Assembly (NCBI RefSeq): GCF_040834005.1
Contig: NZ_CP162129.1
Span: forward strand, 1,822,001 to 1,886,000
DNA: 64,000 bases
Source of the DNA: Paenibacillus sp. PL2-23
GTDB taxonomy: Bacteria > Bacillota > Bacilli > Paenibacillales > Paenibacillaceae
Reading direction: 5' to 3'
Below are positions 1-64,000 of this stretch, piece after piece; within the stretch, counting starts at the first letter, position 1; every line of letters begins with the position of its first letter. Position numbers and translations under genes: made by a program. The notes beneath the pieces were generated by a model. That model was not told where the DNA came from, did no database searches, and saw only the letters and a program-made list of their open reading frames with translations.

Positions 1-350
1 TTCGGACCAAACGGAGGGGACATCTGAAGGACCCCGTCGAGGAAGTAAAGGCGTATATCGAGCAGAATTTGTCCAAGGAATTATCGCTGGAGGAAGTGGC
101 GGAGCGTCTTGGACTCAATCCATCCTATTTCAGCCAGCTGTTCAAGCAAATGACGGATGAGACCTTTGTGCAATATCGGATCAAACGAAGAATGGAGCGG
201 GCCAAGAAGCTTCTGGCGCTGCCCCATTACAAAATTACCGACATCTCGCATGAGGTCGGCTATTCGGATCATCCCTATTTTACGAAAACCTTCAAGAAGG
301 TAACGGGTTTGACGCCGTCGGAGTACCGGGAAATGCTGGGGATTGATTGA
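1..350 (+). CDS. AraC-type response regulator, C-terminal end (partial)
   Basis: The reading frame is open from base 3 to a TGA at 348-350, so the gene begins upstream of the window. The visible ~115 residues are a complete AraC/XylS double helix-turn-helix domain: a first helix-turn-helix around SLEEVAERLGLNPSYFSQLF, and a second around ITDISHEVGYSDHPYF followed by the family signature FKKVTGLTPSEYRE. The stop overlaps the ATG of the next gene, a YesM-type sensor kinase, so this is most likely the DNA-binding end of its YesN-type partner with a receiver domain outside the window. A plain AraC regulator cannot be excluded because the N-terminus is not visible. Family call is secure; the response-regulator call is inferred from context. 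Confidence 0.88.
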   Translation, partial: RTKRRGHLKDPVEEVKAYIEQNLSKELSLEEVAERLGLNPSYFSQLFKQMTDETFVQYRIKRRMERAKKLLALPHYKITDISHEVGYSDHPYFTKTFKKVTGLTPSEYREMLGID

Positions 351-2224
351 TGAGGAAAAGCCTGGCGACGCAGATTTTTGTCTACTTCTTTGTCCTCGTC
401 CTTCTATCCATGTGCACCGTGGGCATATTCTCGTACATGGAATCCGCTAGAGCTATTGATAAGCAGGTTGAAAAATATTTTACAACGGTTATTAACAACG
501 CCGCTATGCAGACGGATCGACAGCTGATGATGTTCGAGCGTATATCAGTGTCGGTTCTATCTCAGCAGCAGGTGAAGAAGTTTCTCGATATGGACCCGGA
601 GGACAGCTATGCCTACTATCAATTTTCGACCAAAATCCAAAAGGATATCTTCGAGAAAATTCATATCATGTATCCCAATCAAATTAATATGATGTATGTG
701 CTGGGCTATCATGGGCGCTCCATCTTCGATGCGAACCAAAACTTCTCCGCGCACAGCGTGAGTACCGCAGACAGACTGAAGGAGCTGGATGAGCAGACGG
801 AGGCTAACGGCCGAATTGCGATCTTGAATACGGGCCTGCTTAACCGAGACGCGGACCGTGTCATAACAGTTGCTCGCAAAATAAGAGGGTATTCCACCTA
901 TGGCATTAAAGGCGTGCTTGCCGTGGAATTTCATGAAGAGCAGCTGACGGACCTGTGGGAGCAGATGGATCTAGGCGAAAATGGTTTTTTCTTCATTCTG
1001 GACCAACAGGGCCAGGTCATATACGCTCCTGACGGCGATAGAATGAGCGATTCCTTCCTGGAGCAGGTATCCGCCCAGATTGTCGATAACGGAAATCAGC
1101 GTTTTGTTGTGAATGATGAGTCCCAGGAGCGTCTTATCGTCTCGCGCAAATCGGAATATTCCGGCTGGAGTCTGGGGATTGCCATGCCGCTTGAGGAGCT
1201 TCGCGAGCCGATCTCGGTCATTCGCACCACTACGGTAACTGTGGGTGTGCTAACGCTGGCAGCGGCGCTAGTGCTGGCCTTGCGCTTCGGAGGGACGATC
1301 GTCAGTCCCATCCGCACACTTATGAATGGCATGCGGGAGACAGAGAAGGGCAATTGGCAATATGTGCAAGTGAAGCCGCGCAAGGATGAAGTGGGCGCAC
1401 TTGTTCACAGCTATAATCTGATGGTGGGACGGCTGTCCGAAATGATAGACCGGGTCTATGACGCCGAGCTCAAAGGGCAGAAGGCGCAGCTTGAGCTGAG
1501 AGAGCTGCAGCTGGAGCGGCATAGAGCGGAATACCAGGCGCTGCAGCTACAGATTAATCCTCATTTTCTGTACAACACGCTGGAGACAATCAATTGTTAT
1601 GCCATCGTACAGGATTCCGACGATATCTCGGAGATGGTCGAGGCGCTGGCTTACATGCTTCGTTACTCCGTTCAGACGAACCTGGAGGAAAGCACGATTG
1701 TCAATGAGCTGAATCACGTTAGAAATTACATGATTATATTGAAGCATCGCATCGGCAGGGAGTTTGAGGTCGACGTCGTTATGAATCCAGAATTGCTGCT
1801 GAAGGGCATGGTCAGGCTGACGCTTCAGCCTATTGTGGAGAACATCTTCCAGCATGCGTTCCCGAACGGCATTGAGGCGCATCATTACATTCGGATCGAC
1901 GCGAAGCAGACCGAGGGCAGAATCGTGGTTACCGTTGAAGACAACGGCGCAGGCATGTCGGAGGAGCGGCTGTCCAAGCTGAGGAAGCGACTGCTGGAGA
2001 ACCGTCTGTCCGAGGATCAAGACAAAAGAGGCAACCGCAAGCGCGGCGGCATTGGCGTTCTAAATGTACACAGAAGGCTGCAGATGGTATATGGAGACGA
2101 ATACGGCATTTCGATTGAAAGCAAGGCTGATCAGGGGACTATTGTTTTTATAACAATGCCTGATTCTCAATCCATTGGCGTACACAAAGAGATCACTTGG
2201 GGAGGAACAAAAAATGAACATTAA
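350..2224 (+). CDS. YesM-type sensor histidine kinase
   Basis: This membrane sensor kinase of 624 residues should phosphorylate the adjacent AraC-type response regulator. TM1 lies at about 8-29, then an extracytoplasmic sensor of dCache type, TM2 at about 291-312, a HAMP segment, and a His_kinase domain with phosphoacceptor His405 in QINPHFLYNTLE. The HATPase domain has an N-box (QPIVENIFQHAF, about 493) and a G1 box (DNGAGM, about 530). The ATG at 350 overlaps the stop of the preceding regulator; a TTG at 347 is also in frame. The 3' end overlaps the next gene by 11 bases, so the sensor is translationally coupled to catabolic genes. The ligand is unknown but is presumably an oligosaccharide related to the downstream lyases. 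Confidence 0.92.
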   Translation: MRKSLATQIFVYFFVLVLLSMCTVGIFSYMESARAIDKQVEKYFTTVINNAAMQTDRQLMMFERISVSVLSQQQVKKFLDMDPEDSYAYYQFSTKIQKDIFEKIHIMYPNQINMMYVLGYHGRSIFDANQNFSAHSVSTADRLKELDEQTEANGRIAILNTGLLNRDADRVITVARKIRGYSTYGIKGVLAVEFHEEQLTDLWEQMDLGENGFFFILDQQGQVIYAPDGDRMSDSFLEQVSAQIVDNGNQRFVVNDESQERLIVSRKSEYSGWSLGIAMPLEELREPISVIRTTTVTVGVLTLAAALVLALRFGGTIVSPIRTLMNGMRETEKGNWQYVQVKPRKDEVGALVHSYNLMVGRLSEMIDRVYDAELKGQKAQLELRELQLERHRAEYQALQLQINPHFLYNTLETINCYAIVQDSDDISEMVEALAYMLRYSVQTNLEESTIVNELNHVRNYMIILKHRIGREFEVDVVMNPELLLKGMVRLTLQPIVENIFQHAFPNGIEAHHYIRIDAKQTEGRIVVTVEDNGAGMSEERLSKLRKRLLENRLSEDQDKRGNRKRGGIGVLNVHRRLQMVYGDEYGISIESKADQGTIVFITMPDSQSIGVHKEITWGGTKNEH

Positions 2225-2981
2225 TTTGACTGGTAAAGTAGCATTGGTAACAGGCGCAAGCGGCGGTATTGGCCGCGGAGTAGCCATCGAGCTGGCAAGG
2301 CAAGGAGCGAAGGTAGCCGTTAACTACCTGAGCAGCGTGCAAGGAGCAGAGGAAACGGTAGCCGCAATCCAGGCGATTGGCGGCGAAGCTGTCGCGATCC
2401 GCGCAGACGTAACGGACGTGGCGCAAATTAACGATATGGTAGCTCAGGTCGAGAAGGCCTTCGGCGCACCTATCGATATTCTTGTCAACAACGCTGGTCA
2501 TCTGGTTCAGCGGCTTGCTAATGCCGAGATGACAGAAGAGCTTTACAATAAAATTATGGACGTCAATATGAAGAGCACCGTATTCGTCAGCAAGGCGGTC
2601 ATCCCAGGGATGAAGAAGCTTGGCGGCGGACGAATCGTTAACTTGACCTCCATCGCGGCCCACAACGGCGGCGGACCAGGCGCCTCCATCTACGCGGCGA
2701 GCAAAGCTGCGGTATTGTCTTACTCCAAAGGCTTGGCTAAAGAGCTGGCTGCCGACGGCATTCTGGTTAACGCGATTTCGCCTGGCTTCATCGGCGGTAC
2801 GGCATTCCATGCAACCTTCACCCCGGATGCGGCAAGACAAGCGACCATTCAAGGTATTCCGCTGAAGAGAGAAGGCACGCCTGAGGATGTTGCGGGAGCC
2901 GTCCTGTACCTCGTATCGGAGCTTTCGTCTTATTTGACGGGAGAAACGATCGAAATCAACGGCGGAATGTTCATGAGATGA
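2214..2981 (+). CDS. SDR-family oxidoreductase (FabG-like)
   Basis: This 255-residue classical short-chain dehydrogenase has the NAD(P)-binding motif TGASGGIGRG near the N-terminus, NNAG in the middle, and catalytic residues Ser146, Tyr160 and Lys164 (YAASK). The ATG at 2214 was chosen because GGGGAGG lies 8 bases upstream; an in-frame ATG at 2175 lies inside the kinase gene and has no comparable site. It overlaps the kinase by 11 bases and the next lyase gene through ATGA. Sequence alone does not give the substrate. Sitting before two heparinase II/III-fold lyases, a reductase of the 4-deoxy-5-keto uronate released by exolytic lyases is a reasonable guess, as SDR enzymes do this in alginate pathways. 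A general sugar or polyol dehydrogenase is equally possible. Confidence 0.85.
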   Translation: MNINLTGKVALVTGASGGIGRGVAIELARQGAKVAVNYLSSVQGAEETVAAIQAIGGEAVAIRADVTDVAQINDMVAQVEKAFGAPIDILVNNAGHLVQRLANAEMTEELYNKIMDVNMKSTVFVSKAVIPGMKKLGGGRIVNLTSIAAHNGGGPGASIYAASKAAVLSYSKGLAKELAADGILVNAISPGFIGGTAFHATFTPDAARQATIQGIPLKREGTPEDVAGAVLYLVSELSSYLTGETIEINGGMFMR

Positions 2982-5071
2982 TGAATTTACAAGGGCAAAC
3001 CAAAGGACAGGCAGGACAACAAGCTACACTAAACCGGCTGAAGAAGGAATTGGATCAGGCGATGGCGTGCGAGGCTTCCATTCCTATGGAGCCAGGCGGC
3101 TGGTGGCATCAATATGTATGTCCCACCCATCATACAGAGCTGCTGTTTGACGAGCTTCGCGAGGATGACGGCCGCTACCACTGTCCATATGGCTGCGTGC
3201 TGGAGGGGGAGCCGTATCATGGCGCATGGCTGGTGTATCGTCACCAGCTATGGGCTAGACGCTCGCTGAAGGCGGCTGCGGTATACGCCGCAACGAAGGA
3301 GCTTGCATACGGGAGCTATGGGCGCGATATTATTAGCGCTTATGCCAAGCAGTTTCCCCTGTATCCCGTTCATCCCGATGCGCAGCCTTGGATGCTGAAG
3401 GGCCGCGCCTTCCATCAGGCGCTGACCGAGGCGATCTGGGCAACCACGCTTCTCCAGGCTTATCTGCTGCTGCAGGATTCGGGACTAGCGTTCGGGGAAG
3501 CGCAAGCGGATATTACACAATTTATCAGCATGCTGGAGAGCAGCATGGAGCAATATCATCATATTCTGACGATCGAAAGAGACCAGCCTGAGAATAACTA
3601 CACAGCCTGGCTGAATGCGGCGTTAAGCTGCGTATACGCGGCCAAGCAGGACCACGCGAAGCTTGATAGTCTGCTTGAGCGCAAGGGCGGCATCCGGAAC
3701 CATCTGGAAATCGCGATTTTGAACGATGGTCTGGAATTCGAAGGCAGTGTCTATTATCACGTTTTTGTGCTTCGCGCTTATTTGATAACGGTGGAGATGC
3801 TGAAGCGCTTCGACATCGACGGCTTCGAGATCAAGGCGGAGGGCTCGCGTCATATCGAAGGCATGCTGGATGTTCTGATCCGCCTGGCCGAGGAGGATGG
3901 CCGTCTTCCAGCGACACATGATGGACCGTATGGAAGAATGCCTTATACGCTTGAGATCATTGAAGTGTTCGAGAAGGGCTTGGCGAGATATCAAAAACCT
4001 GAATATTGGAAATTATTGAACTATTATTATGAAACAATGGGGCAGGGGGACAGTGAGGCGCTTCAATCATCGGAGCCGTGGGCCTATCGAAACGCTGGTC
4101 TCGAAGCGCTGCTGTACCGTCAGTGGACAGGCGAGGAGATCAGCCTTGAGGATCCCCCAGCCGCTTCCTCCGCTCTGCTTCCGGACAGCGGGTTTGCCTG
4201 GCTGAGACAGGCCGGCAATCCTCTTACAGCCATGGTGGATTTCGGTCCGCATGGCGGCTCGCATGGCCACTTCGACAAGCTGAATGTCATGCTTAGCTTG
4301 AATGGCAAGCCTGTTTCACCAGACAGAGGAACCGTTCCTTATGGATCGGTGCTCAAGAAGAGCTGGTATCCTGCTACCACGTGCCATAACACGGTTAGTG
4401 TAAACGGTCAGTCTCAGCAAGAAGCAGAGGGATGCTGCCTGTCCTTTGTGGAAGAGAAGGCCTATACGGCTATGACGATGTCTGTGGACGGCGCTGTACC
4501 TGGAGCGACTCTTGTCCGCCATCTGCTTGTGGGCGCAGATTATATCGTGGATTGGTACCAGATTGGACTGGCTGAGCCCGGCGAGATTGACTGGTGGTTC
4601 CACTTCATCGGCGAACCGTCGGTGGAGGGCTGGGACTTCAACGCGACTCCGGCCGCTCTGGGCCAGGACAACGGCTACGAATATGTGCGCGCGATCGCGA
4701 AGTGGAGCAAGTCGTCTTCTGTGTCAGCGAATGAGGACATCATGGCCCGTGTGACCATTACAGGGCTGGAAGGCGGCAATAGCCTGTCCTCCGCGGTTGC
4801 CCTCTCGGAGAATGCGGAAGCCTATTTGGTGGAATCCCCCGGACTTGCGGATGACCCCAGTGTCATGATGAAGGGTGTTCTCGTCCGGACAGCGGGAGCT
4901 AGTGCCGATGTGGCAGCCGTATATGCCGCTGGCGACAAGGAGCTGGACGTTCGTCTCCAGCCTCTGGATGAGAGCGGAGCAAGCGCCGAGAAGAAGCTTA
5001 CCGTGCGCATTGGCAATGAGTTGATCAGCTATCAATTAACCGCAGATGGAATCAGGGAGATGAGCATATGA
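2978..5071 (+). CDS. Heparinase II/III-family polysaccharide lyase
   Basis: This 697-residue protein has an N-terminal alpha-helical toroid-like part (about 1-390), which includes an NNYTAWLNAAL stretch typical of this fold. It is followed by a heparinase II/III-like beta-sandwich domain recognisable by GPHGGSHGHFDKLNVML and ATTCHNTVSVNGQ. Such enzymes cleave uronic-acid-containing glycans by beta-elimination. No signal peptide is visible, so it probably acts on imported oligosaccharides in the cytoplasm. Its ATG overlaps the stop of the SDR gene and its stop overlaps the next ATG, indicating translational coupling. The exact PL family (PL12, 15, 17, 21 or a newer one) cannot be set by eye. 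Substrate is unknown. Confidence 0.85.
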   Translation: MMNLQGQTKGQAGQQATLNRLKKELDQAMACEASIPMEPGGWWHQYVCPTHHTELLFDELREDDGRYHCPYGCVLEGEPYHGAWLVYRHQLWARRSLKAAAVYAATKELAYGSYGRDIISAYAKQFPLYPVHPDAQPWMLKGRAFHQALTEAIWATTLLQAYLLLQDSGLAFGEAQADITQFISMLESSMEQYHHILTIERDQPENNYTAWLNAALSCVYAAKQDHAKLDSLLERKGGIRNHLEIAILNDGLEFEGSVYYHVFVLRAYLITVEMLKRFDIDGFEIKAEGSRHIEGMLDVLIRLAEEDGRLPATHDGPYGRMPYTLEIIEVFEKGLARYQKPEYWKLLNYYYETMGQGDSEALQSSEPWAYRNAGLEALLYRQWTGEEISLEDPPAASSALLPDSGFAWLRQAGNPLTAMVDFGPHGGSHGHFDKLNVMLSLNGKPVSPDRGTVPYGSVLKKSWYPATTCHNTVSVNGQSQQEAEGCCLSFVEEKAYTAMTMSVDGAVPGATLVRHLLVGADYIVDWYQIGLAEPGEIDWWFHFIGEPSVEGWDFNATPAALGQDNGYEYVRAIAKWSKSSSVSANEDIMARVTITGLEGGNSLSSAVALSENAEAYLVESPGLADDPSVMMKGVLVRTAGASADVAAVYAAGDKELDVRLQPLDESGASAEKKLTVRIGNELISYQLTADGIREMSI

Positions 5072-7443
5072 ATACCCTCAAGCTATTTGAACCGCAAAGC
5101 GGCATATTGTCTGTCCCATATGAACCGAACGATCAAAGCAAGCTGCTGGAGAATCCGCCTCGCTTCACGTGGATGCCCGCGCTCGCGGAAGGCGATTGTT
5201 ATGCGCTGCAGTACTCCAGCTCGCCCGACTTCAAGACGGGGGATACCGTTACGGTTCGCAATATCCCGTACAACCTGTATACGCCGTCCGAAGCGCTGGA
5301 GCCCGGCTCCTATTATTGGCGTTACGCGCTGGAGGGCGGACGCCCGGCTTCCAGTCGCAGCGGCTCTCAGGCATGCAGCGTATCCAAAACCGTTGGCGGA
5401 GACCTGGATGGGTCAATCGGCAGCAGCTGGAGCGTGGTAAGAAGCTTTCAAGTACCGGAAGGTTTGCCTGAAACGCCGCTTCCTGATCGAGACGGCCGCT
5501 ATAGCTCCACCATCGCGACGCATCCACGTCTTTGGCTGAATCAAGACGGACTTCAGAGCCTTCGAGAGCGTATCGCGGCAGACCCCGCTTATGCGGGCTG
5601 GGACGTATTCATGGAGCGTTCCGTCCAGCCCTGGCTGGAGCGCGAGCTGATCGCCGAGCCGGCTCCATATCCCGATAACAAGCGTGTGGCTGCACTATGG
5701 CGCCGCATGTACATGGATTGCCAGGAGACGCTGTATGCGATTCGCCATTTGAGTGTTGCCGGTGTGGTGCTGAAGGACGAGACGATCTTGGAGGCGGCGA
5801 AGAAGTGGCTGCTGCATACCGCCTCGTGGAATGCTGAAGGCACGACGTCGCGCGATTATAACGACGAATCCTCCTTCCGGATCGCGGGCGCGCTTGCGTG
5901 GGGCTACGACTGGCTGCACGATGTGCTGAATGAGGAGGAGCGGAAGGCTGTGCGTGAAGCGCTGCTGGAGCGCGCGCGACAGGTTGCGTTCCATGTCATC
6001 GACCGCTCCCGCATTCATCAGGTGCCGTTCGACAGTCATGCCGTTCGTTCGCTTTCTTCGGTATTGGTGCCTGCAGCCATCGCTTTGCTGCATGAAGAGC
6101 CGGAAGCGCAGGAATGGCTGGACTATACGCTGGAGTATTACGCTTGCCTGTATTCGCCATGGGGCGGAGAGGACGGCGGCTGGGCGGAAGGTCCTATGTA
6201 CTGGACGACGGGTATGGCCTACTTGATCGATGCGCTGAACCTGGTTCGCAATTACTGCGGCATCGACATGTATAAGCGGCCGTTCTTCTCGAAGACGGGA
6301 GATTTCCCGCTGTACTGCTACAGCCCGGATACAACAAGAGCAAGCTTCGGCGATCAGTCCTCGCTGGGAGAGCGTCCCATTCTGAAGACGGGCTACAACA
6401 TCCGTCAGTTCGCCGGCATTACCGGCAACGGCCTGTATCAGTGGTATTATGAGCAGACGCTGGACAACGATCCCGACCCGGACTCCAAGTTCTATAACTA
6501 TGGCTGGTGGGACTTCCGCTTCGACAGCGTCATGTTCCGCCATGATTATCCCGAGGTAGCGCCGGTTATCCCGGATGAGAGCGTCATTGAGCCTGTGAAG
6601 TGGTTCCGCGATATCGGCTGGGTCGCGATGCATCACCGCATGCATGAGCCTTCTGAGCATGTTATGCTGCTGGCGAAGAGCAGCCCATACGGCTCCATCA
6701 GCCACAGCCACGGCGATCAGAATGGCTTCCTCATTCACGCGTTCGGCGAGCCGCTGGCGATCGAGAGCGGCTATTATGTAGCGTTCGGCAGCACGATGCA
6801 CAGAAATTGGCGAAGGCAGACCAGTTCCACCAATGCGCTGCTTATTGACGGACAAGGGCAGTATGCTGGAACAAACAAGGTGCTCGCCATGGAAGCGGCC
6901 GGGGTTGTGCAGGAAGCATGGCACAAGGACGGAATCAGCTATTGCAGAAGCGACGCAACGGCAGCTTACAATGAGACGGTGCCGTATGTGAAGCGCTGCA
7001 TGCGCGAGATTTATTTTATCGACCAATCCTATTTCGTGATCGTGGATTATGTGGACCTGGAGCAGAAGGGCAAGGTGGAATGGCTGCTGCATACGATGAA
7101 CCAAATGACATTGTCCTCCAATGCGTTCCTTGTCAATGGAACGAAGGCGGATATGGACGTTCGGTTCGTATACAGCTCCTCTGGCAGCCTGTCGCTTCGC
7201 CAGCATGACGAGTTCACCGATGTGGAGCCTTCCGAATATGAGGGCCTTCCGAAGCAGTGGCATCTGCATGCCGAGACGAAGGAAGCGCGCAGCCATAGGC
7301 TTGTGTCGCTGCTTGTCCCAATGAAGAAGGGCGACTCCAAGTTCGTCTCGCACTTCATGGACGATCAGGACCACGGCGTGCATCTGTACTTCACGAACGA
7401 AGCAGGCAAGACACGCAAGATTGAGGTTGCGAAGGCTTATTAA
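5068..7443 (+). CDS. DUF4962 + heparinase II/III protein, PL15-like exolyase candidate
   Basis: This protein has 791 residues. The N-terminal ~140 form a fibronectin-like DUF4962 module (ENPPRFTWMPA near 30, SYYWRYALEGG near 90). A helical toroid domain follows, then a heparinase II/III sandwich with the His-rich signature SYGSISHSHGDQNGFLIHAF that is probably active-site. Domain order and length resemble PL15 exo-oligoalginate and heparan exolyases, about 780 residues long. No signal peptide is present, implying cytoplasmic cleavage of imported oligomers to monomers. It is the last gene of the overlapping unit and is followed by a strong terminator. With the adjacent lyase it gives two different uronate-cleaving enzymes. 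A long antisense frame across it is a codon-bias shadow. Confidence 0.87.
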   Translation: MNTLKLFEPQSGILSVPYEPNDQSKLLENPPRFTWMPALAEGDCYALQYSSSPDFKTGDTVTVRNIPYNLYTPSEALEPGSYYWRYALEGGRPASSRSGSQACSVSKTVGGDLDGSIGSSWSVVRSFQVPEGLPETPLPDRDGRYSSTIATHPRLWLNQDGLQSLRERIAADPAYAGWDVFMERSVQPWLERELIAEPAPYPDNKRVAALWRRMYMDCQETLYAIRHLSVAGVVLKDETILEAAKKWLLHTASWNAEGTTSRDYNDESSFRIAGALAWGYDWLHDVLNEEERKAVREALLERARQVAFHVIDRSRIHQVPFDSHAVRSLSSVLVPAAIALLHEEPEAQEWLDYTLEYYACLYSPWGGEDGGWAEGPMYWTTGMAYLIDALNLVRNYCGIDMYKRPFFSKTGDFPLYCYSPDTTRASFGDQSSLGERPILKTGYNIRQFAGITGNGLYQWYYEQTLDNDPDPDSKFYNYGWWDFRFDSVMFRHDYPEVAPVIPDESVIEPVKWFRDIGWVAMHHRMHEPSEHVMLLAKSSPYGSISHSHGDQNGFLIHAFGEPLAIESGYYVAFGSTMHRNWRRQTSSTNALLIDGQGQYAGTNKVLAMEAAGVVQEAWHKDGISYCRSDATAAYNETVPYVKRCMREIYFIDQSYFVIVDYVDLEQKGKVEWLLHTMNQMTLSSNAFLVNGTKADMDVRFVYSSSGSLSLRQHDEFTDVEPSEYEGLPKQWHLHAETKEARSHRLVSLLVPMKKGDSKFVSHFMDDQDHGVHLYFTNEAGKTRKIEVAKAY

Positions 7444-7459
7444 TAGATGAATGGATCGG

Positions 7460-7492
7460 CAGGCTGTCTGGAGCATTCCAGGCAGCCTGTTT
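7460..7492 (+). terminator. Intrinsic terminator of the lyase operon
   Basis: A 13-bp stem, CAGGCTGTCTGGA with TCCAGGCAGCCTG and one G-U pair, closes a GCAT loop and runs into TTTGGTTT. It lies 16 bases past the stop of the DUF4962 lyase. Confidence 0.85.
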
Positions 7493-7570
7493 GGTTTGTC
7501 TAAGGGATTGGACTGGATCGTGACCGCGTGTTTCATGATTTGTTCAGCCGACTAGCCGCTAATAAGTGAA

Positions 7571-7630
7571 GATATTTATAGAAAGTCATTTATATATTTG
7601 TACGGCCGCATGGCTGGGAGGGGGTAAAAT
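7571..7630 (+). promoter_or_regulatory. Promoter with AraC-type direct repeats upstream of the aldehyde dehydrogenase
   Basis: Two direct half-sites, GATATTTATA at 7571-7580 and TATATTTGTA at 7593-7602, are 22 bases apart start to start. The second ends 22 bases before a -10 candidate TAAAAT at 7625-7630. No good -35 hexamer is visible, as expected for an activator-dependent promoter. The same layout recurs at 9216-9285 and 17507-17566, which supports this weaker copy. Confidence 0.6.
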
Positions 7631-7661
7631 GATGCAATCCTACAATTAAGAGGTGAAGGTT

Positions 7662-9128
7662 ATGATGACAGGGACAACAGGCAATACAACCTATTATCGA
7701 CTTTATATAGACGGACAATGGATGGATTCGGCCTCCGGGCGCTTGACTGAGGTGCTGAATCCTGCCAATGAAGAAGTGATTGGACATGTAAGCGATGCGG
7801 ATCCGGAGGATGTGCAGAAAGCGCTGCACTCCTCGGAGAAAGCTCAGCGCTCGTGGAAGCTTCTGCCCGCTGTTGAGCGGGCACGGTATTTGGTCAAGCT
7901 GGTGGACCGCATCCAAGAGGAGCGGGAGCATTTCGCCCGGCTGCTTGTGCTTGAGCAAGGCAAGACCTATCGCGAGGCGCTTGGCGAAGTCGACGATACG
8001 ATGGCTTATTTCATGTACGCGGCGGAATCGGCGAACCGTCTGAAGGGTGATGTGCTGCCGGCTAACCGTCAGGGCGAGATGCTGATGATTCAGAAGGTGC
8101 CGTATGGCGTCACTGTAGGGCTGTGTGCATGGAACTATCCCCTTGCGCTCATTGGCCGCAAGCTTGGTCCGGCGCTGGTGACAGGGAATACGATGATTAT
8201 TAAGCCGCATGAGCTCACACCTCTTGCATCTGCAGAGCTGTTCCGCCTTATTGACGAGGTTGGCTTCCCGCCTGGGGTAGCCAATCTGGTTACGGGTACA
8301 GGTGTGGAGGTCGGGCAGGCGCTGGTTAGCAGTCCTATTACGAAGCTAGTGACCGTTACGGGCAGTGTCAGAGCGGGTCAGGCGATCTACAAGGCGGCGT
8401 CGGACAACATTACGGCGTTATCCCTGGAGCTGGGCGGCAAAGCCCCGTTTGTTGTGCTGAAGGACGCTGATGTGGATCAAGCGGTGGAAGCGGCAGTTGG
8501 CGCGCGCTTCGCGAACTGCGGGCAGGTGTGCATCTGCAATGAGATGGTGCTTGTGCATGAGAGCATTGCCGATGCATTTACGGAGAAGCTGCTGGAGCGA
8601 GTGAAGTCTGTTAAGCTGGGCGATCCCTTCGACGAGTCAGTGACGATGGGACCGAAGGCGAACGGACGGGATCTGGAGAAGATTGATGCTATCGTGCAGG
8701 AGACGATCCGACAAGGCGCTACTCTGGCTGCGGGCGGCAAGCGTCCAACAGGAGACGAGTTCCAGAAGGGATACTGGTACGAGCCGACGGTACTAACGAA
8801 TGTTACGCCTGATATGGCTGCAGCACGAGAAGAGATCTTTGGACCGGTCCTGCCGATTGTTCGGATCGGAAGCTTCGAGGAAGCGGTGAGCATCATTAAT
8901 GCCAGCGAGCTTGGCTTATCGGCTTATCTGTACACCAATGATTATCGCAAGCTGATGCAGGCAATCCAGGTGCTGGAGGTTGGCACGGTATTCCTGAACC
9001 AAGGCATGTCGGGCTGCATGCAGGGCCATCACAGCGGCCATAAGCTGAGCGGTATTGGCGGCGAGGATGGCGAATACGGCATTGAGGGCTACCTCCAAAA
9101 GCGAACTGTCTACTTGAATTATGCTTAA
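7662..9128 (+). CDS. AldA-like (lact)aldehyde dehydrogenase
   Basis: This NAD(P)-dependent aldehyde dehydrogenase of 488 residues has general-base Glu256 in LELGGKAP, nucleophile Cys290 in CGQVCICNE, and a C-terminal segment (MQGHHSGHKLSGIGG then YLQKRTVYL) closely resembling E. coli AldA. AldA oxidises L-lactaldehyde to L-lactate and glycolaldehyde to glycolate, the shared last step of L-rhamnose and L-fucose breakdown; that fits the rhamnosidases further along. The ATG at 7662 was chosen over an in-frame GTG at 7653 because AGAGGTG lies just upstream of the ATG. It is a single-gene unit with its own activator-type promoter and a strong terminator. Other aldehyde substrates, such as uronate semialdehydes, are possible. 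Confidence 0.9.
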   Translation: MMTGTTGNTTYYRLYIDGQWMDSASGRLTEVLNPANEEVIGHVSDADPEDVQKALHSSEKAQRSWKLLPAVERARYLVKLVDRIQEEREHFARLLVLEQGKTYREALGEVDDTMAYFMYAAESANRLKGDVLPANRQGEMLMIQKVPYGVTVGLCAWNYPLALIGRKLGPALVTGNTMIIKPHELTPLASAELFRLIDEVGFPPGVANLVTGTGVEVGQALVSSPITKLVTVTGSVRAGQAIYKAASDNITALSLELGGKAPFVVLKDADVDQAVEAAVGARFANCGQVCICNEMVLVHESIADAFTEKLLERVKSVKLGDPFDESVTMGPKANGRDLEKIDAIVQETIRQGATLAAGGKRPTGDEFQKGYWYEPTVLTNVTPDMAAAREEIFGPVLPIVRIGSFEEAVSIINASELGLSAYLYTNDYRKLMQAIQVLEVGTVFLNQGMSGCMQGHHSGHKLSGIGGEDGEYGIEGYLQKRTVYLNYA

Positions 9129-9143
9129 TAGAGGTTAAGAAGC

Positions 9144-9197
9144 CAAGAAAGAGCAGCGGGGCGGGAAGTTTAAGTCCTCGCTGCTCTTTCTTGTATT
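9144..9197 (+). terminator. Intrinsic terminator after the aldehyde dehydrogenase
   Basis: A perfect 15-bp stem, CAAGAAAGAGCAGCG (9144-9158) with its complement at 9179-9193, has a 20-base loop and lies 15 bases after the stop codon. The tail is only weakly T-rich. Confidence 0.75.
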
Positions 9198-9209
9198 GGC
9201 TGGGAGAAC

Positions 9210-9285
9210 GCTTACGATTTTTATAGGATTGCCATGCAAATGCTTAAGATATTTATGCGATTGGCCAAGCCTTGTTCGATAGAAT
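9210..9285 (+). promoter_or_regulatory. Promoter with AraC-type direct repeats upstream of the GH50 gene
   Basis: Two near-identical repeats begin at 9210 and 9242, 32 bases apart (three helical turns). They read GCTTACGATTTTTATAGGAT and GCTTAAGATATTTATGCGAT, both followed by TG. The 10-base core of the second (9248-9257) ends 22 bases before a -10 candidate TAGAAT at 9280-9285. No consensus -35 is visible. This matches an AraC-type activator bound next to RNA polymerase. Confidence 0.68.
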
Positions 9286-9321
9286 GGAGGAGCAGATGAA
9301 TCGGAAAGGGGTTAACAAGGA

Positions 9322-12300
9322 ATGAAGCGACACAGTTTGATGATTCTGGTCTTCCTCATCATGATGGGAGCGTTCTCCTCGCAGGCGTATGGCATGTCCT
9401 CCAAGCACTGGGCGGATGGCACAATTCAGGCTTGGGTGCAGGCGGGATATGTCGAGGCGGCATCAGAAGAGGTAAAAAATCCGAATCGCGCTCTCTCTCG
9501 CGAGGATGCGGCAAAGCTGATTGGGAGCTCCATCGGCTGGGAAGCCATGGATGCTTCGAGACTGTCGAATGCGGGAGCAGCGGCATGGGCTGTTCAAGCG
9601 TCCCAAGGCAAGCCTATTGATCAGGCCAATAAAGGAGTTACTCGAGAGGAAGCCGTCATTATCGCTTCTGCATTCATAAGCGATGATGCTGCAGGAAGCG
9701 TAGAGCTGGACCGGATTTTCCGGGATATTGCCGGTATGAGCGCTGAAGGGAAGGCGGCGCTTAAGGCCGTATATGAGGCTGGAGTGTTCGTAGGCAACGG
9801 GAGCAAGCTGCGCCCTCAAGCGAAAATTACGTTCGCAGAGCTGGTGACGGCGCTTGACCGTGTCATCTCCTATCGTTATGGATTCCCTTCTCTTGATTTC
9901 GAGAATGGTGCGATTCCAGACTTTGTAACGACAGGAGATTCCACGATTGAAGTTGTCCACAACGAGGCAACGAACTCCAAGGCGTTGAAGGTCGTCTACG
10001 GCGCGGCGGACTTCCCGACTGTCAAATTCACGGCGACTACGCCTTGGCAATTCGGCAGCAGCAAAGCCTTGTCCTTCGAGGTCACGAATCCGACGGACAA
10101 GGACATCACCTTCTACCTGCGAATGGATGATGACAAAAGCGCGGACGGCGTGGCGCATTCCACTGTAAGCGCTGCCGTTGCGAAAGCAAACAGTACACAA
10201 AAATATTTTCTCAGCATGGGCTCGGAAGCGCTGGATCTCGGCATGCGGTTTCTGCCGCCCAATCCTGCCGGCAGCCAGCTTGGCTACGGCTGGGGAGAGA
10301 AGGGGCTGGACAGCAGCCATATCGTGGAATTCCAGCTGTGGCAAATGTATACGAAGCAGGAATCCACTCTCCTATTCGATAACATTGCCGTAATCGGCGA
10401 TCCCAATACGGATCTCAGCTACATGGACGACCTGGTGGATGGTTATGGCCAATACAGGGGCCTGGACTGGGAGGGCAAGGTACATACCGATGGGGATTTC
10501 CTTGCTGACAAGAAGGAAGAGGCTGCTGCGCTCGCCAGCGCCAAGCCGTTGGAAACGAGCAAATATGGCGGTTGGCTGAACGGACCGAAGCTTGAGGCTA
10601 CCGGGCACTTCCGTGTGGCGAAGCATGAAGGTAAGTGGACGCTGGTGGATCCTGAAGGCTACTTGTTCTTCTCCAATGGTCTTGATATCGTTCGACTGGA
10701 TGATATGAATACCTGGATCTCAGGCCGGGAAAATATGTTCACGGAGCTCCCCTCCAAGGATGGAGAGCTGGGCGAGCATTACACTTATACAACCATAGTA
10801 GGGGCTCCTCCACTGGGGCAAACAGAGGGCTGGCTGTTCAACCATTACCAGGCCAATCTGGAGCGCAAATACGGACAGGACTACGTGAAGGCATGGAAGG
10901 ACATCTCTGTGGATCGCTTCAAGAGCTGGGGCTTCAGCTCGCTCGGTAACTGGTCGGACCCGGCATTATTTTTCGGGAAGGGCGATGAGCATGGTATCGC
11001 TTATGTTGCCAATGGCTGGACGCATTGGGGACAGCATGCCACCATTCCAAGCGGAGGCGGCTGGGCGCCGGTAGCAGATCCATTCGATCCGGCATTTAAG
11101 ACAAGCGTGGACGACATGCTGGACGAACAAATATTGGCGTATGGCGTTGAAGATGACAAGTTTATGATTGGGGTCTACATCGATAACGAGATCGCTTGGG
11201 GCAATCCCGCCAATACGGGAAGCAAGTATGCGCTGATTAGCAACATTATGGCCATGGACAGCTCAGCTAAGAGCAGCTATGCCAAACGCACAATGATTGA
11301 CCACCTGAGGGCTGTTTATAAAAACAAAATTGAAAGTCTGAACAGCCAATGGGGCACCAGCTTCGCTTCGTTTGACGCTCTTGGCAAGCCTTATCAGCCG
11401 GCAGAGCTGTCCGAGGGCATGCTGCCTGACTATTCGGCCATGCTGAGTCTTCTGGCGGATGAATACTTCCGCATTGTGGATGAAGCGGTGAGCGCGAAGC
11501 TTCCCGATACCCTTTATCTGGGCTCGAGATTTGCGGAGTGGGGCACAAGCGAAGAGGTGCAGAAGGCAGCGGCGAAGTATGTGGACGTCATCAGCTTCAA
11601 TGTGTATAAAGAGGATGTGGAAGGCGAAAACTGGATGCATCTTGAGGAGCTCGATATGCCGGCGATTATCGGTGAATTTGCTTTCGCTTCGGATGACAGA
11701 GGCATGTTCGGAACGGGGCCAAACGCGGATACGTCGGCTGTGGATCAAGAGAATCGCGGCGAGAAGTATGTTCATTATATGGAGACTGTACTGAACAATC
11801 CTTATTTTGTCGGTGCGCATTGGTTCCAATATGTGGATCAGCCGCTGCTTGGACGCGCATGGGACGGGGAAAATTATAACCTAGGTTTTGTGGATGTAGC
11901 CGATGTGCCTTACGAGGAAATGGTCAGCGCTGCAAAGGATGTGCATGCGAGAGCATATGACATCCGCTTTCTTGGCAAGGGCACGGGTACAGGAGGCGGC
12001 CAGCCAGGCAAGGAGTGGCTGATGTCCTTTGAGTCGAACGAGGATTTGTCCATCGTTACAGCCTACAAAACAGCCGTTGTTCAGTATGGAGCCGCTGGCG
12101 CAACGGATGGCAAACGGGCGATGAAGGTTAGCGTAGGTACGCTAGACGCGGATTACTCCGGAGTGGAGATTAAGCCGGCAGCCCCATGGCACCTGGGGAG
12201 CAAGCCGCTCGTGGTCGCCGATGTGACCAATCCCAATGGGCTGCCGATCCAGCTTCGCGCGAATGTAACGGATAAGAAGGGCGCGCTTCGTACCTATTAT

Positions 12301-12513
12301 TTTGCCATTGGGGCCAAGGAATCCCGCACGATTTCGATAGCCCAGTTCAAGGCATCCGACCCTGTATGGGGGGAGCAAGAGGGCTTCTGGGGAGCGGAAG
12401 CGACGGGGCTCGACGCTTCGGGAATCGCCTCCATTCATCTGTATCTGTGGGAGGATGCGCCGGAGAGCGGTGATTCGTTTATTATCGATAACCTTCGCTT
12501 GTCACAGAAGTAG
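9322..12513 (+). CDS. SLH-anchored secreted GH50 agarase-like glycosidase
   Basis: This is a multidomain surface enzyme of 1063 residues. It has a signal peptide (about 1-24), three S-layer homology repeats (about 28-190) that anchor it to cell-wall polymer, and a beta-sandwich likely to bind carbohydrate (about 200-350). A GH50-type TIM barrel follows (about 355-885), with acid/base candidate Glu623 in YIDNEIAWG and nucleophile candidate Glu785 in IIGEFAFASDDRGMF. After a Gly/Thr linker near 888 comes a second sandwich to the end. Characterised GH50 enzymes are beta-agarases. It is the only clearly secreted glycosidase in the window, so it probably starts polymer breakdown. No companion GH117 or GH2 agar-pathway enzyme is visible, so its true substrate is open. 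Confidence 0.86.
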   Translation: MKRHSLMILVFLIMMGAFSSQAYGMSSKHWADGTIQAWVQAGYVEAASEEVKNPNRALSREDAAKLIGSSIGWEAMDASRLSNAGAAAWAVQASQGKPIDQANKGVTREEAVIIASAFISDDAAGSVELDRIFRDIAGMSAEGKAALKAVYEAGVFVGNGSKLRPQAKITFAELVTALDRVISYRYGFPSLDFENGAIPDFVTTGDSTIEVVHNEATNSKALKVVYGAADFPTVKFTATTPWQFGSSKALSFEVTNPTDKDITFYLRMDDDKSADGVAHSTVSAAVAKANSTQKYFLSMGSEALDLGMRFLPPNPAGSQLGYGWGEKGLDSSHIVEFQLWQMYTKQESTLLFDNIAVIGDPNTDLSYMDDLVDGYGQYRGLDWEGKVHTDGDFLADKKEEAAALASAKPLETSKYGGWLNGPKLEATGHFRVAKHEGKWTLVDPEGYLFFSNGLDIVRLDDMNTWISGRENMFTELPSKDGELGEHYTYTTIVGAPPLGQTEGWLFNHYQANLERKYGQDYVKAWKDISVDRFKSWGFSSLGNWSDPALFFGKGDEHGIAYVANGWTHWGQHATIPSGGGWAPVADPFDPAFKTSVDDMLDEQILAYGVEDDKFMIGVYIDNEIAWGNPANTGSKYALISNIMAMDSSAKSSYAKRTMIDHLRAVYKNKIESLNSQWGTSFASFDALGKPYQPAELSEGMLPDYSAMLSLLADEYFRIVDEAVSAKLPDTLYLGSRFAEWGTSEEVQKAAAKYVDVISFNVYKEDVEGENWMHLEELDMPAIIGEFAFASDDRGMFGTGPNADTSAVDQENRGEKYVHYMETVLNNPYFVGAHWFQYVDQPLLGRAWDGENYNLGFVDVADVPYEEMVSAAKDVHARAYDIRFLGKGTGTGGGQPGKEWLMSFESNEDLSIVTAYKTAVVQYGAAGATDGKRAMKVSVGTLDADYSGVEIKPAAPWHLGSKPLVVADVTNPNGLPIQLRANVTDKKGALRTYYFAIGAKESRTISIAQFKASDPVWGEQEGFWGAEATGLDASGIASIHLYLWEDAPESGDSFIIDNLRLSQK

Positions 12514-12529
12514 GCTGTCCCGCTGGTTT

Positions 12530-12566
12530 GAGCACTTTGTTTCCAATTGGAAACGGGTGCTCTTTT
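12530..12566 (+). terminator. Intrinsic terminator after the GH50 gene
   Basis: GAGCAC pairs with GTGCTC around an inner GTTTCC/GGAAAC stem, and the hairpin ends in TTTT. It lies 17 bases past the GH50 stop and separates it from the kinase unit. Confidence 0.8.
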
Positions 12567-12592
12567 CCACTTTGTATCTCATCCCTTACAAT
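12564..12592 (+). promoter_or_regulatory. Putative sigma-A promoter of the second kinase/regulator unit
   Basis: A -35 candidate TTTCCA (12564-12569) lies 17 bases before a -10 candidate TACAAT (12587-12592). A start point near 12600 would give a short leader carrying the AAGGAGAGG ribosome binding site. No direct repeats like those of the three activated promoters are present, suggesting constitutive expression of the sensors. Confidence 0.42.
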
Positions 12593-12627
12593 AAGAGGAC
12601 GTGATACTGGGAAGGAGAGGTGGAGCA

Positions 12628-14445
12628 TTGCGGATCTTGTATGCTATAAGCCGATACATCGGCAAGTCCCTGTATCGCAAAATATTATTGTCTTATTTGA
12701 TTATTATCGCTTTAATTGTATTCGTGCTCCTGTTCGACTTCTATTTCCGAACGGCTAATGACTTGCGGGCACAGGCAGTAGATAGTCACCTTCGCCTGAC
12801 GCAGCAATCCGCTTCCACGCTGAACGCGAATATGACGAACGTCAAAAGCTTTGCCTGGAACTACTTTGGAGACTTCGACTTTCATCAGTTTGTGCGCGGT
12901 ATGGGCACAGATCCAGAGGGACAAAGCTCCTACCGCGGCAAAATATCCAATTTTGTATACAATCATCCCATTGTATCGAATGTGGTGATCTCGCAGCTTG
13001 ACGGCTTCGCTATGCGGGTAGGCGGTCTGGTATCCACCCTGATTGCCCCGAGTGAAATGCAGCGCTTGACGGATGTCGCGATTGAAGCCAATGGCAAAGG
13101 CTTGTGGCTGCCTACGGATATGTACAATCCCAGTGCGTCAGGACAGCAGGTCGGTTACACGTTGTCGTACGTCCAAGCGATTAGACAAATTACCTTGACA
13201 TCGCCAGGTCCCATTATTGGTGTGATGCATTTTACGCTGTCATCGGAATCGCTGGAGCAGTGGCTGGCGGAAAGCGAGGGGAGCCGAGAGGGCAGAACCT
13301 ATCTGGTGGAAAAGGATTCTGGCACCGTCGTGTATTCCAGGAATGCTGGTGAGCGGGGAAAGCGTATCTTGACAGCCGAAGAGCTGCTGATGGTTGGCAG
13401 CCAGAGCAAAGGCCACTATTACCGTTCCAGCTCAGGAGAAAACCAATTGATCGCATATGACAGTCTGGGGCATACGGGCTGGCTTGTCGTTACGGAGGTG
13501 CCTACTCGGGTACTGACGGAGTCTGCCGACAATTTCACGAAGCGGACGATCTGGATTGGCGTGTTCACCCTGCTGTTCTCCATGCTGCTGGCGGGATTTA
13601 TTTCGTCCCGAACCATTACGCCGCTTAAGCTGCTTAGCAAAGGCATGAAAGCGATTGAGAAGGGCAATTATTCCGTCGTGCTTCCCGTACGTACCGAGGA
13701 TGAGATCGGGTATCTGAGCAAATCCTTCAATCGTATGACCAGGGAGATCAACCGTCTGATCAGCAAGGTATATGAATCGGAAATAGTGAAAAAAAATGCG
13801 GAAATCAAATCGCTGCAATCGCAGATCAATCCCCATTTCCTGTACAACACCTTAGGCATTATCGATAGTATCTCCTCGCTGCACGGGGACGAACGAGTAT
13901 CTCTGATCAGCCGTTCGCTGGCCAAGATGTTCCGCTATAATATAAGCGGCAATGATGTGTCCAAGCTGGATGCGGAATTTCAGCAAATCAGGCTCTATTT
14001 GTCCATACAGAAAATCCGGTTCGACAGCAGGCTGGACTACACCATTTATTTGGAGCCGGGTCTGGAGCAGGTGCCGATCCCAAAGCTTCTGTTCCAGCCG
14101 CTAGTGGAGAACAGCGTCAATCATGGAATCAGCCATAGCATTGATGGCGGGATTGTCCGAATTGAAGCGATTTCTCTGAGTCAGGACGAGCTTCAGGTGA
14201 AAATATGGAATAATGGATTGGTCATTGATGAGGAGCGGCAGCAGTGGCTGAGGGCGCTGCTGCAGCTGGAGGATGCTCCTGCAGGGCTTGAACATCAACA
14301 GGCTTCTATTGGCCTTCACAATGTGCAATCCCGTATCCGCATGTTATATGGTTCGGAATGCGGCATTACGTTCAACAGCGACGAGCAATATGGGACAACC
14401 TTTTCCATTACGATCAAGACCTATTTGCCCGACCAGGAGGCTTAA
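12628..14445 (+). CDS. YesM-type sensor histidine kinase
   Basis: This is a 605-residue membrane kinase. TM1 lies at about 18-40, then an extracytoplasmic dCache-like sensor, TM2 at about 308-328, HAMP, phosphoacceptor His403 in QINPHFLYNTLG, and a HATPase domain to the end. The TTG at 12628 was chosen because GAAGGAGAGG lies 7 bases upstream; the longer frame from a GTG at 12601 would start before that site. The response regulator gene begins 6 bases after its stop and a binding-protein gene follows that, so the three are co-transcribed. It probably senses, directly or through that lipoprotein, the oligosaccharide handled by the flanking GH50 enzyme and importer. Confidence 0.92.
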   Translation: MRILYAISRYIGKSLYRKILLSYLIIIALIVFVLLFDFYFRTANDLRAQAVDSHLRLTQQSASTLNANMTNVKSFAWNYFGDFDFHQFVRGMGTDPEGQSSYRGKISNFVYNHPIVSNVVISQLDGFAMRVGGLVSTLIAPSEMQRLTDVAIEANGKGLWLPTDMYNPSASGQQVGYTLSYVQAIRQITLTSPGPIIGVMHFTLSSESLEQWLAESEGSREGRTYLVEKDSGTVVYSRNAGERGKRILTAEELLMVGSQSKGHYYRSSSGENQLIAYDSLGHTGWLVVTEVPTRVLTESADNFTKRTIWIGVFTLLFSMLLAGFISSRTITPLKLLSKGMKAIEKGNYSVVLPVRTEDEIGYLSKSFNRMTREINRLISKVYESEIVKKNAEIKSLQSQINPHFLYNTLGIIDSISSLHGDERVSLISRSLAKMFRYNISGNDVSKLDAEFQQIRLYLSIQKIRFDSRLDYTIYLEPGLEQVPIPKLLFQPLVENSVNHGISHSIDGGIVRIEAISLSQDELQVKIWNNGLVIDEERQQWLRALLQLEDAPAGLEHQQASIGLHNVQSRIRMLYGSECGITFNSDEQYGTTFSITIKTYLPDQEA

Positions 14446-14450
14446 ACGAT

Positions 14451-16073
14451 ATGAGAATTATGGTGTTGGATGACGAGCCCATTATTCGACAAGGCATCAT
14501 CCATAAGATTCGTCAAACCGGTCTGCCTGTAGAGGTCGTAGCGGAAGCGGGGGACGGGCTCAAGGGGCTGGAGCTGATGAAGACAGCGAAGCCGGAGCTG
14601 ATTGTAACGGATATTCATATGCCCGGCATGAACGGGCTGGAATTTATCCGACACGCGTTGGAGCTGGATGCCCGGGTTAAGCTGGTCATTGTAACCGGCT
14701 ATGATCAATTTGATTATGCCAGACAAGCGATCAAATACGGAGTCAGCAATTATTTGGTGAAGCCGCTGGAGGACGATGAGCTGTATGCAACGTTGATGGA
14801 GCTGTTGGAGCGCAGAGAGGCGGAGCAGCAGACGGATCAGATGATTCAGGAGCTGAAGAGCGTGGCCGAAACAAGCCAGGAGGCTTCCCGTCAGCAGGTG
14901 CTTACGCAATTTCTGCAGGAGGAGGACTTCGCGGAGGCCAGCAGCGAGCTGGATGAGCTTGCGAAGCATGGAGCTGCCTTTACGGCGGTTGTCCTCCAAT
15001 TGGAGCCGTTCAAGGTGCCTCATGGCTCCTTTGGTCCAGGTGAGGAGGAGCTGCTCTGGTTCGCGATCAAAAATATTGTAACGGAGCGCTTCTTGTCCAA
15101 TGCCATCAAAGGTATTCTCGTGCACCATTCACTGCGGCGCTTCGAGCTGGTATATGTGCTTGGACTGCAGAAGGGGCAGGACAGCGCTGGAGTGACCTAC
15201 ACGCTGGAAGCGATTTCGTTCGGCATACGGAAGTATCTGAAGCTGGGTGTCACGATAGGCGTAGGGCCTTATCAGACTCAAATGGCCAAGGTGCAAGAGA
15301 GCTACCGGGAAGCGAAGCAGATCGCCAGGAACGCGATCCTTCATGGAGGGAATCGGATCTATCAGGCCCAGGGCGCAGCGAATGGGGGGCAAGAGGCGCA
15401 ACGGAAGTCCTTTATCGGCCAAGAGGATGTCAAGCTCCTGGAGGATTGGCTGGGCAAGTGGGAGAAGGACAAGGTTCACAAGTGGATCGAGCGGCGGCTA
15501 GGCGCCATTGTGCAGGAGCCCGCCTCCAGCTATGTGATGGTGGAATGGTTCTGTGTGGATTTCTATCTGTTCCTCAACAAATATTGGATCACCCATGCCA
15601 CGGACTCGCAGTGGGCGATTGGAGAGCTGACGGATCTGCAGCGAGAGCTGCAGCAAGCGACAGCATGGCATGAGATTGTCGAGCAGATGAAGCGGCTCGT
15701 TACGAATATGATTGGCTTATTGTCCAAATCCAATAATATTGAAGGAAAAGAAATTATGGAGGCAGTTCGGCTCTACTTGGAGCGCCATTACGCAGAGCCT
15801 ATCCAGCTGGCGATGATTGCGGAACGGTTCTTTATTCATCCCAATTACTTCTCCAAGCGCTTTAAGGAGAAATACGGGGAATCCTTTGTTGATTTCTTGA
15901 ATGGGCTTCGGATGAAGGAAGCGGCGCGGCTGCTGGTGGAGACCGATATGAAGATACGCGATATCAGCGAGAGGGTCGGCTTCGACGATGCGGCTTATTT
16001 CGGAAGCGTATTCCGCAAGCGCTTTGGCGTTACTCCAGGCCAATATAGGGATAAGAGCGCTCCGCATGCGTAG
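14451..16073 (+). CDS. YesN-type response regulator, receiver + AraC
   Basis: This 540-residue transcription activator has an N-terminal receiver domain with acidic pair Asp7/Asp8, phosphoacceptor Asp54 in TDIHMPGMNG, Thr82 and Lys104. A middle region of about 300 residues follows, typical of this family. The C-terminal AraC/XylS double helix-turn-helix has MIAERFFIHPNYFSKRF and ends in FRKRFGVTPGQYRD. The ATG at 14451 follows AGGAGG by 10 bases, while an in-frame ATG at 14358 lies inside the kinase gene. It is the best candidate to bind the direct repeats upstream of the dehydrogenase, GH50 and importer genes, though the regulator at the window start is the alternative. Confidence 0.93.
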   Translation: MRIMVLDDEPIIRQGIIHKIRQTGLPVEVVAEAGDGLKGLELMKTAKPELIVTDIHMPGMNGLEFIRHALELDARVKLVIVTGYDQFDYARQAIKYGVSNYLVKPLEDDELYATLMELLERREAEQQTDQMIQELKSVAETSQEASRQQVLTQFLQEEDFAEASSELDELAKHGAAFTAVVLQLEPFKVPHGSFGPGEEELLWFAIKNIVTERFLSNAIKGILVHHSLRRFELVYVLGLQKGQDSAGVTYTLEAISFGIRKYLKLGVTIGVGPYQTQMAKVQESYREAKQIARNAILHGGNRIYQAQGAANGGQEAQRKSFIGQEDVKLLEDWLGKWEKDKVHKWIERRLGAIVQEPASSYVMVEWFCVDFYLFLNKYWITHATDSQWAIGELTDLQRELQQATAWHEIVEQMKRLVTNMIGLLSKSNNIEGKEIMEAVRLYLERHYAEPIQLAMIAERFFIHPNYFSKRFKEKYGESFVDFLNGLRMKEAARLLVETDMKIRDISERVGFDDAAYFGSVFRKRFGVTPGQYRDKSAPHA

Positions 16074-16089
16074 AAAGGAGGGGAGAAGG

Positions 16090-17451
16090 ATGGTTGCAGG
16101 TATTGTGACAAAAGCGACATTAGGGGCGGGCGCTGTCCTATGGTTCCTGTTGTCTTTGACCGCGTGCTCCGGAGATAACCATCTGAAGCTGGAAGACGGC
16201 TTGACGGACCCTGTTGTCGAAATTGTTGTCTGGGACAAGCCATTCGCGGGTTCGGCAGAGAAGCCGTATTACGAGCGCATGTTTCAGGAATTCGAGCAGG
16301 CCTATCCCCATATCCGGGTGATTCATATGGAGGCGGCCTTCCAGAAGGAGCGCGAGCAGTTTATGACAGCTGTCGCAGGGGGCGAGCAGCCGGATTTGTA
16401 CAATGCCGCATTTCCCGATATGGAGTCGTACATTGATCAGGGCATTCCTGCCGATATTACAGAGATGTGGACACAATATCCGGACAGCGCCGACTATTCC
16501 TCCATTGCTATGGCGACAGCGGAGAAGGATGGACGAATCTATGGTATTCCTAACTTCATGTATGTGACAGCCTTGGCGTATAACAAACGGATTTTTGAGG
16601 AGAATGGCATCAACCCGGAGGAAGCTTTCCTGAATTGGGACTCCTTCGCAGCGGCGGCGGAGCAAGTGACCGACCGCTCCAGCAATCAATATGGCTATAC
16701 CATTCTGGGAACCGAGTGGGCGGATTGGTTCTATGAATATTATGTGTGGCAAGCTGGAGGCGATCTTACCAGCAAGAATCCTGATGGAACCGTACAGTTG
16801 ACCTTTAATTCCAATGCCGCGGTTCAGGCGCTGAGCTATTATCAGGATTTGAAGTTCCGCTATGGCGTGACGCAGCCCAACACGCTGCAAAGTCTGGATG
16901 ACAACAAAAAAGACTTCTACGCTGGGCGCGCCGCGACGATGATTACAGCCTCCAACTGGTTCGGGGAAATGCTGGAATCGGGTGTTGACATGGATGATAT
17001 CGGAGTGACGACGTTTCCGAAGGGTCCCGCTGGCGTGTCACTTGCGCAGGTGGGCGGAGGTATCTGGATTTTGAACCCGAACGCGACGGAAGAGAAGCAG
17101 CATGCAGCCTTCACCTACGCGACCTTCATGACCTCCAAATACGCTTTGGAGCAGATGCTTCGATTCCAGAAGGAGCAAGGCATGCTGCCCAATCTGCTGT
17201 CGGTGCGGGAGGACGTTGATCCCATCGCTTACGCGGAAGGGATGCCGGAGGAGCTTGTCCGCAGTATTCAGCGGGCAGCCGAGGGGAGTCGGCTTGAATA
17301 TTTCCTCAAGTCCCGTCTAAGCCCTTATGTCTCTGCTGCGGTTCAGGAGGTTCTGCTGAATGAAAACACAAAGCCATATGATGCCCTCACCCGAGCGCAG
17401 GAGAAAGCTCAGCGCGAGGTCATTGACACTTATAATATGGAGTTCGACTAA
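16090..17451 (+). CDS. Family 1 solute-binding lipoprotein without its own permeases
   Basis: This 453-residue lipoprotein has a signal sequence and lipobox LTAC with lipidated Cys26. It belongs to the sugar-binding family 1 proteins and is clearly paralogous to the binding protein that starts at 17627; both share PDMESYIDQGI, YGIPNFMYVT and similar C-terminal segments. It follows the kinase and regulator genes by 17 bases, with GGAGG upstream of the ATG, and is followed by a terminator rather than permease genes. It may therefore present ligand to the sensor kinase as part of a three-component system, or share the permeases encoded at 19079-21266. Function as a sugar-binding protein is secure; the signalling role is inferred. 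Confidence 0.85.
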   Translation: MVAGIVTKATLGAGAVLWFLLSLTACSGDNHLKLEDGLTDPVVEIVVWDKPFAGSAEKPYYERMFQEFEQAYPHIRVIHMEAAFQKEREQFMTAVAGGEQPDLYNAAFPDMESYIDQGIPADITEMWTQYPDSADYSSIAMATAEKDGRIYGIPNFMYVTALAYNKRIFEENGINPEEAFLNWDSFAAAAEQVTDRSSNQYGYTILGTEWADWFYEYYVWQAGGDLTSKNPDGTVQLTFNSNAAVQALSYYQDLKFRYGVTQPNTLQSLDDNKKDFYAGRAATMITASNWFGEMLESGVDMDDIGVTTFPKGPAGVSLAQVGGGIWILNPNATEEKQHAAFTYATFMTSKYALEQMLRFQKEQGMLPNLLSVREDVDPIAYAEGMPEELVRSIQRAAEGSRLEYFLKSRLSPYVSAAVQEVLLNENTKPYDALTRAQEKAQREVIDTYNMEFD

Positions 17452-17456
17452 CCCAG

Positions 17457-17490
17457 CGAGCGGACAGCCTTCCAAGGCTTCCGCTCGTTT
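17457..17490 (+). terminator. Intrinsic terminator after the kinase/regulator/binding-protein unit
   Basis: CGAGCGGA with AGCCTT folds back on AAGGCT with CCGCTCG (a bulge near the middle), followed by TTT. It lies directly after the stop at 17451 and isolates the next promoter. Confidence 0.8.
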
Positions 17491-17500
17491 CTGTATGTAT

Positions 17501-17566
17501 GGTTAAGATATTCGTATGAACCGCTTAATATATTCTTACAGCTCACGCCCCCATTCCTTCTACAAT
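17501..17566 (+). promoter_or_regulatory. Promoter with AraC-type direct repeats upstream of the importer operon
   Basis: GGTTAAGATATTCGTA starts at 17501 and GCTTAATATATTCTTA at 17523, 22 bases apart. The second ends at 17538, exactly 22 bases before a -10 box TACAAT at 17561-17566. This is the clearest of the three copies of this arrangement in the window and implies activation by an AraC-type regulator. Confidence 0.68.
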
Positions 17567-17575
17567 AAGAAGTGT

Positions 17576-17600
17576 AAAGCAAAGCAAAGCAAAGCTAAGC
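17576..17600 (+). repeat. Pentanucleotide tandem repeat in the leader of the binding-protein gene
   Basis: Four perfect copies of AAAGC are followed by TAAGC. They lie about 10 bases after the -10 box, so they are within the 5' leader of the transcript. A related stretch AAAGCAAAGCTAA recurs at the start of the coding region near 17636. Confidence 0.75.
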
Positions 17601-17626
17601 ACATCACTCGAATGGGGGAACTATCA

Positions 17627-19015
17627 GTGAAAAAGAAAGCAAAGCTAATGGCTGTTCTAGCCCTGACTCTCGTTGTATCGCTGTTCATGGCAGCATGCTC
17701 CGGCAACAACGGCGGCAATAATGGAAGCGGCAAGGGCGGCGATTCCGCATCAGCACCGCCTGCTACGGATGAAGTGGTTGAGATTGTATCTTGGGACATG
17801 CCGCAGGACGGCGACCCCGCTAAGCCATATTGGGAGCAGGTGTTCAAGGATTTCGCCGAGAAATATCCGAACATCAAGGTTGAGCATGTGATGCAGACGC
17901 TGACCAAAGAAAGAGAGCAGTTCATGACAGCGGTTGTAGGCGGCGAGCAGCCGGATCTGTACGCGAATGCGTTCCCGGATATGGAATCCTACATCGACCA
18001 AGGCATTACGGCTGATATTACGGAGCTGTGGAACAACTACGCGGAGAAGGATATGTTCCTGCCTTCCGCTACACAAGCAGCTACAAGAGACGGCAAAATT
18101 TACGGCATTCCGAACTTCATGTATGTAACGGGACTGGCTTACAACAAACAGATGTTTGCTGACGCGGGCCTTGATCCGGCAGAAGCGCTGAAAAACTGGG
18201 AGTCCTTCGGCGAGGCAGCGCAGAAGCTGACGGATGCCTCCAAAAATCAATACGGCTATGCCTTGCTGGGCATGGACTGGGCGGACTGGTTCTTTGAATA
18301 TTATGTATGGCAAGCCGGCGGCGACCTGACCGAGCAGCAGGAAGATGGAACGGCTAAGCTGACCTTCACGTCTGAGCCTGCCGTACAAGCGCTGCAATAT
18401 TACAAGGATCTTAAATTCAAGTATCAAGCGACACAGAAGAATGTTGTTCAAAGTCTTGACGAGAACTCCAACGACTTCTACCAAGGCCGCGCAGCTTCTA
18501 TGATTGCCGCATCCAACTGGTTCGGCGGTATGGTTTCCTCGGGCATGGATATCGAAAACATTGGTTTCTCCGTACTGCCTCCGGGCCCTGGCGGCACGTC
18601 CCCAGCACAGGTGGGCGGCGCGGTGTGGATCTTTAATCCGAAGGCAACACCAGAGAAGCAGCAAGCGGCGTTCACGTACGCAACGTACCTGATGTCCAAG
18701 GAAGTACAGGATGGGTTGCTTCAGTACCAGATGGATAACGGTATCTTCCCGAACCTGTTGAATGTAAGAAGCGACGTGGATGCGTCTCAATTTGTGGAAG
18801 GCATGCCTCAAGAGCTGATCGAGAATGTGCAGGCAGCAGCTGGCGAAGGCCGTCTGGAGTACTTCCTGAAAGCACGTCTGAGCCCTTATGTGGTCAAAGC
18901 TGTTCAAGAGGTGCTCCTGGATGAGAAGGCGGATCCAATGGCGGTTATGCAGAAGGCGCAGGATCTGGCACAGCGTGAAGTCGTAGACAAATACAATCAA
19001 GAAGTTAAAAAATAA
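17627..19015 (+). CDS. Family 1 sugar-binding lipoprotein of an ABC importer
   Basis: This 462-residue lipoprotein has a lipobox MAAC, with Cys24 lipidated, and a Gly/Asn-rich tether. It is a type 1 extracellular sugar-binding protein, the substrate-capture part of the importer formed with the two permeases downstream. The GTG at 17627 follows GGGGG by 8 bases; the reading frame is open back to 17516, but that extension would place the signal peptide in the middle of the protein and begins upstream of the promoter's -10 box. It is a paralogue of the lipoprotein that ends at 17451. A large perfect hairpin follows the stop and probably sets higher levels of this protein than of the permeases. 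Confidence 0.93.
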   Translation: MKKKAKLMAVLALTLVVSLFMAACSGNNGGNNGSGKGGDSASAPPATDEVVEIVSWDMPQDGDPAKPYWEQVFKDFAEKYPNIKVEHVMQTLTKEREQFMTAVVGGEQPDLYANAFPDMESYIDQGITADITELWNNYAEKDMFLPSATQAATRDGKIYGIPNFMYVTGLAYNKQMFADAGLDPAEALKNWESFGEAAQKLTDASKNQYGYALLGMDWADWFFEYYVWQAGGDLTEQQEDGTAKLTFTSEPAVQALQYYKDLKFKYQATQKNVVQSLDENSNDFYQGRAASMIAASNWFGGMVSSGMDIENIGFSVLPPGPGGTSPAQVGGAVWIFNPKATPEKQQAAFTYATYLMSKEVQDGLLQYQMDNGIFPNLLNVRSDVDASQFVEGMPQELIENVQAAAGEGRLEYFLKARLSPYVVKAVQEVLLDEKADPMAVMQKAQDLAQREVVDKYNQEVKK

Positions 19016-19023
19016 TAGCCATT

Positions 19024-19049
19024 GGGATTCCCCCGGCCGGGGGAATCCC
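19024..19049 (+). other. Perfect 26-base palindrome between binding protein and permease genes
   Basis: The left half GGGATTCCCCCGG is exactly complementary to the right half. No T-run follows, so it is not a normal terminator. It is best read as an mRNA-stabilising or partially terminating hairpin that protects the abundant binding-protein message. Confidence 0.7.
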
Positions 19050-19078
19050 GATAGCCGTTCCTGGGGTGAGGGAGACAT

Positions 19079-19948
19079 ATGTTGCGTAGATTAAACATTC
19101 GCTGGGTGCCGGTTTTGTTTTTGTTGCCTTCTGTAATTTGTTATGTGATGTTTAAGTATTATCCATTAATGAATATGGCCTATATTAGTTTTTTTGACTA
19201 TAGCATCGTTAATCCGCCTGGTAAATTCATCGGCTTCGCCAATTATACGGAATTTTTGAAATCAACTACGTTCTGGCAAGCGATTTCGAATACGTTTATA
19301 TTCTTTGGTCTATATTTGGTCCTTACATTCTGGATTCCCATTGTTCAAGCTTTGTTCCTGTATGATATTCGACGGGGCAACGCTTTCTTCCGTTTCATGT
19401 ATCAATTGCCAACCATCATGCCTCTTGTAGGCGGGGTGCTCGTATGGAAATGGATGTATAACCCGGATTTTGGCTTGCTGAACTACTGGCTTGATTTTGT
19501 AGGATTAGGTCCATACCTGTGGCTCAATGACGCCACGATGACGAAGCTTGCAATCGTTCTGCCTGCCGTATTCGCCGGCAACGGAATAGCACTGCTGTTG
19601 TATTATTCCGCACTGAAGTCCATACCAACGGAAATATTGGAGGCGGCGAAGATGGATGGAGCAGGTCCATGGAGAAGGATGTGGACGATGCTTCTGCCCA
19701 ATATCAAATTTATTATTGTCATTCAATTTGTGGCTTTCATGTCAAGCGTCCTGCTTGCTTATGACCATATTTACATTATGACGCAAGGCGGACCAGCAGG
19801 CAGCACAACGGTCGTGTCCATGCTTGTTGTCAACTCAGCCTTCCAGCAATCTCGATTCGGCATATCCGGTGCGGTATCCGTATTTATGTTTATCGTCATT
19901 GCGTTACTGACCATCATTCAGAATAAAATTTCCGCAGAAAAGGATTGA
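19079..19948 (+). CDS. ABC sugar permease, MalF type
   Basis: This 289-residue membrane protein has about six transmembrane helices, the first at about 10-30. The cytoplasmic EAA loop is EAAKMDGAG near 188, where the ATPase docks. With the second permease it forms the channel for the sugar bound by the upstream lipoprotein. The ATG follows GTGAGGGAGA closely. Four bases separate it from the next permease gene. No ATP-binding subunit is encoded nearby, so a shared MsmX-type ATPase elsewhere is expected. Confidence 0.93.
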   Translation: MLRRLNIRWVPVLFLLPSVICYVMFKYYPLMNMAYISFFDYSIVNPPGKFIGFANYTEFLKSTTFWQAISNTFIFFGLYLVLTFWIPIVQALFLYDIRRGNAFFRFMYQLPTIMPLVGGVLVWKWMYNPDFGLLNYWLDFVGLGPYLWLNDATMTKLAIVLPAVFAGNGIALLLYYSALKSIPTEILEAAKMDGAGPWRRMWTMLLPNIKFIIVIQFVAFMSSVLLAYDHIYIMTQGGPAGSTTVVSMLVVNSAFQQSRFGISGAVSVFMFIVIALLTIIQNKISAEKD

Positions 19949-19952
19949 TCAT

Positions 19953-21266
19953 ATGGAACGCACTCGCATAAGGGAAAAAGGGGGAAGATCGCTAAAGATT
20001 ACGGCCTATGTGGTGACAATATCGTTCGTAATCTTTGCGTTAATCCCTATTCTGTGGATGTTCGCCTCCTCGCTCAAGACGGAGAAGGATATTAACTCCT
20101 ATCCACCCAAGTGGCTGCCGACGATTCCCCAATCCATTCAAGTGACAATTGATTACACAGGAATGGATGAGACTGATCCGGCATTCTACGAGAAGGACGC
20201 CATGAGAGCGATGTGGTATCCGTGGATGAAAAATATCCGTGAGAGCATTGGCGATGTGACCATCACAGGCGTGAAGGACGGTCGTAAGCTCTATACAGCA
20301 GAGACCGTCTCCTCTATGTTCTTTGTCGGACAGCCTAAGGTTGTGCCAACCACGATCTTCAATGACAAGATGATGGATAAGAAGCTGCCTATCATCCAGG
20401 AGAACAAGCTGTCCAAGTTCGAATGGGAGGGTGACAGCGGGAAGAGTATAGCGGTAACGCCGTCTATTGCGGAGTCCGAACTGTCCAGCCGCTTCTCTGC
20501 CTTCTATCAATCCAATGAATTAATAAAGGGTCAAGTTGTTGCCATTAGCGAACAATCCAACTGGGTTCGTGTATTCAGCAGCTATATGGCGCTCAACAAA
20601 ATCGCGGAGGATACGGCCGGGGCGCTGGGCTTCGCCCAATATTTCTTGAACAGTGCTATTATTACAGTGGCGAGCGTCCTTGTGCAGATGGTGCTTGGCG
20701 GACTTGCGGGATATACGCTGGCGCATCTCATCGAGAGTAAGAAATGGAAGTTTTTCTGGATCATGTTTTTCCTGGCTACAATCATGATTCCTGATATTTC
20801 CTTATTGCTGCCGATGTATCTGCTCATGAAGGACTTGGGTCTCGTTAATTCCTTACTCGCCGTAATTTTGCCGCATACCGCCTGGGGGATTATCATCTTC
20901 CTATTCAAGGGCTTCTTCGACCAAGTGTCCAAGGAGCTGCTGCAGGCGGCCAGGGTTGATGGCGCTACCGAGCTTAGAACGTTCCTGCAGATCGTGACGC
21001 CGCTCTCTATTCCAATCTTTACTACTGTCGGCGTCATGACCTTCATTCCGGTATGGAATGAGTTTCTATGGCCGCTTGTCGTCAACAGCTCGCCGAAATA
21101 TTGGACGTTTACCGTTGCGCTCAATGACCTGCAGAATCAGCCAAGCGTGCTGCAGAATATGCTGATGGCCAGCGCATTTGTATCCATGATCCCGCTGCTG
21201 CTGATCTTCCTCTTCTCACAGAAGTATATCGAGAAGGGTGTTGCATTCTCAGGTGTGAAGGGTTAA
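19953..21266 (+). CDS. ABC sugar permease, MalG type, with large extracytoplasmic insert
   Basis: This permease of 437 residues is far longer than the usual 275-300. TM1 (about 14-36) is followed by the expected SLKTEKDIN, but the next conserved helix (NSAIITVASVLVQ) starts only near 230. The extra 140-150 soluble residues should sit outside the membrane between TM1 and TM2. The rest is normal, including QAARVDGAT as the EAA loop and a C-terminal KYIEKGVAFSGVKG typical of MalG-like proteins. The insert could contact the binding protein or the substrate. Operon position directly after the MalF-type permease supports function. Confidence 0.92.
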   Translation: MERTRIREKGGRSLKITAYVVTISFVIFALIPILWMFASSLKTEKDINSYPPKWLPTIPQSIQVTIDYTGMDETDPAFYEKDAMRAMWYPWMKNIRESIGDVTITGVKDGRKLYTAETVSSMFFVGQPKVVPTTIFNDKMMDKKLPIIQENKLSKFEWEGDSGKSIAVTPSIAESELSSRFSAFYQSNELIKGQVVAISEQSNWVRVFSSYMALNKIAEDTAGALGFAQYFLNSAIITVASVLVQMVLGGLAGYTLAHLIESKKWKFFWIMFFLATIMIPDISLLLPMYLLMKDLGLVNSLLAVILPHTAWGIIIFLFKGFFDQVSKELLQAARVDGATELRTFLQIVTPLSIPIFTTVGVMTFIPVWNEFLWPLVVNSSPKYWTFTVALNDLQNQPSVLQNMLMASAFVSMIPLLLIFLFSQKYIEKGVAFSGVKG

Positions 21267-21298
21267 GGGGCTTCAGAACAAGGAGGCGAATTGCCGAT

Positions 21299-22075
21299 AT
21301 GATTGGGAAGGTTGCGATTGTGACGGGCGCAGCAGGAGGTATTGGCAGAGGCATCGTCGAAGTGCTGCTTCGCGAGGGCTGCCGCGTCGCTATGCTGGAC
21401 TGGAATGAAGAGGCAGGCCATGCAGCCATGCGAGAGCTGACTGCGGCCGGGGGAGAAGCGGTTTTCATATGTACGGATGTAGCCAAGGAAGAGGATCTGC
21501 AGGAGGCAGTGAATCAGACCGTCTCCCGATTCGGAGATATTCATATTCTGGTCAATAATGTAGGGACACATTACTACAGGCCGGTGGAGCAGATTCCTTC
21601 AGATGAATTTGACCGGGTGCTGCGAACGGATCTGAAGGGGCAGCTCCTGCTTATTCAACAAGTGTTGCCGCATTTGAAACGGAACCAATCCGGCTCGATA
21701 ATTAACATCGCCTCCGTACATGCACAGGTTACACTTCCGGGCTTCAGTTCCTATGCAGCGATCAAGGGCGGAGTAACGGCGATGTCGAGAAGTCTTGCGC
21801 TGGAGCTGGCGCCCTTCGGCATCCGGATCAATTGTGTGCTGCCGGGTTTAACGCGGAACATAGGCATGGACCGCTACCTGAGCAGCATTGCCGCTGATGA
21901 ACGCAAGACGAGAGAAGCCGAGCTGACCCGCAATATACCATTGGGGAGAATGGCGGAGCCTGTCGAGATCGGCGAGCTGGTCGCTTTTCTTGCAAGCGAC
22001 AAGGCAGCCTATATGACGGGCTCCTCGCTGGTGATCGACGGCGGGGTGTCAGTCCGGCTGCATAATGATTATTAA
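21299..22075 (+). CDS. SDR-family oxidoreductase
   Basis: This 258-residue classical short-chain dehydrogenase has cofactor motif TGAAGGIGRG, NNVG, and catalytic Ser139, Tyr152 and Lys156 (YAAIK). The ATG follows GGAGG by 12 bases, and the gene lies 32 bases after the permease, as the last gene of the importer operon before a terminator. It probably oxidises or reduces a sugar or sugar acid imported by this system, but sequence alone does not say which. It is clearly different in sequence from the SDR at 2214, so the two are unlikely to be redundant. Confidence 0.87.
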   Translation: MIGKVAIVTGAAGGIGRGIVEVLLREGCRVAMLDWNEEAGHAAMRELTAAGGEAVFICTDVAKEEDLQEAVNQTVSRFGDIHILVNNVGTHYYRPVEQIPSDEFDRVLRTDLKGQLLLIQQVLPHLKRNQSGSIINIASVHAQVTLPGFSSYAAIKGGVTAMSRSLALELAPFGIRINCVLPGLTRNIGMDRYLSSIAADERKTREAELTRNIPLGRMAEPVEIGELVAFLASDKAAYMTGSSLVIDGGVSVRLHNDY

Positions 22076-22081
22076 TACGGT

Positions 22082-22113
22082 AAGGTGCCTAGCGACTGTG
22101 CTGAGGCACCTTT
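22082..22113 (+). terminator. Intrinsic terminator between converging genes
   Basis: AAGGTGCCT pairs with AGGCACCTT and is followed by TTTCTCATT. It ends the importer/SDR operon and lies only about 20 bases from the stop of the oppositely oriented regulator. Confidence 0.8.
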
Positions 22114-22135
22114 CTCATTAATATAAGAAGTGGTC

Positions 22136-24379
22136 TTATTCTTTCTTTTGCCCCAATTTGCGATATTCCCCTGGTGTCATTCCTTCCTTCTTCTTGAAAC
22201 GATCTATGAAATAAGAGACGTTGATATATCCAGCCCCCGTAATAATATCTTTCACAGAAGTATCCGTCTGCAAAAGCTCTTTTTTTACATGCTCGATGCG
22301 CAGGTCAAACACATAATCGGTAAAGGTAGCCCCTGTCATATCTTTGATGGAGCGACTGATAAATGACTGGGATAGGGACAGCTCTTCTGCCATTTGGCCC
22401 AGGTTAAATTCATATAGCAAATAATGCTCATGAATATAGGTTATGATTCGTTGGCCCAGCTCCGTTATTTCCTCGTTCTTGCGCTCCTTGGCATGCTGGC
22501 ATAGCGTGACCACACATTGACTTATGTCTTGTCTGAATTGATCCATGGACTGCTGATTGACGAGCTGCTTGAACGTTTCGGTATGATGAGGCAGTGCTTG
22601 CGCATGAATCAGCTTGAATATGGAGTTGACCAAATCCGATGTCATACACTTGGTCATCAGAAGGGACTTCTGGTCGTTAATCTCCATAATAATTTGCTCA
22701 AGAGATTCCAGCGCCAACTGCTCGTCCCCTTGTTTAATGGACTGGAGTAAAGTGAGCTTAATATCAGCGGAGTACCAGCGAGTTGAATCCTGCTCATTCC
22801 AGTCGACGACATCAAGATAGTTAATTACGCTGCCAGAAGGGAACTTCAGCTCATATTCCTTGGCAGCTAATGATTCAATATATGATCGGTGAATACCGAG
22901 AAAGGTGTCGTAGATTCTGCCAATGCTAATCGTTGGGCGAGCCCCCGTTCGTTCGGAGATCACCTTCTGCAATTCTTTGACGGCATGGTCAACGTTGCTT
23001 GACGATTCATGAGATTGGTTAGACAGGCCCACGATACAAGCGAAGGTTCCGCGACGATAAAATTCAATTGGATAAACGGCTATATTCTCATTGGAGAAGG
23101 CAGCCAGGTTGTTCGATAACTCCTGCGTTAATGTGGTGCTCGCTTCTTCAACGCTAAAGCTCAATATGAAGTGTGAGACGCCTCGAAGGACTACCTGATG
23201 TTCCTTCATGAAGGCGTATATATCGGACTCCGCTATAAAGTATCCGCTAATAAGCTTGACCAGAAATTGATCCTGAATGAATTGCTTCTGATTCTCCACT
23301 TGATAGAGAAGAGATTGTTGACTTTGTGACATGCTTTCAAAGGAATGGGCAATATAATCAAACTCTTGATCCGTATTAGGTCGGGCTGCTTCAAGCTCTA
23401 GCTGAATTCTGGAGATTATTTGCTGAACAGGCTTGTAGAATCGCTTGGATAACAAAATAGCAACAGCTACCCCGATAAATACTAAGGATATCAGCAGGTA
23501 CACAATTAAATTGGTTAGCTTCAATACTCGTTGGTAGAACTGATCAGTCGGAATGAGAGTCATATAGGTCCATCCGGTTGCCTCCGATTTGACCCAGGAT
23601 ACGGACATTGAATTCGATTCGATAATCATTGAGGACTGCTTGCTCTTCGATGCTTGATCCTGAAGATGATGGATAAAGTCATCTGTAAGTGTGAGCTCAT
23701 TTGTCTTGGAGGTAAGTAGATTTCGATTCTGATCGAATACGAATACGGCACCCCTGAAGTCTCCTAAGATCGGCGCCATTAATTTGTATAATCGCTGGCT
23801 ATCGAACAAATAAAGCACAATGCCATGCGGGTTAAGTGATCGAACAGGGAAAGGAATGCCGATGGTCATAATTTCCTTGGAAATATGATGGGTAATTACA
23901 GGTTCGGATGGCCGCACAAAAGGCAGCTTGTGTTCCTTAAGATCATTGATCCAGTGCTCGGACACCTCCGTTTTGCTCCTATAATAGTCTTTGATCAGCG
24001 ATGCTGTGCTGTACAAGGCGTTCGAAGAATAAAAATTACCGCTATCAAATTGATGATAAAAAATTTCCTCGAAGTAGGAGGAGCTTGCTTTGTACTTCTG
24101 GATTTCCTTTATGACCTGCATAGAGGCGTAGGTATCGTTAAGATGATAGCTGGACAAATCAGGATTCAAGGACATCAATACAGTCGTTTCGGTTAAATCC
24201 AGGAACTGCTGATCCATCAGGTCTACAGCCTGATGAAGCCGAGCCAGATTAGTTTCTTCAATTTCTGTTCGGAGAGCGCTTACAGCGCCTGCATATATAA
24301 AGACACCCAAAATGGCGACAGGAATACTGAACATAATAATAAAGGCGAGCAGGTATTTGGTGTATAAGTTCCACCGCAT
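22136..24379 (-). CDS. Membrane-bound AraC-family regulator
   Basis: This one-component sensor-regulator of 747 residues has TM1 at about 9-31, an extracytoplasmic sensor region, TM2 at about 287-308 (VYLLISLVFIGVAVAILL) and a cytoplasmic linker. The C-terminal AraC/XylS domain (about 645-740) has LGQMAEELSLSQSFISRSI and the signature FKKKEGMTPGEYRK. It should sense an extracellular sugar and activate the divergent importer/glycosidase operon that begins at 24614. This architecture is common in Paenibacillus glycan clusters, and two more copies occur at 36288 and 38717. No kinase or receiver domain is present. Confidence 0.9.
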   Translation of the reverse strand: MRWNLYTKYLLAFIIMFSIPVAILGVFIYAGAVSALRTEIEETNLARLHQAVDLMDQQFLDLTETTVLMSLNPDLSSYHLNDTYASMQVIKEIQKYKASSSYFEEIFYHQFDSGNFYSSNALYSTASLIKDYYRSKTEVSEHWINDLKEHKLPFVRPSEPVITHHISKEIMTIGIPFPVRSLNPHGIVLYLFDSQRLYKLMAPILGDFRGAVFVFDQNRNLLTSKTNELTLTDDFIHHLQDQASKSKQSSMIIESNSMSVSWVKSEATGWTYMTLIPTDQFYQRVLKLTNLIVYLLISLVFIGVAVAILLSKRFYKPVQQIISRIQLELEAARPNTDQEFDYIAHSFESMSQSQQSLLYQVENQKQFIQDQFLVKLISGYFIAESDIYAFMKEHQVVLRGVSHFILSFSVEEASTTLTQELSNNLAAFSNENIAVYPIEFYRRGTFACIVGLSNQSHESSSNVDHAVKELQKVISERTGARPTISIGRIYDTFLGIHRSYIESLAAKEYELKFPSGSVINYLDVVDWNEQDSTRWYSADIKLTLLQSIKQGDEQLALESLEQIIMEINDQKSLLMTKCMTSDLVNSIFKLIHAQALPHHTETFKQLVNQQSMDQFRQDISQCVVTLCQHAKERKNEEITELGQRIITYIHEHYLLYEFNLGQMAEELSLSQSFISRSIKDMTGATFTDYVFDLRIEHVKKELLQTDTSVKDIITGAGYINVSYFIDRFKKKEGMTPGEYRKLGQKKE

Positions 24380-24613
24380 GCGGGCACTCCCTTTCTGGGC
24401 TTATTAGGTGTATCTCTTATTGTAGCTATATATGGAGCGACAATAAAGCATGAAATAGCCATATTGCGAAATCGGATATCCCGAATGAAGCGGATATGCC
24501 CATTGTATATATTCGATTATGAAGGGGAATGGAGATATTTACGGTAATGGCGTTGGGGTGCTACAGTCGGAGCAAGTTACGAAACGACAATAGACAAGAG
24601 GTGGTTCATTGCT
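24380..24613 (+). promoter_or_regulatory. Divergent control region between regulator and importer/glycosidase operon
   Basis: This 234-base region must hold the promoters of both flanking genes. CGGATAT occurs twice in direct orientation, at 24473 and 24491 (18 bases apart), a possible AraC half-site pair. I cannot identify a convincing -35/-10 pair; a weak -10 candidate TACAGT lies at 24562-24567. AAGAGGTGG just before 24614 is the ribosome binding site. Confidence 0.35.
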
Positions 24614-25528
24614 ATGAACGTGTACTTGCAGACTTGGAAAAAACAAATTAAACGAAACTGGCACCTGTATTTGTTTATATTGCCGACATTAGCTTATTTT
24701 ATAATCTTCAACTACCTGCCCATGTATGGGCTGCAAATCGCATTCAAAAACTTTTACCCCTCTCAAGGCATATTCGGGAGTGAATGGATTGGTTTTGAGC
24801 ATTTTGACCGATTTTTTAATTCACCTTCCTTTTGGACGATTATTCAGAATACGATATCCATCAGTCTGTATGAGCTTGCCTTGTTCCCTCTCCCGATCCT
24901 GTTCGCGTTAGCTATTAATGAGCTGCGAAATGGGATGTTTAAGAAAAGTGTTCAGATTATTACCTATGCGCCACATTTTATATCTGTCGTTGTAGTTGCG
25001 GGGATCATCGTTTCTCTGGTTCATCCAACAACAGGAATAATCAATAAGGGTATTGTCCTGTTAGGCGGAGAGCCCATCAGCTTCATGACCGAGCCAGCTT
25101 GGTTCAAATCCATCTATGTATGGTCCGGGACATGGCAGCAATTAGGCTGGAATTCGATCATTTATATAGCGGCGCTCAGCGCAATTAATCCGGAGCTGCA
25201 CGAGGCAGCTACTATAGACGGCGCCACTCGTGTGCAACGAATTTGGAATATTAACTTGCCGGGAATTATGCCTACCGTCATTATTCTGTTGATTCTAAGT
25301 ATAGGCAGCTTTATGTCTATCGGCTTCGAGAAGGTCTATCTATTGCAGAATCAGCTGAACATGGATTCGTCAGAGGTCATTCAAACTTATGTATACCGGA
25401 GCGGCTTGCTTCAGGCACAATACAGCTTCTCAGCGGCGGTAGGACTCTTTAATTCCGTCATTAATTTACTGCTGTTAGTTTCAATTAACTCGATTGCACG
25501 CAGGGTAAGTCAAACAAGCTTGTGGTAA
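24614..25528 (+). CDS. ABC oligosaccharide permease, LplB type
   Basis: This 304-residue membrane subunit has about six helices and starts with a short cytoplasmic lead and KRNWHLYLFILPTLAYFIIF. The EAA loop is EAATIDGATRVQR near 197. It is homologous to LplB/YtcP-partner permeases of Paenibacillus and Bacillus. It pairs with the LplC-type permease 27 bases downstream and with the binding protein at 32937 at the far end of the same operon. The ATG lies 8 bases after AAGAGGTGG. No ATPase gene is near. Confidence 0.93.
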   Translation: MNVYLQTWKKQIKRNWHLYLFILPTLAYFIIFNYLPMYGLQIAFKNFYPSQGIFGSEWIGFEHFDRFFNSPSFWTIIQNTISISLYELALFPLPILFALAINELRNGMFKKSVQIITYAPHFISVVVVAGIIVSLVHPTTGIINKGIVLLGGEPISFMTEPAWFKSIYVWSGTWQQLGWNSIIYIAALSAINPELHEAATIDGATRVQRIWNINLPGIMPTVIILLILSIGSFMSIGFEKVYLLQNQLNMDSSEVIQTYVYRSGLLQAQYSFSAAVGLFNSVINLLLLVSINSIARRVSQTSLW

Positions 25529-25555
25529 CACACGAAAAATAGGGAGTGAAGCCAA

Positions 25556-26446
25556 ATGAAATCCTCTTTCGGAGACAGGGTTTTTGAAACGATCAATCGT
25601 GTTGTCTTAATTCTGGTGACGCTGGTTGTGCTGTATCCTCTAGTCTATGTTGTGAGTGCCTCAATCAGCGATCCAACTTACGTAAACACAGGCCAAATGT
25701 GGCTGTGGCCGATCGACATCACGTTAGATGGCTACCGCAGAGTGTTGGATAACCCAGATATCTGGACAGGTTATCGGAATACCATTATTTATACTGTGCT
25801 TGGTACAAGTATCAATCTTCTATTAACGATTCCATGTGCTTATGCTTTGGCGCGAAAGGATTTATACGGCCGTAATTTCATTACTGGCATATTTCTTGTA
25901 ACCATGTTCTTCAGCGGAGGTCTAATTCCGAGCTATCTTATTATTAAGAATCTGAATCTTCTGGACACTCCATGGGTGCTTATTATAGTGGGGGGAGCCA
26001 GCGTCTGGAACTTGATTGTGGCAAGAACCTTCTTCCAGAATACGATTCCGCGAGAGCTTGAGGAGGCTGCTGAGGTTGACGGCTGCTCCCATATCTCCCT
26101 GTTCCTGCGCATTATAATTCCAATATCAGGACCAATTATTGCGGTAATGGCATTGTTCTATGGTGTTGCTCACTGGAACCAATACTTTAATGCGCTGATG
26201 TATCTGCAGGATCGATCATTGTTCCCGCTGCAATTATTTCTGAGAGAAATTCTGATCGTTAATGAAATGAGCGCCAGTATGATGATGGATGGTGATTCGA
26301 TGGCTGCTATGGCCGAGCAAGCGAAAATTGCAGATATTATCAAATATGCTGTCATTATCATTTCTGCGCTGCCCTTGCTTATTTTATATCCGTTTGTTCA
26401 GCGGTTCTTTATTAAAGGTATTCTAATCGGCTCATTAAAAGGCTAA
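25556..26446 (+). CDS. ABC oligosaccharide permease, LplC type
   Basis: This second permease subunit has 296 residues, with TM1 at about 14-34, EAA loop EAAEVDGCSH near 172, and the C-terminal YPFVQRFFIKGILIGSLKG typical of LplC/YtcP proteins. It follows the LplB-type gene and precedes GH3 and GH78 genes, so the imported substrate is probably a rhamnose- and glucose/xylose-containing oligosaccharide. Start supported by AGGGAGTGA upstream. Confidence 0.93.
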   Translation: MKSSFGDRVFETINRVVLILVTLVVLYPLVYVVSASISDPTYVNTGQMWLWPIDITLDGYRRVLDNPDIWTGYRNTIIYTVLGTSINLLLTIPCAYALARKDLYGRNFITGIFLVTMFFSGGLIPSYLIIKNLNLLDTPWVLIIVGGASVWNLIVARTFFQNTIPRELEEAAEVDGCSHISLFLRIIIPISGPIIAVMALFYGVAHWNQYFNALMYLQDRSLFPLQLFLREILIVNEMSASMMMDGDSMAAMAEQAKIADIIKYAVIIISALPLLILYPFVQRFFIKGILIGSLKG

Positions 26447-26489
26447 TAGAGACTGATTCGAAATCATAATCGAGACATGGAGGAAAGAT

Positions 26490-28799
26490 ATGCATCCTTA
26501 TAAAAACGTCGACTTACCTGTAGATGTACGAGTAGACGATTTATTGCATAGAATGACGCTGGCTGAGAAGGTGGTGCAGACGCTTTCGATTGGAAAGGTT
26601 GGACAAAGCTTTGATGTCCAGCTTAATGAAGACGGGAGTCTTGCGGAGGGAGGTATTGAAGAAATTTATAAGCATGGTGCCGGCGCCATTCAGCTTCCCT
26701 TCAAGACCGACTCCATTGAGGCAAGAATCAAGAAGCTTAACGCGCTTCAGGACTATTTTGTAAACAAAACAAGGCTGGGAATACCTGTAATGGCTCAAGA
26801 GGAATGTCTGCACGGACATCTAGCTAAGGATGCGACAAGCTTTCCCATCCCTATCGCTATGGCGAGCACATGGGATACAGAGCTGATTGAACGTGTATAC
26901 ACCGCAATTGGGAAGGAAGCAAGGGTCAGAGGGGGGCATGAAGCGCATACGCCTGTGCTTGATCTTGCAAGAGATCCTCGATGGGGGCGAACAGAGGAAA
27001 CCTACGGCGAAGATACGCACCTTGTTTCGAGAATGGGAGTAGCTGCAGTCAGAGGCTTACAAGGCACCGATGAAACCGTTGGACCTGAGCATGTCATTGC
27101 CGCTCCCAAGCATCTGGCTGGTTATGCGCAGTCTGATGGAGGACGCAACTTTGCGCCAAGCAACATTCCCATTCGCGTGCTGAGAGATCAGATTCTGCCT
27201 CCATTCCAAGCGGTGGTACAAGAAGCTGGAGCGCTCGGCATGATGCCTTCTCATAATGAGATTGATGGAATTCCTTGTCACGGGAACAGGCAGCTGCTAA
27301 CCGGCATTCTTCGAGATGAATGGGGCTTTAACGGAATTGTTGTATCCGATTACTTCGACGCCTCCAGATTGGATATCTTGTTCCATGTTGTAGACAATCA
27401 GAAGGAAGCCGCAGTCAAAGCGCTCAAGGCAGGTTTGGACATGGACTTGCCTGGCGGAGGATGTTTTGTCCATTTGTTGGATGCCATAGCTGAGGACCCT
27501 GCGTTGGAGGAAGTTCTGAATGTTACAGTAGCACGCATATTACGAGTCAAGTTTTTGCTGGGGCTGTTCGAGAATCCATATGCAGATGCAGAGCATGCCA
27601 AGCAAGTCATTAATTGTGAGCAGCATAAGAAGCTTGCCAAGGAAGCGGCGGACAAATCGATTACCCTGCTAAAAAATGAGGGCGGGCTGCTGCCTCTGAA
27701 CAGGCATGCAATTCGCAAGCTTGCTGTAATTGGACCGAATGCACATCCCATCTGCACCGGTTCATACAGTACAAAGCCGAATAAAGGAATTAGTATTCTG
27801 GATGGAATTATAGCCAAAACAAATGGAGAGCTGGAAGTTGCTTATGCGGTAGGCTGCGAAATAATAAAAGGGAAGGATGATAGCGGGGAAACGGAACTGG
27901 ATCGACGCATGAATAATCCTCAATTAAGTACATGGGATAAAAATGCTGCTTGGATCGAAGAGGCAGTCTATGTAGCTCAGGAAAGTGACGTAGCTATTCT
28001 CTGTGTAGGAGGCAACACCTTAACAAGCAGAGAGGCTATATTCTTCAATGATGATAGAGGAGACAGATATGACTTGGATCTCCCTGGTGTTCAGAATGAA
28101 CTGGTCAAAAGAATCGTCGAGACCGGTACGCCAACTGTGGTCATTCTTATCAATGGAGGTCCATTGACGATTAACTATATCGCGAAGCATGTGCCCGCTA
28201 TCCTGGAGGGCTGGTATCTTGGGGAAGAGACAGGTCATGCGGTAGCGGATGTATTGTTCGGCGATGTGAATCCAAGCGGCAAGCTGCCTATTACTTTCCC
28301 TCGTTCAGCAGGACAATTGCCTGTGTATTACTCACAAAAACCAACGGGCTTATTCAAAAAATATTTATTTGCCGAGCACGATGAGCCGCTGTTCTCTTTC
28401 GGTACGGGATTAAGTTATACAACATTCCAATATCGTCATTTGCAATTAAGCTCAAATACGATGCCGATGAATGGTTGCGTCACTGTAACTGTCGAAGTCA
28501 GCAATACGGGTGAGCGCGCAGGGGATGAAATTGTGCAATTGTATATTGCAGACCTGGTGAGCTCTGTCACAAGACCCGTTCAAGAATTAAAAGGCTTCAT
28601 GCGCATTACACTCCAGCCAGGTGAAGCACAAACGGTTGCTTTCCGCATTGAGCCTTCTATGCTGAGCTTTACAGGAGAGGACTATGAAATGACGGTGGAG
28701 CCTGGCGCATTCAAAATAATGGTGGGTTCAAGCTCGAAGCATTATGATTCTATCGTTCTGAATGTGATAGAAGAGGAGAAAACAAACGATGCACAATAA
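26490..28799 (+). CDS. GH3 family beta-glycosidase
   Basis: This 769-residue enzyme has the GH3 N-terminal barrel (RDPRWGRTEETYGED near 165-180, catalytic nucleophile candidate Asp287 in VVSDYFDA), the alpha/beta sandwich domain, and a C-terminal fibronectin-like domain (VSNTGERAGDEIVQLYIAD near 670). No signal peptide is visible, so it hydrolyses imported oligosaccharides in the cytoplasm. GH3 enzymes of this layout are beta-glucosidases or beta-xylosidases; the choice cannot be made by eye. The ATG follows GGAGG by 6 bases. Its 3' end overlaps the rhamnosidase gene by 11 bases, coupling their translation. Confidence 0.9.
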   Translation: MHPYKNVDLPVDVRVDDLLHRMTLAEKVVQTLSIGKVGQSFDVQLNEDGSLAEGGIEEIYKHGAGAIQLPFKTDSIEARIKKLNALQDYFVNKTRLGIPVMAQEECLHGHLAKDATSFPIPIAMASTWDTELIERVYTAIGKEARVRGGHEAHTPVLDLARDPRWGRTEETYGEDTHLVSRMGVAAVRGLQGTDETVGPEHVIAAPKHLAGYAQSDGGRNFAPSNIPIRVLRDQILPPFQAVVQEAGALGMMPSHNEIDGIPCHGNRQLLTGILRDEWGFNGIVVSDYFDASRLDILFHVVDNQKEAAVKALKAGLDMDLPGGGCFVHLLDAIAEDPALEEVLNVTVARILRVKFLLGLFENPYADAEHAKQVINCEQHKKLAKEAADKSITLLKNEGGLLPLNRHAIRKLAVIGPNAHPICTGSYSTKPNKGISILDGIIAKTNGELEVAYAVGCEIIKGKDDSGETELDRRMNNPQLSTWDKNAAWIEEAVYVAQESDVAILCVGGNTLTSREAIFFNDDRGDRYDLDLPGVQNELVKRIVETGTPTVVILINGGPLTINYIAKHVPAILEGWYLGEETGHAVADVLFGDVNPSGKLPITFPRSAGQLPVYYSQKPTGLFKKYLFAEHDEPLFSFGTGLSYTTFQYRHLQLSSNTMPMNGCVTVTVEVSNTGERAGDEIVQLYIADLVSSVTRPVQELKGFMRITLQPGEAQTVAFRIEPSMLSFTGEDYEMTVEPGAFKIMVGSSSKHYDSIVLNVIEEEKTNDAQ

Positions 28800-31452
28800 G
28801 GGCAGCTTTCATCCTTACGACTTGCGCTGTGAATATAAGGCGCATTACCTTGGGCTGGGTGAGCGCAGCCCAAGGTTCAGCTGGAAGCTTCACGCGGATG
28901 CCCGAGATGTGCGGCAATCCGCTTACAGGCTGTGTGTATCGACTGGAGAGCAGGAAATATGGGACACAGGCAAGGTCGATTCTGATCAGTCCCTGTATGT
29001 CACATATGCGGGTCCTGCCCTAAGCTCAAGAACTTGTTATGAGATCCGAGTTAAAGTCTGGAATCAGCTTGGGCAGGAGTCGGATTGGAGTGAAGCAGCA
29101 TACGGTGAGACAGGGCTGTTGGAGCTTGATGAATGGAAAGCCTCATGGATCACTGCCAAATTCGAGCAAACGGAGCCCTGTCAGCTGATGCGCAAGTCAT
29201 TCACATTAGACGAGAGCATCGCTTCGGCCCGATTGTATGCAACAAGTCTTGGCGTATACAGGGTGTATGTTAATGGGGAGTCCCCTGATGACACCTTGTT
29301 TGCACCCGGCTGGACTAGCTATAGCAAGAGGCTGCAGTACCAAACCTATGATGTAACGAAGCTGCTTGCAAGCGGAGAGAATACAATTGGCGTCATGCTG
29401 GGCAATGGCTGGTATATGGGCAATTTGGGCTGGAATGGATTAAGTCAGCTGTATGGCAATGAACGCGCCGCATTATTGCAGCTTCACGTCCAATATAAGG
29501 ATGGCAGAGAAGAAGTGATTGTCTCGGATAACTCCTGGAGAGCCAGTAAGAGCGCTTTGCTTATGTCTGAGCTGTATCACGGCGAATATTACGATGCGCG
29601 GCTCGAAAGCAAGGGGTGGCATCAGCAAGGATTCGATGATAGTGAATGGATCCCCGTATCACTGTTAGACTATGGCTATGATACATTGATAGCGCAAGAA
29701 GGCGAGCCGGTTCGAATAGTGGAGGAGCTGCAGCCTGTTCAAGTGCTTTGTACACCTAAAGGGGAAACCGTAGTAGATTTTGGTCAGAACATGGTTGGTT
29801 GGGTGCAGTTTGCGGTCGAGGCGGATGAGGGACATACCATTGTAATTCGTCATGCAGAGGTGCTGGATGAGGACGGAAATTTCTATACGAGTAACCTGCG
29901 TACAGCCAGACAAACAATCACTTATATCTGCAGTGGAGGACAAAGGGAATGTTATGAGCCTTATTTTTCATTCCAAGGCTTCCGCTATATCCAGGTTGAA
30001 GGTATTCAGCCGGAGCTGATTGCAGCAAGTGTTGTGGCTAAAGTTATTCATAGCGATATGGATCAAACGGGATCGTTCGAATGCTCTGACGAGCTGGTGA
30101 ATCAGCTGCAGCGAAATATTGTATGGGGGCAAAGAGGGAACTTCCTCGATATCCCAACCGACTGTCCGCAGCGTGATGAAAGGATGGGCTGGACGGGTGA
30201 TGCGCATGTGTTCATGCGCACAGCTGCCTTCAATATGAATGTAGCCCCTTTCTTCACCAAATGGCTGAAGGACCTGGCCGCCGATCAGCTTCCAGATGGT
30301 GGCGTACCTTTTGTAATCCCCGATGTGCTTCGAGGAAGGCACTCATCAGCAGCCTGGGGAGATGCAGCCGTTATATGTCCTTGGGTGCTGTATGAACGTT
30401 ATGGGGATAAGCGGGTGCTGGCGCAGCAATATGAGAGCATGGTGAAATGGGTGGAGTATATCCGGGCGCAGGGCGAGCAAGAGTATTTATGGAATACGGG
30501 CTTTCACTTTGGCGATTGGCTTGCAATGGATGCCCCGAACGGCAGTCGTGTAGGTTCAACACCAAAGGACTTGATTGCGACAGCTTTCTATGCGTATTCT
30601 GCCGCACTCCTGGCGAAGACGGCGGCAGTGCTTGACAAGCTGGAGGACGCAGCCCGTTATTCGGAGCTTAGCGAACGAGTAGCCCAAGCCTTCCGGAGGG
30701 AGTTTGTCACCCCGAATGGCAGAGTGGCGTCGCCGACGCAAACTGCCTATGTATTGGCTCTTATGTTTGATTTGCTGGAGAAGAAGGATAGGCCGCAGGC
30801 AGCCGCTGTTCTGGCTCGTTATGTAGAGGAGCAGGACACTCGTTTAACAACCGGCTTTGTAGGCACCCCTTATCTTTGCCTGGCCTTGTCCAAGCATGGA
30901 TATACGGAGCTTGCCTATAAGCTGGTTCTGCAGAGAGAGTATCCGTCTTGGCTGTATCCGATTTCCAAGGGAGCAACAACGATCTGGGAGCATTGGGACG
31001 GCATTAAGCCTGACGGATCCTTATGCAAGGATCCCATGAACTCTTATAATCATTATGCCTATGGCTCAGTTGGAGAGTGGTTATACAGAATCGCGGCGGG
31101 ACTGGATACCGATCTGCAGAATCCAGGCTACAAGAAGGTGAGAATAGCGCCTCAGATTTCGGAAGCGATCAGCTATGCCCGTGCGTCTTATAGCTCTATG
31201 TATGGGGTGGTCGCATCAGGCTGGGAGCGGCTGGAGGACGGAAGAATGAGGGTGAAGGCCGTCATACCGCCGAATACGGAGGCATCTGTTCTGTTGCCAG
31301 GAGCAGTAATGGAGCTCGTGTTGGAATCCACGGTTCCCGTCGCAAATGCTGCAGGCGTACATTCGGCACAGCAGACAGATGCTGGTGTACTGCTTGAGGT
31401 AGGCTCGGGAGAATATGAGTTTCTATTCTGCTGTAACCCCAACATGAGATAA
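28789..31452 (+). CDS. GH78 alpha-L-rhamnosidase
   Basis: This enzyme of 887 residues releases terminal alpha-L-rhamnose. Domains in order: an N-terminal fibronectin-like sandwich, the Bac_rhamnosid_N and central sandwich domains (about 130-410), the (alpha/alpha)6 barrel with general acid candidate Glu464 in DERMGWTGDAH and base candidate Glu734 in TTIWEHWDG, and a C-terminal sandwich. No signal peptide: cytoplasmic. GAGGAGA precedes the ATG within the GH3 gene. A paralogue occurs at 57389. It fits uptake of rhamnose-bearing oligosaccharides by the flanking importer and the AldA-like dehydrogenase at 7662. Confidence 0.94.
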   Translation: MHNKGSFHPYDLRCEYKAHYLGLGERSPRFSWKLHADARDVRQSAYRLCVSTGEQEIWDTGKVDSDQSLYVTYAGPALSSRTCYEIRVKVWNQLGQESDWSEAAYGETGLLELDEWKASWITAKFEQTEPCQLMRKSFTLDESIASARLYATSLGVYRVYVNGESPDDTLFAPGWTSYSKRLQYQTYDVTKLLASGENTIGVMLGNGWYMGNLGWNGLSQLYGNERAALLQLHVQYKDGREEVIVSDNSWRASKSALLMSELYHGEYYDARLESKGWHQQGFDDSEWIPVSLLDYGYDTLIAQEGEPVRIVEELQPVQVLCTPKGETVVDFGQNMVGWVQFAVEADEGHTIVIRHAEVLDEDGNFYTSNLRTARQTITYICSGGQRECYEPYFSFQGFRYIQVEGIQPELIAASVVAKVIHSDMDQTGSFECSDELVNQLQRNIVWGQRGNFLDIPTDCPQRDERMGWTGDAHVFMRTAAFNMNVAPFFTKWLKDLAADQLPDGGVPFVIPDVLRGRHSSAAWGDAAVICPWVLYERYGDKRVLAQQYESMVKWVEYIRAQGEQEYLWNTGFHFGDWLAMDAPNGSRVGSTPKDLIATAFYAYSAALLAKTAAVLDKLEDAARYSELSERVAQAFRREFVTPNGRVASPTQTAYVLALMFDLLEKKDRPQAAAVLARYVEEQDTRLTTGFVGTPYLCLALSKHGYTELAYKLVLQREYPSWLYPISKGATTIWEHWDGIKPDGSLCKDPMNSYNHYAYGSVGEWLYRIAAGLDTDLQNPGYKKVRIAPQISEAISYARASYSSMYGVVASGWERLEDGRMRVKAVIPPNTEASVLLPGAVMELVLESTVPVANAAGVHSAQQTDAGVLLEVGSGEYEFLFCCNPNMR

Positions 31453-31481
31453 GCTTTACGAATGGAGAGGAGGACCATACA

Positions 31482-32735
31482 ATGGGCAAAACGGTATTAA
31501 CCATTGAAGGTGAGCAGTTTGTTATTAATGGGAAGAAAACGTATACGGAAATTGCCGGCAGTCCGTCCCAGGTTCATGGCTTATTAATGAATGCGAGATT
31601 TGTTCAAGGTATATTCGATGATAAGCAAGACCCCCATCGCTTCCACCGTTTTGGGCGCAGGTTCGATCCTGATGAGAATACTAATGCTCTTATTGCTGCA
31701 TTGCCAGAGTGGTATCGGGCAGGTCTGCGAGCATTTACCGTTTGTTTTCAAGGTGGCGGTCCATGCTTTACCATACAGAATTCAACGATCGATAACAATC
31801 CTTTTTCGGAGGATGGCACAAGCATTGATCCGGCTTACGGGAATCGAATGGACCGTCTGATCAGAGCTGCTGATGAATTGGGCATGGTCGTTATTGTAAG
31901 CTACTTCTATACAGGGCAGACAGGACGCTTGAAGGACGGCAAGGTGGTATTAAATGCGGTCAGGTCAGCATCTCGATTTCTGAAGGAAGGCGCTTATACG
32001 AATGTCATTATTGAGGTCTGCAATGAGCACAATATCGCGCGTGACCATCCATTAATTGCGTCGAGCGAGGGAATGGTTGCCTTGATGGAGATTGCTCGTT
32101 CAGAATCTGGAGGAATGCCTGTAGGCTGCAGCGGTCTAGGAAGATATATTAATGAAGAGGTTTGTAAGGAAAGTGACGTTATTCTTATTCACGGCAACTG
32201 GCTTTCTCGACAACATTATTATAATCACATTCAGCAAGTAAAGGCATGGGCGCCTGGCAAGCCGGTCCTATGCAACGAGGATTCGCCAGACATCAGCAAG
32301 ATGGATGTGGCTTTTCGCACCGGTACATCCTGGGGTTATTACAATAACATGACGAAACAGGAAGTGCCCGCTGATTGGACGATTACACCTGGTGAGGATC
32401 GTTTCTTTGCCGAGCGAATGGCACTAGGCTTGGGCATTGAGAGGTCTGTAATACCAGAGGATGAACAGTTTTATCTTCAAGGTTTGGAGCCTGATATGTC
32501 CTATGAAGGAAAACGTTGGATCAGGCTAGCGAGCTTATATCCGGAGAAAATTAATTATGTGGACTTTTACCGAAATGGAGAGCTGCGGTTTACGTGCTAT
32601 GATGGCGTACATGCAGTTAATCATAAAAAAAACTGGGAAATGGGTGCGGTAGACATAAGCCCTGAGGAGGAGGTATGGAAAGCAGTTGTACATCTGCATG
32701 ATGGAAGAATTGTAGAGAAAATTGGTAAGGGTTGA
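31482..32735 (+). CDS. Clan GH-A-like glycosidase of unassigned family
   Basis: I do not recognise a specific family for this 417-residue protein. It looks like a TIM-barrel glycosidase of clan GH-A: the region ending strand 4 reads IIEVCNEHN, with acid/base candidate Glu182, and the strand 7 region reads KPVLCNEDS, with nucleophile candidate Glu266. The N-terminal 30 residues and the C-terminal ~80 (FYRNGELRFTCYDG onward) may form a small sandwich. No signal peptide. It sits between GH78 and the binding protein in the importer operon, so it should act on the same oligosaccharide. GAGAGGAGG precedes the ATG. Confidence 0.7.
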   Translation: MGKTVLTIEGEQFVINGKKTYTEIAGSPSQVHGLLMNARFVQGIFDDKQDPHRFHRFGRRFDPDENTNALIAALPEWYRAGLRAFTVCFQGGGPCFTIQNSTIDNNPFSEDGTSIDPAYGNRMDRLIRAADELGMVVIVSYFYTGQTGRLKDGKVVLNAVRSASRFLKEGAYTNVIIEVCNEHNIARDHPLIASSEGMVALMEIARSESGGMPVGCSGLGRYINEEVCKESDVILIHGNWLSRQHYYNHIQQVKAWAPGKPVLCNEDSPDISKMDVAFRTGTSWGYYNNMTKQEVPADWTITPGEDRFFAERMALGLGIERSVIPEDEQFYLQGLEPDMSYEGKRWIRLASLYPEKINYVDFYRNGELRFTCYDGVHAVNHKKNWEMGAVDISPEEEVWKAVVHLHDGRIVEKIGKG

Positions 32736-32740
32736 GGTAT

Positions 32741-32791
32741 ACGAATACGATGCAAGAAAGGAATATATGGCTTCTCTCATGCTGTATTCGT
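32741..32791 (+). other. Hairpin between the glycosidase genes and the binding-protein gene
   Basis: ACGAATAC at 32741-32748 pairs with GTATTCGT at 32784-32791, with further partial pairing inside (TGCA with TGC). There is no T-run. It may mark an mRNA processing or partial-termination point. The rest of 32792-32936 holds a cre-like site and the TTG start region. Confidence 0.4.
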
Positions 32792-32879
32792 CCGCTATTC
32801 TGATAAGTACAAGCGTTATGCATAATTGGAGTATTAACGATAAAAGAGATATTTCGGAGTGACATCCAAAGGGTTATAG

Positions 32880-32893
32880 TGAAAGCGTTACCT
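32880..32893 (+). promoter_or_regulatory. cre-like (CcpA/LacI-type) site
   Basis: TGAAAGCGTTACCT matches the TGWAANCGNTNWCA consensus at 12 of 14 positions and has the central CG typical of LacI-family operators. It lies 44 bases before the binding-protein start. A -10-like TATAGT (32875-32880) abuts it, so it could control a local promoter. Confidence 0.38.
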
Positions 32894-32936
32894 GCTGAAC
32901 TTCATGTAGGAAAAAAGTAAAGGGGAGTGTTACGAC

Positions 32937-34571
32937 TTGAAGAAAAAGATGCTGGCATTAGTGGTAGCTGCTTCAATGCTGATGAGTTTGATCGCAGCCT
33001 GTTCATCCAAGGAAGAAACAGAAGATAACAAACCTCGAAATTCTGCAGTCCCTCAAAACTTAAATGCAACCGGGTACCCTGTTGTGAATGAAAAGGTGAC
33101 TCTTAAGTTAATGGGAGCGAAAGGAGCCAACCAGGGTCCTTGGGATCAGATGATGTTTTTTGAGGAAATGGAAAAAATAACAAATATTCATTTTGATTTT
33201 GATACACCGGATAGCAAGGTGTTTCAAGAAAAGAAAAATCTGACGTTTGCCAGCGATAATCTGCCAGATGTGTTTTTTGCCGGCTCTTTGACCACCTTTG
33301 ATCAGATCAATTACGGCAAACAGGGCCTGCTCATACCACTTGAAGACCTTATTGACCAATATGCGCCGAATTTCAAAGCGTTGATGGACGAGAATCCTGC
33401 CATCCGTCGAGCGATTACTGCACCGGACGGCCATATCTATGCGTTGCCGCAAGTTTCCGATATCATTCGAGATATGATGTTCTTCAGAACCTATCTGAAT
33501 GCAGAGTGGATGGAAGCGCTGGGCAATCCGCAGGTTCCACAAACGACTGACGAGCTGTTGGAGCTGTTAAAGCGCTTCCGTGACGAGGATCCTAATAGGA
33601 ACGGGAAGCAGGATGAGCTCCCGTTGTCCTTTATTAATGTAAAAAATGATTCGTTGAACATGGCTAGAACGTACATCATGCCAGCCTTCGGAGTGCTGGA
33701 GGATAGACCGAATCAATCCCGCTTGCAGGTGTCAGAGGACAAGGTCAAGGCTGTATTCATGTCGGAGGGCTACAAGGAATTCCTGAAGTATATGAAGACC
33801 TTGCATGATGAGAAGCTGCTTGACCCAGAGATATTTACTCATACGGATCAACAGCTGAAGGCTAAAGGCCAAGAGAACGTGATTGGGATGACAATGCATG
33901 CGGCTCCGTTCTCCGTATTCAAGGTTGAAAAGCCCGAGGACAATGAAAAGTATCCATTGGTGATGCCGTTAACAAGCGCTATGAACAGCGAGAAGCTGTT
34001 TACCCCGCGTCCTAATATTACAATCGGCACCTTTGCTATTACCAAAAATAATCCACATCCAGAAGCAACAATGAGATGGGTAGACTACTTGTATACGCCA
34101 GAAGGCTTTATGCTGGGGAATCAAGGAATTGAAGGCGAGGCCTGGAAGTGGAAGGACGAGAGTAAAAACGAGTGGGAAAGAATTACGCCAGAGGGAATGA
34201 ACAAGGAGGAGTTCCGCGCCCAGAATACACCTGATATTGGCTCAACGATCCCGCTTCTGAAGAGCATGGAGCTTAACTACAAACAAAATGACCTGGTCAA
34301 CAACATTCTCAATAAGCAGGCCGATGAATTGTCGCAATATGCTCAAGAAGCTATGCCGCTGCTCTTCCTGTCGGAGGAAGAGGAAAGCCGTGCAAATATT
34401 TTGAAAAACGATCTAATGAACTACATCGCGCAAATGGAAGCAAAGTTTGTGCTTGGCAAAGAGAGCTTTGACAATTGGGATAGTTATGTGTCTACTCTAA
34501 AGAAAATGAATGTCGATGAGTACGTAGAGATTTATCAGAACGCGTACGACCGTTGGAAGGATACAAAATAA
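32937..34571 (+). CDS. LplA-type oligosaccharide-binding lipoprotein
   Basis: This 544-residue lipoprotein has lipobox IAAC with Cys22, and is the solute-binding protein for the permeases at 24614 and 25556. The length and the sequence DPNRNGKQDELPLSF (a Ca-binding-like loop) match LplA-type binding proteins, which are larger than family 1 proteins. Start is a TTG after AAAGGGGAGTG. Placing the binding protein at the distal end of the operon, behind a hairpin and possible local promoter, would allow its level to be set apart from the enzymes. A strong terminator follows. Confidence 0.92.
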   Translation: MKKKMLALVVAASMLMSLIAACSSKEETEDNKPRNSAVPQNLNATGYPVVNEKVTLKLMGAKGANQGPWDQMMFFEEMEKITNIHFDFDTPDSKVFQEKKNLTFASDNLPDVFFAGSLTTFDQINYGKQGLLIPLEDLIDQYAPNFKALMDENPAIRRAITAPDGHIYALPQVSDIIRDMMFFRTYLNAEWMEALGNPQVPQTTDELLELLKRFRDEDPNRNGKQDELPLSFINVKNDSLNMARTYIMPAFGVLEDRPNQSRLQVSEDKVKAVFMSEGYKEFLKYMKTLHDEKLLDPEIFTHTDQQLKAKGQENVIGMTMHAAPFSVFKVEKPEDNEKYPLVMPLTSAMNSEKLFTPRPNITIGTFAITKNNPHPEATMRWVDYLYTPEGFMLGNQGIEGEAWKWKDESKNEWERITPEGMNKEEFRAQNTPDIGSTIPLLKSMELNYKQNDLVNNILNKQADELSQYAQEAMPLLFLSEEEESRANILKNDLMNYIAQMEAKFVLGKESFDNWDSYVSTLKKMNVDEYVEIYQNAYDRWKDTK

Positions 34572-34584
34572 AGATAGTAAGAAG

Positions 34585-34633
34585 CTCCACTTTTGTTGCA
34601 GTGATTGTCTGCTGCAATGAAGGTGGAGTTTAC
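34585..34633 (+). terminator. Intrinsic terminator after the LplA-type gene
   Basis: A 17-bp stem, CTCCACTTTTGTTGCAG with CTGCAATGAAGGTGGAG and three G-U pairs, is followed by TTTA. Confidence 0.82.
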
Positions 34634-34657
34634 ACTTTATTTGTGTAAGCGCTTAAT
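34629..34657 (+). promoter_or_regulatory. Putative sulfatase promoter with LacI-type operator
   Basis: A -35 candidate TTTACA (34629-34634) is 17 bases from a weak -10 CTTAAT (34652-34657). TGTAAGCGCTTAAT (34644-34657), with central CG and near-palindromic core TTAAGCGCTTA on the reverse strand, overlaps the -10 and resembles a cre/LacI operator. Confidence 0.4.
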
Positions 34658-34677
34658 TAAATGTGGGGTGAAGTGAA

Positions 34678-36264
34678 TTGAATCAAAAACCATTAAATAT
34701 CCTGTGGATTTCGTTAGAGGATACGAGTCCAAGGTTTGGCTGTTACGGAGATGCGGTTGCCCGAACGCCTCATATCGATCAGCTCTCAAGGGAGGGCTGC
34801 CGCTATCCCAATACGTTTGCTACTGCCGGCGTTTGTGCGCCCAGCCGTTGTGCGGTTATTACAGGGATGTATTCCACCTATGTAGGCGGTCAGCATATGC
34901 GAACCACTCATACGAATCAGGATACTCCTGAATTACCTACGCCTTATGAAATTGTTCCCCCTTCTTATGTCAAAGTATTCTCGGAATACTTAAGGGCTCA
35001 GGGCTATTATTGTACAAACAATCTAAAAACGGATTATCAGTTCAAACCGCCATTTACGGCATGGGATGAATGCGGACCAGATGGACATTGGCGAAATCGC
35101 GGAGCCAATCAACCGTTTTTTGCGGTATTTAATACCACCGTCACCCATGAGAGCAAGATGTGGCCTAGGGAAGAGGAAGAGCTGAAGACGAACCCAGATG
35201 AAGTGGCATTACCGCCATACTTGCCGGATACTCTGCTTGTACGGGAAGCTATAGCCCGGCATTATGACAACCTATCATTAGCAGACGACTATGTGGGTAA
35301 ACTGTTGCAGCAGCTAGAAGAGGATGGTTTATCGGAGAATACGGTTGTTATGCTATGGAGCGATCATGGCGAAGGACTTCCTAGAGCAAAGCGGTGGACA
35401 TATGATGCGGGCATTCGGGTGCCGCTTATCGTTCGCTGGCCAGGCCGAATCCAACCGGGGACTGTCAATGAGCGACTAGTGAGCTTGATCGATTTGGCCC
35501 CGACTGTATTAGAGCTTGCTAATCTCCAGATACCTGCTCACTTGCAAGGCAAGAGCTTTCTCCATAAGGGTGAAGAAAGAGCATACATTTATGCTGCACG
35601 CGATCGTTACGATGAATCCTATGATATGGTCAGAGCGGTTCGTGATAAGCAATACAAATATATTCGGAATTATTATCCTACCCAGTCGTATCAGCTATGG
35701 ATTCCGTTTCTGAATCAGCATCCCATCCAGAGAGAGCTCTGGCGATTGCATGAGGAAGGGAAGCTGGAAGGCTTGGCTGCACAGTTTGTTGGGAATGGCA
35801 GACCTGTTGAAGAGCTGTACGACTGTCAAGGGGATCCATACGAGCAGCATAATTTGGCCAATAAGCCGGAGTATTCCAAGGAGCTTCAACGTATGCGAGA
35901 GGCGTTGGAGCAGTGGAGAACGAAATACGATCGTCTAGCCGAGGTGCCAGAGACAGAAATGGTCGCACAGATGTGGCCTTCCGGCAAGCAGCCGCAAACC
36001 GCCAAACCTCGATTCGTGACAGTGTCTGGAGGGATATGCGCTTCAGAGCTTATTGAGAATGGAACTGTTAGTCGGCCGGCACTTGTTCAAATTCATTGCA
36101 GTACACAAGGAGCATCTATTGCTTATAAGCTGAATGACAATACACCTCAGTGGAGCTTGTATACAGGCGCCATTCGTATAACCGAGGATGTGAAACGGCT
36201 TCGTGCAAAAGCTATTCGCATAGGCTATCAGGAAAGTGTGGAGACCGTACTGGGATTTGAATGA
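34678..36264 (+). CDS. Type I sulfatase, Cys-type, with C-terminal sandwich
   Basis: This 528-residue arylsulfatase-family enzyme has the formylglycine signature CAPSR at Cys53, a metal-binding start (WISLEDTSP near 11), and a second metal site (LWSDHGEG near 227). It should remove sulfate esters from glycans. The final ~80 residues resemble a chitobiase C-terminal-type beta domain (ASIAYKLNDNTPQWSLY). No signal peptide is visible, so it appears cytoplasmic. Cys53 must be matured to formylglycine by an enzyme (anSME or FGE) that I do not see in the window. Start is TTG after GGGGTGA. A membrane AraC regulator follows by 23 bases. Confidence 0.9.
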   Translation: MNQKPLNILWISLEDTSPRFGCYGDAVARTPHIDQLSREGCRYPNTFATAGVCAPSRCAVITGMYSTYVGGQHMRTTHTNQDTPELPTPYEIVPPSYVKVFSEYLRAQGYYCTNNLKTDYQFKPPFTAWDECGPDGHWRNRGANQPFFAVFNTTVTHESKMWPREEEELKTNPDEVALPPYLPDTLLVREAIARHYDNLSLADDYVGKLLQQLEEDGLSENTVVMLWSDHGEGLPRAKRWTYDAGIRVPLIVRWPGRIQPGTVNERLVSLIDLAPTVLELANLQIPAHLQGKSFLHKGEERAYIYAARDRYDESYDMVRAVRDKQYKYIRNYYPTQSYQLWIPFLNQHPIQRELWRLHEEGKLEGLAAQFVGNGRPVEELYDCQGDPYEQHNLANKPEYSKELQRMREALEQWRTKYDRLAEVPETEMVAQMWPSGKQPQTAKPRFVTVSGGICASELIENGTVSRPALVQIHCSTQGASIAYKLNDNTPQWSLYTGAIRITEDVKRLRAKAIRIGYQESVETVLGFE

Positions 36265-36287
36265 TTCTCTTGAGGAGAGAATGCGGA

Positions 36288-38642
36288 ATGAGAAAAAAAC
36301 GTATCCAAAGCGTGACAATAACTTGGTTTTTTTCCTATGTCATCGTACTATTATTGCCGATGGTCATCAGTGTATTCGTATATCAGGAATATTCGAGGTC
36401 CTTAAAGAATGAAACAAGAATGGCCTATTCTTCTTTGTTGATGCAGCTGCAAGAGGCAGTTGACAAGGATTTGGAAAGTATGAAGCGTTTGAGCCATCAG
36501 ATCGCCTGGGATCAAAATATTCAGAACTTATTGAGATACGCAAATCAAGATATTCCGCGGACAAACTTGAATTATGATTTGTTTCTGCTTGCCCAAAACT
36601 TATCACAGTACAAGTCTACCTATCTAGATATGGACCAGTTTTATATTTATCTCTCAACGCCCAACCCTACGGTTGTATTTCCTGGGGTTGTGAATGAACC
36701 GTTAATGGCCTATCAATTTGTTCATATGAACGAGGCATACTCCTATGAAGCATGGTTGGAGAGGATGCAAAGCAAAGTGAATCAGGGCTTAGTATCCATG
36801 CCGAGATTAGGAGCCAAGCCTGCAATTGCTTATTTGCAAAGCTTTGCGAGCAGTCATACTACAGGGCCAGCCGGCATGAGTGTCGTTATGATTGACCAGG
36901 CTCACATTCTGTCAGTCGTTCATAAGGTTCAGTTATTTAACGAAGGCAAAGTGTTTATTGTTAACCCTGACAATGAAATATTAGTTTCCAGTGATGAAGA
37001 CTCCGAGGAATTGCTGGAGGTCATGAGGCTGGAGCAGCTATCCTCTCCGTCAGGCTATGTCAGCTTCGAGTCGCAAGGACAAAGTTTTGAGGTCATATAT
37101 CTTCAGTCGCCAGCTACTCAGACCAAATATATCTCCATTGTGCCAAGTCAAGTATTGTGGGAGAAAGCAGAGAGGGTAAGAGCCTTAACGTATTTGAGTC
37201 TTTTGGCGAGTATATTAGTCGGGGTTATCCTGTCTCTGCTGCTCTTGCGGAAAAATTACGGACCTATTCGTCGCCTACTCCACAAGGTAACGGAGAATTC
37301 GGGTGGCTCCGCTCTTCAACGTGAAGGGAATGAATTTGCTTTTATTGAACATTCATTGAATCAGACGTATCTGAAAATGGATGAAATGGTGGTCGATATG
37401 AAGAAGAATCATCACGTGCTTCGCTCTTACTTCCTATCCAGATTGCTCAAGGGCAAGCTGGACTCCAGGCTGCAGGTAGAGGATACCGCATCGGCCTATG
37501 ATATTAGCTTTATCAGTGAAGAGTTTGTGGTCATGCTGCTTCTTGTGGAAGACGCCGAAGACTTCTACCAAAGAGTCGAATGGCTGAAGCCAACCGAGCA
37601 GCAGCAGATGCTTCAATTTATTATATCCAATGTTGTGGAGGAATTGGCCAAACAAAAGCATAAGGGATTTATAGTCGAAATAGACGATGTATTCGCATGC
37701 CTGATCAATCTCCATTCATCTGAGGATGAGCAGAATATGGACGATCTGATGCAATTAGCACAGGAGGCGCAAAGCTTCTTGCACCAGTCCTATCAGATTA
37801 ACTTGACGATATCAATTGGCTCGATTCAGAGCTCTTGGACTGGTATTCATCAGTCCTACCTGCATGCGTTAGATGCAATGGAATATAAGCTGGTGATGGG
37901 ACGAAGGGAAATCATTAGGCATGATAAGATTCAATATGAGCCGCAGGTGGAGCAGCATAGGACCTATTATTATCCACTTTCCGTTGAGCAGAAGCTAATA
38001 AACGCGGTAAAAACAGGGAATAAGGAGCTGGCTGTTGGCACGTTAGAAGATGTTATTGAGCAGAATCTTACCAATCGCATTCAATCTCTTCCGTTAATAA
38101 AATGTTTAATGTTTGACCTCGCCAGCACCATAATGAAGACAATGAATGAGACTGACTTCGTAGAGGAGCTGGAATGGGATACAGCTGGCTTGATTGAACA
38201 AATCATGAACAGTCAAACCCTTCAGGATATGCAGGTGCAGCTCCTGATCTGGGTTAGCAAGGCTTGTGAATATACATTAGCGAAGCGTGACAGCCATATT
38301 AACGAAAGCCGTCAGCGAGCAGTACAGGATCTGGTGTGCGGAGTTATTGCGTACATTGAAGCCAACGTGAGCGATGTCAATCTGAATGTATCCATGATTG
38401 GTGAGCACGTACAGATGAGTCCTACTTACGTTTCAAAGCTGTTCAAGCAGCATACAGGGGACGGAATTCTTGAATACTTGAACAAATATCGTGTGCAGCA
38501 AGCCAAAAGGCTGATCGCAGAACAACAGTTAGGGATCAAAGAGGTAGCGGAAAAGGTTGGCTATACAGAAGCGACGACCTTTATACGCATCTTTAAAAAA
38601 TATGAGGGGATTACTCCGGGAAAGTATAGGGATTCCATCTAG
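36288..38642 (+). CDS. Membrane-bound AraC-family regulator
   Basis: This 784-residue one-component regulator has TM1 at about 8-28, an extracytoplasmic sensor, TM2 at about 300-320 (LSLLASILVGVILSLLLL), and a C-terminal AraC/XylS domain (about 685-780) with IGEHVQMSPTYVSKLFKQ and FKKYEGITPGKYRD. The ATG at 36288 follows GAGGAGA by 9 bases; an in-frame ATG at 36261 overlaps the sulfatase stop and lacks a site. It is probably co-transcribed with the sulfatase and is likely a sensor for the same or a neighbouring cluster. The product of the middle region is not enzymatic. Confidence 0.9.
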   Translation: MRKKRIQSVTITWFFSYVIVLLLPMVISVFVYQEYSRSLKNETRMAYSSLLMQLQEAVDKDLESMKRLSHQIAWDQNIQNLLRYANQDIPRTNLNYDLFLLAQNLSQYKSTYLDMDQFYIYLSTPNPTVVFPGVVNEPLMAYQFVHMNEAYSYEAWLERMQSKVNQGLVSMPRLGAKPAIAYLQSFASSHTTGPAGMSVVMIDQAHILSVVHKVQLFNEGKVFIVNPDNEILVSSDEDSEELLEVMRLEQLSSPSGYVSFESQGQSFEVIYLQSPATQTKYISIVPSQVLWEKAERVRALTYLSLLASILVGVILSLLLLRKNYGPIRRLLHKVTENSGGSALQREGNEFAFIEHSLNQTYLKMDEMVVDMKKNHHVLRSYFLSRLLKGKLDSRLQVEDTASAYDISFISEEFVVMLLLVEDAEDFYQRVEWLKPTEQQQMLQFIISNVVEELAKQKHKGFIVEIDDVFACLINLHSSEDEQNMDDLMQLAQEAQSFLHQSYQINLTISIGSIQSSWTGIHQSYLHALDAMEYKLVMGRREIIRHDKIQYEPQVEQHRTYYYPLSVEQKLINAVKTGNKELAVGTLEDVIEQNLTNRIQSLPLIKCLMFDLASTIMKTMNETDFVEELEWDTAGLIEQIMNSQTLQDMQVQLLIWVSKACEYTLAKRDSHINESRQRAVQDLVCGVIAYIEANVSDVNLNVSMIGEHVQMSPTYVSKLFKQHTGDGILEYLNKYRVQQAKRLIAEQQLGIKEVAEKVGYTEATTFIRIFKKYEGITPGKYRDSI

Positions 38643-38660
38643 CTCACGCCATTAAAATGA

Positions 38661-38706
38661 ACAATCGCCGCTTCTTTCTTCATGGAAAGGAAGCGGCGAT
38701 TGTTTT
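38661..38706. terminator. Bidirectional terminator between converging regulators
   Basis: A 13-bp perfect stem, ACAATCGCCGCTT with its complement, has T-rich tail TTTT on the plus strand and an A-rich stretch on the other side, so it can serve both the gene ending at 38642 and the one ending at 38717. Confidence 0.88.
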
Positions 38707-38716
38707 GACGTGAACT

Positions 38717-40984
38717 TTAATTGGGATCTTCATTATCCTTCGATTTTCTCATTGCTCTATATTGCCCGGGTGTTAGCCCGGTTTCCTTCTTGAACGAACG
38801 TATAAAATTTTGAGTATTTTTGTAATTCAGTTGTGTAGATATTTCATTAATAGCCACATCGGATTGAATCAGTATTTCCTTCGCTTTATTAATCCTGTCG
38901 TATTTCACATATTCAGAGAACGGTACGCCTTGCTCCTTGCGGAATATGAGTCCCAGATATCCCGGCGAATAATTTAATTTAGTGCTGATCGACTCAAGGG
39001 TTGGCTCCGTTTCATTTTGGATAAGCAACAGCATTTGCTCGGATATTCGTTGATGCTGCCGTTCATTTTTTTCTTCTATTAAACGTAATGATGGTGTGAT
39101 TACACGATGCTTGAACCAGCTTTCTATTTCATTAGCTGTCTGCAGCTCCATAAGTTCTCTAGGTAAGGATTGTCCGTCTAGTATTAAATTCGCGTTCTCA
39201 TTGTCAGGCTGGTATAGACGAACAATGTCATTCAGCAGTCGTATGAGAATCATCTGGTAGTCTGTAAGAGATAGATGATTGTTTTGGAACAGCAATTGAA
39301 TAAACCGATGAAGCGCATCGTCCGCTTTTTCTGGTTCATTCAATTTTATGGCATCAGTTAGCTGAATAGATAAGTATTCAGGATAGTCAATTGGGTTTCT
39401 GTTGCTTGATGGTTCTACATCTTCAATAAATAGTAGAGACTGATTCCCGAACCGAACTCTATACTTAAGGGCATTCATGGCTTCTTTAAGAGCTGAAGGA
39501 GCATCGATGAGATCTGTAAATGTAGTACTAACTCCAGCACTTACCGATAGCTTAGTGTACTCGCGAATTTTTTCTAAAGTATTCTGAGCATGAATAAGGA
39601 TCGTACCTTTATTCAAGTTTGCATCTTGATTCTTTAATCCAAGGATGCAGATGAGGGATTGATTCATCACAACAGAAGATAATCGCATGGAAGAGGGGAT
39701 GACTTCTTCCAAGATATTCATCAGGATAAAAATAAGCAACTCCCGATCGCTCTCCTTGAACCGACTGTTTGTCAGGGTGTCGATTTGAATAGCGATGAGA
39801 GCGTATTGCTCTTGAAATTGCAGCTGTTGGTGATGATCCAGTATTTTTTCCTGAATTTCGTTTCGCAGCATCCCACTGGACAAAAGCTGGAATACATAAT
39901 ATTTATTGAGATGAATGCCTTGCGATATGATTTGCTGTTTCATATTTTTCAGAGCAGATTCAATATATTCCAATTCATCATATGTTCGACTTCCTGGTTT
40001 TTTCTTCTCAATTAGACTTGAAATTTTTCTAATGGGGTTATGAATTTTCACCGCTCCTGTGAATGACAGTGCCACCATGATAATTATTAATCCGCAACAT
40101 ATCATTAGCGTGACCCAGCCGATCCAACGACTATCTTTATGGATAACTGATTTCGGCACAATGGAAATATAAGTCCAGTTAGTAAACTCCGATTTTTTGT
40201 AAAAGAAATATACATCCTCTCCTTGAAACTCTCCCCTTGTGAAACCTGAAGGCGTATCCGGATATTGCTCTAGGAAAGGAATATCTAATCGATCAGGGAT
40301 GTTTTTATTGTCATTAGAAGCCAATACCTGTTTTTCTTTATTAATAATGAACAAGGTGTTAAAGCTTTGGGACTTGGCAATCCATTCACTCCACTTACTC
40401 TCGCTGATTTTTACAGCAAGCAAACCCATAGGTGACCTCCATACATTTGCAGGTACGGACTGTATATGCCAGATGCCTCTTGGCAACTGAGTATTGTGTA
40501 TGAGAGGTTCTTGTCCCAAGTGATTATCTAATAATATAGAAGATTTGAACTTTAATTGCTGTAATAGCAATTGGTAAGCATCTGTTTGATGTTGGTTTAA
40601 TTGAAAGGTTTTCCCCGGATAAATAGCCCAGTTATGCTTCATGTTTATATAGTAAATTGACTCGATGCCGAGTTCTTTAGTGAACATGTACTCCAAGTTG
40701 AGAGAAGCATCACGTATGACTTGAAAATTCCTCTCATGAAGTGCTGTATTCGATAGCTTATCCATTATTGGGAGGTTCGAGAATTGAACGACTGAACGCT
40801 CAATGATTTTCAAGTTCTGCTCGATGGATATCTCGGTTTGAGCAAGCAGTTGCTGGTTGCTGTTCGTTACTTTATTTAATATACTGGCCGCTGAATTGTG
40901 ATACGCAAAATATCCAAGCAATACCATGGGGAAAATGGAAAGAAACAAGCCATAGATAAGTAGTCTCATGAAATATGTAGACAA
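38717..40984 (-). CDS. Membrane-bound AraC-family regulator
   Basis: This 755-residue one-component regulator is divergent from an importer operon. TM1 is near the N-terminus (LLIYGLFLSIFPMVLLGYF), TM2 is at about 285-308, and the C-terminal AraC/XylS domain has ISTKLNYSPGYLGLIFRK and FKKETGLTPGQYRA. The TTG at 40984 was chosen because AAGGGGTGA lies just upstream; an ATG at 41005 is in frame but would overlap that site and has none of its own. It is the likely activator of the permease genes that begin at 41198. Confidence 0.9.
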   Translation of the reverse strand: MSTYFMRLLIYGLFLSIFPMVLLGYFAYHNSAASILNKVTNSNQQLLAQTEISIEQNLKIIERSVVQFSNLPIMDKLSNTALHERNFQVIRDASLNLEYMFTKELGIESIYYINMKHNWAIYPGKTFQLNQHQTDAYQLLLQQLKFKSSILLDNHLGQEPLIHNTQLPRGIWHIQSVPANVWRSPMGLLAVKISESKWSEWIAKSQSFNTLFIINKEKQVLASNDNKNIPDRLDIPFLEQYPDTPSGFTRGEFQGEDVYFFYKKSEFTNWTYISIVPKSVIHKDSRWIGWVTLMICCGLIIIMVALSFTGAVKIHNPIRKISSLIEKKKPGSRTYDELEYIESALKNMKQQIISQGIHLNKYYVFQLLSSGMLRNEIQEKILDHHQQLQFQEQYALIAIQIDTLTNSRFKESDRELLIFILMNILEEVIPSSMRLSSVVMNQSLICILGLKNQDANLNKGTILIHAQNTLEKIREYTKLSVSAGVSTTFTDLIDAPSALKEAMNALKYRVRFGNQSLLFIEDVEPSSNRNPIDYPEYLSIQLTDAIKLNEPEKADDALHRFIQLLFQNNHLSLTDYQMILIRLLNDIVRLYQPDNENANLILDGQSLPRELMELQTANEIESWFKHRVITPSLRLIEEKNERQHQRISEQMLLLIQNETEPTLESISTKLNYSPGYLGLIFRKEQGVPFSEYVKYDRINKAKEILIQSDVAINEISTQLNYKNTQNFIRSFKKETGLTPGQYRAMRKSKDNEDPN

Positions 40985-41058
40985 TAAATCACCCCTTTTT
41001 CTCATTTAACAATAGCTTATTAAGGATTTCACACGCAATAATCATTCTCCCCAATTCG

Positions 41059-41090
41059 TAATCATCATACACCGAAGTGTGTGATGATTA
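41059..41090. promoter_or_regulatory. Large imperfect palindrome in the divergent control region
   Basis: TAATCATCATACAC, a CGAA spacer and GTGTGTGATGATTA form a 14-bp inverted repeat with one mismatch. A -10 candidate TACAAT lies at 41101-41106 for the importer operon, so the palindrome would cover its -35 region. It may be a dimeric regulator operator. The remainder of 40985-41197 shows the ribosome binding sites of both genes and no other clear element. Confidence 0.55.
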
Positions 41091-41197
41091 TAGACAGTCA
41101 TACAATATAGCTGTAATTTCGAATTGTAACCCACATCAAGCGTGAAGATGGGGTGCGTATCAATACGATTATAAACAACAAGGAGCTGAGAATACAT

Positions 41198-42148
41198 TTG
41201 ACTAATTTTTTCTCGAACAGACAGCGTGTCAAAGGAGCTGCGGCACAAAACCTACTTAAGGATATTTGGCGAAACAGATGGCTCTATATTTTTGTGATCC
41301 CAGGGGTGTTTTATTTCTTGATTTTTAAATATATCCCTATGGGAGGTGTGGTCATTGCGTTTAAAGATTACACCCCATTTCTAGGAATTGTAGAAAGCCA
41401 GTGGGTGGGGTGGAAGCATTTCGAAAGACTATTTCAAAACAACGATTTTGTGATGTTATTCCGCAACACCATTTTAATCTCCTTATATAAGCTGTTGTTT
41501 TACTTTCCCGTGCCCATCATTCTTGCGCTTATGCTCAATGAAGTGCGTCTGAAGGTGTTCAAACGTTTTGTACAAACGGTTATTTACATCCCGCATTTTT
41601 TCTCATGGGTAGTCGTTGCAGGAATTACTTATGTGTTACTGACCACTGAGGGCGGTATTGTTAATGAGTTTATCATGTGGGCCGGCGGGGAGAAAATTAA
41701 TTTTTTGGGCCAAAATGCTTGGATTCGCACCTTGCTTACTTCTCAGACCATTTGGCGAGAAGCGGGTTGGGGGACCATATTGTATCTTGCGGCGATGAGT
41801 GCAGTAGATCCACAGCTTTATGAGGCGGCCAAGATAGATGGAGCAGGCAGATTTCGTCAGATGTGGAATGTGACCTTGCCTTGTATACGCAGTACGATTG
41901 TCATCTTACTTATATTGCAGATCGGAAACTTTATGGATCTGGGCTTTGAGCAAATCTACAACATGATCAATGCAGGCAATAAGGATTATGGCAATGTGTT
42001 TGATACGTATGTCTATACGATCGGTATAAAGGAAGGACAATTCAGCTATAGTACAGCTATTGGACTGTTTAAGTCAGTCATAGGCCTGATCTTAGTGCTT
42101 GGCTCCAATTATTTGGCACGAAGGTCTGGTGAGGAAGGCATATTCTAG
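41198..42148 (+). CDS. ABC oligosaccharide permease, LplB type
   Basis: This 316-residue membrane subunit starts at TTG 41198, downstream of AAGGAG; an upstream in-frame GTG at 41153 has no site. The first helix follows WRNRWLYIFVIPGVFYFLIF, and the EAA loop is EAAKIDGAGR near 210. It pairs with the LplC-type permease 20 bases on and the binding protein at 43106. No enzyme genes are in this operon, so the substrate is not suggested by context beyond the neighbouring glycan genes. Confidence 0.91.
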   Translation: MTNFFSNRQRVKGAAAQNLLKDIWRNRWLYIFVIPGVFYFLIFKYIPMGGVVIAFKDYTPFLGIVESQWVGWKHFERLFQNNDFVMLFRNTILISLYKLLFYFPVPIILALMLNEVRLKVFKRFVQTVIYIPHFFSWVVVAGITYVLLTTEGGIVNEFIMWAGGEKINFLGQNAWIRTLLTSQTIWREAGWGTILYLAAMSAVDPQLYEAAKIDGAGRFRQMWNVTLPCIRSTIVILLILQIGNFMDLGFEQIYNMINAGNKDYGNVFDTYVYTIGIKEGQFSYSTAIGLFKSVIGLILVLGSNYLARRSGEEGIF

Positions 42149-42168
42149 GGATAGGAGGAAATCAACAA

Positions 42169-43035
42169 ATGAGGAAAAGTGGTTTATCGGACCGTAGCTT
42201 TGACACTATAAACGTGCTGCTGTTAATTGTAATTTCATTGATTTGCATTTTGCCTTTTTTGCAGATCGTAGCGGGCTCTTTTGCAACTCAGCAAGAGTTG
42301 ATGGAAAAAAAGTTTGTGTTGATTCCTGAGGTGTATTCGCTTGATGCATATCGATTTATTTTTTCGGATATAACCATACCCAAAAGTATGATGATCTCTG
42401 TATTTATTACCGTTTGTGGGACAATCATTAATCTTGTTTTCACTTCTATTACTGCTTTTGCATTAGCTAGACGTGGCTTAAGAGGCCGGCGCTTTATTAT
42501 GTTTCTAATCGTGTTCACCCTGCTGTTTGATGGAGGGATGATACCGGCATATCTCGTCGTGAAGGAATTAGGTCTCATAAATACGTATTGGGCAGTAATG
42601 ATTCCGAATGCGATTAGTGCATTTAACTTGATCTTAATGCGCAACTTCTTCATGAGCTTGCCGGAGGAATTATTCGAATCAGCTAAGATTGACGGCTGTA
42701 ATGATCTTAAAACATTTATCCAGATCGTTATTCCGTTATCTATGGCTTCAATGGCTACATTTATGTTGTTTTACGCTGTGAATCACTGGAATAATTTCAT
42801 GATGCCATTTCTCTACTTGAATACACCTGACATGTGGCCTGTGCAGATTTGGCTGCGTCAAATCATCATTATGGCGACTGCAGATTTTGGTGATTTTGGA
42901 GCTAGCATCGAAATACCGTCTCAATCCCTTCGAATGGCTACGATTGTTGTAGCTACTCTGCCTATATTGCTTGTGTATCCATTTATTCAGAAGCATTTTG
43001 TGAAGGGTGTTATGATTGGCTCGGTTAAGGGATGA
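42169..43035 (+). CDS. ABC oligosaccharide permease, LplC type
   Basis: This 288-residue permease has TM1 at about 15-33, EAA-like loop ESAKIDGCND near 168, and the family C-terminus YPFIQKHFVKGVMIGSVKG. Start ATG follows ATAGGAGG. It is the second channel subunit of the third importer in the window. Confidence 0.93.
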   Translation: MRKSGLSDRSFDTINVLLLIVISLICILPFLQIVAGSFATQQELMEKKFVLIPEVYSLDAYRFIFSDITIPKSMMISVFITVCGTIINLVFTSITAFALARRGLRGRRFIMFLIVFTLLFDGGMIPAYLVVKELGLINTYWAVMIPNAISAFNLILMRNFFMSLPEELFESAKIDGCNDLKTFIQIVIPLSMASMATFMLFYAVNHWNNFMMPFLYLNTPDMWPVQIWLRQIIIMATADFGDFGASIEIPSQSLRMATIVVATLPILLVYPFIQKHFVKGVMIGSVKG

Positions 43036-43105
43036 CAATGAGAATCCATTTTGTGGAATGGGTTCGCATCATCTTTTAATAAATAAAACTAAATGGAGGG
43101 TTAAA

Positions 43106-44674
43106 ATGCTTAAAAAAACAAAAAAAGCTTCAGTCATTCTCTTATCGCTCGTGCTATTGTGTGTTGTTGTCCTATCAGGCTGTGCGGGGAATGAGAATGG
43201 CAACGGCGCCGATTCCAATGCTGTCGATTCGAATGGATCGTCGGCAACAGATGGGAAAAAAGACGACGCTCCCGAAGCAACAAAATCATTGGAGCCCATT
43301 AAGGTAACCGCGCTTCAACCATATTGGGGAGCACTGCCTGATATGGATGGCTCATTGTTCAAGTACATTGAAAAATCTATGAATGTAGAATTTGAAACGG
43401 AGTTTGTATTCGGACCTAACTTTATGGATAAGGTGAATGTCGCCTTAGCATCGGGAAACCTTCCTCACATGCTATATATCTTCGATGGGAAGCAGCCTTC
43501 TATCGTTACTGCGATTCGGGCAGGTGCATTCTGGGAATTGGATGGAAAACTTGAAAAGTATCCAAATCTAATGGCAGGTAAAGATAAGATAAGAGACGAG
43601 AATATCAAGGTAGACGGAAAAACTTATCAAATTTATATTCCTGAGGCTATCTCAAGACAAGGTATGAACATGCGCCAGGACTGGTTGGACAATCTAGGCC
43701 TCCAGAAGCCTACAACAATTGATGAGTTATATAATGTATTAAGGGCTTTTACCCAGGATGATCCTGATCGGAATGGAAAAAATGATACGATAGGTCTAGC
43801 GCAAAGACTGCACGCTGGCGTGCCTGTCGGATTTCCGATTCTGCTTGCCAAGTTTGGCGCCCCTAATGGTTATGAGGTGAAAGACAACAAATTTATTCCG
43901 GCTTTCACGACAGAGGCCTATAGAGAGACGATGCGTTTCTTTAAGAAATTATATGATGAAGGTATTATGAACCAAGATTTTAGCTATCTTCAAAGAACCC
44001 AGGGCGAAGAATTGATTCAAAATGGAAAAGCCGGAGTACAGATAAGCAACGTCGATGAAAAACTATTGTGGAATCCGTTACTAGACAGCAATCCTAATGC
44101 TTCCATCGTCTCATTATCCTATCTAGAGGGACCTACCGGCAATCACTTATTTACAAGTAAAGGCTATTGGGTGACTATTGCCTTCCCGAAAAGCACAGTA
44201 AAAACAGAGGAAGAGCTCGACCGACTTCTTGCCGCTTTGGATTTGATGGCTGCGCCAGAGCAAAAGGAATTTTTTATGCTAGGCATCGAGGGTGAGCATT
44301 ACAAAAAGGATAACGGCAATATATCGATTGTTAAAAATGTGGAAGCTGAGCTGGTTTCTTTGCGAATGTTTGCCCCTGACGCCTTTGAGCCTATAGCTCC
44401 ACCTGGGACTCCAAAGCATATTGAGGACATGTATGATGTGTTAAGTGAAAATGAAACCTCTAATAACTTGGTGAACAATCCGGCGGCTTCCATTATATCG
44501 AAAACGGCTATTGAACTAGGTGGAGAGCTGGATAAAATGATTCAAGACGCAACTGTAAAGTACATTATGGGTGAGGTCAATGATCAACAATTTGACGAGG
44601 TTATTGAAAAATGGAAAAGCTCGGGCGGAGTTAAAATGTTAGAGGAGTTCGAGGCTGAATATAATAAGAAGTAA
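43106..44674 (+). CDS. LplA-type oligosaccharide-binding lipoprotein
   Basis: This 522-residue lipoprotein has lipobox LSGC with Cys26 and a Gly/Asn/Asp-rich tether. It belongs to the LplA-type group, with DDPDRNGKNDTIGL as the Ca-loop-like motif near 215. It captures substrate for the two permeases just upstream. The ATG at 43106 follows GGAGGG by 5-6 bases; an in-frame GTG-type extension to 43016 lies inside the permease gene. A clear terminator follows. Confidence 0.92.
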   Translation: MLKKTKKASVILLSLVLLCVVVLSGCAGNENGNGADSNAVDSNGSSATDGKKDDAPEATKSLEPIKVTALQPYWGALPDMDGSLFKYIEKSMNVEFETEFVFGPNFMDKVNVALASGNLPHMLYIFDGKQPSIVTAIRAGAFWELDGKLEKYPNLMAGKDKIRDENIKVDGKTYQIYIPEAISRQGMNMRQDWLDNLGLQKPTTIDELYNVLRAFTQDDPDRNGKNDTIGLAQRLHAGVPVGFPILLAKFGAPNGYEVKDNKFIPAFTTEAYRETMRFFKKLYDEGIMNQDFSYLQRTQGEELIQNGKAGVQISNVDEKLLWNPLLDSNPNASIVSLSYLEGPTGNHLFTSKGYWVTIAFPKSTVKTEEELDRLLAALDLMAAPEQKEFFMLGIEGEHYKKDNGNISIVKNVEAELVSLRMFAPDAFEPIAPPGTPKHIEDMYDVLSENETSNNLVNNPAASIISKTAIELGGELDKMIQDATVKYIMGEVNDQQFDEVIEKWKSSGGVKMLEEFEAEYNKK

Positions 44675-44696
44675 AAAATGATGTAAATAAAGTTGC

Positions 44697-44740
44697 AATC
44701 CCCTCACCAGCTCTACTGGTTGAGGGGATTATGCTCTTTA
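44697..44740 (+). terminator. Intrinsic terminator of the third importer operon
   Basis: AATCCCCTCACCAG pairs with CTGGTTGAGGGGATT (one bulge) around a CTCTA loop, with a T-rich stretch shortly after. The oppositely oriented dioxygenase gene ends about 75 bases on. Confidence 0.8.
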
Positions 44741-44805
44741 ATAAGAAGGAGCATGGTCTAAGAAAGGGCTAGGCATTTCCTCTTATTTATTCTATGAGGT
44801 GACGA

Positions 44806-45612
44806 TTAATGGGGGTAAAGAGATTTGAATTCGAATCCGCAAGGTCCACCATCCGGGTTATCGATTAACTCAACGATGGAGCCGTCGGCTCGAAATAATG
44901 GCTGATAGTGCTTGCCAATGTGAGTGGCCGACTCGTTCGCGTAGTGGCAGATGAAAGCCCTCCGAAATCTGTCTTTTGTCTTATTCCGATAGGAGCCATG
45001 AATAAGATTTCCGTTGAAGAACAGCACATCGCCAGGCTCCATAATGACTGGCATAGGTTTTTGCTCCTTCGGGGGCTTTACATAGTGGGTTGTAAACGAT
45101 TCCTTCGAATCTGACAGCTCCGGACAGACGATATCGTATTGCTGCGTCTTGGGTACAACCAGTAGACCGCCGTTTTCTTCATCTGCGGGGTCGATAGCCG
45201 TCCAGGCTGCAATGCAGTTTCCCGGTTCAACCTTTAAATAGAAGTTATCCTGATGAAGAGCCTGTCCTCTCGCTCCAGGGGGCTTATAATAGAACATGCT
45301 TTGTGCTGCTAACGCCGCTTCATTATATAGGCTCTCGAGCACGGACATCACCGGCTGGTGCAGCATATATTTTTTTGCCGTTTCATTAAATCGATGCGGG
45401 TGCATAACCCGAGGATATCGCCTTAATGGATCTGGGGACTCAGAGGATAAATCAGGCTCAAAGTATCCTGGAATTACACTCTCGCTAATCTCTTGAAACG
45501 TTTGCCCGATTTCATCCAGCTCCTGCTTACTGAATAGTCCTTTTACAATAACGTACCCTTCCATTTCGAATTGGTTCTTTTGTTCTTTCGTTAACACTGT
45601 TTGGCTTTGCAT
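44806..45612 (-). CDS. Phytanoyl-CoA dioxygenase (PhyH)-family Fe(II)/2-oxoglutarate oxygenase
   Basis: This 268-residue protein has the non-haem iron facial triad: His120 and Asp122 in ALHQDNFYLK, and His205 in GNLIHGSYRNK, followed by an Arg-rich stretch for 2-oxoglutarate. Such enzymes hydroxylate or O-demethylate small molecules using oxygen. The ATG at 45612 was chosen because AAGGGAGAGA precedes it; an ATG at 45630 would begin before that site. It is divergent from an AraC sensor and close to a sugar importer, so a sugar-derived substrate is possible, but nothing in the sequence proves it. Confidence 0.86.
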   Translation of the reverse strand: MQSQTVLTKEQKNQFEMEGYVIVKGLFSKQELDEIGQTFQEISESVIPGYFEPDLSSESPDPLRRYPRVMHPHRFNETAKKYMLHQPVMSVLESLYNEAALAAQSMFYYKPPGARGQALHQDNFYLKVEPGNCIAAWTAIDPADEENGGLLVVPKTQQYDIVCPELSDSKESFTTHYVKPPKEQKPMPVIMEPGDVLFFNGNLIHGSYRNKTKDRFRRAFICHYANESATHIGKHYQPLFRADGSIVELIDNPDGGPCGFEFKSLYPH

Positions 45613-45680
45613 GATGCTCTCTCCCTTCATATCTTGCTTAATAACAGTCTAAGGTCAAAGCAGGTTCCAAGGAATTAGCA

Positions 45681-45711
45681 ATTCTGCTTTTCAATCATAC
45701 CATTCTGCTTT
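45681..45711. promoter_or_regulatory. Direct repeats in the dioxygenase/AraC divergent promoter region
   Basis: ATTCTGCTTT occurs at 45681-45690 and, as ATTCTGCTTT, at 45702-45711. The spacing is 21 bases, two helical turns. This is the spacing expected for an AraC dimer site and it lies between the dioxygenase and the AraC gene. Confidence 0.6.
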
Positions 45712-45758
45712 CTGCAGTTATCTATAGTTGGTTATATATCCGGATTGGAGGTATTGCA

Positions 45759-46553
45759 TTGAAGCCTATCAACGACCCTTCTCTTCTGAACACTGGGATT
45801 AGCATTTCGGGACACTATCAAATGTCAGATGCTTATGCTACTCATCGGCCGAAAGGTATGACAGAGTGGCTAATAACCTATACATTACGTGGAAAAGGAT
45901 ATATGGATGTCCCCAGCGGAATGCAGCATTGTATCAAAGGTGATTTAACATTTTTAAGACCTGGCACGCCTCACAGATATGGTACTGTAAAGGGCGAGGA
46001 GTGGGATTTTTATTGGGCGCATTTTAATGACTATCTTATTGAAGACAACTTACTGCCTTCTGAACCACTTTTTATTCATAATTTTAAAGCAAATACGGTT
46101 CAAAGGAGAATAAATCAGGCGTTTCGCAGACTCCTTTTTGATTCGACTGAACGAGACGAATATTGGCAGGAGCTTTGTTTGAACTCGCTTCGCGAAATGC
46201 TAATGCTGTTAGCTCAGGAGCAAAAGCTACAGCGTGATCCGCGCATCGTAGAAACAATCCATTATCTTTCTATCCATATGCGGGATAGTGTGCAAATCGA
46301 GGAGCTCGCACGAACAATCGGGCTTTCTTCCTCAAGATTGTCACATTTGTTCAAGGAGCAGACTGGACTTTCCATTATCGATACCTTGAACCAAATGCGA
46401 ATTCGTCAGGCTGCTTTACTGCTTACGCATACAAATCGAAGCGCAAGTGAAATATGTTATGAGGTGGGATTCCACAATTACAATCATTTCATTAATCAGT
46501 TCCGAAAGTGGTATGGATTGAGTCCAAGCAGCTATAAAAGAAAGTATACTTAA
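45759..46553 (+). CDS. AraC-family regulator with cupin sensor
   Basis: This 264-residue cytoplasmic regulator has an N-terminal cupin sugar-binding domain (about 15-120; CIKGDLTFLRPGTPHRYG) and a C-terminal AraC/XylS domain (ELARTIGLSSSRLSHLFKE, ending FRKWYGLSPSSYKR). Start TTG follows GGAGG. It sits between the divergent dioxygenase and the fourth importer operon and may control both. Sensing is probably of an intracellular sugar. Confidence 0.92.
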   Translation: MKPINDPSLLNTGISISGHYQMSDAYATHRPKGMTEWLITYTLRGKGYMDVPSGMQHCIKGDLTFLRPGTPHRYGTVKGEEWDFYWAHFNDYLIEDNLLPSEPLFIHNFKANTVQRRINQAFRRLLFDSTERDEYWQELCLNSLREMLMLLAQEQKLQRDPRIVETIHYLSIHMRDSVQIEELARTIGLSSSRLSHLFKEQTGLSIIDTLNQMRIRQAALLLTHTNRSASEICYEVGFHNYNHFINQFRKWYGLSPSSYKRKYT

Positions 46554-46628
46554 CATAAAAGGGCTTTTTTACGATTTTGTAGATGGAATTTCGTAAATGA
46601 TCGATATACGTTGTGGAAAAGGGGCTCT

Positions 46629-46634
46629 TATAAT
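46629..46634 (+). promoter_or_regulatory. -10 box of the fourth importer operon
   Basis: A perfect TATAAT lies 45 bases before the binding-protein ATG. No acceptable -35 hexamer is found 16-18 bases upstream, so activation by an AraC regulator is likely. The stretch 46554-46628 shows no clear hairpin terminator for the upstream gene. Confidence 0.45.
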
Positions 46635-46678
46635 CGGGATAAGGAGTTGTGAAACTCTCGACAAAAAATGGGAGGTTG

Positions 46679-48334
46679 ATGGTTACGGTGAAAAAGACAA
46701 AAGCAAGCTTGTTGGCTGCAGTACTTTCAGTATTCATGATTCTAGTCAGTGTAACAGCAGCATGCTCCAGCAATTCAGAGGAGGCAAGCCAGAGCTCGAA
46801 CAGCCCGACACAAAGCGCAGCCCCACAAGACAATACGAATGAGGCAACGACCTATCCCATTCAAACGGATAAGAAGCTTACGTATTGGGCGGGCATTAAT
46901 TCCAATCTGGCTGGGATCCGCAACTCGTTGGATGAGGTGCCGTTTTTCCAGGAATGGCAGAAGAGAACGGGAGTTCCATTGACCTTCATTTCACCTACGG
47001 CGGGTCAACAGAAAGAGGCGCTTAATGTCATGCTCGCTTCCGGTGAATTGCCTGATGTGATTGAATATTCCTGGATTAATTTCCCTGGCGGACCGGAGAA
47101 GGCCATTAAAGATGGCTACATTCTAAGACTGAATGAATTAATGGATCAGCATGCGCCCAACCTGAAAAAATATTTGGAGGAGCATCCAGAGGTTGATCGC
47201 CTGGTGAAAACAGATTCAGGCAGTTATTATGGATTCCCGTTTATCCGTGGAGATGAATCCCTGCTGGTCTTCTCAGGTCCTATCGTTCGTCAAGATTGGC
47301 TGGATGAGCTTGGTCTTGAGGTTCCGACTACCATCGATGAATGGTATACCGTATTGAAGGCGTTTAAGGAGAAGAAGGGAGCTTCTGCGCCATTATCGTT
47401 CCTAAGCGAAGGTAAGCTGGCAGGCCTTGGGAACGGAGCGATTATTGGAGCATTTGGCATCAATCAAAGCTTCTATTTGGATAATGGACAGATTAAGTAT
47501 GGTCCTGCAGAGCCTCAGTATAAGGATTTCCTGGCCACAATGAGCAAGTGGTATGCGGAAGGGCTGTTGGACAAAAACATTGCAACAACCGATCTAAAAA
47601 CGTTAGATGCCAATATGATCAGCGGTGCGACGGGTGTAACTCTTGGTAATGCTGGTTCACATCTAGGGAAATGGACACCGCTCCTTAGCGAGAAGGATCC
47701 GAAAGCCGTATTGGCTCCAGCGCCTTATCCCGTCATGAATAAAGGGGATGTTCCTAGATTTGGACAGCTGGATAATCCTTTCGCTGTCAATGGCACGGCT
47801 GCGATTACCTCGAAAAGCAAAAATCCGGAGTTAGCTGTAAAGATGCTGGATTATGCTTACAGCGAGGAAGGTCATATGCTCTTTAACTTCGGGGTTGAAG
47901 GCGTCAGCTATACCATGGAAAATGGTTATCCCACTTACACGGACTTGATGATGAAAAATCCGGATAAGCTGGCTCCTGCCCAAGCCTTGTCCCTCTATAT
48001 CCGCGGCAATTATTTTGGTCCCTTTGTGCAAGACAAACGCTACAGCGAACAATATAATGTGCTGCAATCGCAGAAGGATTCTATTGAAGTCTGGAAGACG
48101 GATGCTAAATCAACAAAGCTGCCGCCCATTACGGCAACACCTGAGGAAAGTACCGAATTGGCTAAAATTATGACGGATGTGGAAACGCTTGTTAATGAGA
48201 TGACACTCAAAATTATTTTGGGAAGCGAGCCATTATCCAGCTATGATTCCTACATGAAGAAGCTGGAAACGCTTAACTTTGACAGAGCGATTGAAATTCA
48301 AAAGGCGGCTTTGGAGCGATTCAATAAACGTTAA
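46679..48334 (+). CDS. LplA-type oligosaccharide-binding lipoprotein
   Basis: This 551-residue lipoprotein has lipobox TAAC with Cys29 and a Ser/Gln-rich tether. It is the substrate receptor of the importer completed by the two permeases downstream. Either the ATG at 46679 (right behind GGGAGG) or a GTG at 46688 could be the start. The operon also encodes a GH88 unsaturated glucuronyl hydrolase, so its ligand is probably a lyase-generated oligosaccharide with an unsaturated uronate end. Confidence 0.91.
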   Translation: MVTVKKTKASLLAAVLSVFMILVSVTAACSSNSEEASQSSNSPTQSAAPQDNTNEATTYPIQTDKKLTYWAGINSNLAGIRNSLDEVPFFQEWQKRTGVPLTFISPTAGQQKEALNVMLASGELPDVIEYSWINFPGGPEKAIKDGYILRLNELMDQHAPNLKKYLEEHPEVDRLVKTDSGSYYGFPFIRGDESLLVFSGPIVRQDWLDELGLEVPTTIDEWYTVLKAFKEKKGASAPLSFLSEGKLAGLGNGAIIGAFGINQSFYLDNGQIKYGPAEPQYKDFLATMSKWYAEGLLDKNIATTDLKTLDANMISGATGVTLGNAGSHLGKWTPLLSEKDPKAVLAPAPYPVMNKGDVPRFGQLDNPFAVNGTAAITSKSKNPELAVKMLDYAYSEEGHMLFNFGVEGVSYTMENGYPTYTDLMMKNPDKLAPAQALSLYIRGNYFGPFVQDKRYSEQYNVLQSQKDSIEVWKTDAKSTKLPPITATPEESTELAKIMTDVETLVNEMTLKIILGSEPLSSYDSYMKKLETLNFDRAIEIQKAALERFNKR

Positions 48335-48344
48335 TATGTACCAA

Positions 48345-48376
48345 GGTGGCTTAGAGCTCCCTAAGTCTAAGCCACC
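48345..48376 (+). other. Hairpin between binding-protein and permease genes
   Basis: GGTGGCTTAGA and TCTAAGCCACC form an 11-bp perfect stem without a T-run. It occupies the same place as the hairpins at 19024 and 55531. Confidence 0.7.
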
Positions 48377-48419
48377 ACCGCTTCACTTAAAGGCAATCAA
48401 GTAAATAAGGGGCGAGAGT

Positions 48420-49382
48420 ATGAGACCTTCAGCATCCCCTAGCCATGCTGGGAAACCTGTTAAGAGCAGAGAAATTGTTGTTAGTCGCCTGGTGAAGGAT
48501 TTGGCGCTTAACAAATACCTCTATATGATGATGATACCTGTTCTCGCGTATTATATTTTGTTTCAATACGGTCCGATGTATGGAGCTATCATTGCTTTTA
48601 AAGAATATTCGCCGATTAAAGGAATAGTAGGCAGTGAGTGGGTCGGATTGGCACACTTTCAATCTTTTTTCGAAAGCTATTATTTCTGGCGCATTCTGAA
48701 AAATACACTATTGTTAAGCCTTTACTCCCTTTGCTTTGAATTCCCAGCGCCTATTATACTTGCCTTGTTAATTAATGAGGTCAGAAATAAGCGGTTTAAA
48801 TCCATTGTACAATCCGTAACCTATATGCCTCATTTCATTTCCCTCATCGTTATCTGTGGAATTATTAAGGATTTTACGAATAGCGGGGGCTTGATCAATA
48901 CCTTTATTACCTATCTAGGCGGCGACGGGCAGGCAATGCTGCAGAAGCCAGAGCTCTTTCGAAGCATTTATATTATATCGGATATATGGCAAGGCATGGG
49001 ATGGACATCCATTATCTATTTAGCAGCGCTCATGAATGTCGACCAAGAGCAATTCGAAGCGGCGCGCATCGATGGAGCGGGCAGACTGAGGCAAATATGG
49101 AATGTATCCCTTCCGGGCATCCTGCCAACTATTATCATCATGCTCATTCTCCGTATTGGCAATTTGCTTAGTGTAGGGTTCGAGAAGATTATCCTGTTAT
49201 ACAATCCTGCCATTTATGATACTGCTGATGTGATCTCCTCCTTTGTTTATCGTAAGGGCTTACTCGAGTTCGGCTGGAGCTACAGCGCGGCTGTAGGGTT
49301 GTTCAATTCCGTAGTCAATTTGATATTGCTAGTGCTTGCTAATCGATTGAGCAAAAAATTTAGCGAAAATAGCTTATGGTAA
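48420..49382 (+). CDS. ABC oligosaccharide permease, LplB type
   Basis: This 320-residue membrane subunit has its first helix after LNKYLYMMMIPVLAYYILF and EAA loop EAARIDGAGR near 213. It pairs with the LplC-type permease that follows. Start ATG after AGGGGCGAG. No ATPase is encoded in the operon. Confidence 0.93.
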   Translation: MRPSASPSHAGKPVKSREIVVSRLVKDLALNKYLYMMMIPVLAYYILFQYGPMYGAIIAFKEYSPIKGIVGSEWVGLAHFQSFFESYYFWRILKNTLLLSLYSLCFEFPAPIILALLINEVRNKRFKSIVQSVTYMPHFISLIVICGIIKDFTNSGGLINTFITYLGGDGQAMLQKPELFRSIYIISDIWQGMGWTSIIYLAALMNVDQEQFEAARIDGAGRLRQIWNVSLPGILPTIIIMLILRIGNLLSVGFEKIILLYNPAIYDTADVISSFVYRKGLLEFGWSYSAAVGLFNSVVNLILLVLANRLSKKFSENSLW

Positions 49383-49396
49383 GGGAGGTGAGCGGC

Positions 49397-50278
49397 ATGA
49401 TGACCAAAAAATCCAGACTTGAGCGAACGTTTGATGTTTGCTTATATACAGTCTTGTCGGTGTTGGTTGTGATTACCTTGTACCCTCTCATCTATGTGGC
49501 ATTTGCTTCGATCAGCGATGCAGCGTATATCGTTGCTCACAAAGGGATCTTGTGGAAGCCGGTAGGAGTTAATTTCGAGGCGTATAAGAGCGTTTTTGCC
49601 AATGATGCCATATGGAGCGGATACAAGAATACATTATTTATCATCGTATTTGGAGTTATACTGAACCTGTTTATGACGTCGCTGGGAGCTTACGTGCTGT
49701 CACGCAAAAATGTCATGCTGAACAAACCGTTTATGATTTTTATCATCATTACGATGTTCTTTCATGGGGGTCTGATTCCTTTCTATCTGGTTGTGAAAGG
49801 CGTAGGGCTGCTGGATACGCTTTGGGCGCCTATTATTCCATTTGCTATTAACACGTTTAATTTGATTATATTAAGAACCTCGTTCCAATCCATTCCTGAT
49901 AGTCTGGAAGAAGCGGCCAAGATGGACGGTGCCAATCACCTTGTTATTTTGTTTCGTATTATTCTGCCGTTATCCTTGCCTATCATGGCGGTCATGACGC
50001 TTTATTATGCCGTAGACAAATGGAACGGCTGGTTCTATTCTTCAATCTTTATTAGTGACAGAGATTTATTCCCGTTGCAATTGGTCATCAGAGAGATTCT
50101 GATAGCGAACTCGACAGAGGGGATGTCATCTGGCGGATCAGGCAACGACTTGTTCCAGATTGGCGAGACAATTAAATATGCGACCATTATGGTGTCAACT
50201 TTACCTATCCTGATGGTATATCCTTATCTGCAGCGATATTTCGTTAAAGGAGTAATGGTTGGATCACTAAAGGGCTAG
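49397..50278 (+). CDS. ABC oligosaccharide permease, LplC type
   Basis: This 293-residue permease has TM1 at about 15-35, EAA loop EAAKMDGANH near 175 and the family C-terminus FVKGVMVGSLKG. The ATG at 49397 follows GGGAGGTGAG; the in-frame ATG at 49376 overlaps the preceding gene and precedes this site. The GH88 gene follows by 30 bases. Confidence 0.92.
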   Translation: MMTKKSRLERTFDVCLYTVLSVLVVITLYPLIYVAFASISDAAYIVAHKGILWKPVGVNFEAYKSVFANDAIWSGYKNTLFIIVFGVILNLFMTSLGAYVLSRKNVMLNKPFMIFIIITMFFHGGLIPFYLVVKGVGLLDTLWAPIIPFAINTFNLIILRTSFQSIPDSLEEAAKMDGANHLVILFRIILPLSLPIMAVMTLYYAVDKWNGWFYSSIFISDRDLFPLQLVIREILIANSTEGMSSGGSGNDLFQIGETIKYATIMVSTLPILMVYPYLQRYFVKGVMVGSLKG

Positions 50279-50308
50279 CCCATCGGCTAGCAGGGGGAGG
50301 ATATTCGC

Positions 50309-51430
50309 ATGTCGGATAGAAATTGGTTCGATCACGCCTGGGATCAGACAGTAGAGAAGGTGAACAGGACGAGCAGGCGTATAGGGGTGTCCTATCCGCA
50401 TCTTTCTATTGATGGAACTTATGATAACAATAAGAGCTTCTGGACCAAGGGCTTCTGGCCCGGTATGTTATGGCATATATACAATGAGACGAAGGATGAG
50501 CGACTGAAGGGGATTGCCATTGCAATAGAAGATGAGCTGGATGAAGTGTTGAACGGATTCTACATCCTGCATCATGATGTAGGTTTTGTATGGAGCTTGA
50601 CTGCAGTGGCGCAGTATAAATTACTGGGTAATGAATCCTCCAAGCGAAGAGCCCTTATCGCAGCAAGTCATCTCGCTGGCCGGTTCAATCTGAAGGGCAG
50701 CTTTATTCGAGCGTGGAATGATCAGCAAGGCGGCGGCAGGGACAATCGTGGATGGGTCATCATTGATTGTATGATGAATCTGCCTATTCTATATTGGGCA
50801 TCTGAAGAAACAGGTGATCCGCGTTTCAAGCATATTGCGATCGCTCATGCAGACACCGTGCTGAAGGAGCACATTCGTGAGGACGGCTCTGTTCACCATA
50901 TTGTCTGCTTTGATCCCGATACTGGGGAAAGAATAGGAGCCATGGGCGGTCAAGGCTATTCACCGGAATCTGCTTGGTCGAGAGGCGCGTCGTGGGCGAT
51001 TCATGGATTCGCTTTGTCATACCGGTACACAGGAGAACAAAGATATCTGCAGGCGGCTAAGAAAGCAGCACATTATTTCATCGCCAGTCTGCCCGAAGAC
51101 CATGTCCCTTACTGGGATCTGAGAGCGCCGCTTGAAGAGAATATGCCGAGAGATACCACAGCTGCGGCCTGCGCGGCGAGCGGATTAATCGAAATCGGCA
51201 GATCTGTGCCTGAACAGGAACAACGATTCTATCTGGAATGGGCAGAACGTATCCTGAAGTCGCTTTATGAGCATTATGGAGCTTGGGATAAAGAAGAGGA
51301 AGCGCTGCTGGTTAAGGGAACCTCGCATTATCCTGCAGGAATCGGTATTAACACGCCGATAATCTATGGAGATTACTTCTTTATGGAGGCGTTGTCGAAG
51401 CTGAGGGGCAATACAGAATTGTTTTGGTAA
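50309..51430 (+). CDS. GH88 unsaturated glucuronyl hydrolase
   Basis: This 373-residue (alpha/alpha)6 barrel enzyme has the two catalytic aspartates of GH88, Asp90 in HHDVGFVW and Asp153 in IIDCMMNLP. It hydrates the vinyl ether of a terminal delta-4,5-unsaturated uronic acid left by polysaccharide lyases and releases a 5-keto-4-deoxyuronate. No signal peptide: cytoplasmic. It is the last gene of the fourth importer operon, whose role is therefore uptake of lyase products. The lyases themselves are not in this operon; the heparinase-fold enzymes at 2978 and 5068 are possible partners. GH105 is a related alternative, but the motifs fit GH88. AGGGGGAGG precedes the ATG. Confidence 0.92.
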   Translation: MSDRNWFDHAWDQTVEKVNRTSRRIGVSYPHLSIDGTYDNNKSFWTKGFWPGMLWHIYNETKDERLKGIAIAIEDELDEVLNGFYILHHDVGFVWSLTAVAQYKLLGNESSKRRALIAASHLAGRFNLKGSFIRAWNDQQGGGRDNRGWVIIDCMMNLPILYWASEETGDPRFKHIAIAHADTVLKEHIREDGSVHHIVCFDPDTGERIGAMGGQGYSPESAWSRGASWAIHGFALSYRYTGEQRYLQAAKKAAHYFIASLPEDHVPYWDLRAPLEENMPRDTTAAACAASGLIEIGRSVPEQEQRFYLEWAERILKSLYEHYGAWDKEEEALLVKGTSHYPAGIGINTPIIYGDYFFMEALSKLRGNTELFW

Positions 51431-51439
51431 TCCGCATCA

Positions 51440-51475
51440 CTAAGCCCACACCTGAGTCATAGGGTGTAGGCTTAG
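51440..51475. terminator. Bidirectional terminator between GH88 and the AraC gene
   Basis: CTAAGCC with ACACC pairs with GGTGT and GGCTTAG. It lies between two converging genes and has short T/A-rich flanks. Confidence 0.6.
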
Positions 51476-51489
51476 CTGTGTTATTCCGG

Positions 51490-52371
51490 TTACTTTTTTG
51501 AACCGCCCTCCTGCCACATCTTTCGAAAAATAAGAGGTGTGCACTCGACTCGTTCCTTAAATAAATAGATAAAATGACTGACATTTTCAATACCTGCTTC
51601 GACAGCGATCTGTGCAATCGAGAGTTTTGAATATTTAAGCAGCTCCTTGGCGTGTGTAATTCTAATGTTAATAAGATACTCATTGGGTGGAAAGCCTGTT
51701 ACGCGCTTGAACTGCTTAGATAAGTGATATTTGCTGACGGCAAACTTTTTGGCCAAATCATCCAGCGTGATTTTTTCTTGAAAATGAAGCTTCATTTCCT
51801 CTATGACCGCAGAAATATAATCCCCTTCACTAGAAGCTAATCCATATGACTGTTCCTGCTCAAGCAAGCAGTCGGTCAGAAGCTCGACTAATAGCTTTGA
51901 GCATTTCAATTCATTATACAAGCTAGGTTTCTTGTAATTAAGAAGCTGATTCATTACATAAGGAATATTTGATTCTGGCTGTAAGCTCAGAACGGGCTCT
52001 CCAGCCTCAGCAAACTTCTCGTAATACCCCTGTGCAGTGCTGCCATTAAAGTGTATCCATAACAGTTCCCATGGATCATCAAGGTCCGTCCTATAATGAT
52101 GATAATCCATACAATGAATAAAAAATAATTGATTGGCTTTCACAACGTGAGACTGCTGCTGATAGGTAAGATGCCCAATTCCCCCCAGTGTATAGATCAT
52201 CAGAAAGGAGTCGAGCTGCTCGCGTTCTGTAAAATAGGAGGGCAGTGTCTGAAAATGCCCCATTTCTTGTACATAAAATAAGTTTGCTTTTGCAAATGAT
52301 GAAGAGGTAGCGATGATTCGTACGGAGTCATTACTCCAAGCGGTATTATATCGTTCCTTGTAAGCTGTCAT
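51490..52371 (-). CDS. AraC-family regulator with cupin sensor
   Basis: This 293-residue regulator has an N-terminal cupin-like domain (AraC-binding; HCMDYHHYRTDLDDPWELLW near 90) and a C-terminal AraC/XylS domain (DLAKKFAVSKYHLSKQFKR). It converges on the GH88 operon and diverges from the isomerase gene at 52471, so it may activate the latter. It is probably cytoplasmic, sensing an intracellular sugar. Confidence 0.92.
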   Translation of the reverse strand: MTAYKERYNTAWSNDSVRIIATSSSFAKANLFYVQEMGHFQTLPSYFTEREQLDSFLMIYTLGGIGHLTYQQQSHVVKANQLFFIHCMDYHHYRTDLDDPWELLWIHFNGSTAQGYYEKFAEAGEPVLSLQPESNIPYVMNQLLNYKKPSLYNELKCSKLLVELLTDCLLEQEQSYGLASSEGDYISAVIEEMKLHFQEKITLDDLAKKFAVSKYHLSKQFKRVTGFPPNEYLINIRITHAKELLKYSKLSIAQIAVEAGIENVSHFIYLFKERVECTPLIFRKMWQEGGSKK

Positions 52372-52411
52372 GAGTCACCTCGCAAGATTCTATTATTTTT
52401 ATACAAGATAC

Positions 52412-52444
52412 TTCGATGTATTATCGAAATAAAGCGGTTACAAT
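52412..52444 (+). promoter_or_regulatory. Putative promoter with inverted repeat upstream of the isomerase gene
   Basis: TTCGAT (52412-52417) and ATCGAA (52423-52428) form an inverted repeat 11 bases before a -10 candidate TACAAT at 52439-52444. The repeat covers the -35 region, where no consensus hexamer is present. Confidence 0.42.
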
Positions 52445-52470
52445 TAAGTCGTAAAACTATTATTTCATAT

Positions 52471-53991
52471 TTGAACGGGGTGGTAAAGATCGTTTGGAAG
52501 CAGTTGATTAAGCCAGCAAGTAAACCTAGAATCGGATTATATTCGGTGGGGTTGAAAGCATACTGGGAACAGTTCCCGGGTTTGAGGGATCGTTTGCTCG
52601 CTTATGGAAGGTTTATCGAAGGCAAGTTATCCGACTGGGCTGAGGTGATGAATTTCGGTCTAGTTGATACTGAGGGGGAGGGACGCAAGGCCGGCGAGTG
52701 GTTTAATGCGAACCAGGTGGATTTAGTGTTTTGCCATGCTGCCACCTATTCTACGAGTTCCACAGTGCTTCCGGTGCATCAAATTTGTAAGTCGCCAGTA
52801 GTTTTTCTGAATCTTCAGCCTACAGAACGTATGAATTATGAGTCTTCAACGACAGGTGAATGGCTGGCTCATTGTGGTGCATGTCCAGTGCCTGAGTTTG
52901 CCAATGCATTTGCCAGGGCAGGACTTCCCTTCCAAGTCGTAAACGGATTGCTGGGGTTGGATTATAGCCCAGACATTTCATTAACAAATGAAATCACTTA
53001 TGAGCGTACAGAAGCAATAAGCGCATGGAAAGAGATAGAAGAATGGGTAAAAGCAGCTTCGGTTCCACGTAATTTGCGTTACAGCCGTTTCGGCTTTCTA
53101 GGCAATACTTACTCCGGCATGCTGGATATGTACAGCGACTTTACAATGGTTCAAGCTCAGTCGGGCATACATCTCGAAATGCTGGAAATGTGCGATCTCG
53201 ATCGGTTGGTTCAGGAGGTAACTCCTCAAGAGGTTAAAGCCAAGCTTGAAGAAGTGCATGAGATGTTCGAAATTAGTGGCGATTCCCCTTCTGATCCTAT
53301 TGCGAGAAGGCCCACCAAGGAGCAAATGGAGTGGTCTTGCAAAGTAGCTGCTGCACAAGAGAGGCTTGTCAGAGCTTATGATTTAGATGCCCTTACGTAT
53401 TACTACCACGGTGCGCCTGGAGGGCACTATGAGGAGCTGCAAGGTGGATTTATTGTAGGCCATTCATTATTAACGGCGCGAGGCATTCCGTGTTCAGGTG
53501 AAGGAGACCTGAAGACTGCTCTTGCTATGAAGATATGCGATCTTCTCGGCACGGGGGGCAGCTTCTCGGAAATAGTCGTAGTTGATTATGTGGACGAGAC
53601 GATCATTTTGGGGCATGACGGTCCGTTCCACATCGCGATTTCCCAAGGCAAGCCTATTCTAAGAGGTATGGGCCTATATCATGGTAAACAGGGCTCAGGA
53701 GTTTCTGTTGAGGCAAAGGTCAAGACCGGGCCCATCACGACGCTAAATGTGACACAGACTGGCGACGGCAAGCTAAAGCTGATCATCAGCGAGGGGGAAT
53801 CAACCAATGGACCTATTATGCGTATAGGCAACACACAAACCCCTGTGAAATTTAAAGAACACCCGGATGCATATATGAAGCGGTGGTTCATGGAAGCTCC
53901 GACGCATCATTGTGCCATGGCCATCGGACACCAGGCACGTCTATTTGAGAAGGTAGGCTGCCTCATGAATATGAACACCGTAATTTTGTAA
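52471..53991 (+). CDS. L-arabinose/L-fucose isomerase-like protein
   Basis: This protein of about 506 residues resembles the AraA/FucI isomerase group. It shows the central fold motif CGACPVPEF, a metal-site-like glutamate in GEGDLKTALAMKI, and a C-terminal HHCAMAIGHQ corresponding to the histidine region of L-arabinose isomerase. It likely interconverts an aldose and a ketose, but the identity is uncertain; low overall similarity suggests a different sugar. The start is ambiguous: the TTG at 52471 has no ribosome binding site, while GGGGTGG at 52477-52483 lies inside the frame and would fit a start near 52489-52504 (only ATC, GTT or TTG codons are there). A cre-like site and promoter follow for the next importer. 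Confidence 0.8.
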   Translation: MNGVVKIVWKQLIKPASKPRIGLYSVGLKAYWEQFPGLRDRLLAYGRFIEGKLSDWAEVMNFGLVDTEGEGRKAGEWFNANQVDLVFCHAATYSTSSTVLPVHQICKSPVVFLNLQPTERMNYESSTTGEWLAHCGACPVPEFANAFARAGLPFQVVNGLLGLDYSPDISLTNEITYERTEAISAWKEIEEWVKAASVPRNLRYSRFGFLGNTYSGMLDMYSDFTMVQAQSGIHLEMLEMCDLDRLVQEVTPQEVKAKLEEVHEMFEISGDSPSDPIARRPTKEQMEWSCKVAAAQERLVRAYDLDALTYYYHGAPGGHYEELQGGFIVGHSLLTARGIPCSGEGDLKTALAMKICDLLGTGGSFSEIVVVDYVDETIILGHDGPFHIAISQGKPILRGMGLYHGKQGSGVSVEAKVKTGPITTLNVTQTGDGKLKLIISEGESTNGPIMRIGNTQTPVKFKEHPDAYMKRWFMEAPTHHCAMAIGHQARLFEKVGCLMNMNTVIL

Positions 53992-54003
53992 AATAGAATT
54001 GTA

Positions 54004-54056
54004 TTGACAACGCTTTCTAGGCAGATTATTATTTGTTTATAAAAACGTTTTTATAA
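54004..54056 (+). promoter_or_regulatory. Sigma-A promoter with cre-like site and perfect 20-bp palindromic operator
   Basis: TTGACA (54004-54009) and TATTAT (54027-54032) are 17 bases apart, a near-consensus promoter. TGACAACGCTTTCT (54005-54018), read on the reverse strand, matches the cre consensus at 13 of 14 positions and overlaps the -35. A perfect palindrome, TTATAAAAAC with its complement (54037-54056), covers the expected start point. This is a typical repressor operator of the LacI family, but no LacI-type gene is in the window. Confidence 0.72.
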
Positions 54057-54123
54057 CTTTTTAGTCCGGTCTAAGTTCCAAATGTTTTCATTAATTATTA
54101 ATACTAAAGGGGAGTGCTGTGTA

Positions 54124-55518
54124 ATGAAGAACATAAGAGATGTTTCAATGAAAAAGCTGACCTTGATTAGTTTCATCTTAGTATTGGCTCTCGTGTTTAC
54201 TGCTTGCTCCAATTCGAATGGGAATGCCTCGACTGCTGGCAATGCCTCTAACAACCCAAAGGAAACGGAAGGGGTTACAAAGGATAAAGGTTCTGAGACC
54301 GTTACCATAAGGGTTGCCATAAGAGATTATCTAACTGCTGAAGCCGAAAAAGTAGTTGCTGCATTTGAGGATCAGCATCCTAACATTAAGGTGGAGTTAG
54401 AGCCGTGGCCTACGAACGAGGACCAATACCGACAAAAGATTACAACCAACTTAGCGGCGAATAATTTACCCGATATTTTGGCGAATTTGGGAGGGATGGT
54501 TTCCCTTTTCGCGGATTCCGGTATAACTATGAGCTTAGATGAATTGTTGGGTTCCGACTCTGGTCTTAATAAAGATGAGTTTGATGAAGCGTTTTTACAA
54601 ACCGGTGTATCCTTCGGCAATAAGACAAAAGGCGAAGTTCATATGCTGCCGCTCGGAGCGGATGCCCTTGTTATCTTTTATAATAAGAGACTGTTTGACG
54701 AAGCCAATGTACCCTATCCAACAAGCGACTGGGATTATGAGAAATTTATTGATACGGCTAGGAAGCTGACCATTAAAGATGATAAAGGGAACACCGTTAC
54801 TTACGGTGCCAATATTAGATATACGTGGCAAGCCATCTATGGACCGTTGCTAGAAAACTTCGAAGGCTCATTGGTAAATGCAGAGATGGACAAGGCGTTA
54901 TTCCATAGCCCTGAAGCCATTAAAGGCTGGAAAGCTATGCTAGAGCCTGAGAAAGAGGGAATATTTGTACCGATGACGGTTCAAAACGATATGGGGAACG
55001 ATAATGCTCCGTTTCTAGGCGGCAAAGCAGCTATGCATACAGGAATTAGAGCCCAAGTTCCTATGGTAAGGAACGGCTTGAAGGATGATTGGGATGTTGT
55101 TGAATTGCCCTATATTAACGGTGTAAAAAAGGTGGGTGCTGGAGCTGTAGGCTTCTCTATCACTTCAAGCACGAAGCACAAAGATGAGGCATGGGAATTC
55201 ATGAAGTTTATTTATGATGGTGAAGGCGGCATGAAGATTTTTGCAGAAAACTATTCAGTGGTACCGCCGATTAAGTCGCTATATAATAGTTCGTTTTGGA
55301 AGGAGCTTCCTGGTCCTCCTTATTCAAACCATGTATTCACGGATACCTTAAAGTATTCGGTTATCTCCCCTCCTTTGCCGGTTGAAGCAAGCGGGGCGTT
55401 TAAGGGAGCTATTAAGGAGGCATTGGAGAGGTATTTGTTAAACGATGAAAATAATCTTGAGGCTTTAATGCAGGAAGCCGCGGATAAAGCGACAAAGGCT
55501 CTGAGTGAAAATAAATAA
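54124..55518 (+). CDS. Family 1 sugar-binding lipoprotein of an ABC importer
   Basis: This 464-residue lipoprotein has lipobox FTAC with Cys28 and is the binding protein of the fifth importer. The ATG at 54124 follows GGGGAG by 9 bases; the frame extends back to 54082 but that lies right behind the promoter operator and lacks a site. It is followed by a long hairpin and two MalF/MalG-type permeases. A rhamnosidase, a sulfatase and a GH106-like enzyme follow in the same operon, suggesting a sulfated rhamnosyl oligosaccharide as ligand. Confidence 0.93.
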   Translation: MKNIRDVSMKKLTLISFILVLALVFTACSNSNGNASTAGNASNNPKETEGVTKDKGSETVTIRVAIRDYLTAEAEKVVAAFEDQHPNIKVELEPWPTNEDQYRQKITTNLAANNLPDILANLGGMVSLFADSGITMSLDELLGSDSGLNKDEFDEAFLQTGVSFGNKTKGEVHMLPLGADALVIFYNKRLFDEANVPYPTSDWDYEKFIDTARKLTIKDDKGNTVTYGANIRYTWQAIYGPLLENFEGSLVNAEMDKALFHSPEAIKGWKAMLEPEKEGIFVPMTVQNDMGNDNAPFLGGKAAMHTGIRAQVPMVRNGLKDDWDVVELPYINGVKKVGAGAVGFSITSSTKHKDEAWEFMKFIYDGEGGMKIFAENYSVVPPIKSLYNSSFWKELPGPPYSNHVFTDTLKYSVISPPLPVEASGAFKGAIKEALERYLLNDENNLEALMQEAADKATKALSENK

Positions 55519-55530
55519 CAGTCCGTTGTG

Positions 55531-55568
55531 ATATTAAAGTGCTAGGAGGTTTCCTGGCACTTTAATAT
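55531..55568 (+). other. Hairpin between binding-protein and permease genes
   Basis: ATATTAAAGTGCTAGGA pairs with TCCTGGCACTTTAATAT (one G-T) around a GGTT loop. It is 17 bp long with no clear T-run and sits between the binding-protein and permease genes, like those at 19024 and 48345. Confidence 0.7.
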
Positions 55569-55597
55569 TAATTAAGTGGATGGATGGAGTGAGCTTA

Positions 55598-56509
55598 GTG
55601 AGCACTATGACGAAAGAGTACTGGATTCGAACAAAAAAAGCGTTGAAGAATGGAGATAATTGGTGGGCGCTCATATTCCATTTTCCTAATTTGCTCCTTT
55701 TTTCTGTTTTCACGATGTTTCCAATCCTGTTTGCCATAATCCTATCCTTTTATAACTGGAATGTAGTGGAAGCGCCTGTCTTTGTGGGATTGGATAATTT
55801 TGTCGATTTTTTTCGTGATGATAAAGCGATTACCTCCCTTCAATTAAACATTCTACTCATTTTATATTCTGTCCCAACTGCAGTAATTATTAGTTTTCTA
55901 TTGGCTGTGTTGATTAATCGCAAGATGGCAGGCATACAGGTGTTAAGAACGATGTATTATTTTCCGATCGTTATATCCTTAGTATCATCCGCGGTAATTT
56001 GGAAATGGATCTATTCAAAAAACTTTGGCATTTTAAATTATGGTCTTGATTTTCTGGGAATCCCTCCAGTAGATTGGCTGGGGGATAGTCAATTTGCTTT
56101 GATAGCTATTGCAATTGTTATTGTGTGGAAGCATATTCCGGCGACAATCATTATTTATTTAGCCGCTTTGCAAAGTGTGCCTACACACTTGTATGAAGCC
56201 GCCTCTTTAGATGGCGCCGGATATTGGAAAAAAATGAGGTACATTACGTGGCCTATGGTTGCCAATGCTACTTTATTGTTATTTATCTTAAATATGATCT
56301 GGACGTTCTTTGGATCGTTTGATGCAGTGGAGGTACTGACTAAAGGCGGACCTTACGGTTCTACAGAAATTATTATTTATTATTTGTATGAGAAAGCATT
56401 TATAGAGCTGAAGCTTGGATATGCTTCCGCACTCGGAATTGTATTATTCGTAATTTCTCTGCTCATCACATGGCTGCAGTTTTCGTTGAAGAAAAGAGGC
56501 GACAAATAA
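55598..56509 (+). CDS. ABC sugar permease, MalF type
   Basis: This roughly 303-residue permease has a short cytoplasmic lead, about six helices (first around LLLFSVFTMFPILFAIIL), and EAA loop EAASLDGAGY near 205. The GTG at 55598 has GGAG 8 bases upstream; an ATG at 55580 is also in frame. Its stop overlaps the ATG of the second permease by one base. It forms the fifth importer with the upstream binding protein. Confidence 0.92.
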   Translation: MSTMTKEYWIRTKKALKNGDNWWALIFHFPNLLLFSVFTMFPILFAIILSFYNWNVVEAPVFVGLDNFVDFFRDDKAITSLQLNILLILYSVPTAVIISFLLAVLINRKMAGIQVLRTMYYFPIVISLVSSAVIWKWIYSKNFGILNYGLDFLGIPPVDWLGDSQFALIAIAIVIVWKHIPATIIIYLAALQSVPTHLYEAASLDGAGYWKKMRYITWPMVANATLLLFILNMIWTFFGSFDAVEVLTKGGPYGSTEIIIYYLYEKAFIELKLGYASALGIVLFVISLLITWLQFSLKKRGDK

Positions 56510-57336
56510 TGAAAATGGAGATTGTAAAAAAACAGACTGTAAATGCCATCGCTTGGCTGATTGGAATAGGGATGTTTTTTCCGTTTATTTGGCTATTTAC
56601 GACCTCGATTAAGCCTTCAGATGAAGTATACGTTTTCCCTCCTGAATTTGTACCTTCGTCCATAGAATGGGGGAATTTTTTACTGGCTTGGGAAGATCTT
56701 GGGCTGAGGACTTTTTTCAATAGCGTCATTTTTACGAGTATTGTTCTTATTGGCCAAGCCATTATTTGTTTAATGTCGGGTTTTGCTTTGGCGAAAATAC
56801 CCGCTATGGGACAAAAGATATTTTTTGTTCTGCTGCTGATGTCCATGATGGTACCCAGTCAAGTCAGTCTTGTTCCGACTTTTATCATTGTTAAAAACCT
56901 GGACTGGATTAATACGTATCAGGGGCTTATTGTTCCTATCATTGCACATACGGGATTTGGAACATTCCTGTTCAGACAGTTTTTGGCGGATATTCCGGAT
57001 GAGATTGCGGAATCTGCCAAGATGGATGGCGCGAACTGGTTTACTATTTTCATCAAAATATTTCTCCCATTAAGCAAGCCCGTAATTGCTACTTTCTCGT
57101 GTTTAACATTTTTGGCTGCATGGAATATGTATTTGTGGCCACTTATTATTACGCAAAAAACAGATCTGTGGGTGCTTACATTAAAGCTGGCAGCTATGAG
57201 TTCAGAGTACACTTCTGCTCCTTGGAATGTAGCTATGGCTGCAAATATATTAGCTGCTTTGCCTGTTATTATAATATTTCTATTTTCTCAACGTTTCTTT
57301 GTCGAAAGTCTATCGACGACAGGGATGAAAAACTAA
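56509..57336 (+). CDS. ABC sugar permease, MalG type
   Basis: This 275-residue permease has TM1 at about 13-31 (WLIGIGMFFPFIWLF), EAA loop ESAKMDGANW near 169 and the C-terminus FFVESLSTTGMKN. The ATG overlaps the upstream stop, and AGAGG precedes it. It is of normal length, in contrast to the enlarged MalG-type permease at 19953. Confidence 0.92.
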   Translation: MKMEIVKKQTVNAIAWLIGIGMFFPFIWLFTTSIKPSDEVYVFPPEFVPSSIEWGNFLLAWEDLGLRTFFNSVIFTSIVLIGQAIICLMSGFALAKIPAMGQKIFFVLLLMSMMVPSQVSLVPTFIIVKNLDWINTYQGLIVPIIAHTGFGTFLFRQFLADIPDEIAESAKMDGANWFTIFIKIFLPLSKPVIATFSCLTFLAAWNMYLWPLIITQKTDLWVLTLKLAAMSSEYTSAPWNVAMAANILAALPVIIIFLFSQRFFVESLSTTGMKN

Positions 57337-57388
57337 AGATTGTGAGCAGTCGGAAACATGTATAAAACGAGTTTGGAGAGAAGATGAA

Positions 57389-60058
57389 TTGAGACATAAC
57401 GTAGAAGATATTAGGTGCGAGTATAGAAGAAACCCAGTGGGCTTAGATGTAAAGCATCCCCGAATTAGTTGGAAGCTCTATTCCGACGGCAGGAATGTTA
57501 TGCAGGCGGCATATCAAATTCAAGTATCGATGAGCAGTTTCAACGTCACGGATATTTTATGGGATACAGGGAGAGTGGACTCCGATCAATCTATTCATGT
57601 TACCTATTCAGGCCCTGAATTGCTTTCACGGACTAGATATTATTTTCGTATAAGAGTGTGGGTCGATCTTGATACGGTCTCTGAATGGAGTGATGTGAAT
57701 CACTGGGAGATGGGAATGCTGGGTGTAGGCGAGTGGTCTGCCCGTTGGATTACAGACGATGTGTCACGTCATGCTGACAATCATGATGCATGTCTTATGC
57801 TTCGACGGGAATTCTCGCTAAAGGGGAATGTGAAAAAAGCGCGGTTGTATGCCACTGCCCTAGGCTTGTATGAGCTTTACCTTAACGGGAGGAGAGTAGG
57901 GGATTGGCACTTTACACCGGGGTGGACCTCATATAACAAGCGACTACAATATCAGACGTATGATGTAACTGAACTTCTGCATGCAGATATAAATGCCATA
58001 GGTGCCCTTGTAGGAGGGGGCTGGTACAAAGGCAATCTGGCCTATCGAGATCAGCGAAATATATATGGCAACGAATCTGCGCTAATGTGCCAGTTGCATA
58101 TTACCTATGCAGATGACACTGAAGAGATGATTTTATCGGATGAACACTGGAGGTCGGCAACTGGACCGATAATCATGTCTGAAATATATCATGGTGAAAC
58201 CTACGATGCGCGATTAGAGAAAAACGGCTGGAATCTAGCTGATTTTAACGATGCAGACTGGTCGGGAATAAGGATGGTCGATCATTCTTATGAGACACTG
58301 ATTGCTCAAGAGAATATGCCTGCACGGATCATACAAGAGATTAAGCCCGTCTCATTCATTCAAACGCCTTTAGGCGAGACGGTATTGGACATAGGTCAAA
58401 ACATGGTGGGCTGGATGCATTTCAGAGTGAGCGGTGAGCGTGGCAGGAGAATTACATTACAGCACGCGGAAGTCCTTGATCACAATGGGAATTTTTATAT
58501 TGGTAATTTAAGAAGCGCAAAACAAACGATCAATTATGTGTTAAAGGGGGGTGAGGAAGAGGAGTTTGAACCCCGGTTTTCTTTCCAAGGCTTTCGATAT
58601 GTGAAGGTTGAGGGATGGCCTGGGGATCTCGATCCCAGTACATTCACCGCCAAAGTGATACACACAGATAATGAGATTACAGGGACGTTCGAGTGTTCGG
58701 ATCAAATGATGAATAAATTGCAACAAAACATAGTATGGGGTCAGAAGGGTAACTTTCTTGACGTTCCAACCGATTGCCCGCAAAGAGATGAAAGGCTGGG
58801 CTGGACAGGAGACGCTCATGTATTTATGAGAACCGCTTCCTACAACATGAATACAGCGTTATTCTTCACAAAGTGGCTGCGAGATCTTAAGGCAGATCAG
58901 TTGCCAAACGGTGGCGTGCCTCATGTAATTCCTCATGTGCTGCGTGCTGAGGATCACTCCTCTTCAGCCTGGGGGGATGCGGCGGTTATATGTCCATGGA
59001 CACTTTATCTATGCTATGGAGATAAAAGAATATTAGAGCAACAATACGATAGTATGAAGGCATGGGTGGAGTATATACGCTTTCAAGGGGAAAATGAATA
59101 CCTTTGGAATACAGGGTTCCACTTTGGGGATTGGCTTGGCTTAGACGCAAAAGAAAACAGTTATGAGGGAGCGACTCCCAAAGATCTCATAGCGACAATT
59201 TTTTACGCGTATTCAACGCATTTGCTGAAAGAAACAGCTATGGTCTTGAATCGTTTTGAGGATGCGGCAAAGTATGGACAACTGCACCAACACATTGTGG
59301 ATGAATTTAACAATGAGTTCATTTCGCCCAATGGCAGGTTGATTTCAAACACCCAAACTGCACATGTGTTGGCTCTCATGTTCGATGCTGTCAAAGTGAA
59401 GGATCGTCAAAGAGTTGCGGACGCATTAGCTCAGTTAATTATTGAAAATAATGTTCACCTAACTACAGGCTTTGTCGGGACGCCTTATTTATGTCATGTA
59501 TTGTCAAGGTTCGGCTATGATCATCTAGCTTACCAATTAGTGTTCCAAAAGGAATATCCTTCGTGGCTGTATGCCATTACTAAAGGAGCTACTACGATTT
59601 GGGAGCATTGGGACGGAATCAAAGAGGATGGTTCCTTCTGGAGTGATGATATGAATTCGTTTAATCACTATGCTTATGGAGCCGTTGGAGACTGGCTATA
59701 TCGGAGAGTGGCTGGAATCGACACAGCAACAAGTCAGCCGGGCTACAAACATATCATCATAAATCCAACCTTTGGATCAGAGCTGAGTTGGGTGAAAGCT
59801 AGCTATGAAAGTCTGTATGGTACCATTCGCTCGGAGTGGAGCAAGCAGGAGGACGGTATGGAGATTAATATTGCTATACCGCCCAATACAACTGCACAGG
59901 TAATCTTTAAGGGAATAACCAAAGTTAAGCAATTAGAAGAGGGAGGCTCGATGCTGCCAGTTATGGAGGGCTTGTTGAGCTGGGACTGTTGTGAGGAGCA
60001 TGTTGCATTACACTTAGGATCAGGAAACTATAGCTTTAGATATAAGGGAGATGATTGA
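57389..60058 (+). CDS. GH78 alpha-L-rhamnosidase
   Basis: This 889-residue enzyme is paralogous to the one at 28789 over its full length. It has the N-terminal sandwich domains (WRSATGPIIMSEIYHGE near 255), the helical barrel with general acid candidate Glu468 in DERLGWTGDAH, and base candidate Glu739 in TTIWEHWDG. No signal peptide: cytoplasmic. Start TTG follows GGAGAG. It is third after the permeases in the fifth importer operon and its stop overlaps the sulfatase start region. It probably removes rhamnose from desulfated or sulfated imported oligosaccharides; division of labour with the first GH78 is unknown. Confidence 0.94.
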   Translation: MRHNVEDIRCEYRRNPVGLDVKHPRISWKLYSDGRNVMQAAYQIQVSMSSFNVTDILWDTGRVDSDQSIHVTYSGPELLSRTRYYFRIRVWVDLDTVSEWSDVNHWEMGMLGVGEWSARWITDDVSRHADNHDACLMLRREFSLKGNVKKARLYATALGLYELYLNGRRVGDWHFTPGWTSYNKRLQYQTYDVTELLHADINAIGALVGGGWYKGNLAYRDQRNIYGNESALMCQLHITYADDTEEMILSDEHWRSATGPIIMSEIYHGETYDARLEKNGWNLADFNDADWSGIRMVDHSYETLIAQENMPARIIQEIKPVSFIQTPLGETVLDIGQNMVGWMHFRVSGERGRRITLQHAEVLDHNGNFYIGNLRSAKQTINYVLKGGEEEEFEPRFSFQGFRYVKVEGWPGDLDPSTFTAKVIHTDNEITGTFECSDQMMNKLQQNIVWGQKGNFLDVPTDCPQRDERLGWTGDAHVFMRTASYNMNTALFFTKWLRDLKADQLPNGGVPHVIPHVLRAEDHSSSAWGDAAVICPWTLYLCYGDKRILEQQYDSMKAWVEYIRFQGENEYLWNTGFHFGDWLGLDAKENSYEGATPKDLIATIFYAYSTHLLKETAMVLNRFEDAAKYGQLHQHIVDEFNNEFISPNGRLISNTQTAHVLALMFDAVKVKDRQRVADALAQLIIENNVHLTTGFVGTPYLCHVLSRFGYDHLAYQLVFQKEYPSWLYAITKGATTIWEHWDGIKEDGSFWSDDMNSFNHYAYGAVGDWLYRRVAGIDTATSQPGYKHIIINPTFGSELSWVKASYESLYGTIRSEWSKQEDGMEINIAIPPNTTAQVIFKGITKVKQLEEGGSMLPVMEGLLSWDCCEEHVALHLGSGNYSFRYKGDD

Positions 60059-60059
60059 C

Positions 60060-61598
60060 TTGAGGCCGAACATTATTTTTTTGATGACGGACCAACAGAG
60101 ATGGGACTGTATAGGAAGATATAATAAGCATATTCAGACGCCTAATATTGACCGGCTGGCCGACGCGGGAATTGTTTATAGTCAAGCCGTATGCCAGGCG
60201 CCGATGTGCGTCCCAAGCCGTTATTCCATGATGTATGGTCTTTATCCCTCCCAGCTTGGGGTTCGCACAAATTATGATGGGATTACGAATGAAGAGCTGC
60301 TGCCTGCTGACCCGCTGCCGGAGCTCATGAGGAAAGCTGGCTATCAAACCGCAGGGTTTGGCAAAACCCATTGGAATCATAATGCTGAGGGAGTCTCCGA
60401 GCCTTCGGCCCGAGGCTTCGAACATCGGGCGATTGGGTTATCTCGCGCGAACGGCCACTACGAGCAAGGTGCGATTATGATGGGGGATACACATCCTGAG
60501 CGGCTGGAGGCCTACATGGATGAAACCAAGGATTATGGCGCAGGGGAAGAGAACGCGAACGGTTATATCGGCTCTACCAGCAGAATCCCGATGAACCATC
60601 ATCGGGACGGCTGGGTGGCCGAGCAATGCTTGCAATTTATTGAGGAGGACGGAATTGATTCGGAACGGCCATTGTTCCTATATTTATCATTCTTGAAGCC
60701 TCATGCTGGATATAATGTTCCTCAAGAATTTGAGGATTTATATCGGATAGAAGATATACCTGACATTCAGCAGCCGCCATGGGAGCTAGAATCGGATACG
60801 CATCTAGCGGCAACGGATGCTATTAATCAGGAAAGCCTTGACGATTATCGTCAAAAGCGGGATGTCTGGGAAGCGATGAGTTCTTTGGAACGCCGTCGCT
60901 CTACGTTGCGCTATTGGGCGAATTGCTCATGGCTGGATCATTATTTTGGTCAAGTACTGGACCGATTGCGGGAGCGGGGCGTGCTGGATAATGCGCTGAT
61001 CGTCTTCTGTTCGGATCACGGTGAGATGTTCAGTGAACGGCGATACCGCTTCTCGAAATATTGCCTGTATGACAGCAGCGTGCGTGTGCCTCTTGTTCTA
61101 TCCGGTTCTGCGATTCCCCGGAACAAACGAGGGACCACGGATGATCGTCCGGCCGAACTAATCGATCTCGTGCCTACGCTGTCCAACGTTGCGGGCTTGC
61201 AACGGAATCCGATGCTGCCAGGTCTTGATCTGTTGGGTGAAGCAGTGCGAAGAGGCGCGTTTTGCGAGTTTCACGGGAAAGGCGTACCCGTCCATTCCGC
61301 TCCGGCGTATATGTGGAGAACAAAGGAATGGAAGCTGATTCTGTACCTGGAAGGAGCAGTGGGCAACGATGGGACGCATCATCAGGACATTCTAGGCGAA
61401 CTGTATGACCTGGTAGAAGATCCAAACGAATGGAATAATTTGTACTCACAAGATGGATATACAGGAATTCGAGAGCAGTTGAAAACTGAGCTGCTGATGC
61501 ATCTGGCAATAGCTTGGGCGAAGGCGCCCGTGTTCTATGATAGAAGAGGTTTGAAAGGATTAGAGCGATTTGAGACATGTCGAAAGGAATTGGAATAG
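60060..61598 (+). CDS. Type I sulfatase, Cys-type
   Basis: This 512-residue arylsulfatase-family enzyme has the formylglycine signature CVPSR at Cys50 (APMCVPSRYSMMYGLYPS), an N-terminal metal site (IFLMTDQQRWD near 5-15), and SDHGEMFSERRYRFSK near 320. The N-terminal DQQR and overall layout resemble sulfatases acting on glycans. TTG at 60060 is preferred because GGGAG lies 9 bases upstream; an ATG at 60051 abuts that site. No signal peptide is visible. Like the sulfatase at 34678 it needs formylglycine maturation by an enzyme not in the window. It lies between a rhamnosidase and a GH106-like gene. Confidence 0.91.
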   Translation: MRPNIIFLMTDQQRWDCIGRYNKHIQTPNIDRLADAGIVYSQAVCQAPMCVPSRYSMMYGLYPSQLGVRTNYDGITNEELLPADPLPELMRKAGYQTAGFGKTHWNHNAEGVSEPSARGFEHRAIGLSRANGHYEQGAIMMGDTHPERLEAYMDETKDYGAGEENANGYIGSTSRIPMNHHRDGWVAEQCLQFIEEDGIDSERPLFLYLSFLKPHAGYNVPQEFEDLYRIEDIPDIQQPPWELESDTHLAATDAINQESLDDYRQKRDVWEAMSSLERRRSTLRYWANCSWLDHYFGQVLDRLRERGVLDNALIVFCSDHGEMFSERRYRFSKYCLYDSSVRVPLVLSGSAIPRNKRGTTDDRPAELIDLVPTLSNVAGLQRNPMLPGLDLLGEAVRRGAFCEFHGKGVPVHSAPAYMWRTKEWKLILYLEGAVGNDGTHHQDILGELYDLVEDPNEWNNLYSQDGYTGIREQLKTELLMHLAIAWAKAPVFYDRRGLKGLERFETCRKELE

Positions 61599-61599
61599 G

Positions 61600-64000
61600 A
61601 TGGAAGTCTATAAAGAATTAAAGGAACAGTTCACGTCATTGTCTCCACCACGAAGTATATATCCGTTGTTGTGGCTGCATGGTGACCCTCGGGAGACAGA
61701 CTCTGTAATTCGTCAGGAGATTGCTGCCATGGACGAAGGGGGAAGCGCGGGATTCATCATTGAATCCCGTCCACATGCTGACTACTTAGGTGAAGGCTGG
61801 TGGAGAGATCTTGACATCTGTCTGGACGAAGCGCAGAAGCGAGGTATGAAGGTATGGATATTCGATGAAGAATATTATCCTTCAGGTATTGCAGGCGGCA
61901 AAGTGCTGCAGAATATGCCGGAGGCTCGAATGAAAGTGCTCGTGAAGGAAACGATACCTTGGCATACTTCGGAGTGTACGTTTGATAAGCTTGATTTTAG
62001 TGCTTGGGACACCATCTTTAAATTTGTGTGTGTGCCTCTAATAGACGGTTATCCACAATGGGAACGTTCTGTACGCTTTAACGATATAGACAGCTTATTG
62101 TCTTGGCAGGAGATGGGTGAAGAGACGGCCCCATGGCTTATTCATGTGTTCGGTCTTAAGCACTCTTGGAGTGGACGAATGTACGATAAGATGGTGGATT
62201 ATCTTGATCCGCAAGTTACGGATTGCTTTATCGCGTTAACTTACGAAGCAACAAAAGAGCAGTATGGACATCTATTCGGAAGCGTGATTCAGGGCTTCTT
62301 CGGCGATGAGACAAGCTTCGAAAATTATGCCTCCTACGATGTCCTGTTTGGCGAAGATACCCCTTGTATGCCATGGACGCGTGTTATGCGGGAGGCATTT
62401 TCCCAAAATAAAGGATACGACTTGTTCGATGAGATTGAATGGCTGTGGTACGAACATTCTGATGGTCGAGCGGGAGCGGTTCGTTTCGACTTTATGGACG
62501 TAATGACACAACTATTCTCTCAGAACTTCTTTGCGAGAATTCAAGCCTGGTGCCATGCAGAAGGCGTAAGCTTTATAGGGCATGTTGTTGAAGATAACCA
62601 GGCACATATGCACCATGGTTATGGTGTGGGGCATTACTTTCGTTCGACTCGTCACTTTGATATGGGCGGCTATGACTTCGTATTGCGTCAGGTGGATTCG
62701 GAGCAAAAGCTGGTGCCCTATGAGGAGAATTACCCTCAATTCAAGCATTATAGAGAAGGCTTAAACCCGGATTTTTTCCATTACACGCTAGGGAAACTGG
62801 CACAATCCCAGGCTCATCTTGAAGTCCAAACTGATCTCATTATGTGCGAGAATTTTGGTGCCTATGGGTGGGATCTAGGGCTTCGCGAGATGAAATGGCT
62901 GACCGATTGGATGACTGTGCGTGGTACTAACTGGTATGTCCCGCATGCCTTTTCTCCACTCTTTCCGGATGATGATTGTCCACCGCACTTTTATGCCGGG
63001 GGCCGTAACCCGCAATGGGGCTTCTTTAGGAAGTGGGCAGACTACGCAAATCGATCCTGCCTCATGCTAAAGCAAGCAGAGCATGTGTCAAGGATCGCAG
63101 TGTTATATCCCGCTGAGTCGCACTGGGCTGGCGATGAGACGGTGCTTGATCAGGTGAATAGGGAACTGATGCAGCATCAATATGATTTCGACATTCTATC
63201 CATGGATTTACTTATGGATCGTAATCGGAGCCGTCTCATGGATGGTAAGTTGTGCGTAGCTCAGCATCAATTTTCATGTATTTTGCTGCCGGGAATTGAA
63301 ACCTTGCCAGTGGAGGTGCTGGAACGGCTTCTGGAGTTTCGCGATGCCGGGGGACTACTGCTCCAAGTTGAATGCCGTGTAAATAAAGATTGCCGTGGAC
63401 GCCATAGTCTCATACACTCGCTTACGGGGTCATTAAACGAAAACGAAGGCCCGGTTCCTCTGCACCGTTTGGCTGATACGCTGGATAAGTATTCAGGCCT
63501 GAGAAGCCTGCGTCTGCTCAACGCATTCCCGGAGCTGCATTATTGCCATTATGAACGTAAAGGTCTTGATATATTTTTCCTTAATAACGAGAGCTTGCAG
63601 CTGGTGTTTGAGGATGAGGTGACGTTTGGCGCATCAGGTTGTCCGGAGGTATGGGATGCCATGAGTGGTGAAGTGTTGCCGGTACCCTCCTATCAACAAG
63701 CGAATGGGGAGACATGTATGACAATGCGTCTAGCTCCTTATGAGGGCTTATTCGTGGTATTCCATTCGTCGCACGGCTCGAAGGCCTCCCAAGTACCACC
63801 GGCCAAGGTAGATCGAACGCGCGAGATACCTTTAACTGACTGGAGATGCATTCACATCAGCAGTCCCATCTCAACCTTCAATGACGGCCAATCGCTTCCC
63901 GTCCCTGGTGACTGGATTGCGCAGGAAGGGTTCGAGACCTTCAGCGGTACAATAACATATGAATGTAGATTTACATTGAGTGCCCAGTCCTTGCTATGGA
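61600..64000 (+). CDS. GH106-like glycosidase (partial, runs off the window)
   Basis: A frame open without stop from the ATG at 61600 to the last base gives 800 codons, starting one base after the sulfatase stop. The N-terminal barrel contains ESRPHADYLGEGWW and KVWIFDEEYYPSG near 75-105, then ICENF-like CENFGAYGWDLGLREMKW near 415. A class I glutamine-amidotransferase-like domain follows (LLPGIETLPVEVLERL near 565), and the visible end enters a galactose-binding-like sandwich (TFSGTITYECRF). This order resembles GH106 alpha-L-rhamnosidases and related uncharacterised glycosidases. No signal peptide. The family assignment is by eye and moderate; activity on rhamnosyl glycans is inferred from the GH78 neighbour. 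Confidence 0.72.
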   Translation, partial: MEVYKELKEQFTSLSPPRSIYPLLWLHGDPRETDSVIRQEIAAMDEGGSAGFIIESRPHADYLGEGWWRDLDICLDEAQKRGMKVWIFDEEYYPSGIAGGKVLQNMPEARMKVLVKETIPWHTSECTFDKLDFSAWDTIFKFVCVPLIDGYPQWERSVRFNDIDSLLSWQEMGEETAPWLIHVFGLKHSWSGRMYDKMVDYLDPQVTDCFIALTYEATKEQYGHLFGSVIQGFFGDETSFENYASYDVLFGEDTPCMPWTRVMREAFSQNKGYDLFDEIEWLWYEHSDGRAGAVRFDFMDVMTQLFSQNFFARIQAWCHAEGVSFIGHVVEDNQAHMHHGYGVGHYFRSTRHFDMGGYDFVLRQVDSEQKLVPYEENYPQFKHYREGLNPDFFHYTLGKLAQSQAHLEVQTDLIMCENFGAYGWDLGLREMKWLTDWMTVRGTNWYVPHAFSPLFPDDDCPPHFYAGGRNPQWGFFRKWADYANRSCLMLKQAEHVSRIAVLYPAESHWAGDETVLDQVNRELMQHQYDFDILSMDLLMDRNRSRLMDGKLCVAQHQFSCILLPGIETLPVEVLERLLEFRDAGGLLLQVECRVNKDCRGRHSLIHSLTGSLNENEGPVPLHRLADTLDKYSGLRSLRLLNAFPELHYCHYERKGLDIFFLNNESLQLVFEDEVTFGASGCPEVWDAMSGEVLPVPSYQQANGETCMTMRLAPYEGLFVVFHSSHGSKASQVPPAKVDRTREIPLTDWRCIHISSPISTFNDGQSLPVPGDWIAQEGFETFSGTITYECRFTLSAQSLLW

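Follow-up and report, generated by a model that had tools for sequence, protein, structure and literature searches.

The GH50 gene and its surroundings

Within a 64,000-nucleotide stretch of the Paenibacillus sp. PL2-23 chromosome (hereafter the window; C1:1822001-1886000 of a genome made of one 5.48-Mb contig), an open reading frame at 9322–12513 encodes a protein of 1063 residues, P0001, a predicted SLH-anchored GH50 beta-agarase; these coordinates are exactly those given in an earlier note on this DNA. All window features described below are on the plus strand. The translation begins with a likely Sec signal peptide (about residues 1–24; 9322–9393) followed by a triple SLH region (residues about 27–185; 9400–9876), one repeat of which is degenerate or weak. 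Pfam places SLH in two stretches within residues 1–193 (E=7e-12), and residues 28–182 align full-length with the triple-SLH regions of other proteins (E=9e-12): with three repeats downstream of an apparent signal peptide, P0001 has the layout of an SLH surface protein. The remainder comprises an N-terminal Agarase_CBM domain (residues 192–367; 9895–10422; PF17992, E=2.4e-23), the GH50 catalytic barrel (residues 405–885; 10534–11976), delimited by PDB match, alignment and predicted model, and a C-terminal Agarase_CBM domain (residues about 907–1061; 12040–12504; PF17992, E=3.5e-8). The SLH repeats and the two sandwich domains previously read from the translation were therefore borne out. No NCBIfam model matched P0001, and domain searches and alignment found in it no dockerin, the module expected of a cellulosome-type enzyme. 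Two genes of the genome match PF04230 (looked for as a wall-polymer pyruvyl transferase), an unspecific signal that is also present in 8 of 14 control genomes.

The GH50 assignment, likewise proposed earlier, was confirmed by sequence and structure comparisons. A phmmer search of the PDB aligned residues 191–465 and 469–883 with Aga50D (4bq2; E=1.2e-135), and the top matches, 4bq2, 6xj9 and 5z6p, are all beta-agarases, with E-values down to 1e-135. The AlphaFold model (mean pLDDT 83, the SLH part being of low confidence) compares with Aga50D (4bq2-4bq5), AgWH50C (5z6p) and PfGH50B (6xj9) at target TM-scores of 0.81–0.87, and the catalytic domain is ~46% identical to that of Aga50D. Alignment to Aga50D designates E623 (11188–11190) as the acid/base and E785 (11674–11676) as the nucleophile, and N622, E623, E785, F835, R845 and E850 correspond to Aga50D N533, E534, E695, F742, R752 and E757, so that all six active-site residues listed for that enzyme (PMC11079163) are kept.

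The neighbours are those noted before (two heparinase-fold lyases, an SDR, an AldA-type aldehyde dehydrogenase and an ABC importer), together with a two-component system. Upstream, the aldehyde dehydrogenase gene (ALDH) occupies 7653–9128. Downstream follow genes with relatives near agar loci of two other genomes, G160 and G421 (identities in that order): a sensor histidine kinase (12601–14445; orthologues of 76% and 61%), an AraC-type response regulator (14358–16073; 63% orthologue near a GH50 in G421), a first ABC solute-binding protein (15988–17451 from the first ATG of the frame; 74% and 60%), a second one (17516–19015; 86% and 76%), two ABC permeases (19079–19948, 90% and 84%; 19953–21266, 84% and 73%) and an SDR oxidoreductase (21299–22075; 63% homologue in the G421 agar locus). 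As the 15988 start overlaps the regulator frame, the true start of the first solute-binding protein is probably later. For ORF 31482–32735, further along the window, Pfam gave no family and the PDB no more than a weak match; a search of the window for cre-like sites gave no match.

On the other side of the ALDH gene, 2175–7443 holds an adjacent but separate alginate operon encoding an SDR, a PL17-like lyase that matches PL17 structures and a PL15 oligoalginate lyase (E=2.7e-264 to 3a0o). It is closed by a terminator-like hairpin with a 15-bp stem (7458–7491; RNA fold z -5.7). The agar loci of G160 and G421 contain no relatives of its lyases, and only 34–36% relatives of its SDR. The heparinase-fold neighbours, being PL15/PL17-like members of an operon with its own terminator and without lyase relatives in agar loci, were thus rejected as parts of the GH50 system. 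In P. soyae, about 3.9 kb carrying a formylglycine-generating enzyme and other genes lies between the alginate operon and the ALDH gene, which indicates that this junction is not conserved. Two further hairpins flank the GH50 gene: a strong one followed by a T-rich stretch, terminator-like, between it and the ALDH gene (9145–9193; -38.6 kcal/mol, z -5.3), and a terminator-like one 3' of it (12536–12557; z -4.3). The GH50 gene is therefore probably transcribed alone.

Agar genes elsewhere on the chromosome and GH50 phylogeny

The earlier note had observed that neither a GH117 nor an agar-type GH2 lies near the GH50 gene, and a scan of window genes revealed neither; such genes are, however, present elsewhere in the genome. 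A full agar/porphyran region is present on the same chromosome at 1.962–2.046 Mb, 130–220 kb away, and contains a GH86, a GH117-like gene, GH2 enzymes, a second GH50, several sulfatase-like ORFs, a cycloisomerase-like gene, an SDR, an ALDH and a GH29. A view limited to a window can conceal a pathway divided between two chromosome regions. The GH86 has 1852 residues and three C-terminal SLH. The GH117 candidate at chromosome positions 1968984-1970126 shares 57% identity with ORFs of marine GH50 loci, and a second, more distant candidate lies at 2017815 (best PDB match a 3,6-anhydro-alpha-L-galactosidase, 3e-10). The cycloisomerase candidate, an enolase at 1971224-1972336, is 60% identical to the enolase of a marine GH50 cluster; another enolase, at 1989507, is galactonate-dehydratase-like and was discarded in its favour. 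The SDR of the region matches, at 67–70% identity, those encoded in marine enolase-SDR-ALDH-GH50 operons. The P0001 locus is most likely a relocated piece of the agar pathway beside an unrelated alginate operon.

In the GH50 tree, P0001 and its counterpart in P. soyae (97%) form a clade at 100/100 with the second GH50 of the genome, the P. soyae copy of the latter and a GH50 of G160. This clade sits among Gram-positive and marine agarase-type GH50s, and the solved exo-agarases occupy a different branch. A distant group of GH50-like proteins of ~660 residues, common in Paenibacillaceae, is split off by a branch 1.96 long with 100/100 support. As that group retains all six active-site residues too and GH50 contains non-agarases, these residues by themselves are no proof of the substrate.

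The second GH50 (C1:2031696-2034371; 891 residues, E463/E625) is 64% identical to P0001 over 696 residues and provides a link to assayed enzymes. Its mature start, ATPFPT, and its end, MDRLLVSK, can be set beside those of AgaB-4 of Paenibacillus agarexedens, which has 883 residues, catalytic E455/E617 and cloning primers that encode ATPFPT for the mature N-terminus and MDRLLISK for the C-terminus (PMC5874223). The two are colinear, and length and catalytic positions are both offset by 8. On these published lengths, catalytic positions and primers, there is a strong case for regarding the paralogue as the counterpart of AgaB-4 and AgaW (Cohnella sp. LGH), both of which yield neoagarotetraose as main product. 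CL5055, also from Cohnella sp. LGH, is an endo-beta-agarase with two PF17992 domains and 51% identity to AgaW (PMC9008576); as it is an agarase in spite of this distance, P0001, at 64% from the AgaB-4-like paralogue, falls within the assayed range.

Substrate, mode of action and predicted pathway

The neighbouring ALDH shares 77% identity with that of the agar region, the next ALDH of the genome being at 36%; its best PDB matches are 6j75 and 3k2w. In the ALDH tree, which has long branches, it groups at 100/99 with marine GH50-linked ALDHs, apart from Escherichia coli AldA and the other ALDHs of the genome. From this identity and this clade, it is probably a 3,6-anhydro-L-galactose dehydrogenase. 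It could instead be an ordinary lactaldehyde dehydrogenase for rhamnose, in which case the GH50 would be a stray agarase with no link to the genes around it: NCBIfam assigns the ALDH to the AldA-type PRK10090, barely over the cut-off (505 versus 500), the window has two GH78 rhamnosidases farther downstream, and hairpins stand on both sides of the GH50 gene. We consider this quite improbable, as the ALDH shares 77–81% identity with those encoded in three agar loci but at most 36% with the others of its own genome, and its clade is the GH50-linked one. Moreover, the AldA-type domain is shared with the anhydrogalactose dehydrogenase SCO3486 of Streptomyces coelicolor, whose gene number directly precedes that of the GH50 gene dagB, SCO3487 (PMC9706016). 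That pair resembles the P0001 locus in that a GH50 adjoins an AldA-like anhydrogalactose dehydrogenase; however, it belongs to one compact cluster, whereas the agar genes of the present genome are split over two regions. With the AldA homologue probably acting on anhydrogalactose and the lyases in a separate operon, the uronate/rhamnose context formerly proposed for P0001 is misleading.

A GH50 branch with a new substrate had been put forward on the premise that characterised GH50 enzymes are agarases. This premise is outdated: Fsa16295Glu is a beta-1,3-glucanase, and VadG925 and PaBglu50A, too, are described as distinct (PMC11079163). The existence of such atypical GH50 enzymes leaves room for P0001 acting on another glycan (porphyran, carrageenan, ulvan or beta-glucan); the window also carries GH78 rhamnosidases, sulfatases and a GH88-type enzyme, and the main agar region encodes several sulfatases and a GH86 that includes a porphyranase-type domain, which makes a partly sulfated agar or porphyran plausible. 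Nevertheless, P0001 is grouped at 100/100 with its AgaB-4-like paralogue, its neighbours have agar-locus orthologues, and its catalytic domain is ~46% identical to Aga50D, versus 33% for Fsa16295Glu, an enzyme without annotated CBM and distant from characterised agarases (PMC11079163). Compared with the latter by description, P0001, with two CBM-like domains and an agarase-type grouping, does not fit the GH50_3 beta-1,3-glucanase type. A substrate other than agar thus appears highly improbable. An agarase acting in the exo mode, as Aga50D does, and releasing mainly neoagarobiose is rather unlikely, but less so: the best-matching solved structures include exo-agarases with an identical active-site set, yet these lie on a different branch, and the nearest counterparts with published products, AgaB-4, AgaW and CL5055, give mainly neoagarotetraose or are endo-type.

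The tree placement, the six residues and the agar-locus orthologues of most non-alginate neighbours leave the new-substrate branch unsupported, and one candidate for a GH50 with a new substrate is thereby removed. The earlier note had named, besides robust agarase activity, clustering inside an agarase subfamily and an agar cluster elsewhere in the genome as what would speak against such a branch; the phylogeny and the chromosome gave the latter two. Its alternative, an agarase in a composite locus, agrees with an alginate operon that abuts an agar module of ALDH, GH50, kinase/regulator and importer. Taken together, the sequence comparisons indicate that P0001 is very probably a secreted, retaining, SLH-displayed GH50 beta-agarase in such a locus.

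On this basis we infer the following sequence of steps. P0001 would be secreted and fixed to the cell wall by its N-terminal triple SLH, which would bind secondary cell-wall polymer, and its two CBM-like sandwich domains would probably hold agar. At the surface, it would cut the beta-1,4 links of agarose by retaining hydrolysis with E623 and E785, most likely in the endo mode as AgaW and CL5055 do, with neoagarotetraose and neoagarohexaose as main products. Neoagaro-oligosaccharides could then enter through the neighbouring binding proteins and permeases, controlled by the adjacent kinase and regulator, and would be cleaved inside the cell by GH117-like and GH2 enzymes encoded in the main agar region; the 3,6-anhydro-L-galactose freed in this way would be oxidised by the adjacent ALDH.

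Related enzymes and modes of surface display

The kind of enzyme is known, namely a GH50 beta-agarase, but an SLH anchor is undescribed for GH50 in the literature searched: the search for SLH-bearing GH50 enzymes returned none, and only Aga1 of Paenibacillus sp. SSG-1 (PMC5069468), a GH86. Aga1 resembles P0001 as an SLH-bearing beta-agarase of a soil Paenibacillus; however, it is a distant GH86 and its SLH are C-terminal, a layout found here in the 1852-residue GH86. AgaB-4 and AgaW are of a GH50 type like that of P0001, which adds the N-terminal triple SLH. CL5055 shares with P0001 the GH50 and two PF17992 domains, and no SLH is described for it in the text of PMC9008576 on which this comparison is based. 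Aga50D of Saccharophagus degradans has the same N-terminal CBM, GH50 barrel and six active-site residues, but is exo-acting, lacks SLH and belongs to a different branch. The closest domain arrangement, SLH with Agarase_CBM and GH50, was found in two uncharacterised GH50s (L031 and L032) of the Clostridia MAG SZUA-474, which differ from P0001 by their ~52% identity and extra Big_2 domains.

Another mode of display is predicted in G421, a genome from another family of Paenibacillales. Its closest counterpart of P0001 is a protein of 1148 residues (67% over P0001 residues 188–1062) which has no SLH and ends in a cohesin (962–1055) and a dockerin (1088–1140). Outside P. soyae this GH50 is the closest to P0001 (69% over 688 residues; grouping support 81/82) and may be its strict orthologue. 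Cohesin and dockerin also form the C-terminal end of the adjoining GH86 (68%), and the neighbouring gene codes for a cohesin bearing three SLH. In the P0001 genome, the counterparts of both enzymes bear SLH directly; its sole dockerin is in a 1614-residue protein of the agar region, directly followed by a cohesin-SLH gene, and the dockerin repeats of the two genomes are nearly identical. The G421 arrangement suggests a natural, cellulosome-like display of agarases. It is possible, though somewhat short of probable, that Paenibacillales have two interchangeable ways of displaying agarases, namely fusing them directly to SLH or docking them through cohesin and dockerin onto a cohesin-SLH protein, the latter forming a small natural 'agarosome'; P0001 would then represent the SLH-fused form of an enzyme which a relative displays by docking. 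In the literature searched, work on cohesin-dockerin with agarases comprised an engineered display system and incidental mentions only, and a natural docked agarase system would merit testing. P0001 and the GH86 offer a testable case for this, with SLH in one lineage versus cohesin-dockerin in another.

The alginate operon and the start of the GH50 gene

The window carries an alginate oligosaccharide operon (2175-7443) in which an SDR, probably a uronate reductase, accompanies a divergent PL17-like lyase and a PL15 member that is clearly related to the oligoalginate lyase 3a0o. In the P. soyae locus, a segment encoding a ROK-type regulator, two chromate-transporter-like proteins and a formylglycine-generating enzyme (L029:3188-7123) lies between the alginate operon and the ALDH-GH50 genes; the window has no counterpart of this segment. 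At the GH50 start, a nine-codon ORF (MNRKGVNKE, window 9298-9325) with a GGAGGAG ribosome site ends in a TGA that overlaps the GH50 ATG, and the two may be translationally coupled.

The rhamnosidase/sulfatase region

The gene content of window 28789-61598 is reminiscent of ulvan use: it includes two genes each for GH78 rhamnosidases and sulfatases, one for a GH88-type unsaturated uronyl hydrolase and one that is isomerase-like. Taken with the alginate and agar genes, this soil Paenibacillus would thereby carry an island for algal polysaccharides. For a 417-aa ORF within this region (31482-32735), no Pfam family was found and the PDB match was only marginal (6gjf, 0.009).

Cohesin-dockerin-SLH genes and distant GH50-like proteins

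Cohesin-dockerin-SLH genes lie within the agar loci of both the PL2-23 genome (C1:2036185-2042773, i.e., L018:11185-17773) and G421, a genome of another family of the order (L149:5804-15886). In G421, both GH50 and GH86 bear cohesin and dockerin at the C-terminal end, and the cohesin-SLH gene adjoins their genes. In PL2-23, a single protein has a dockerin, together with CBM9, CBM61-like and a dextranase-like stretch, and a cohesin-SLH gene comes next. These genes may constitute a natural agarosome.

A distant GH50-like family is present in about 80 of 396 Paenibacillaceae genomes (L104-L130 and others). Its members, often ∼660 aa long, share the motif RNEPHWAF and the GH50 catalytic residues; the domain scan of one member, L104, showed no Agarase_CBM. 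This family, rather than the window's enzyme, is possibly the true GH50 group with a new substrate.
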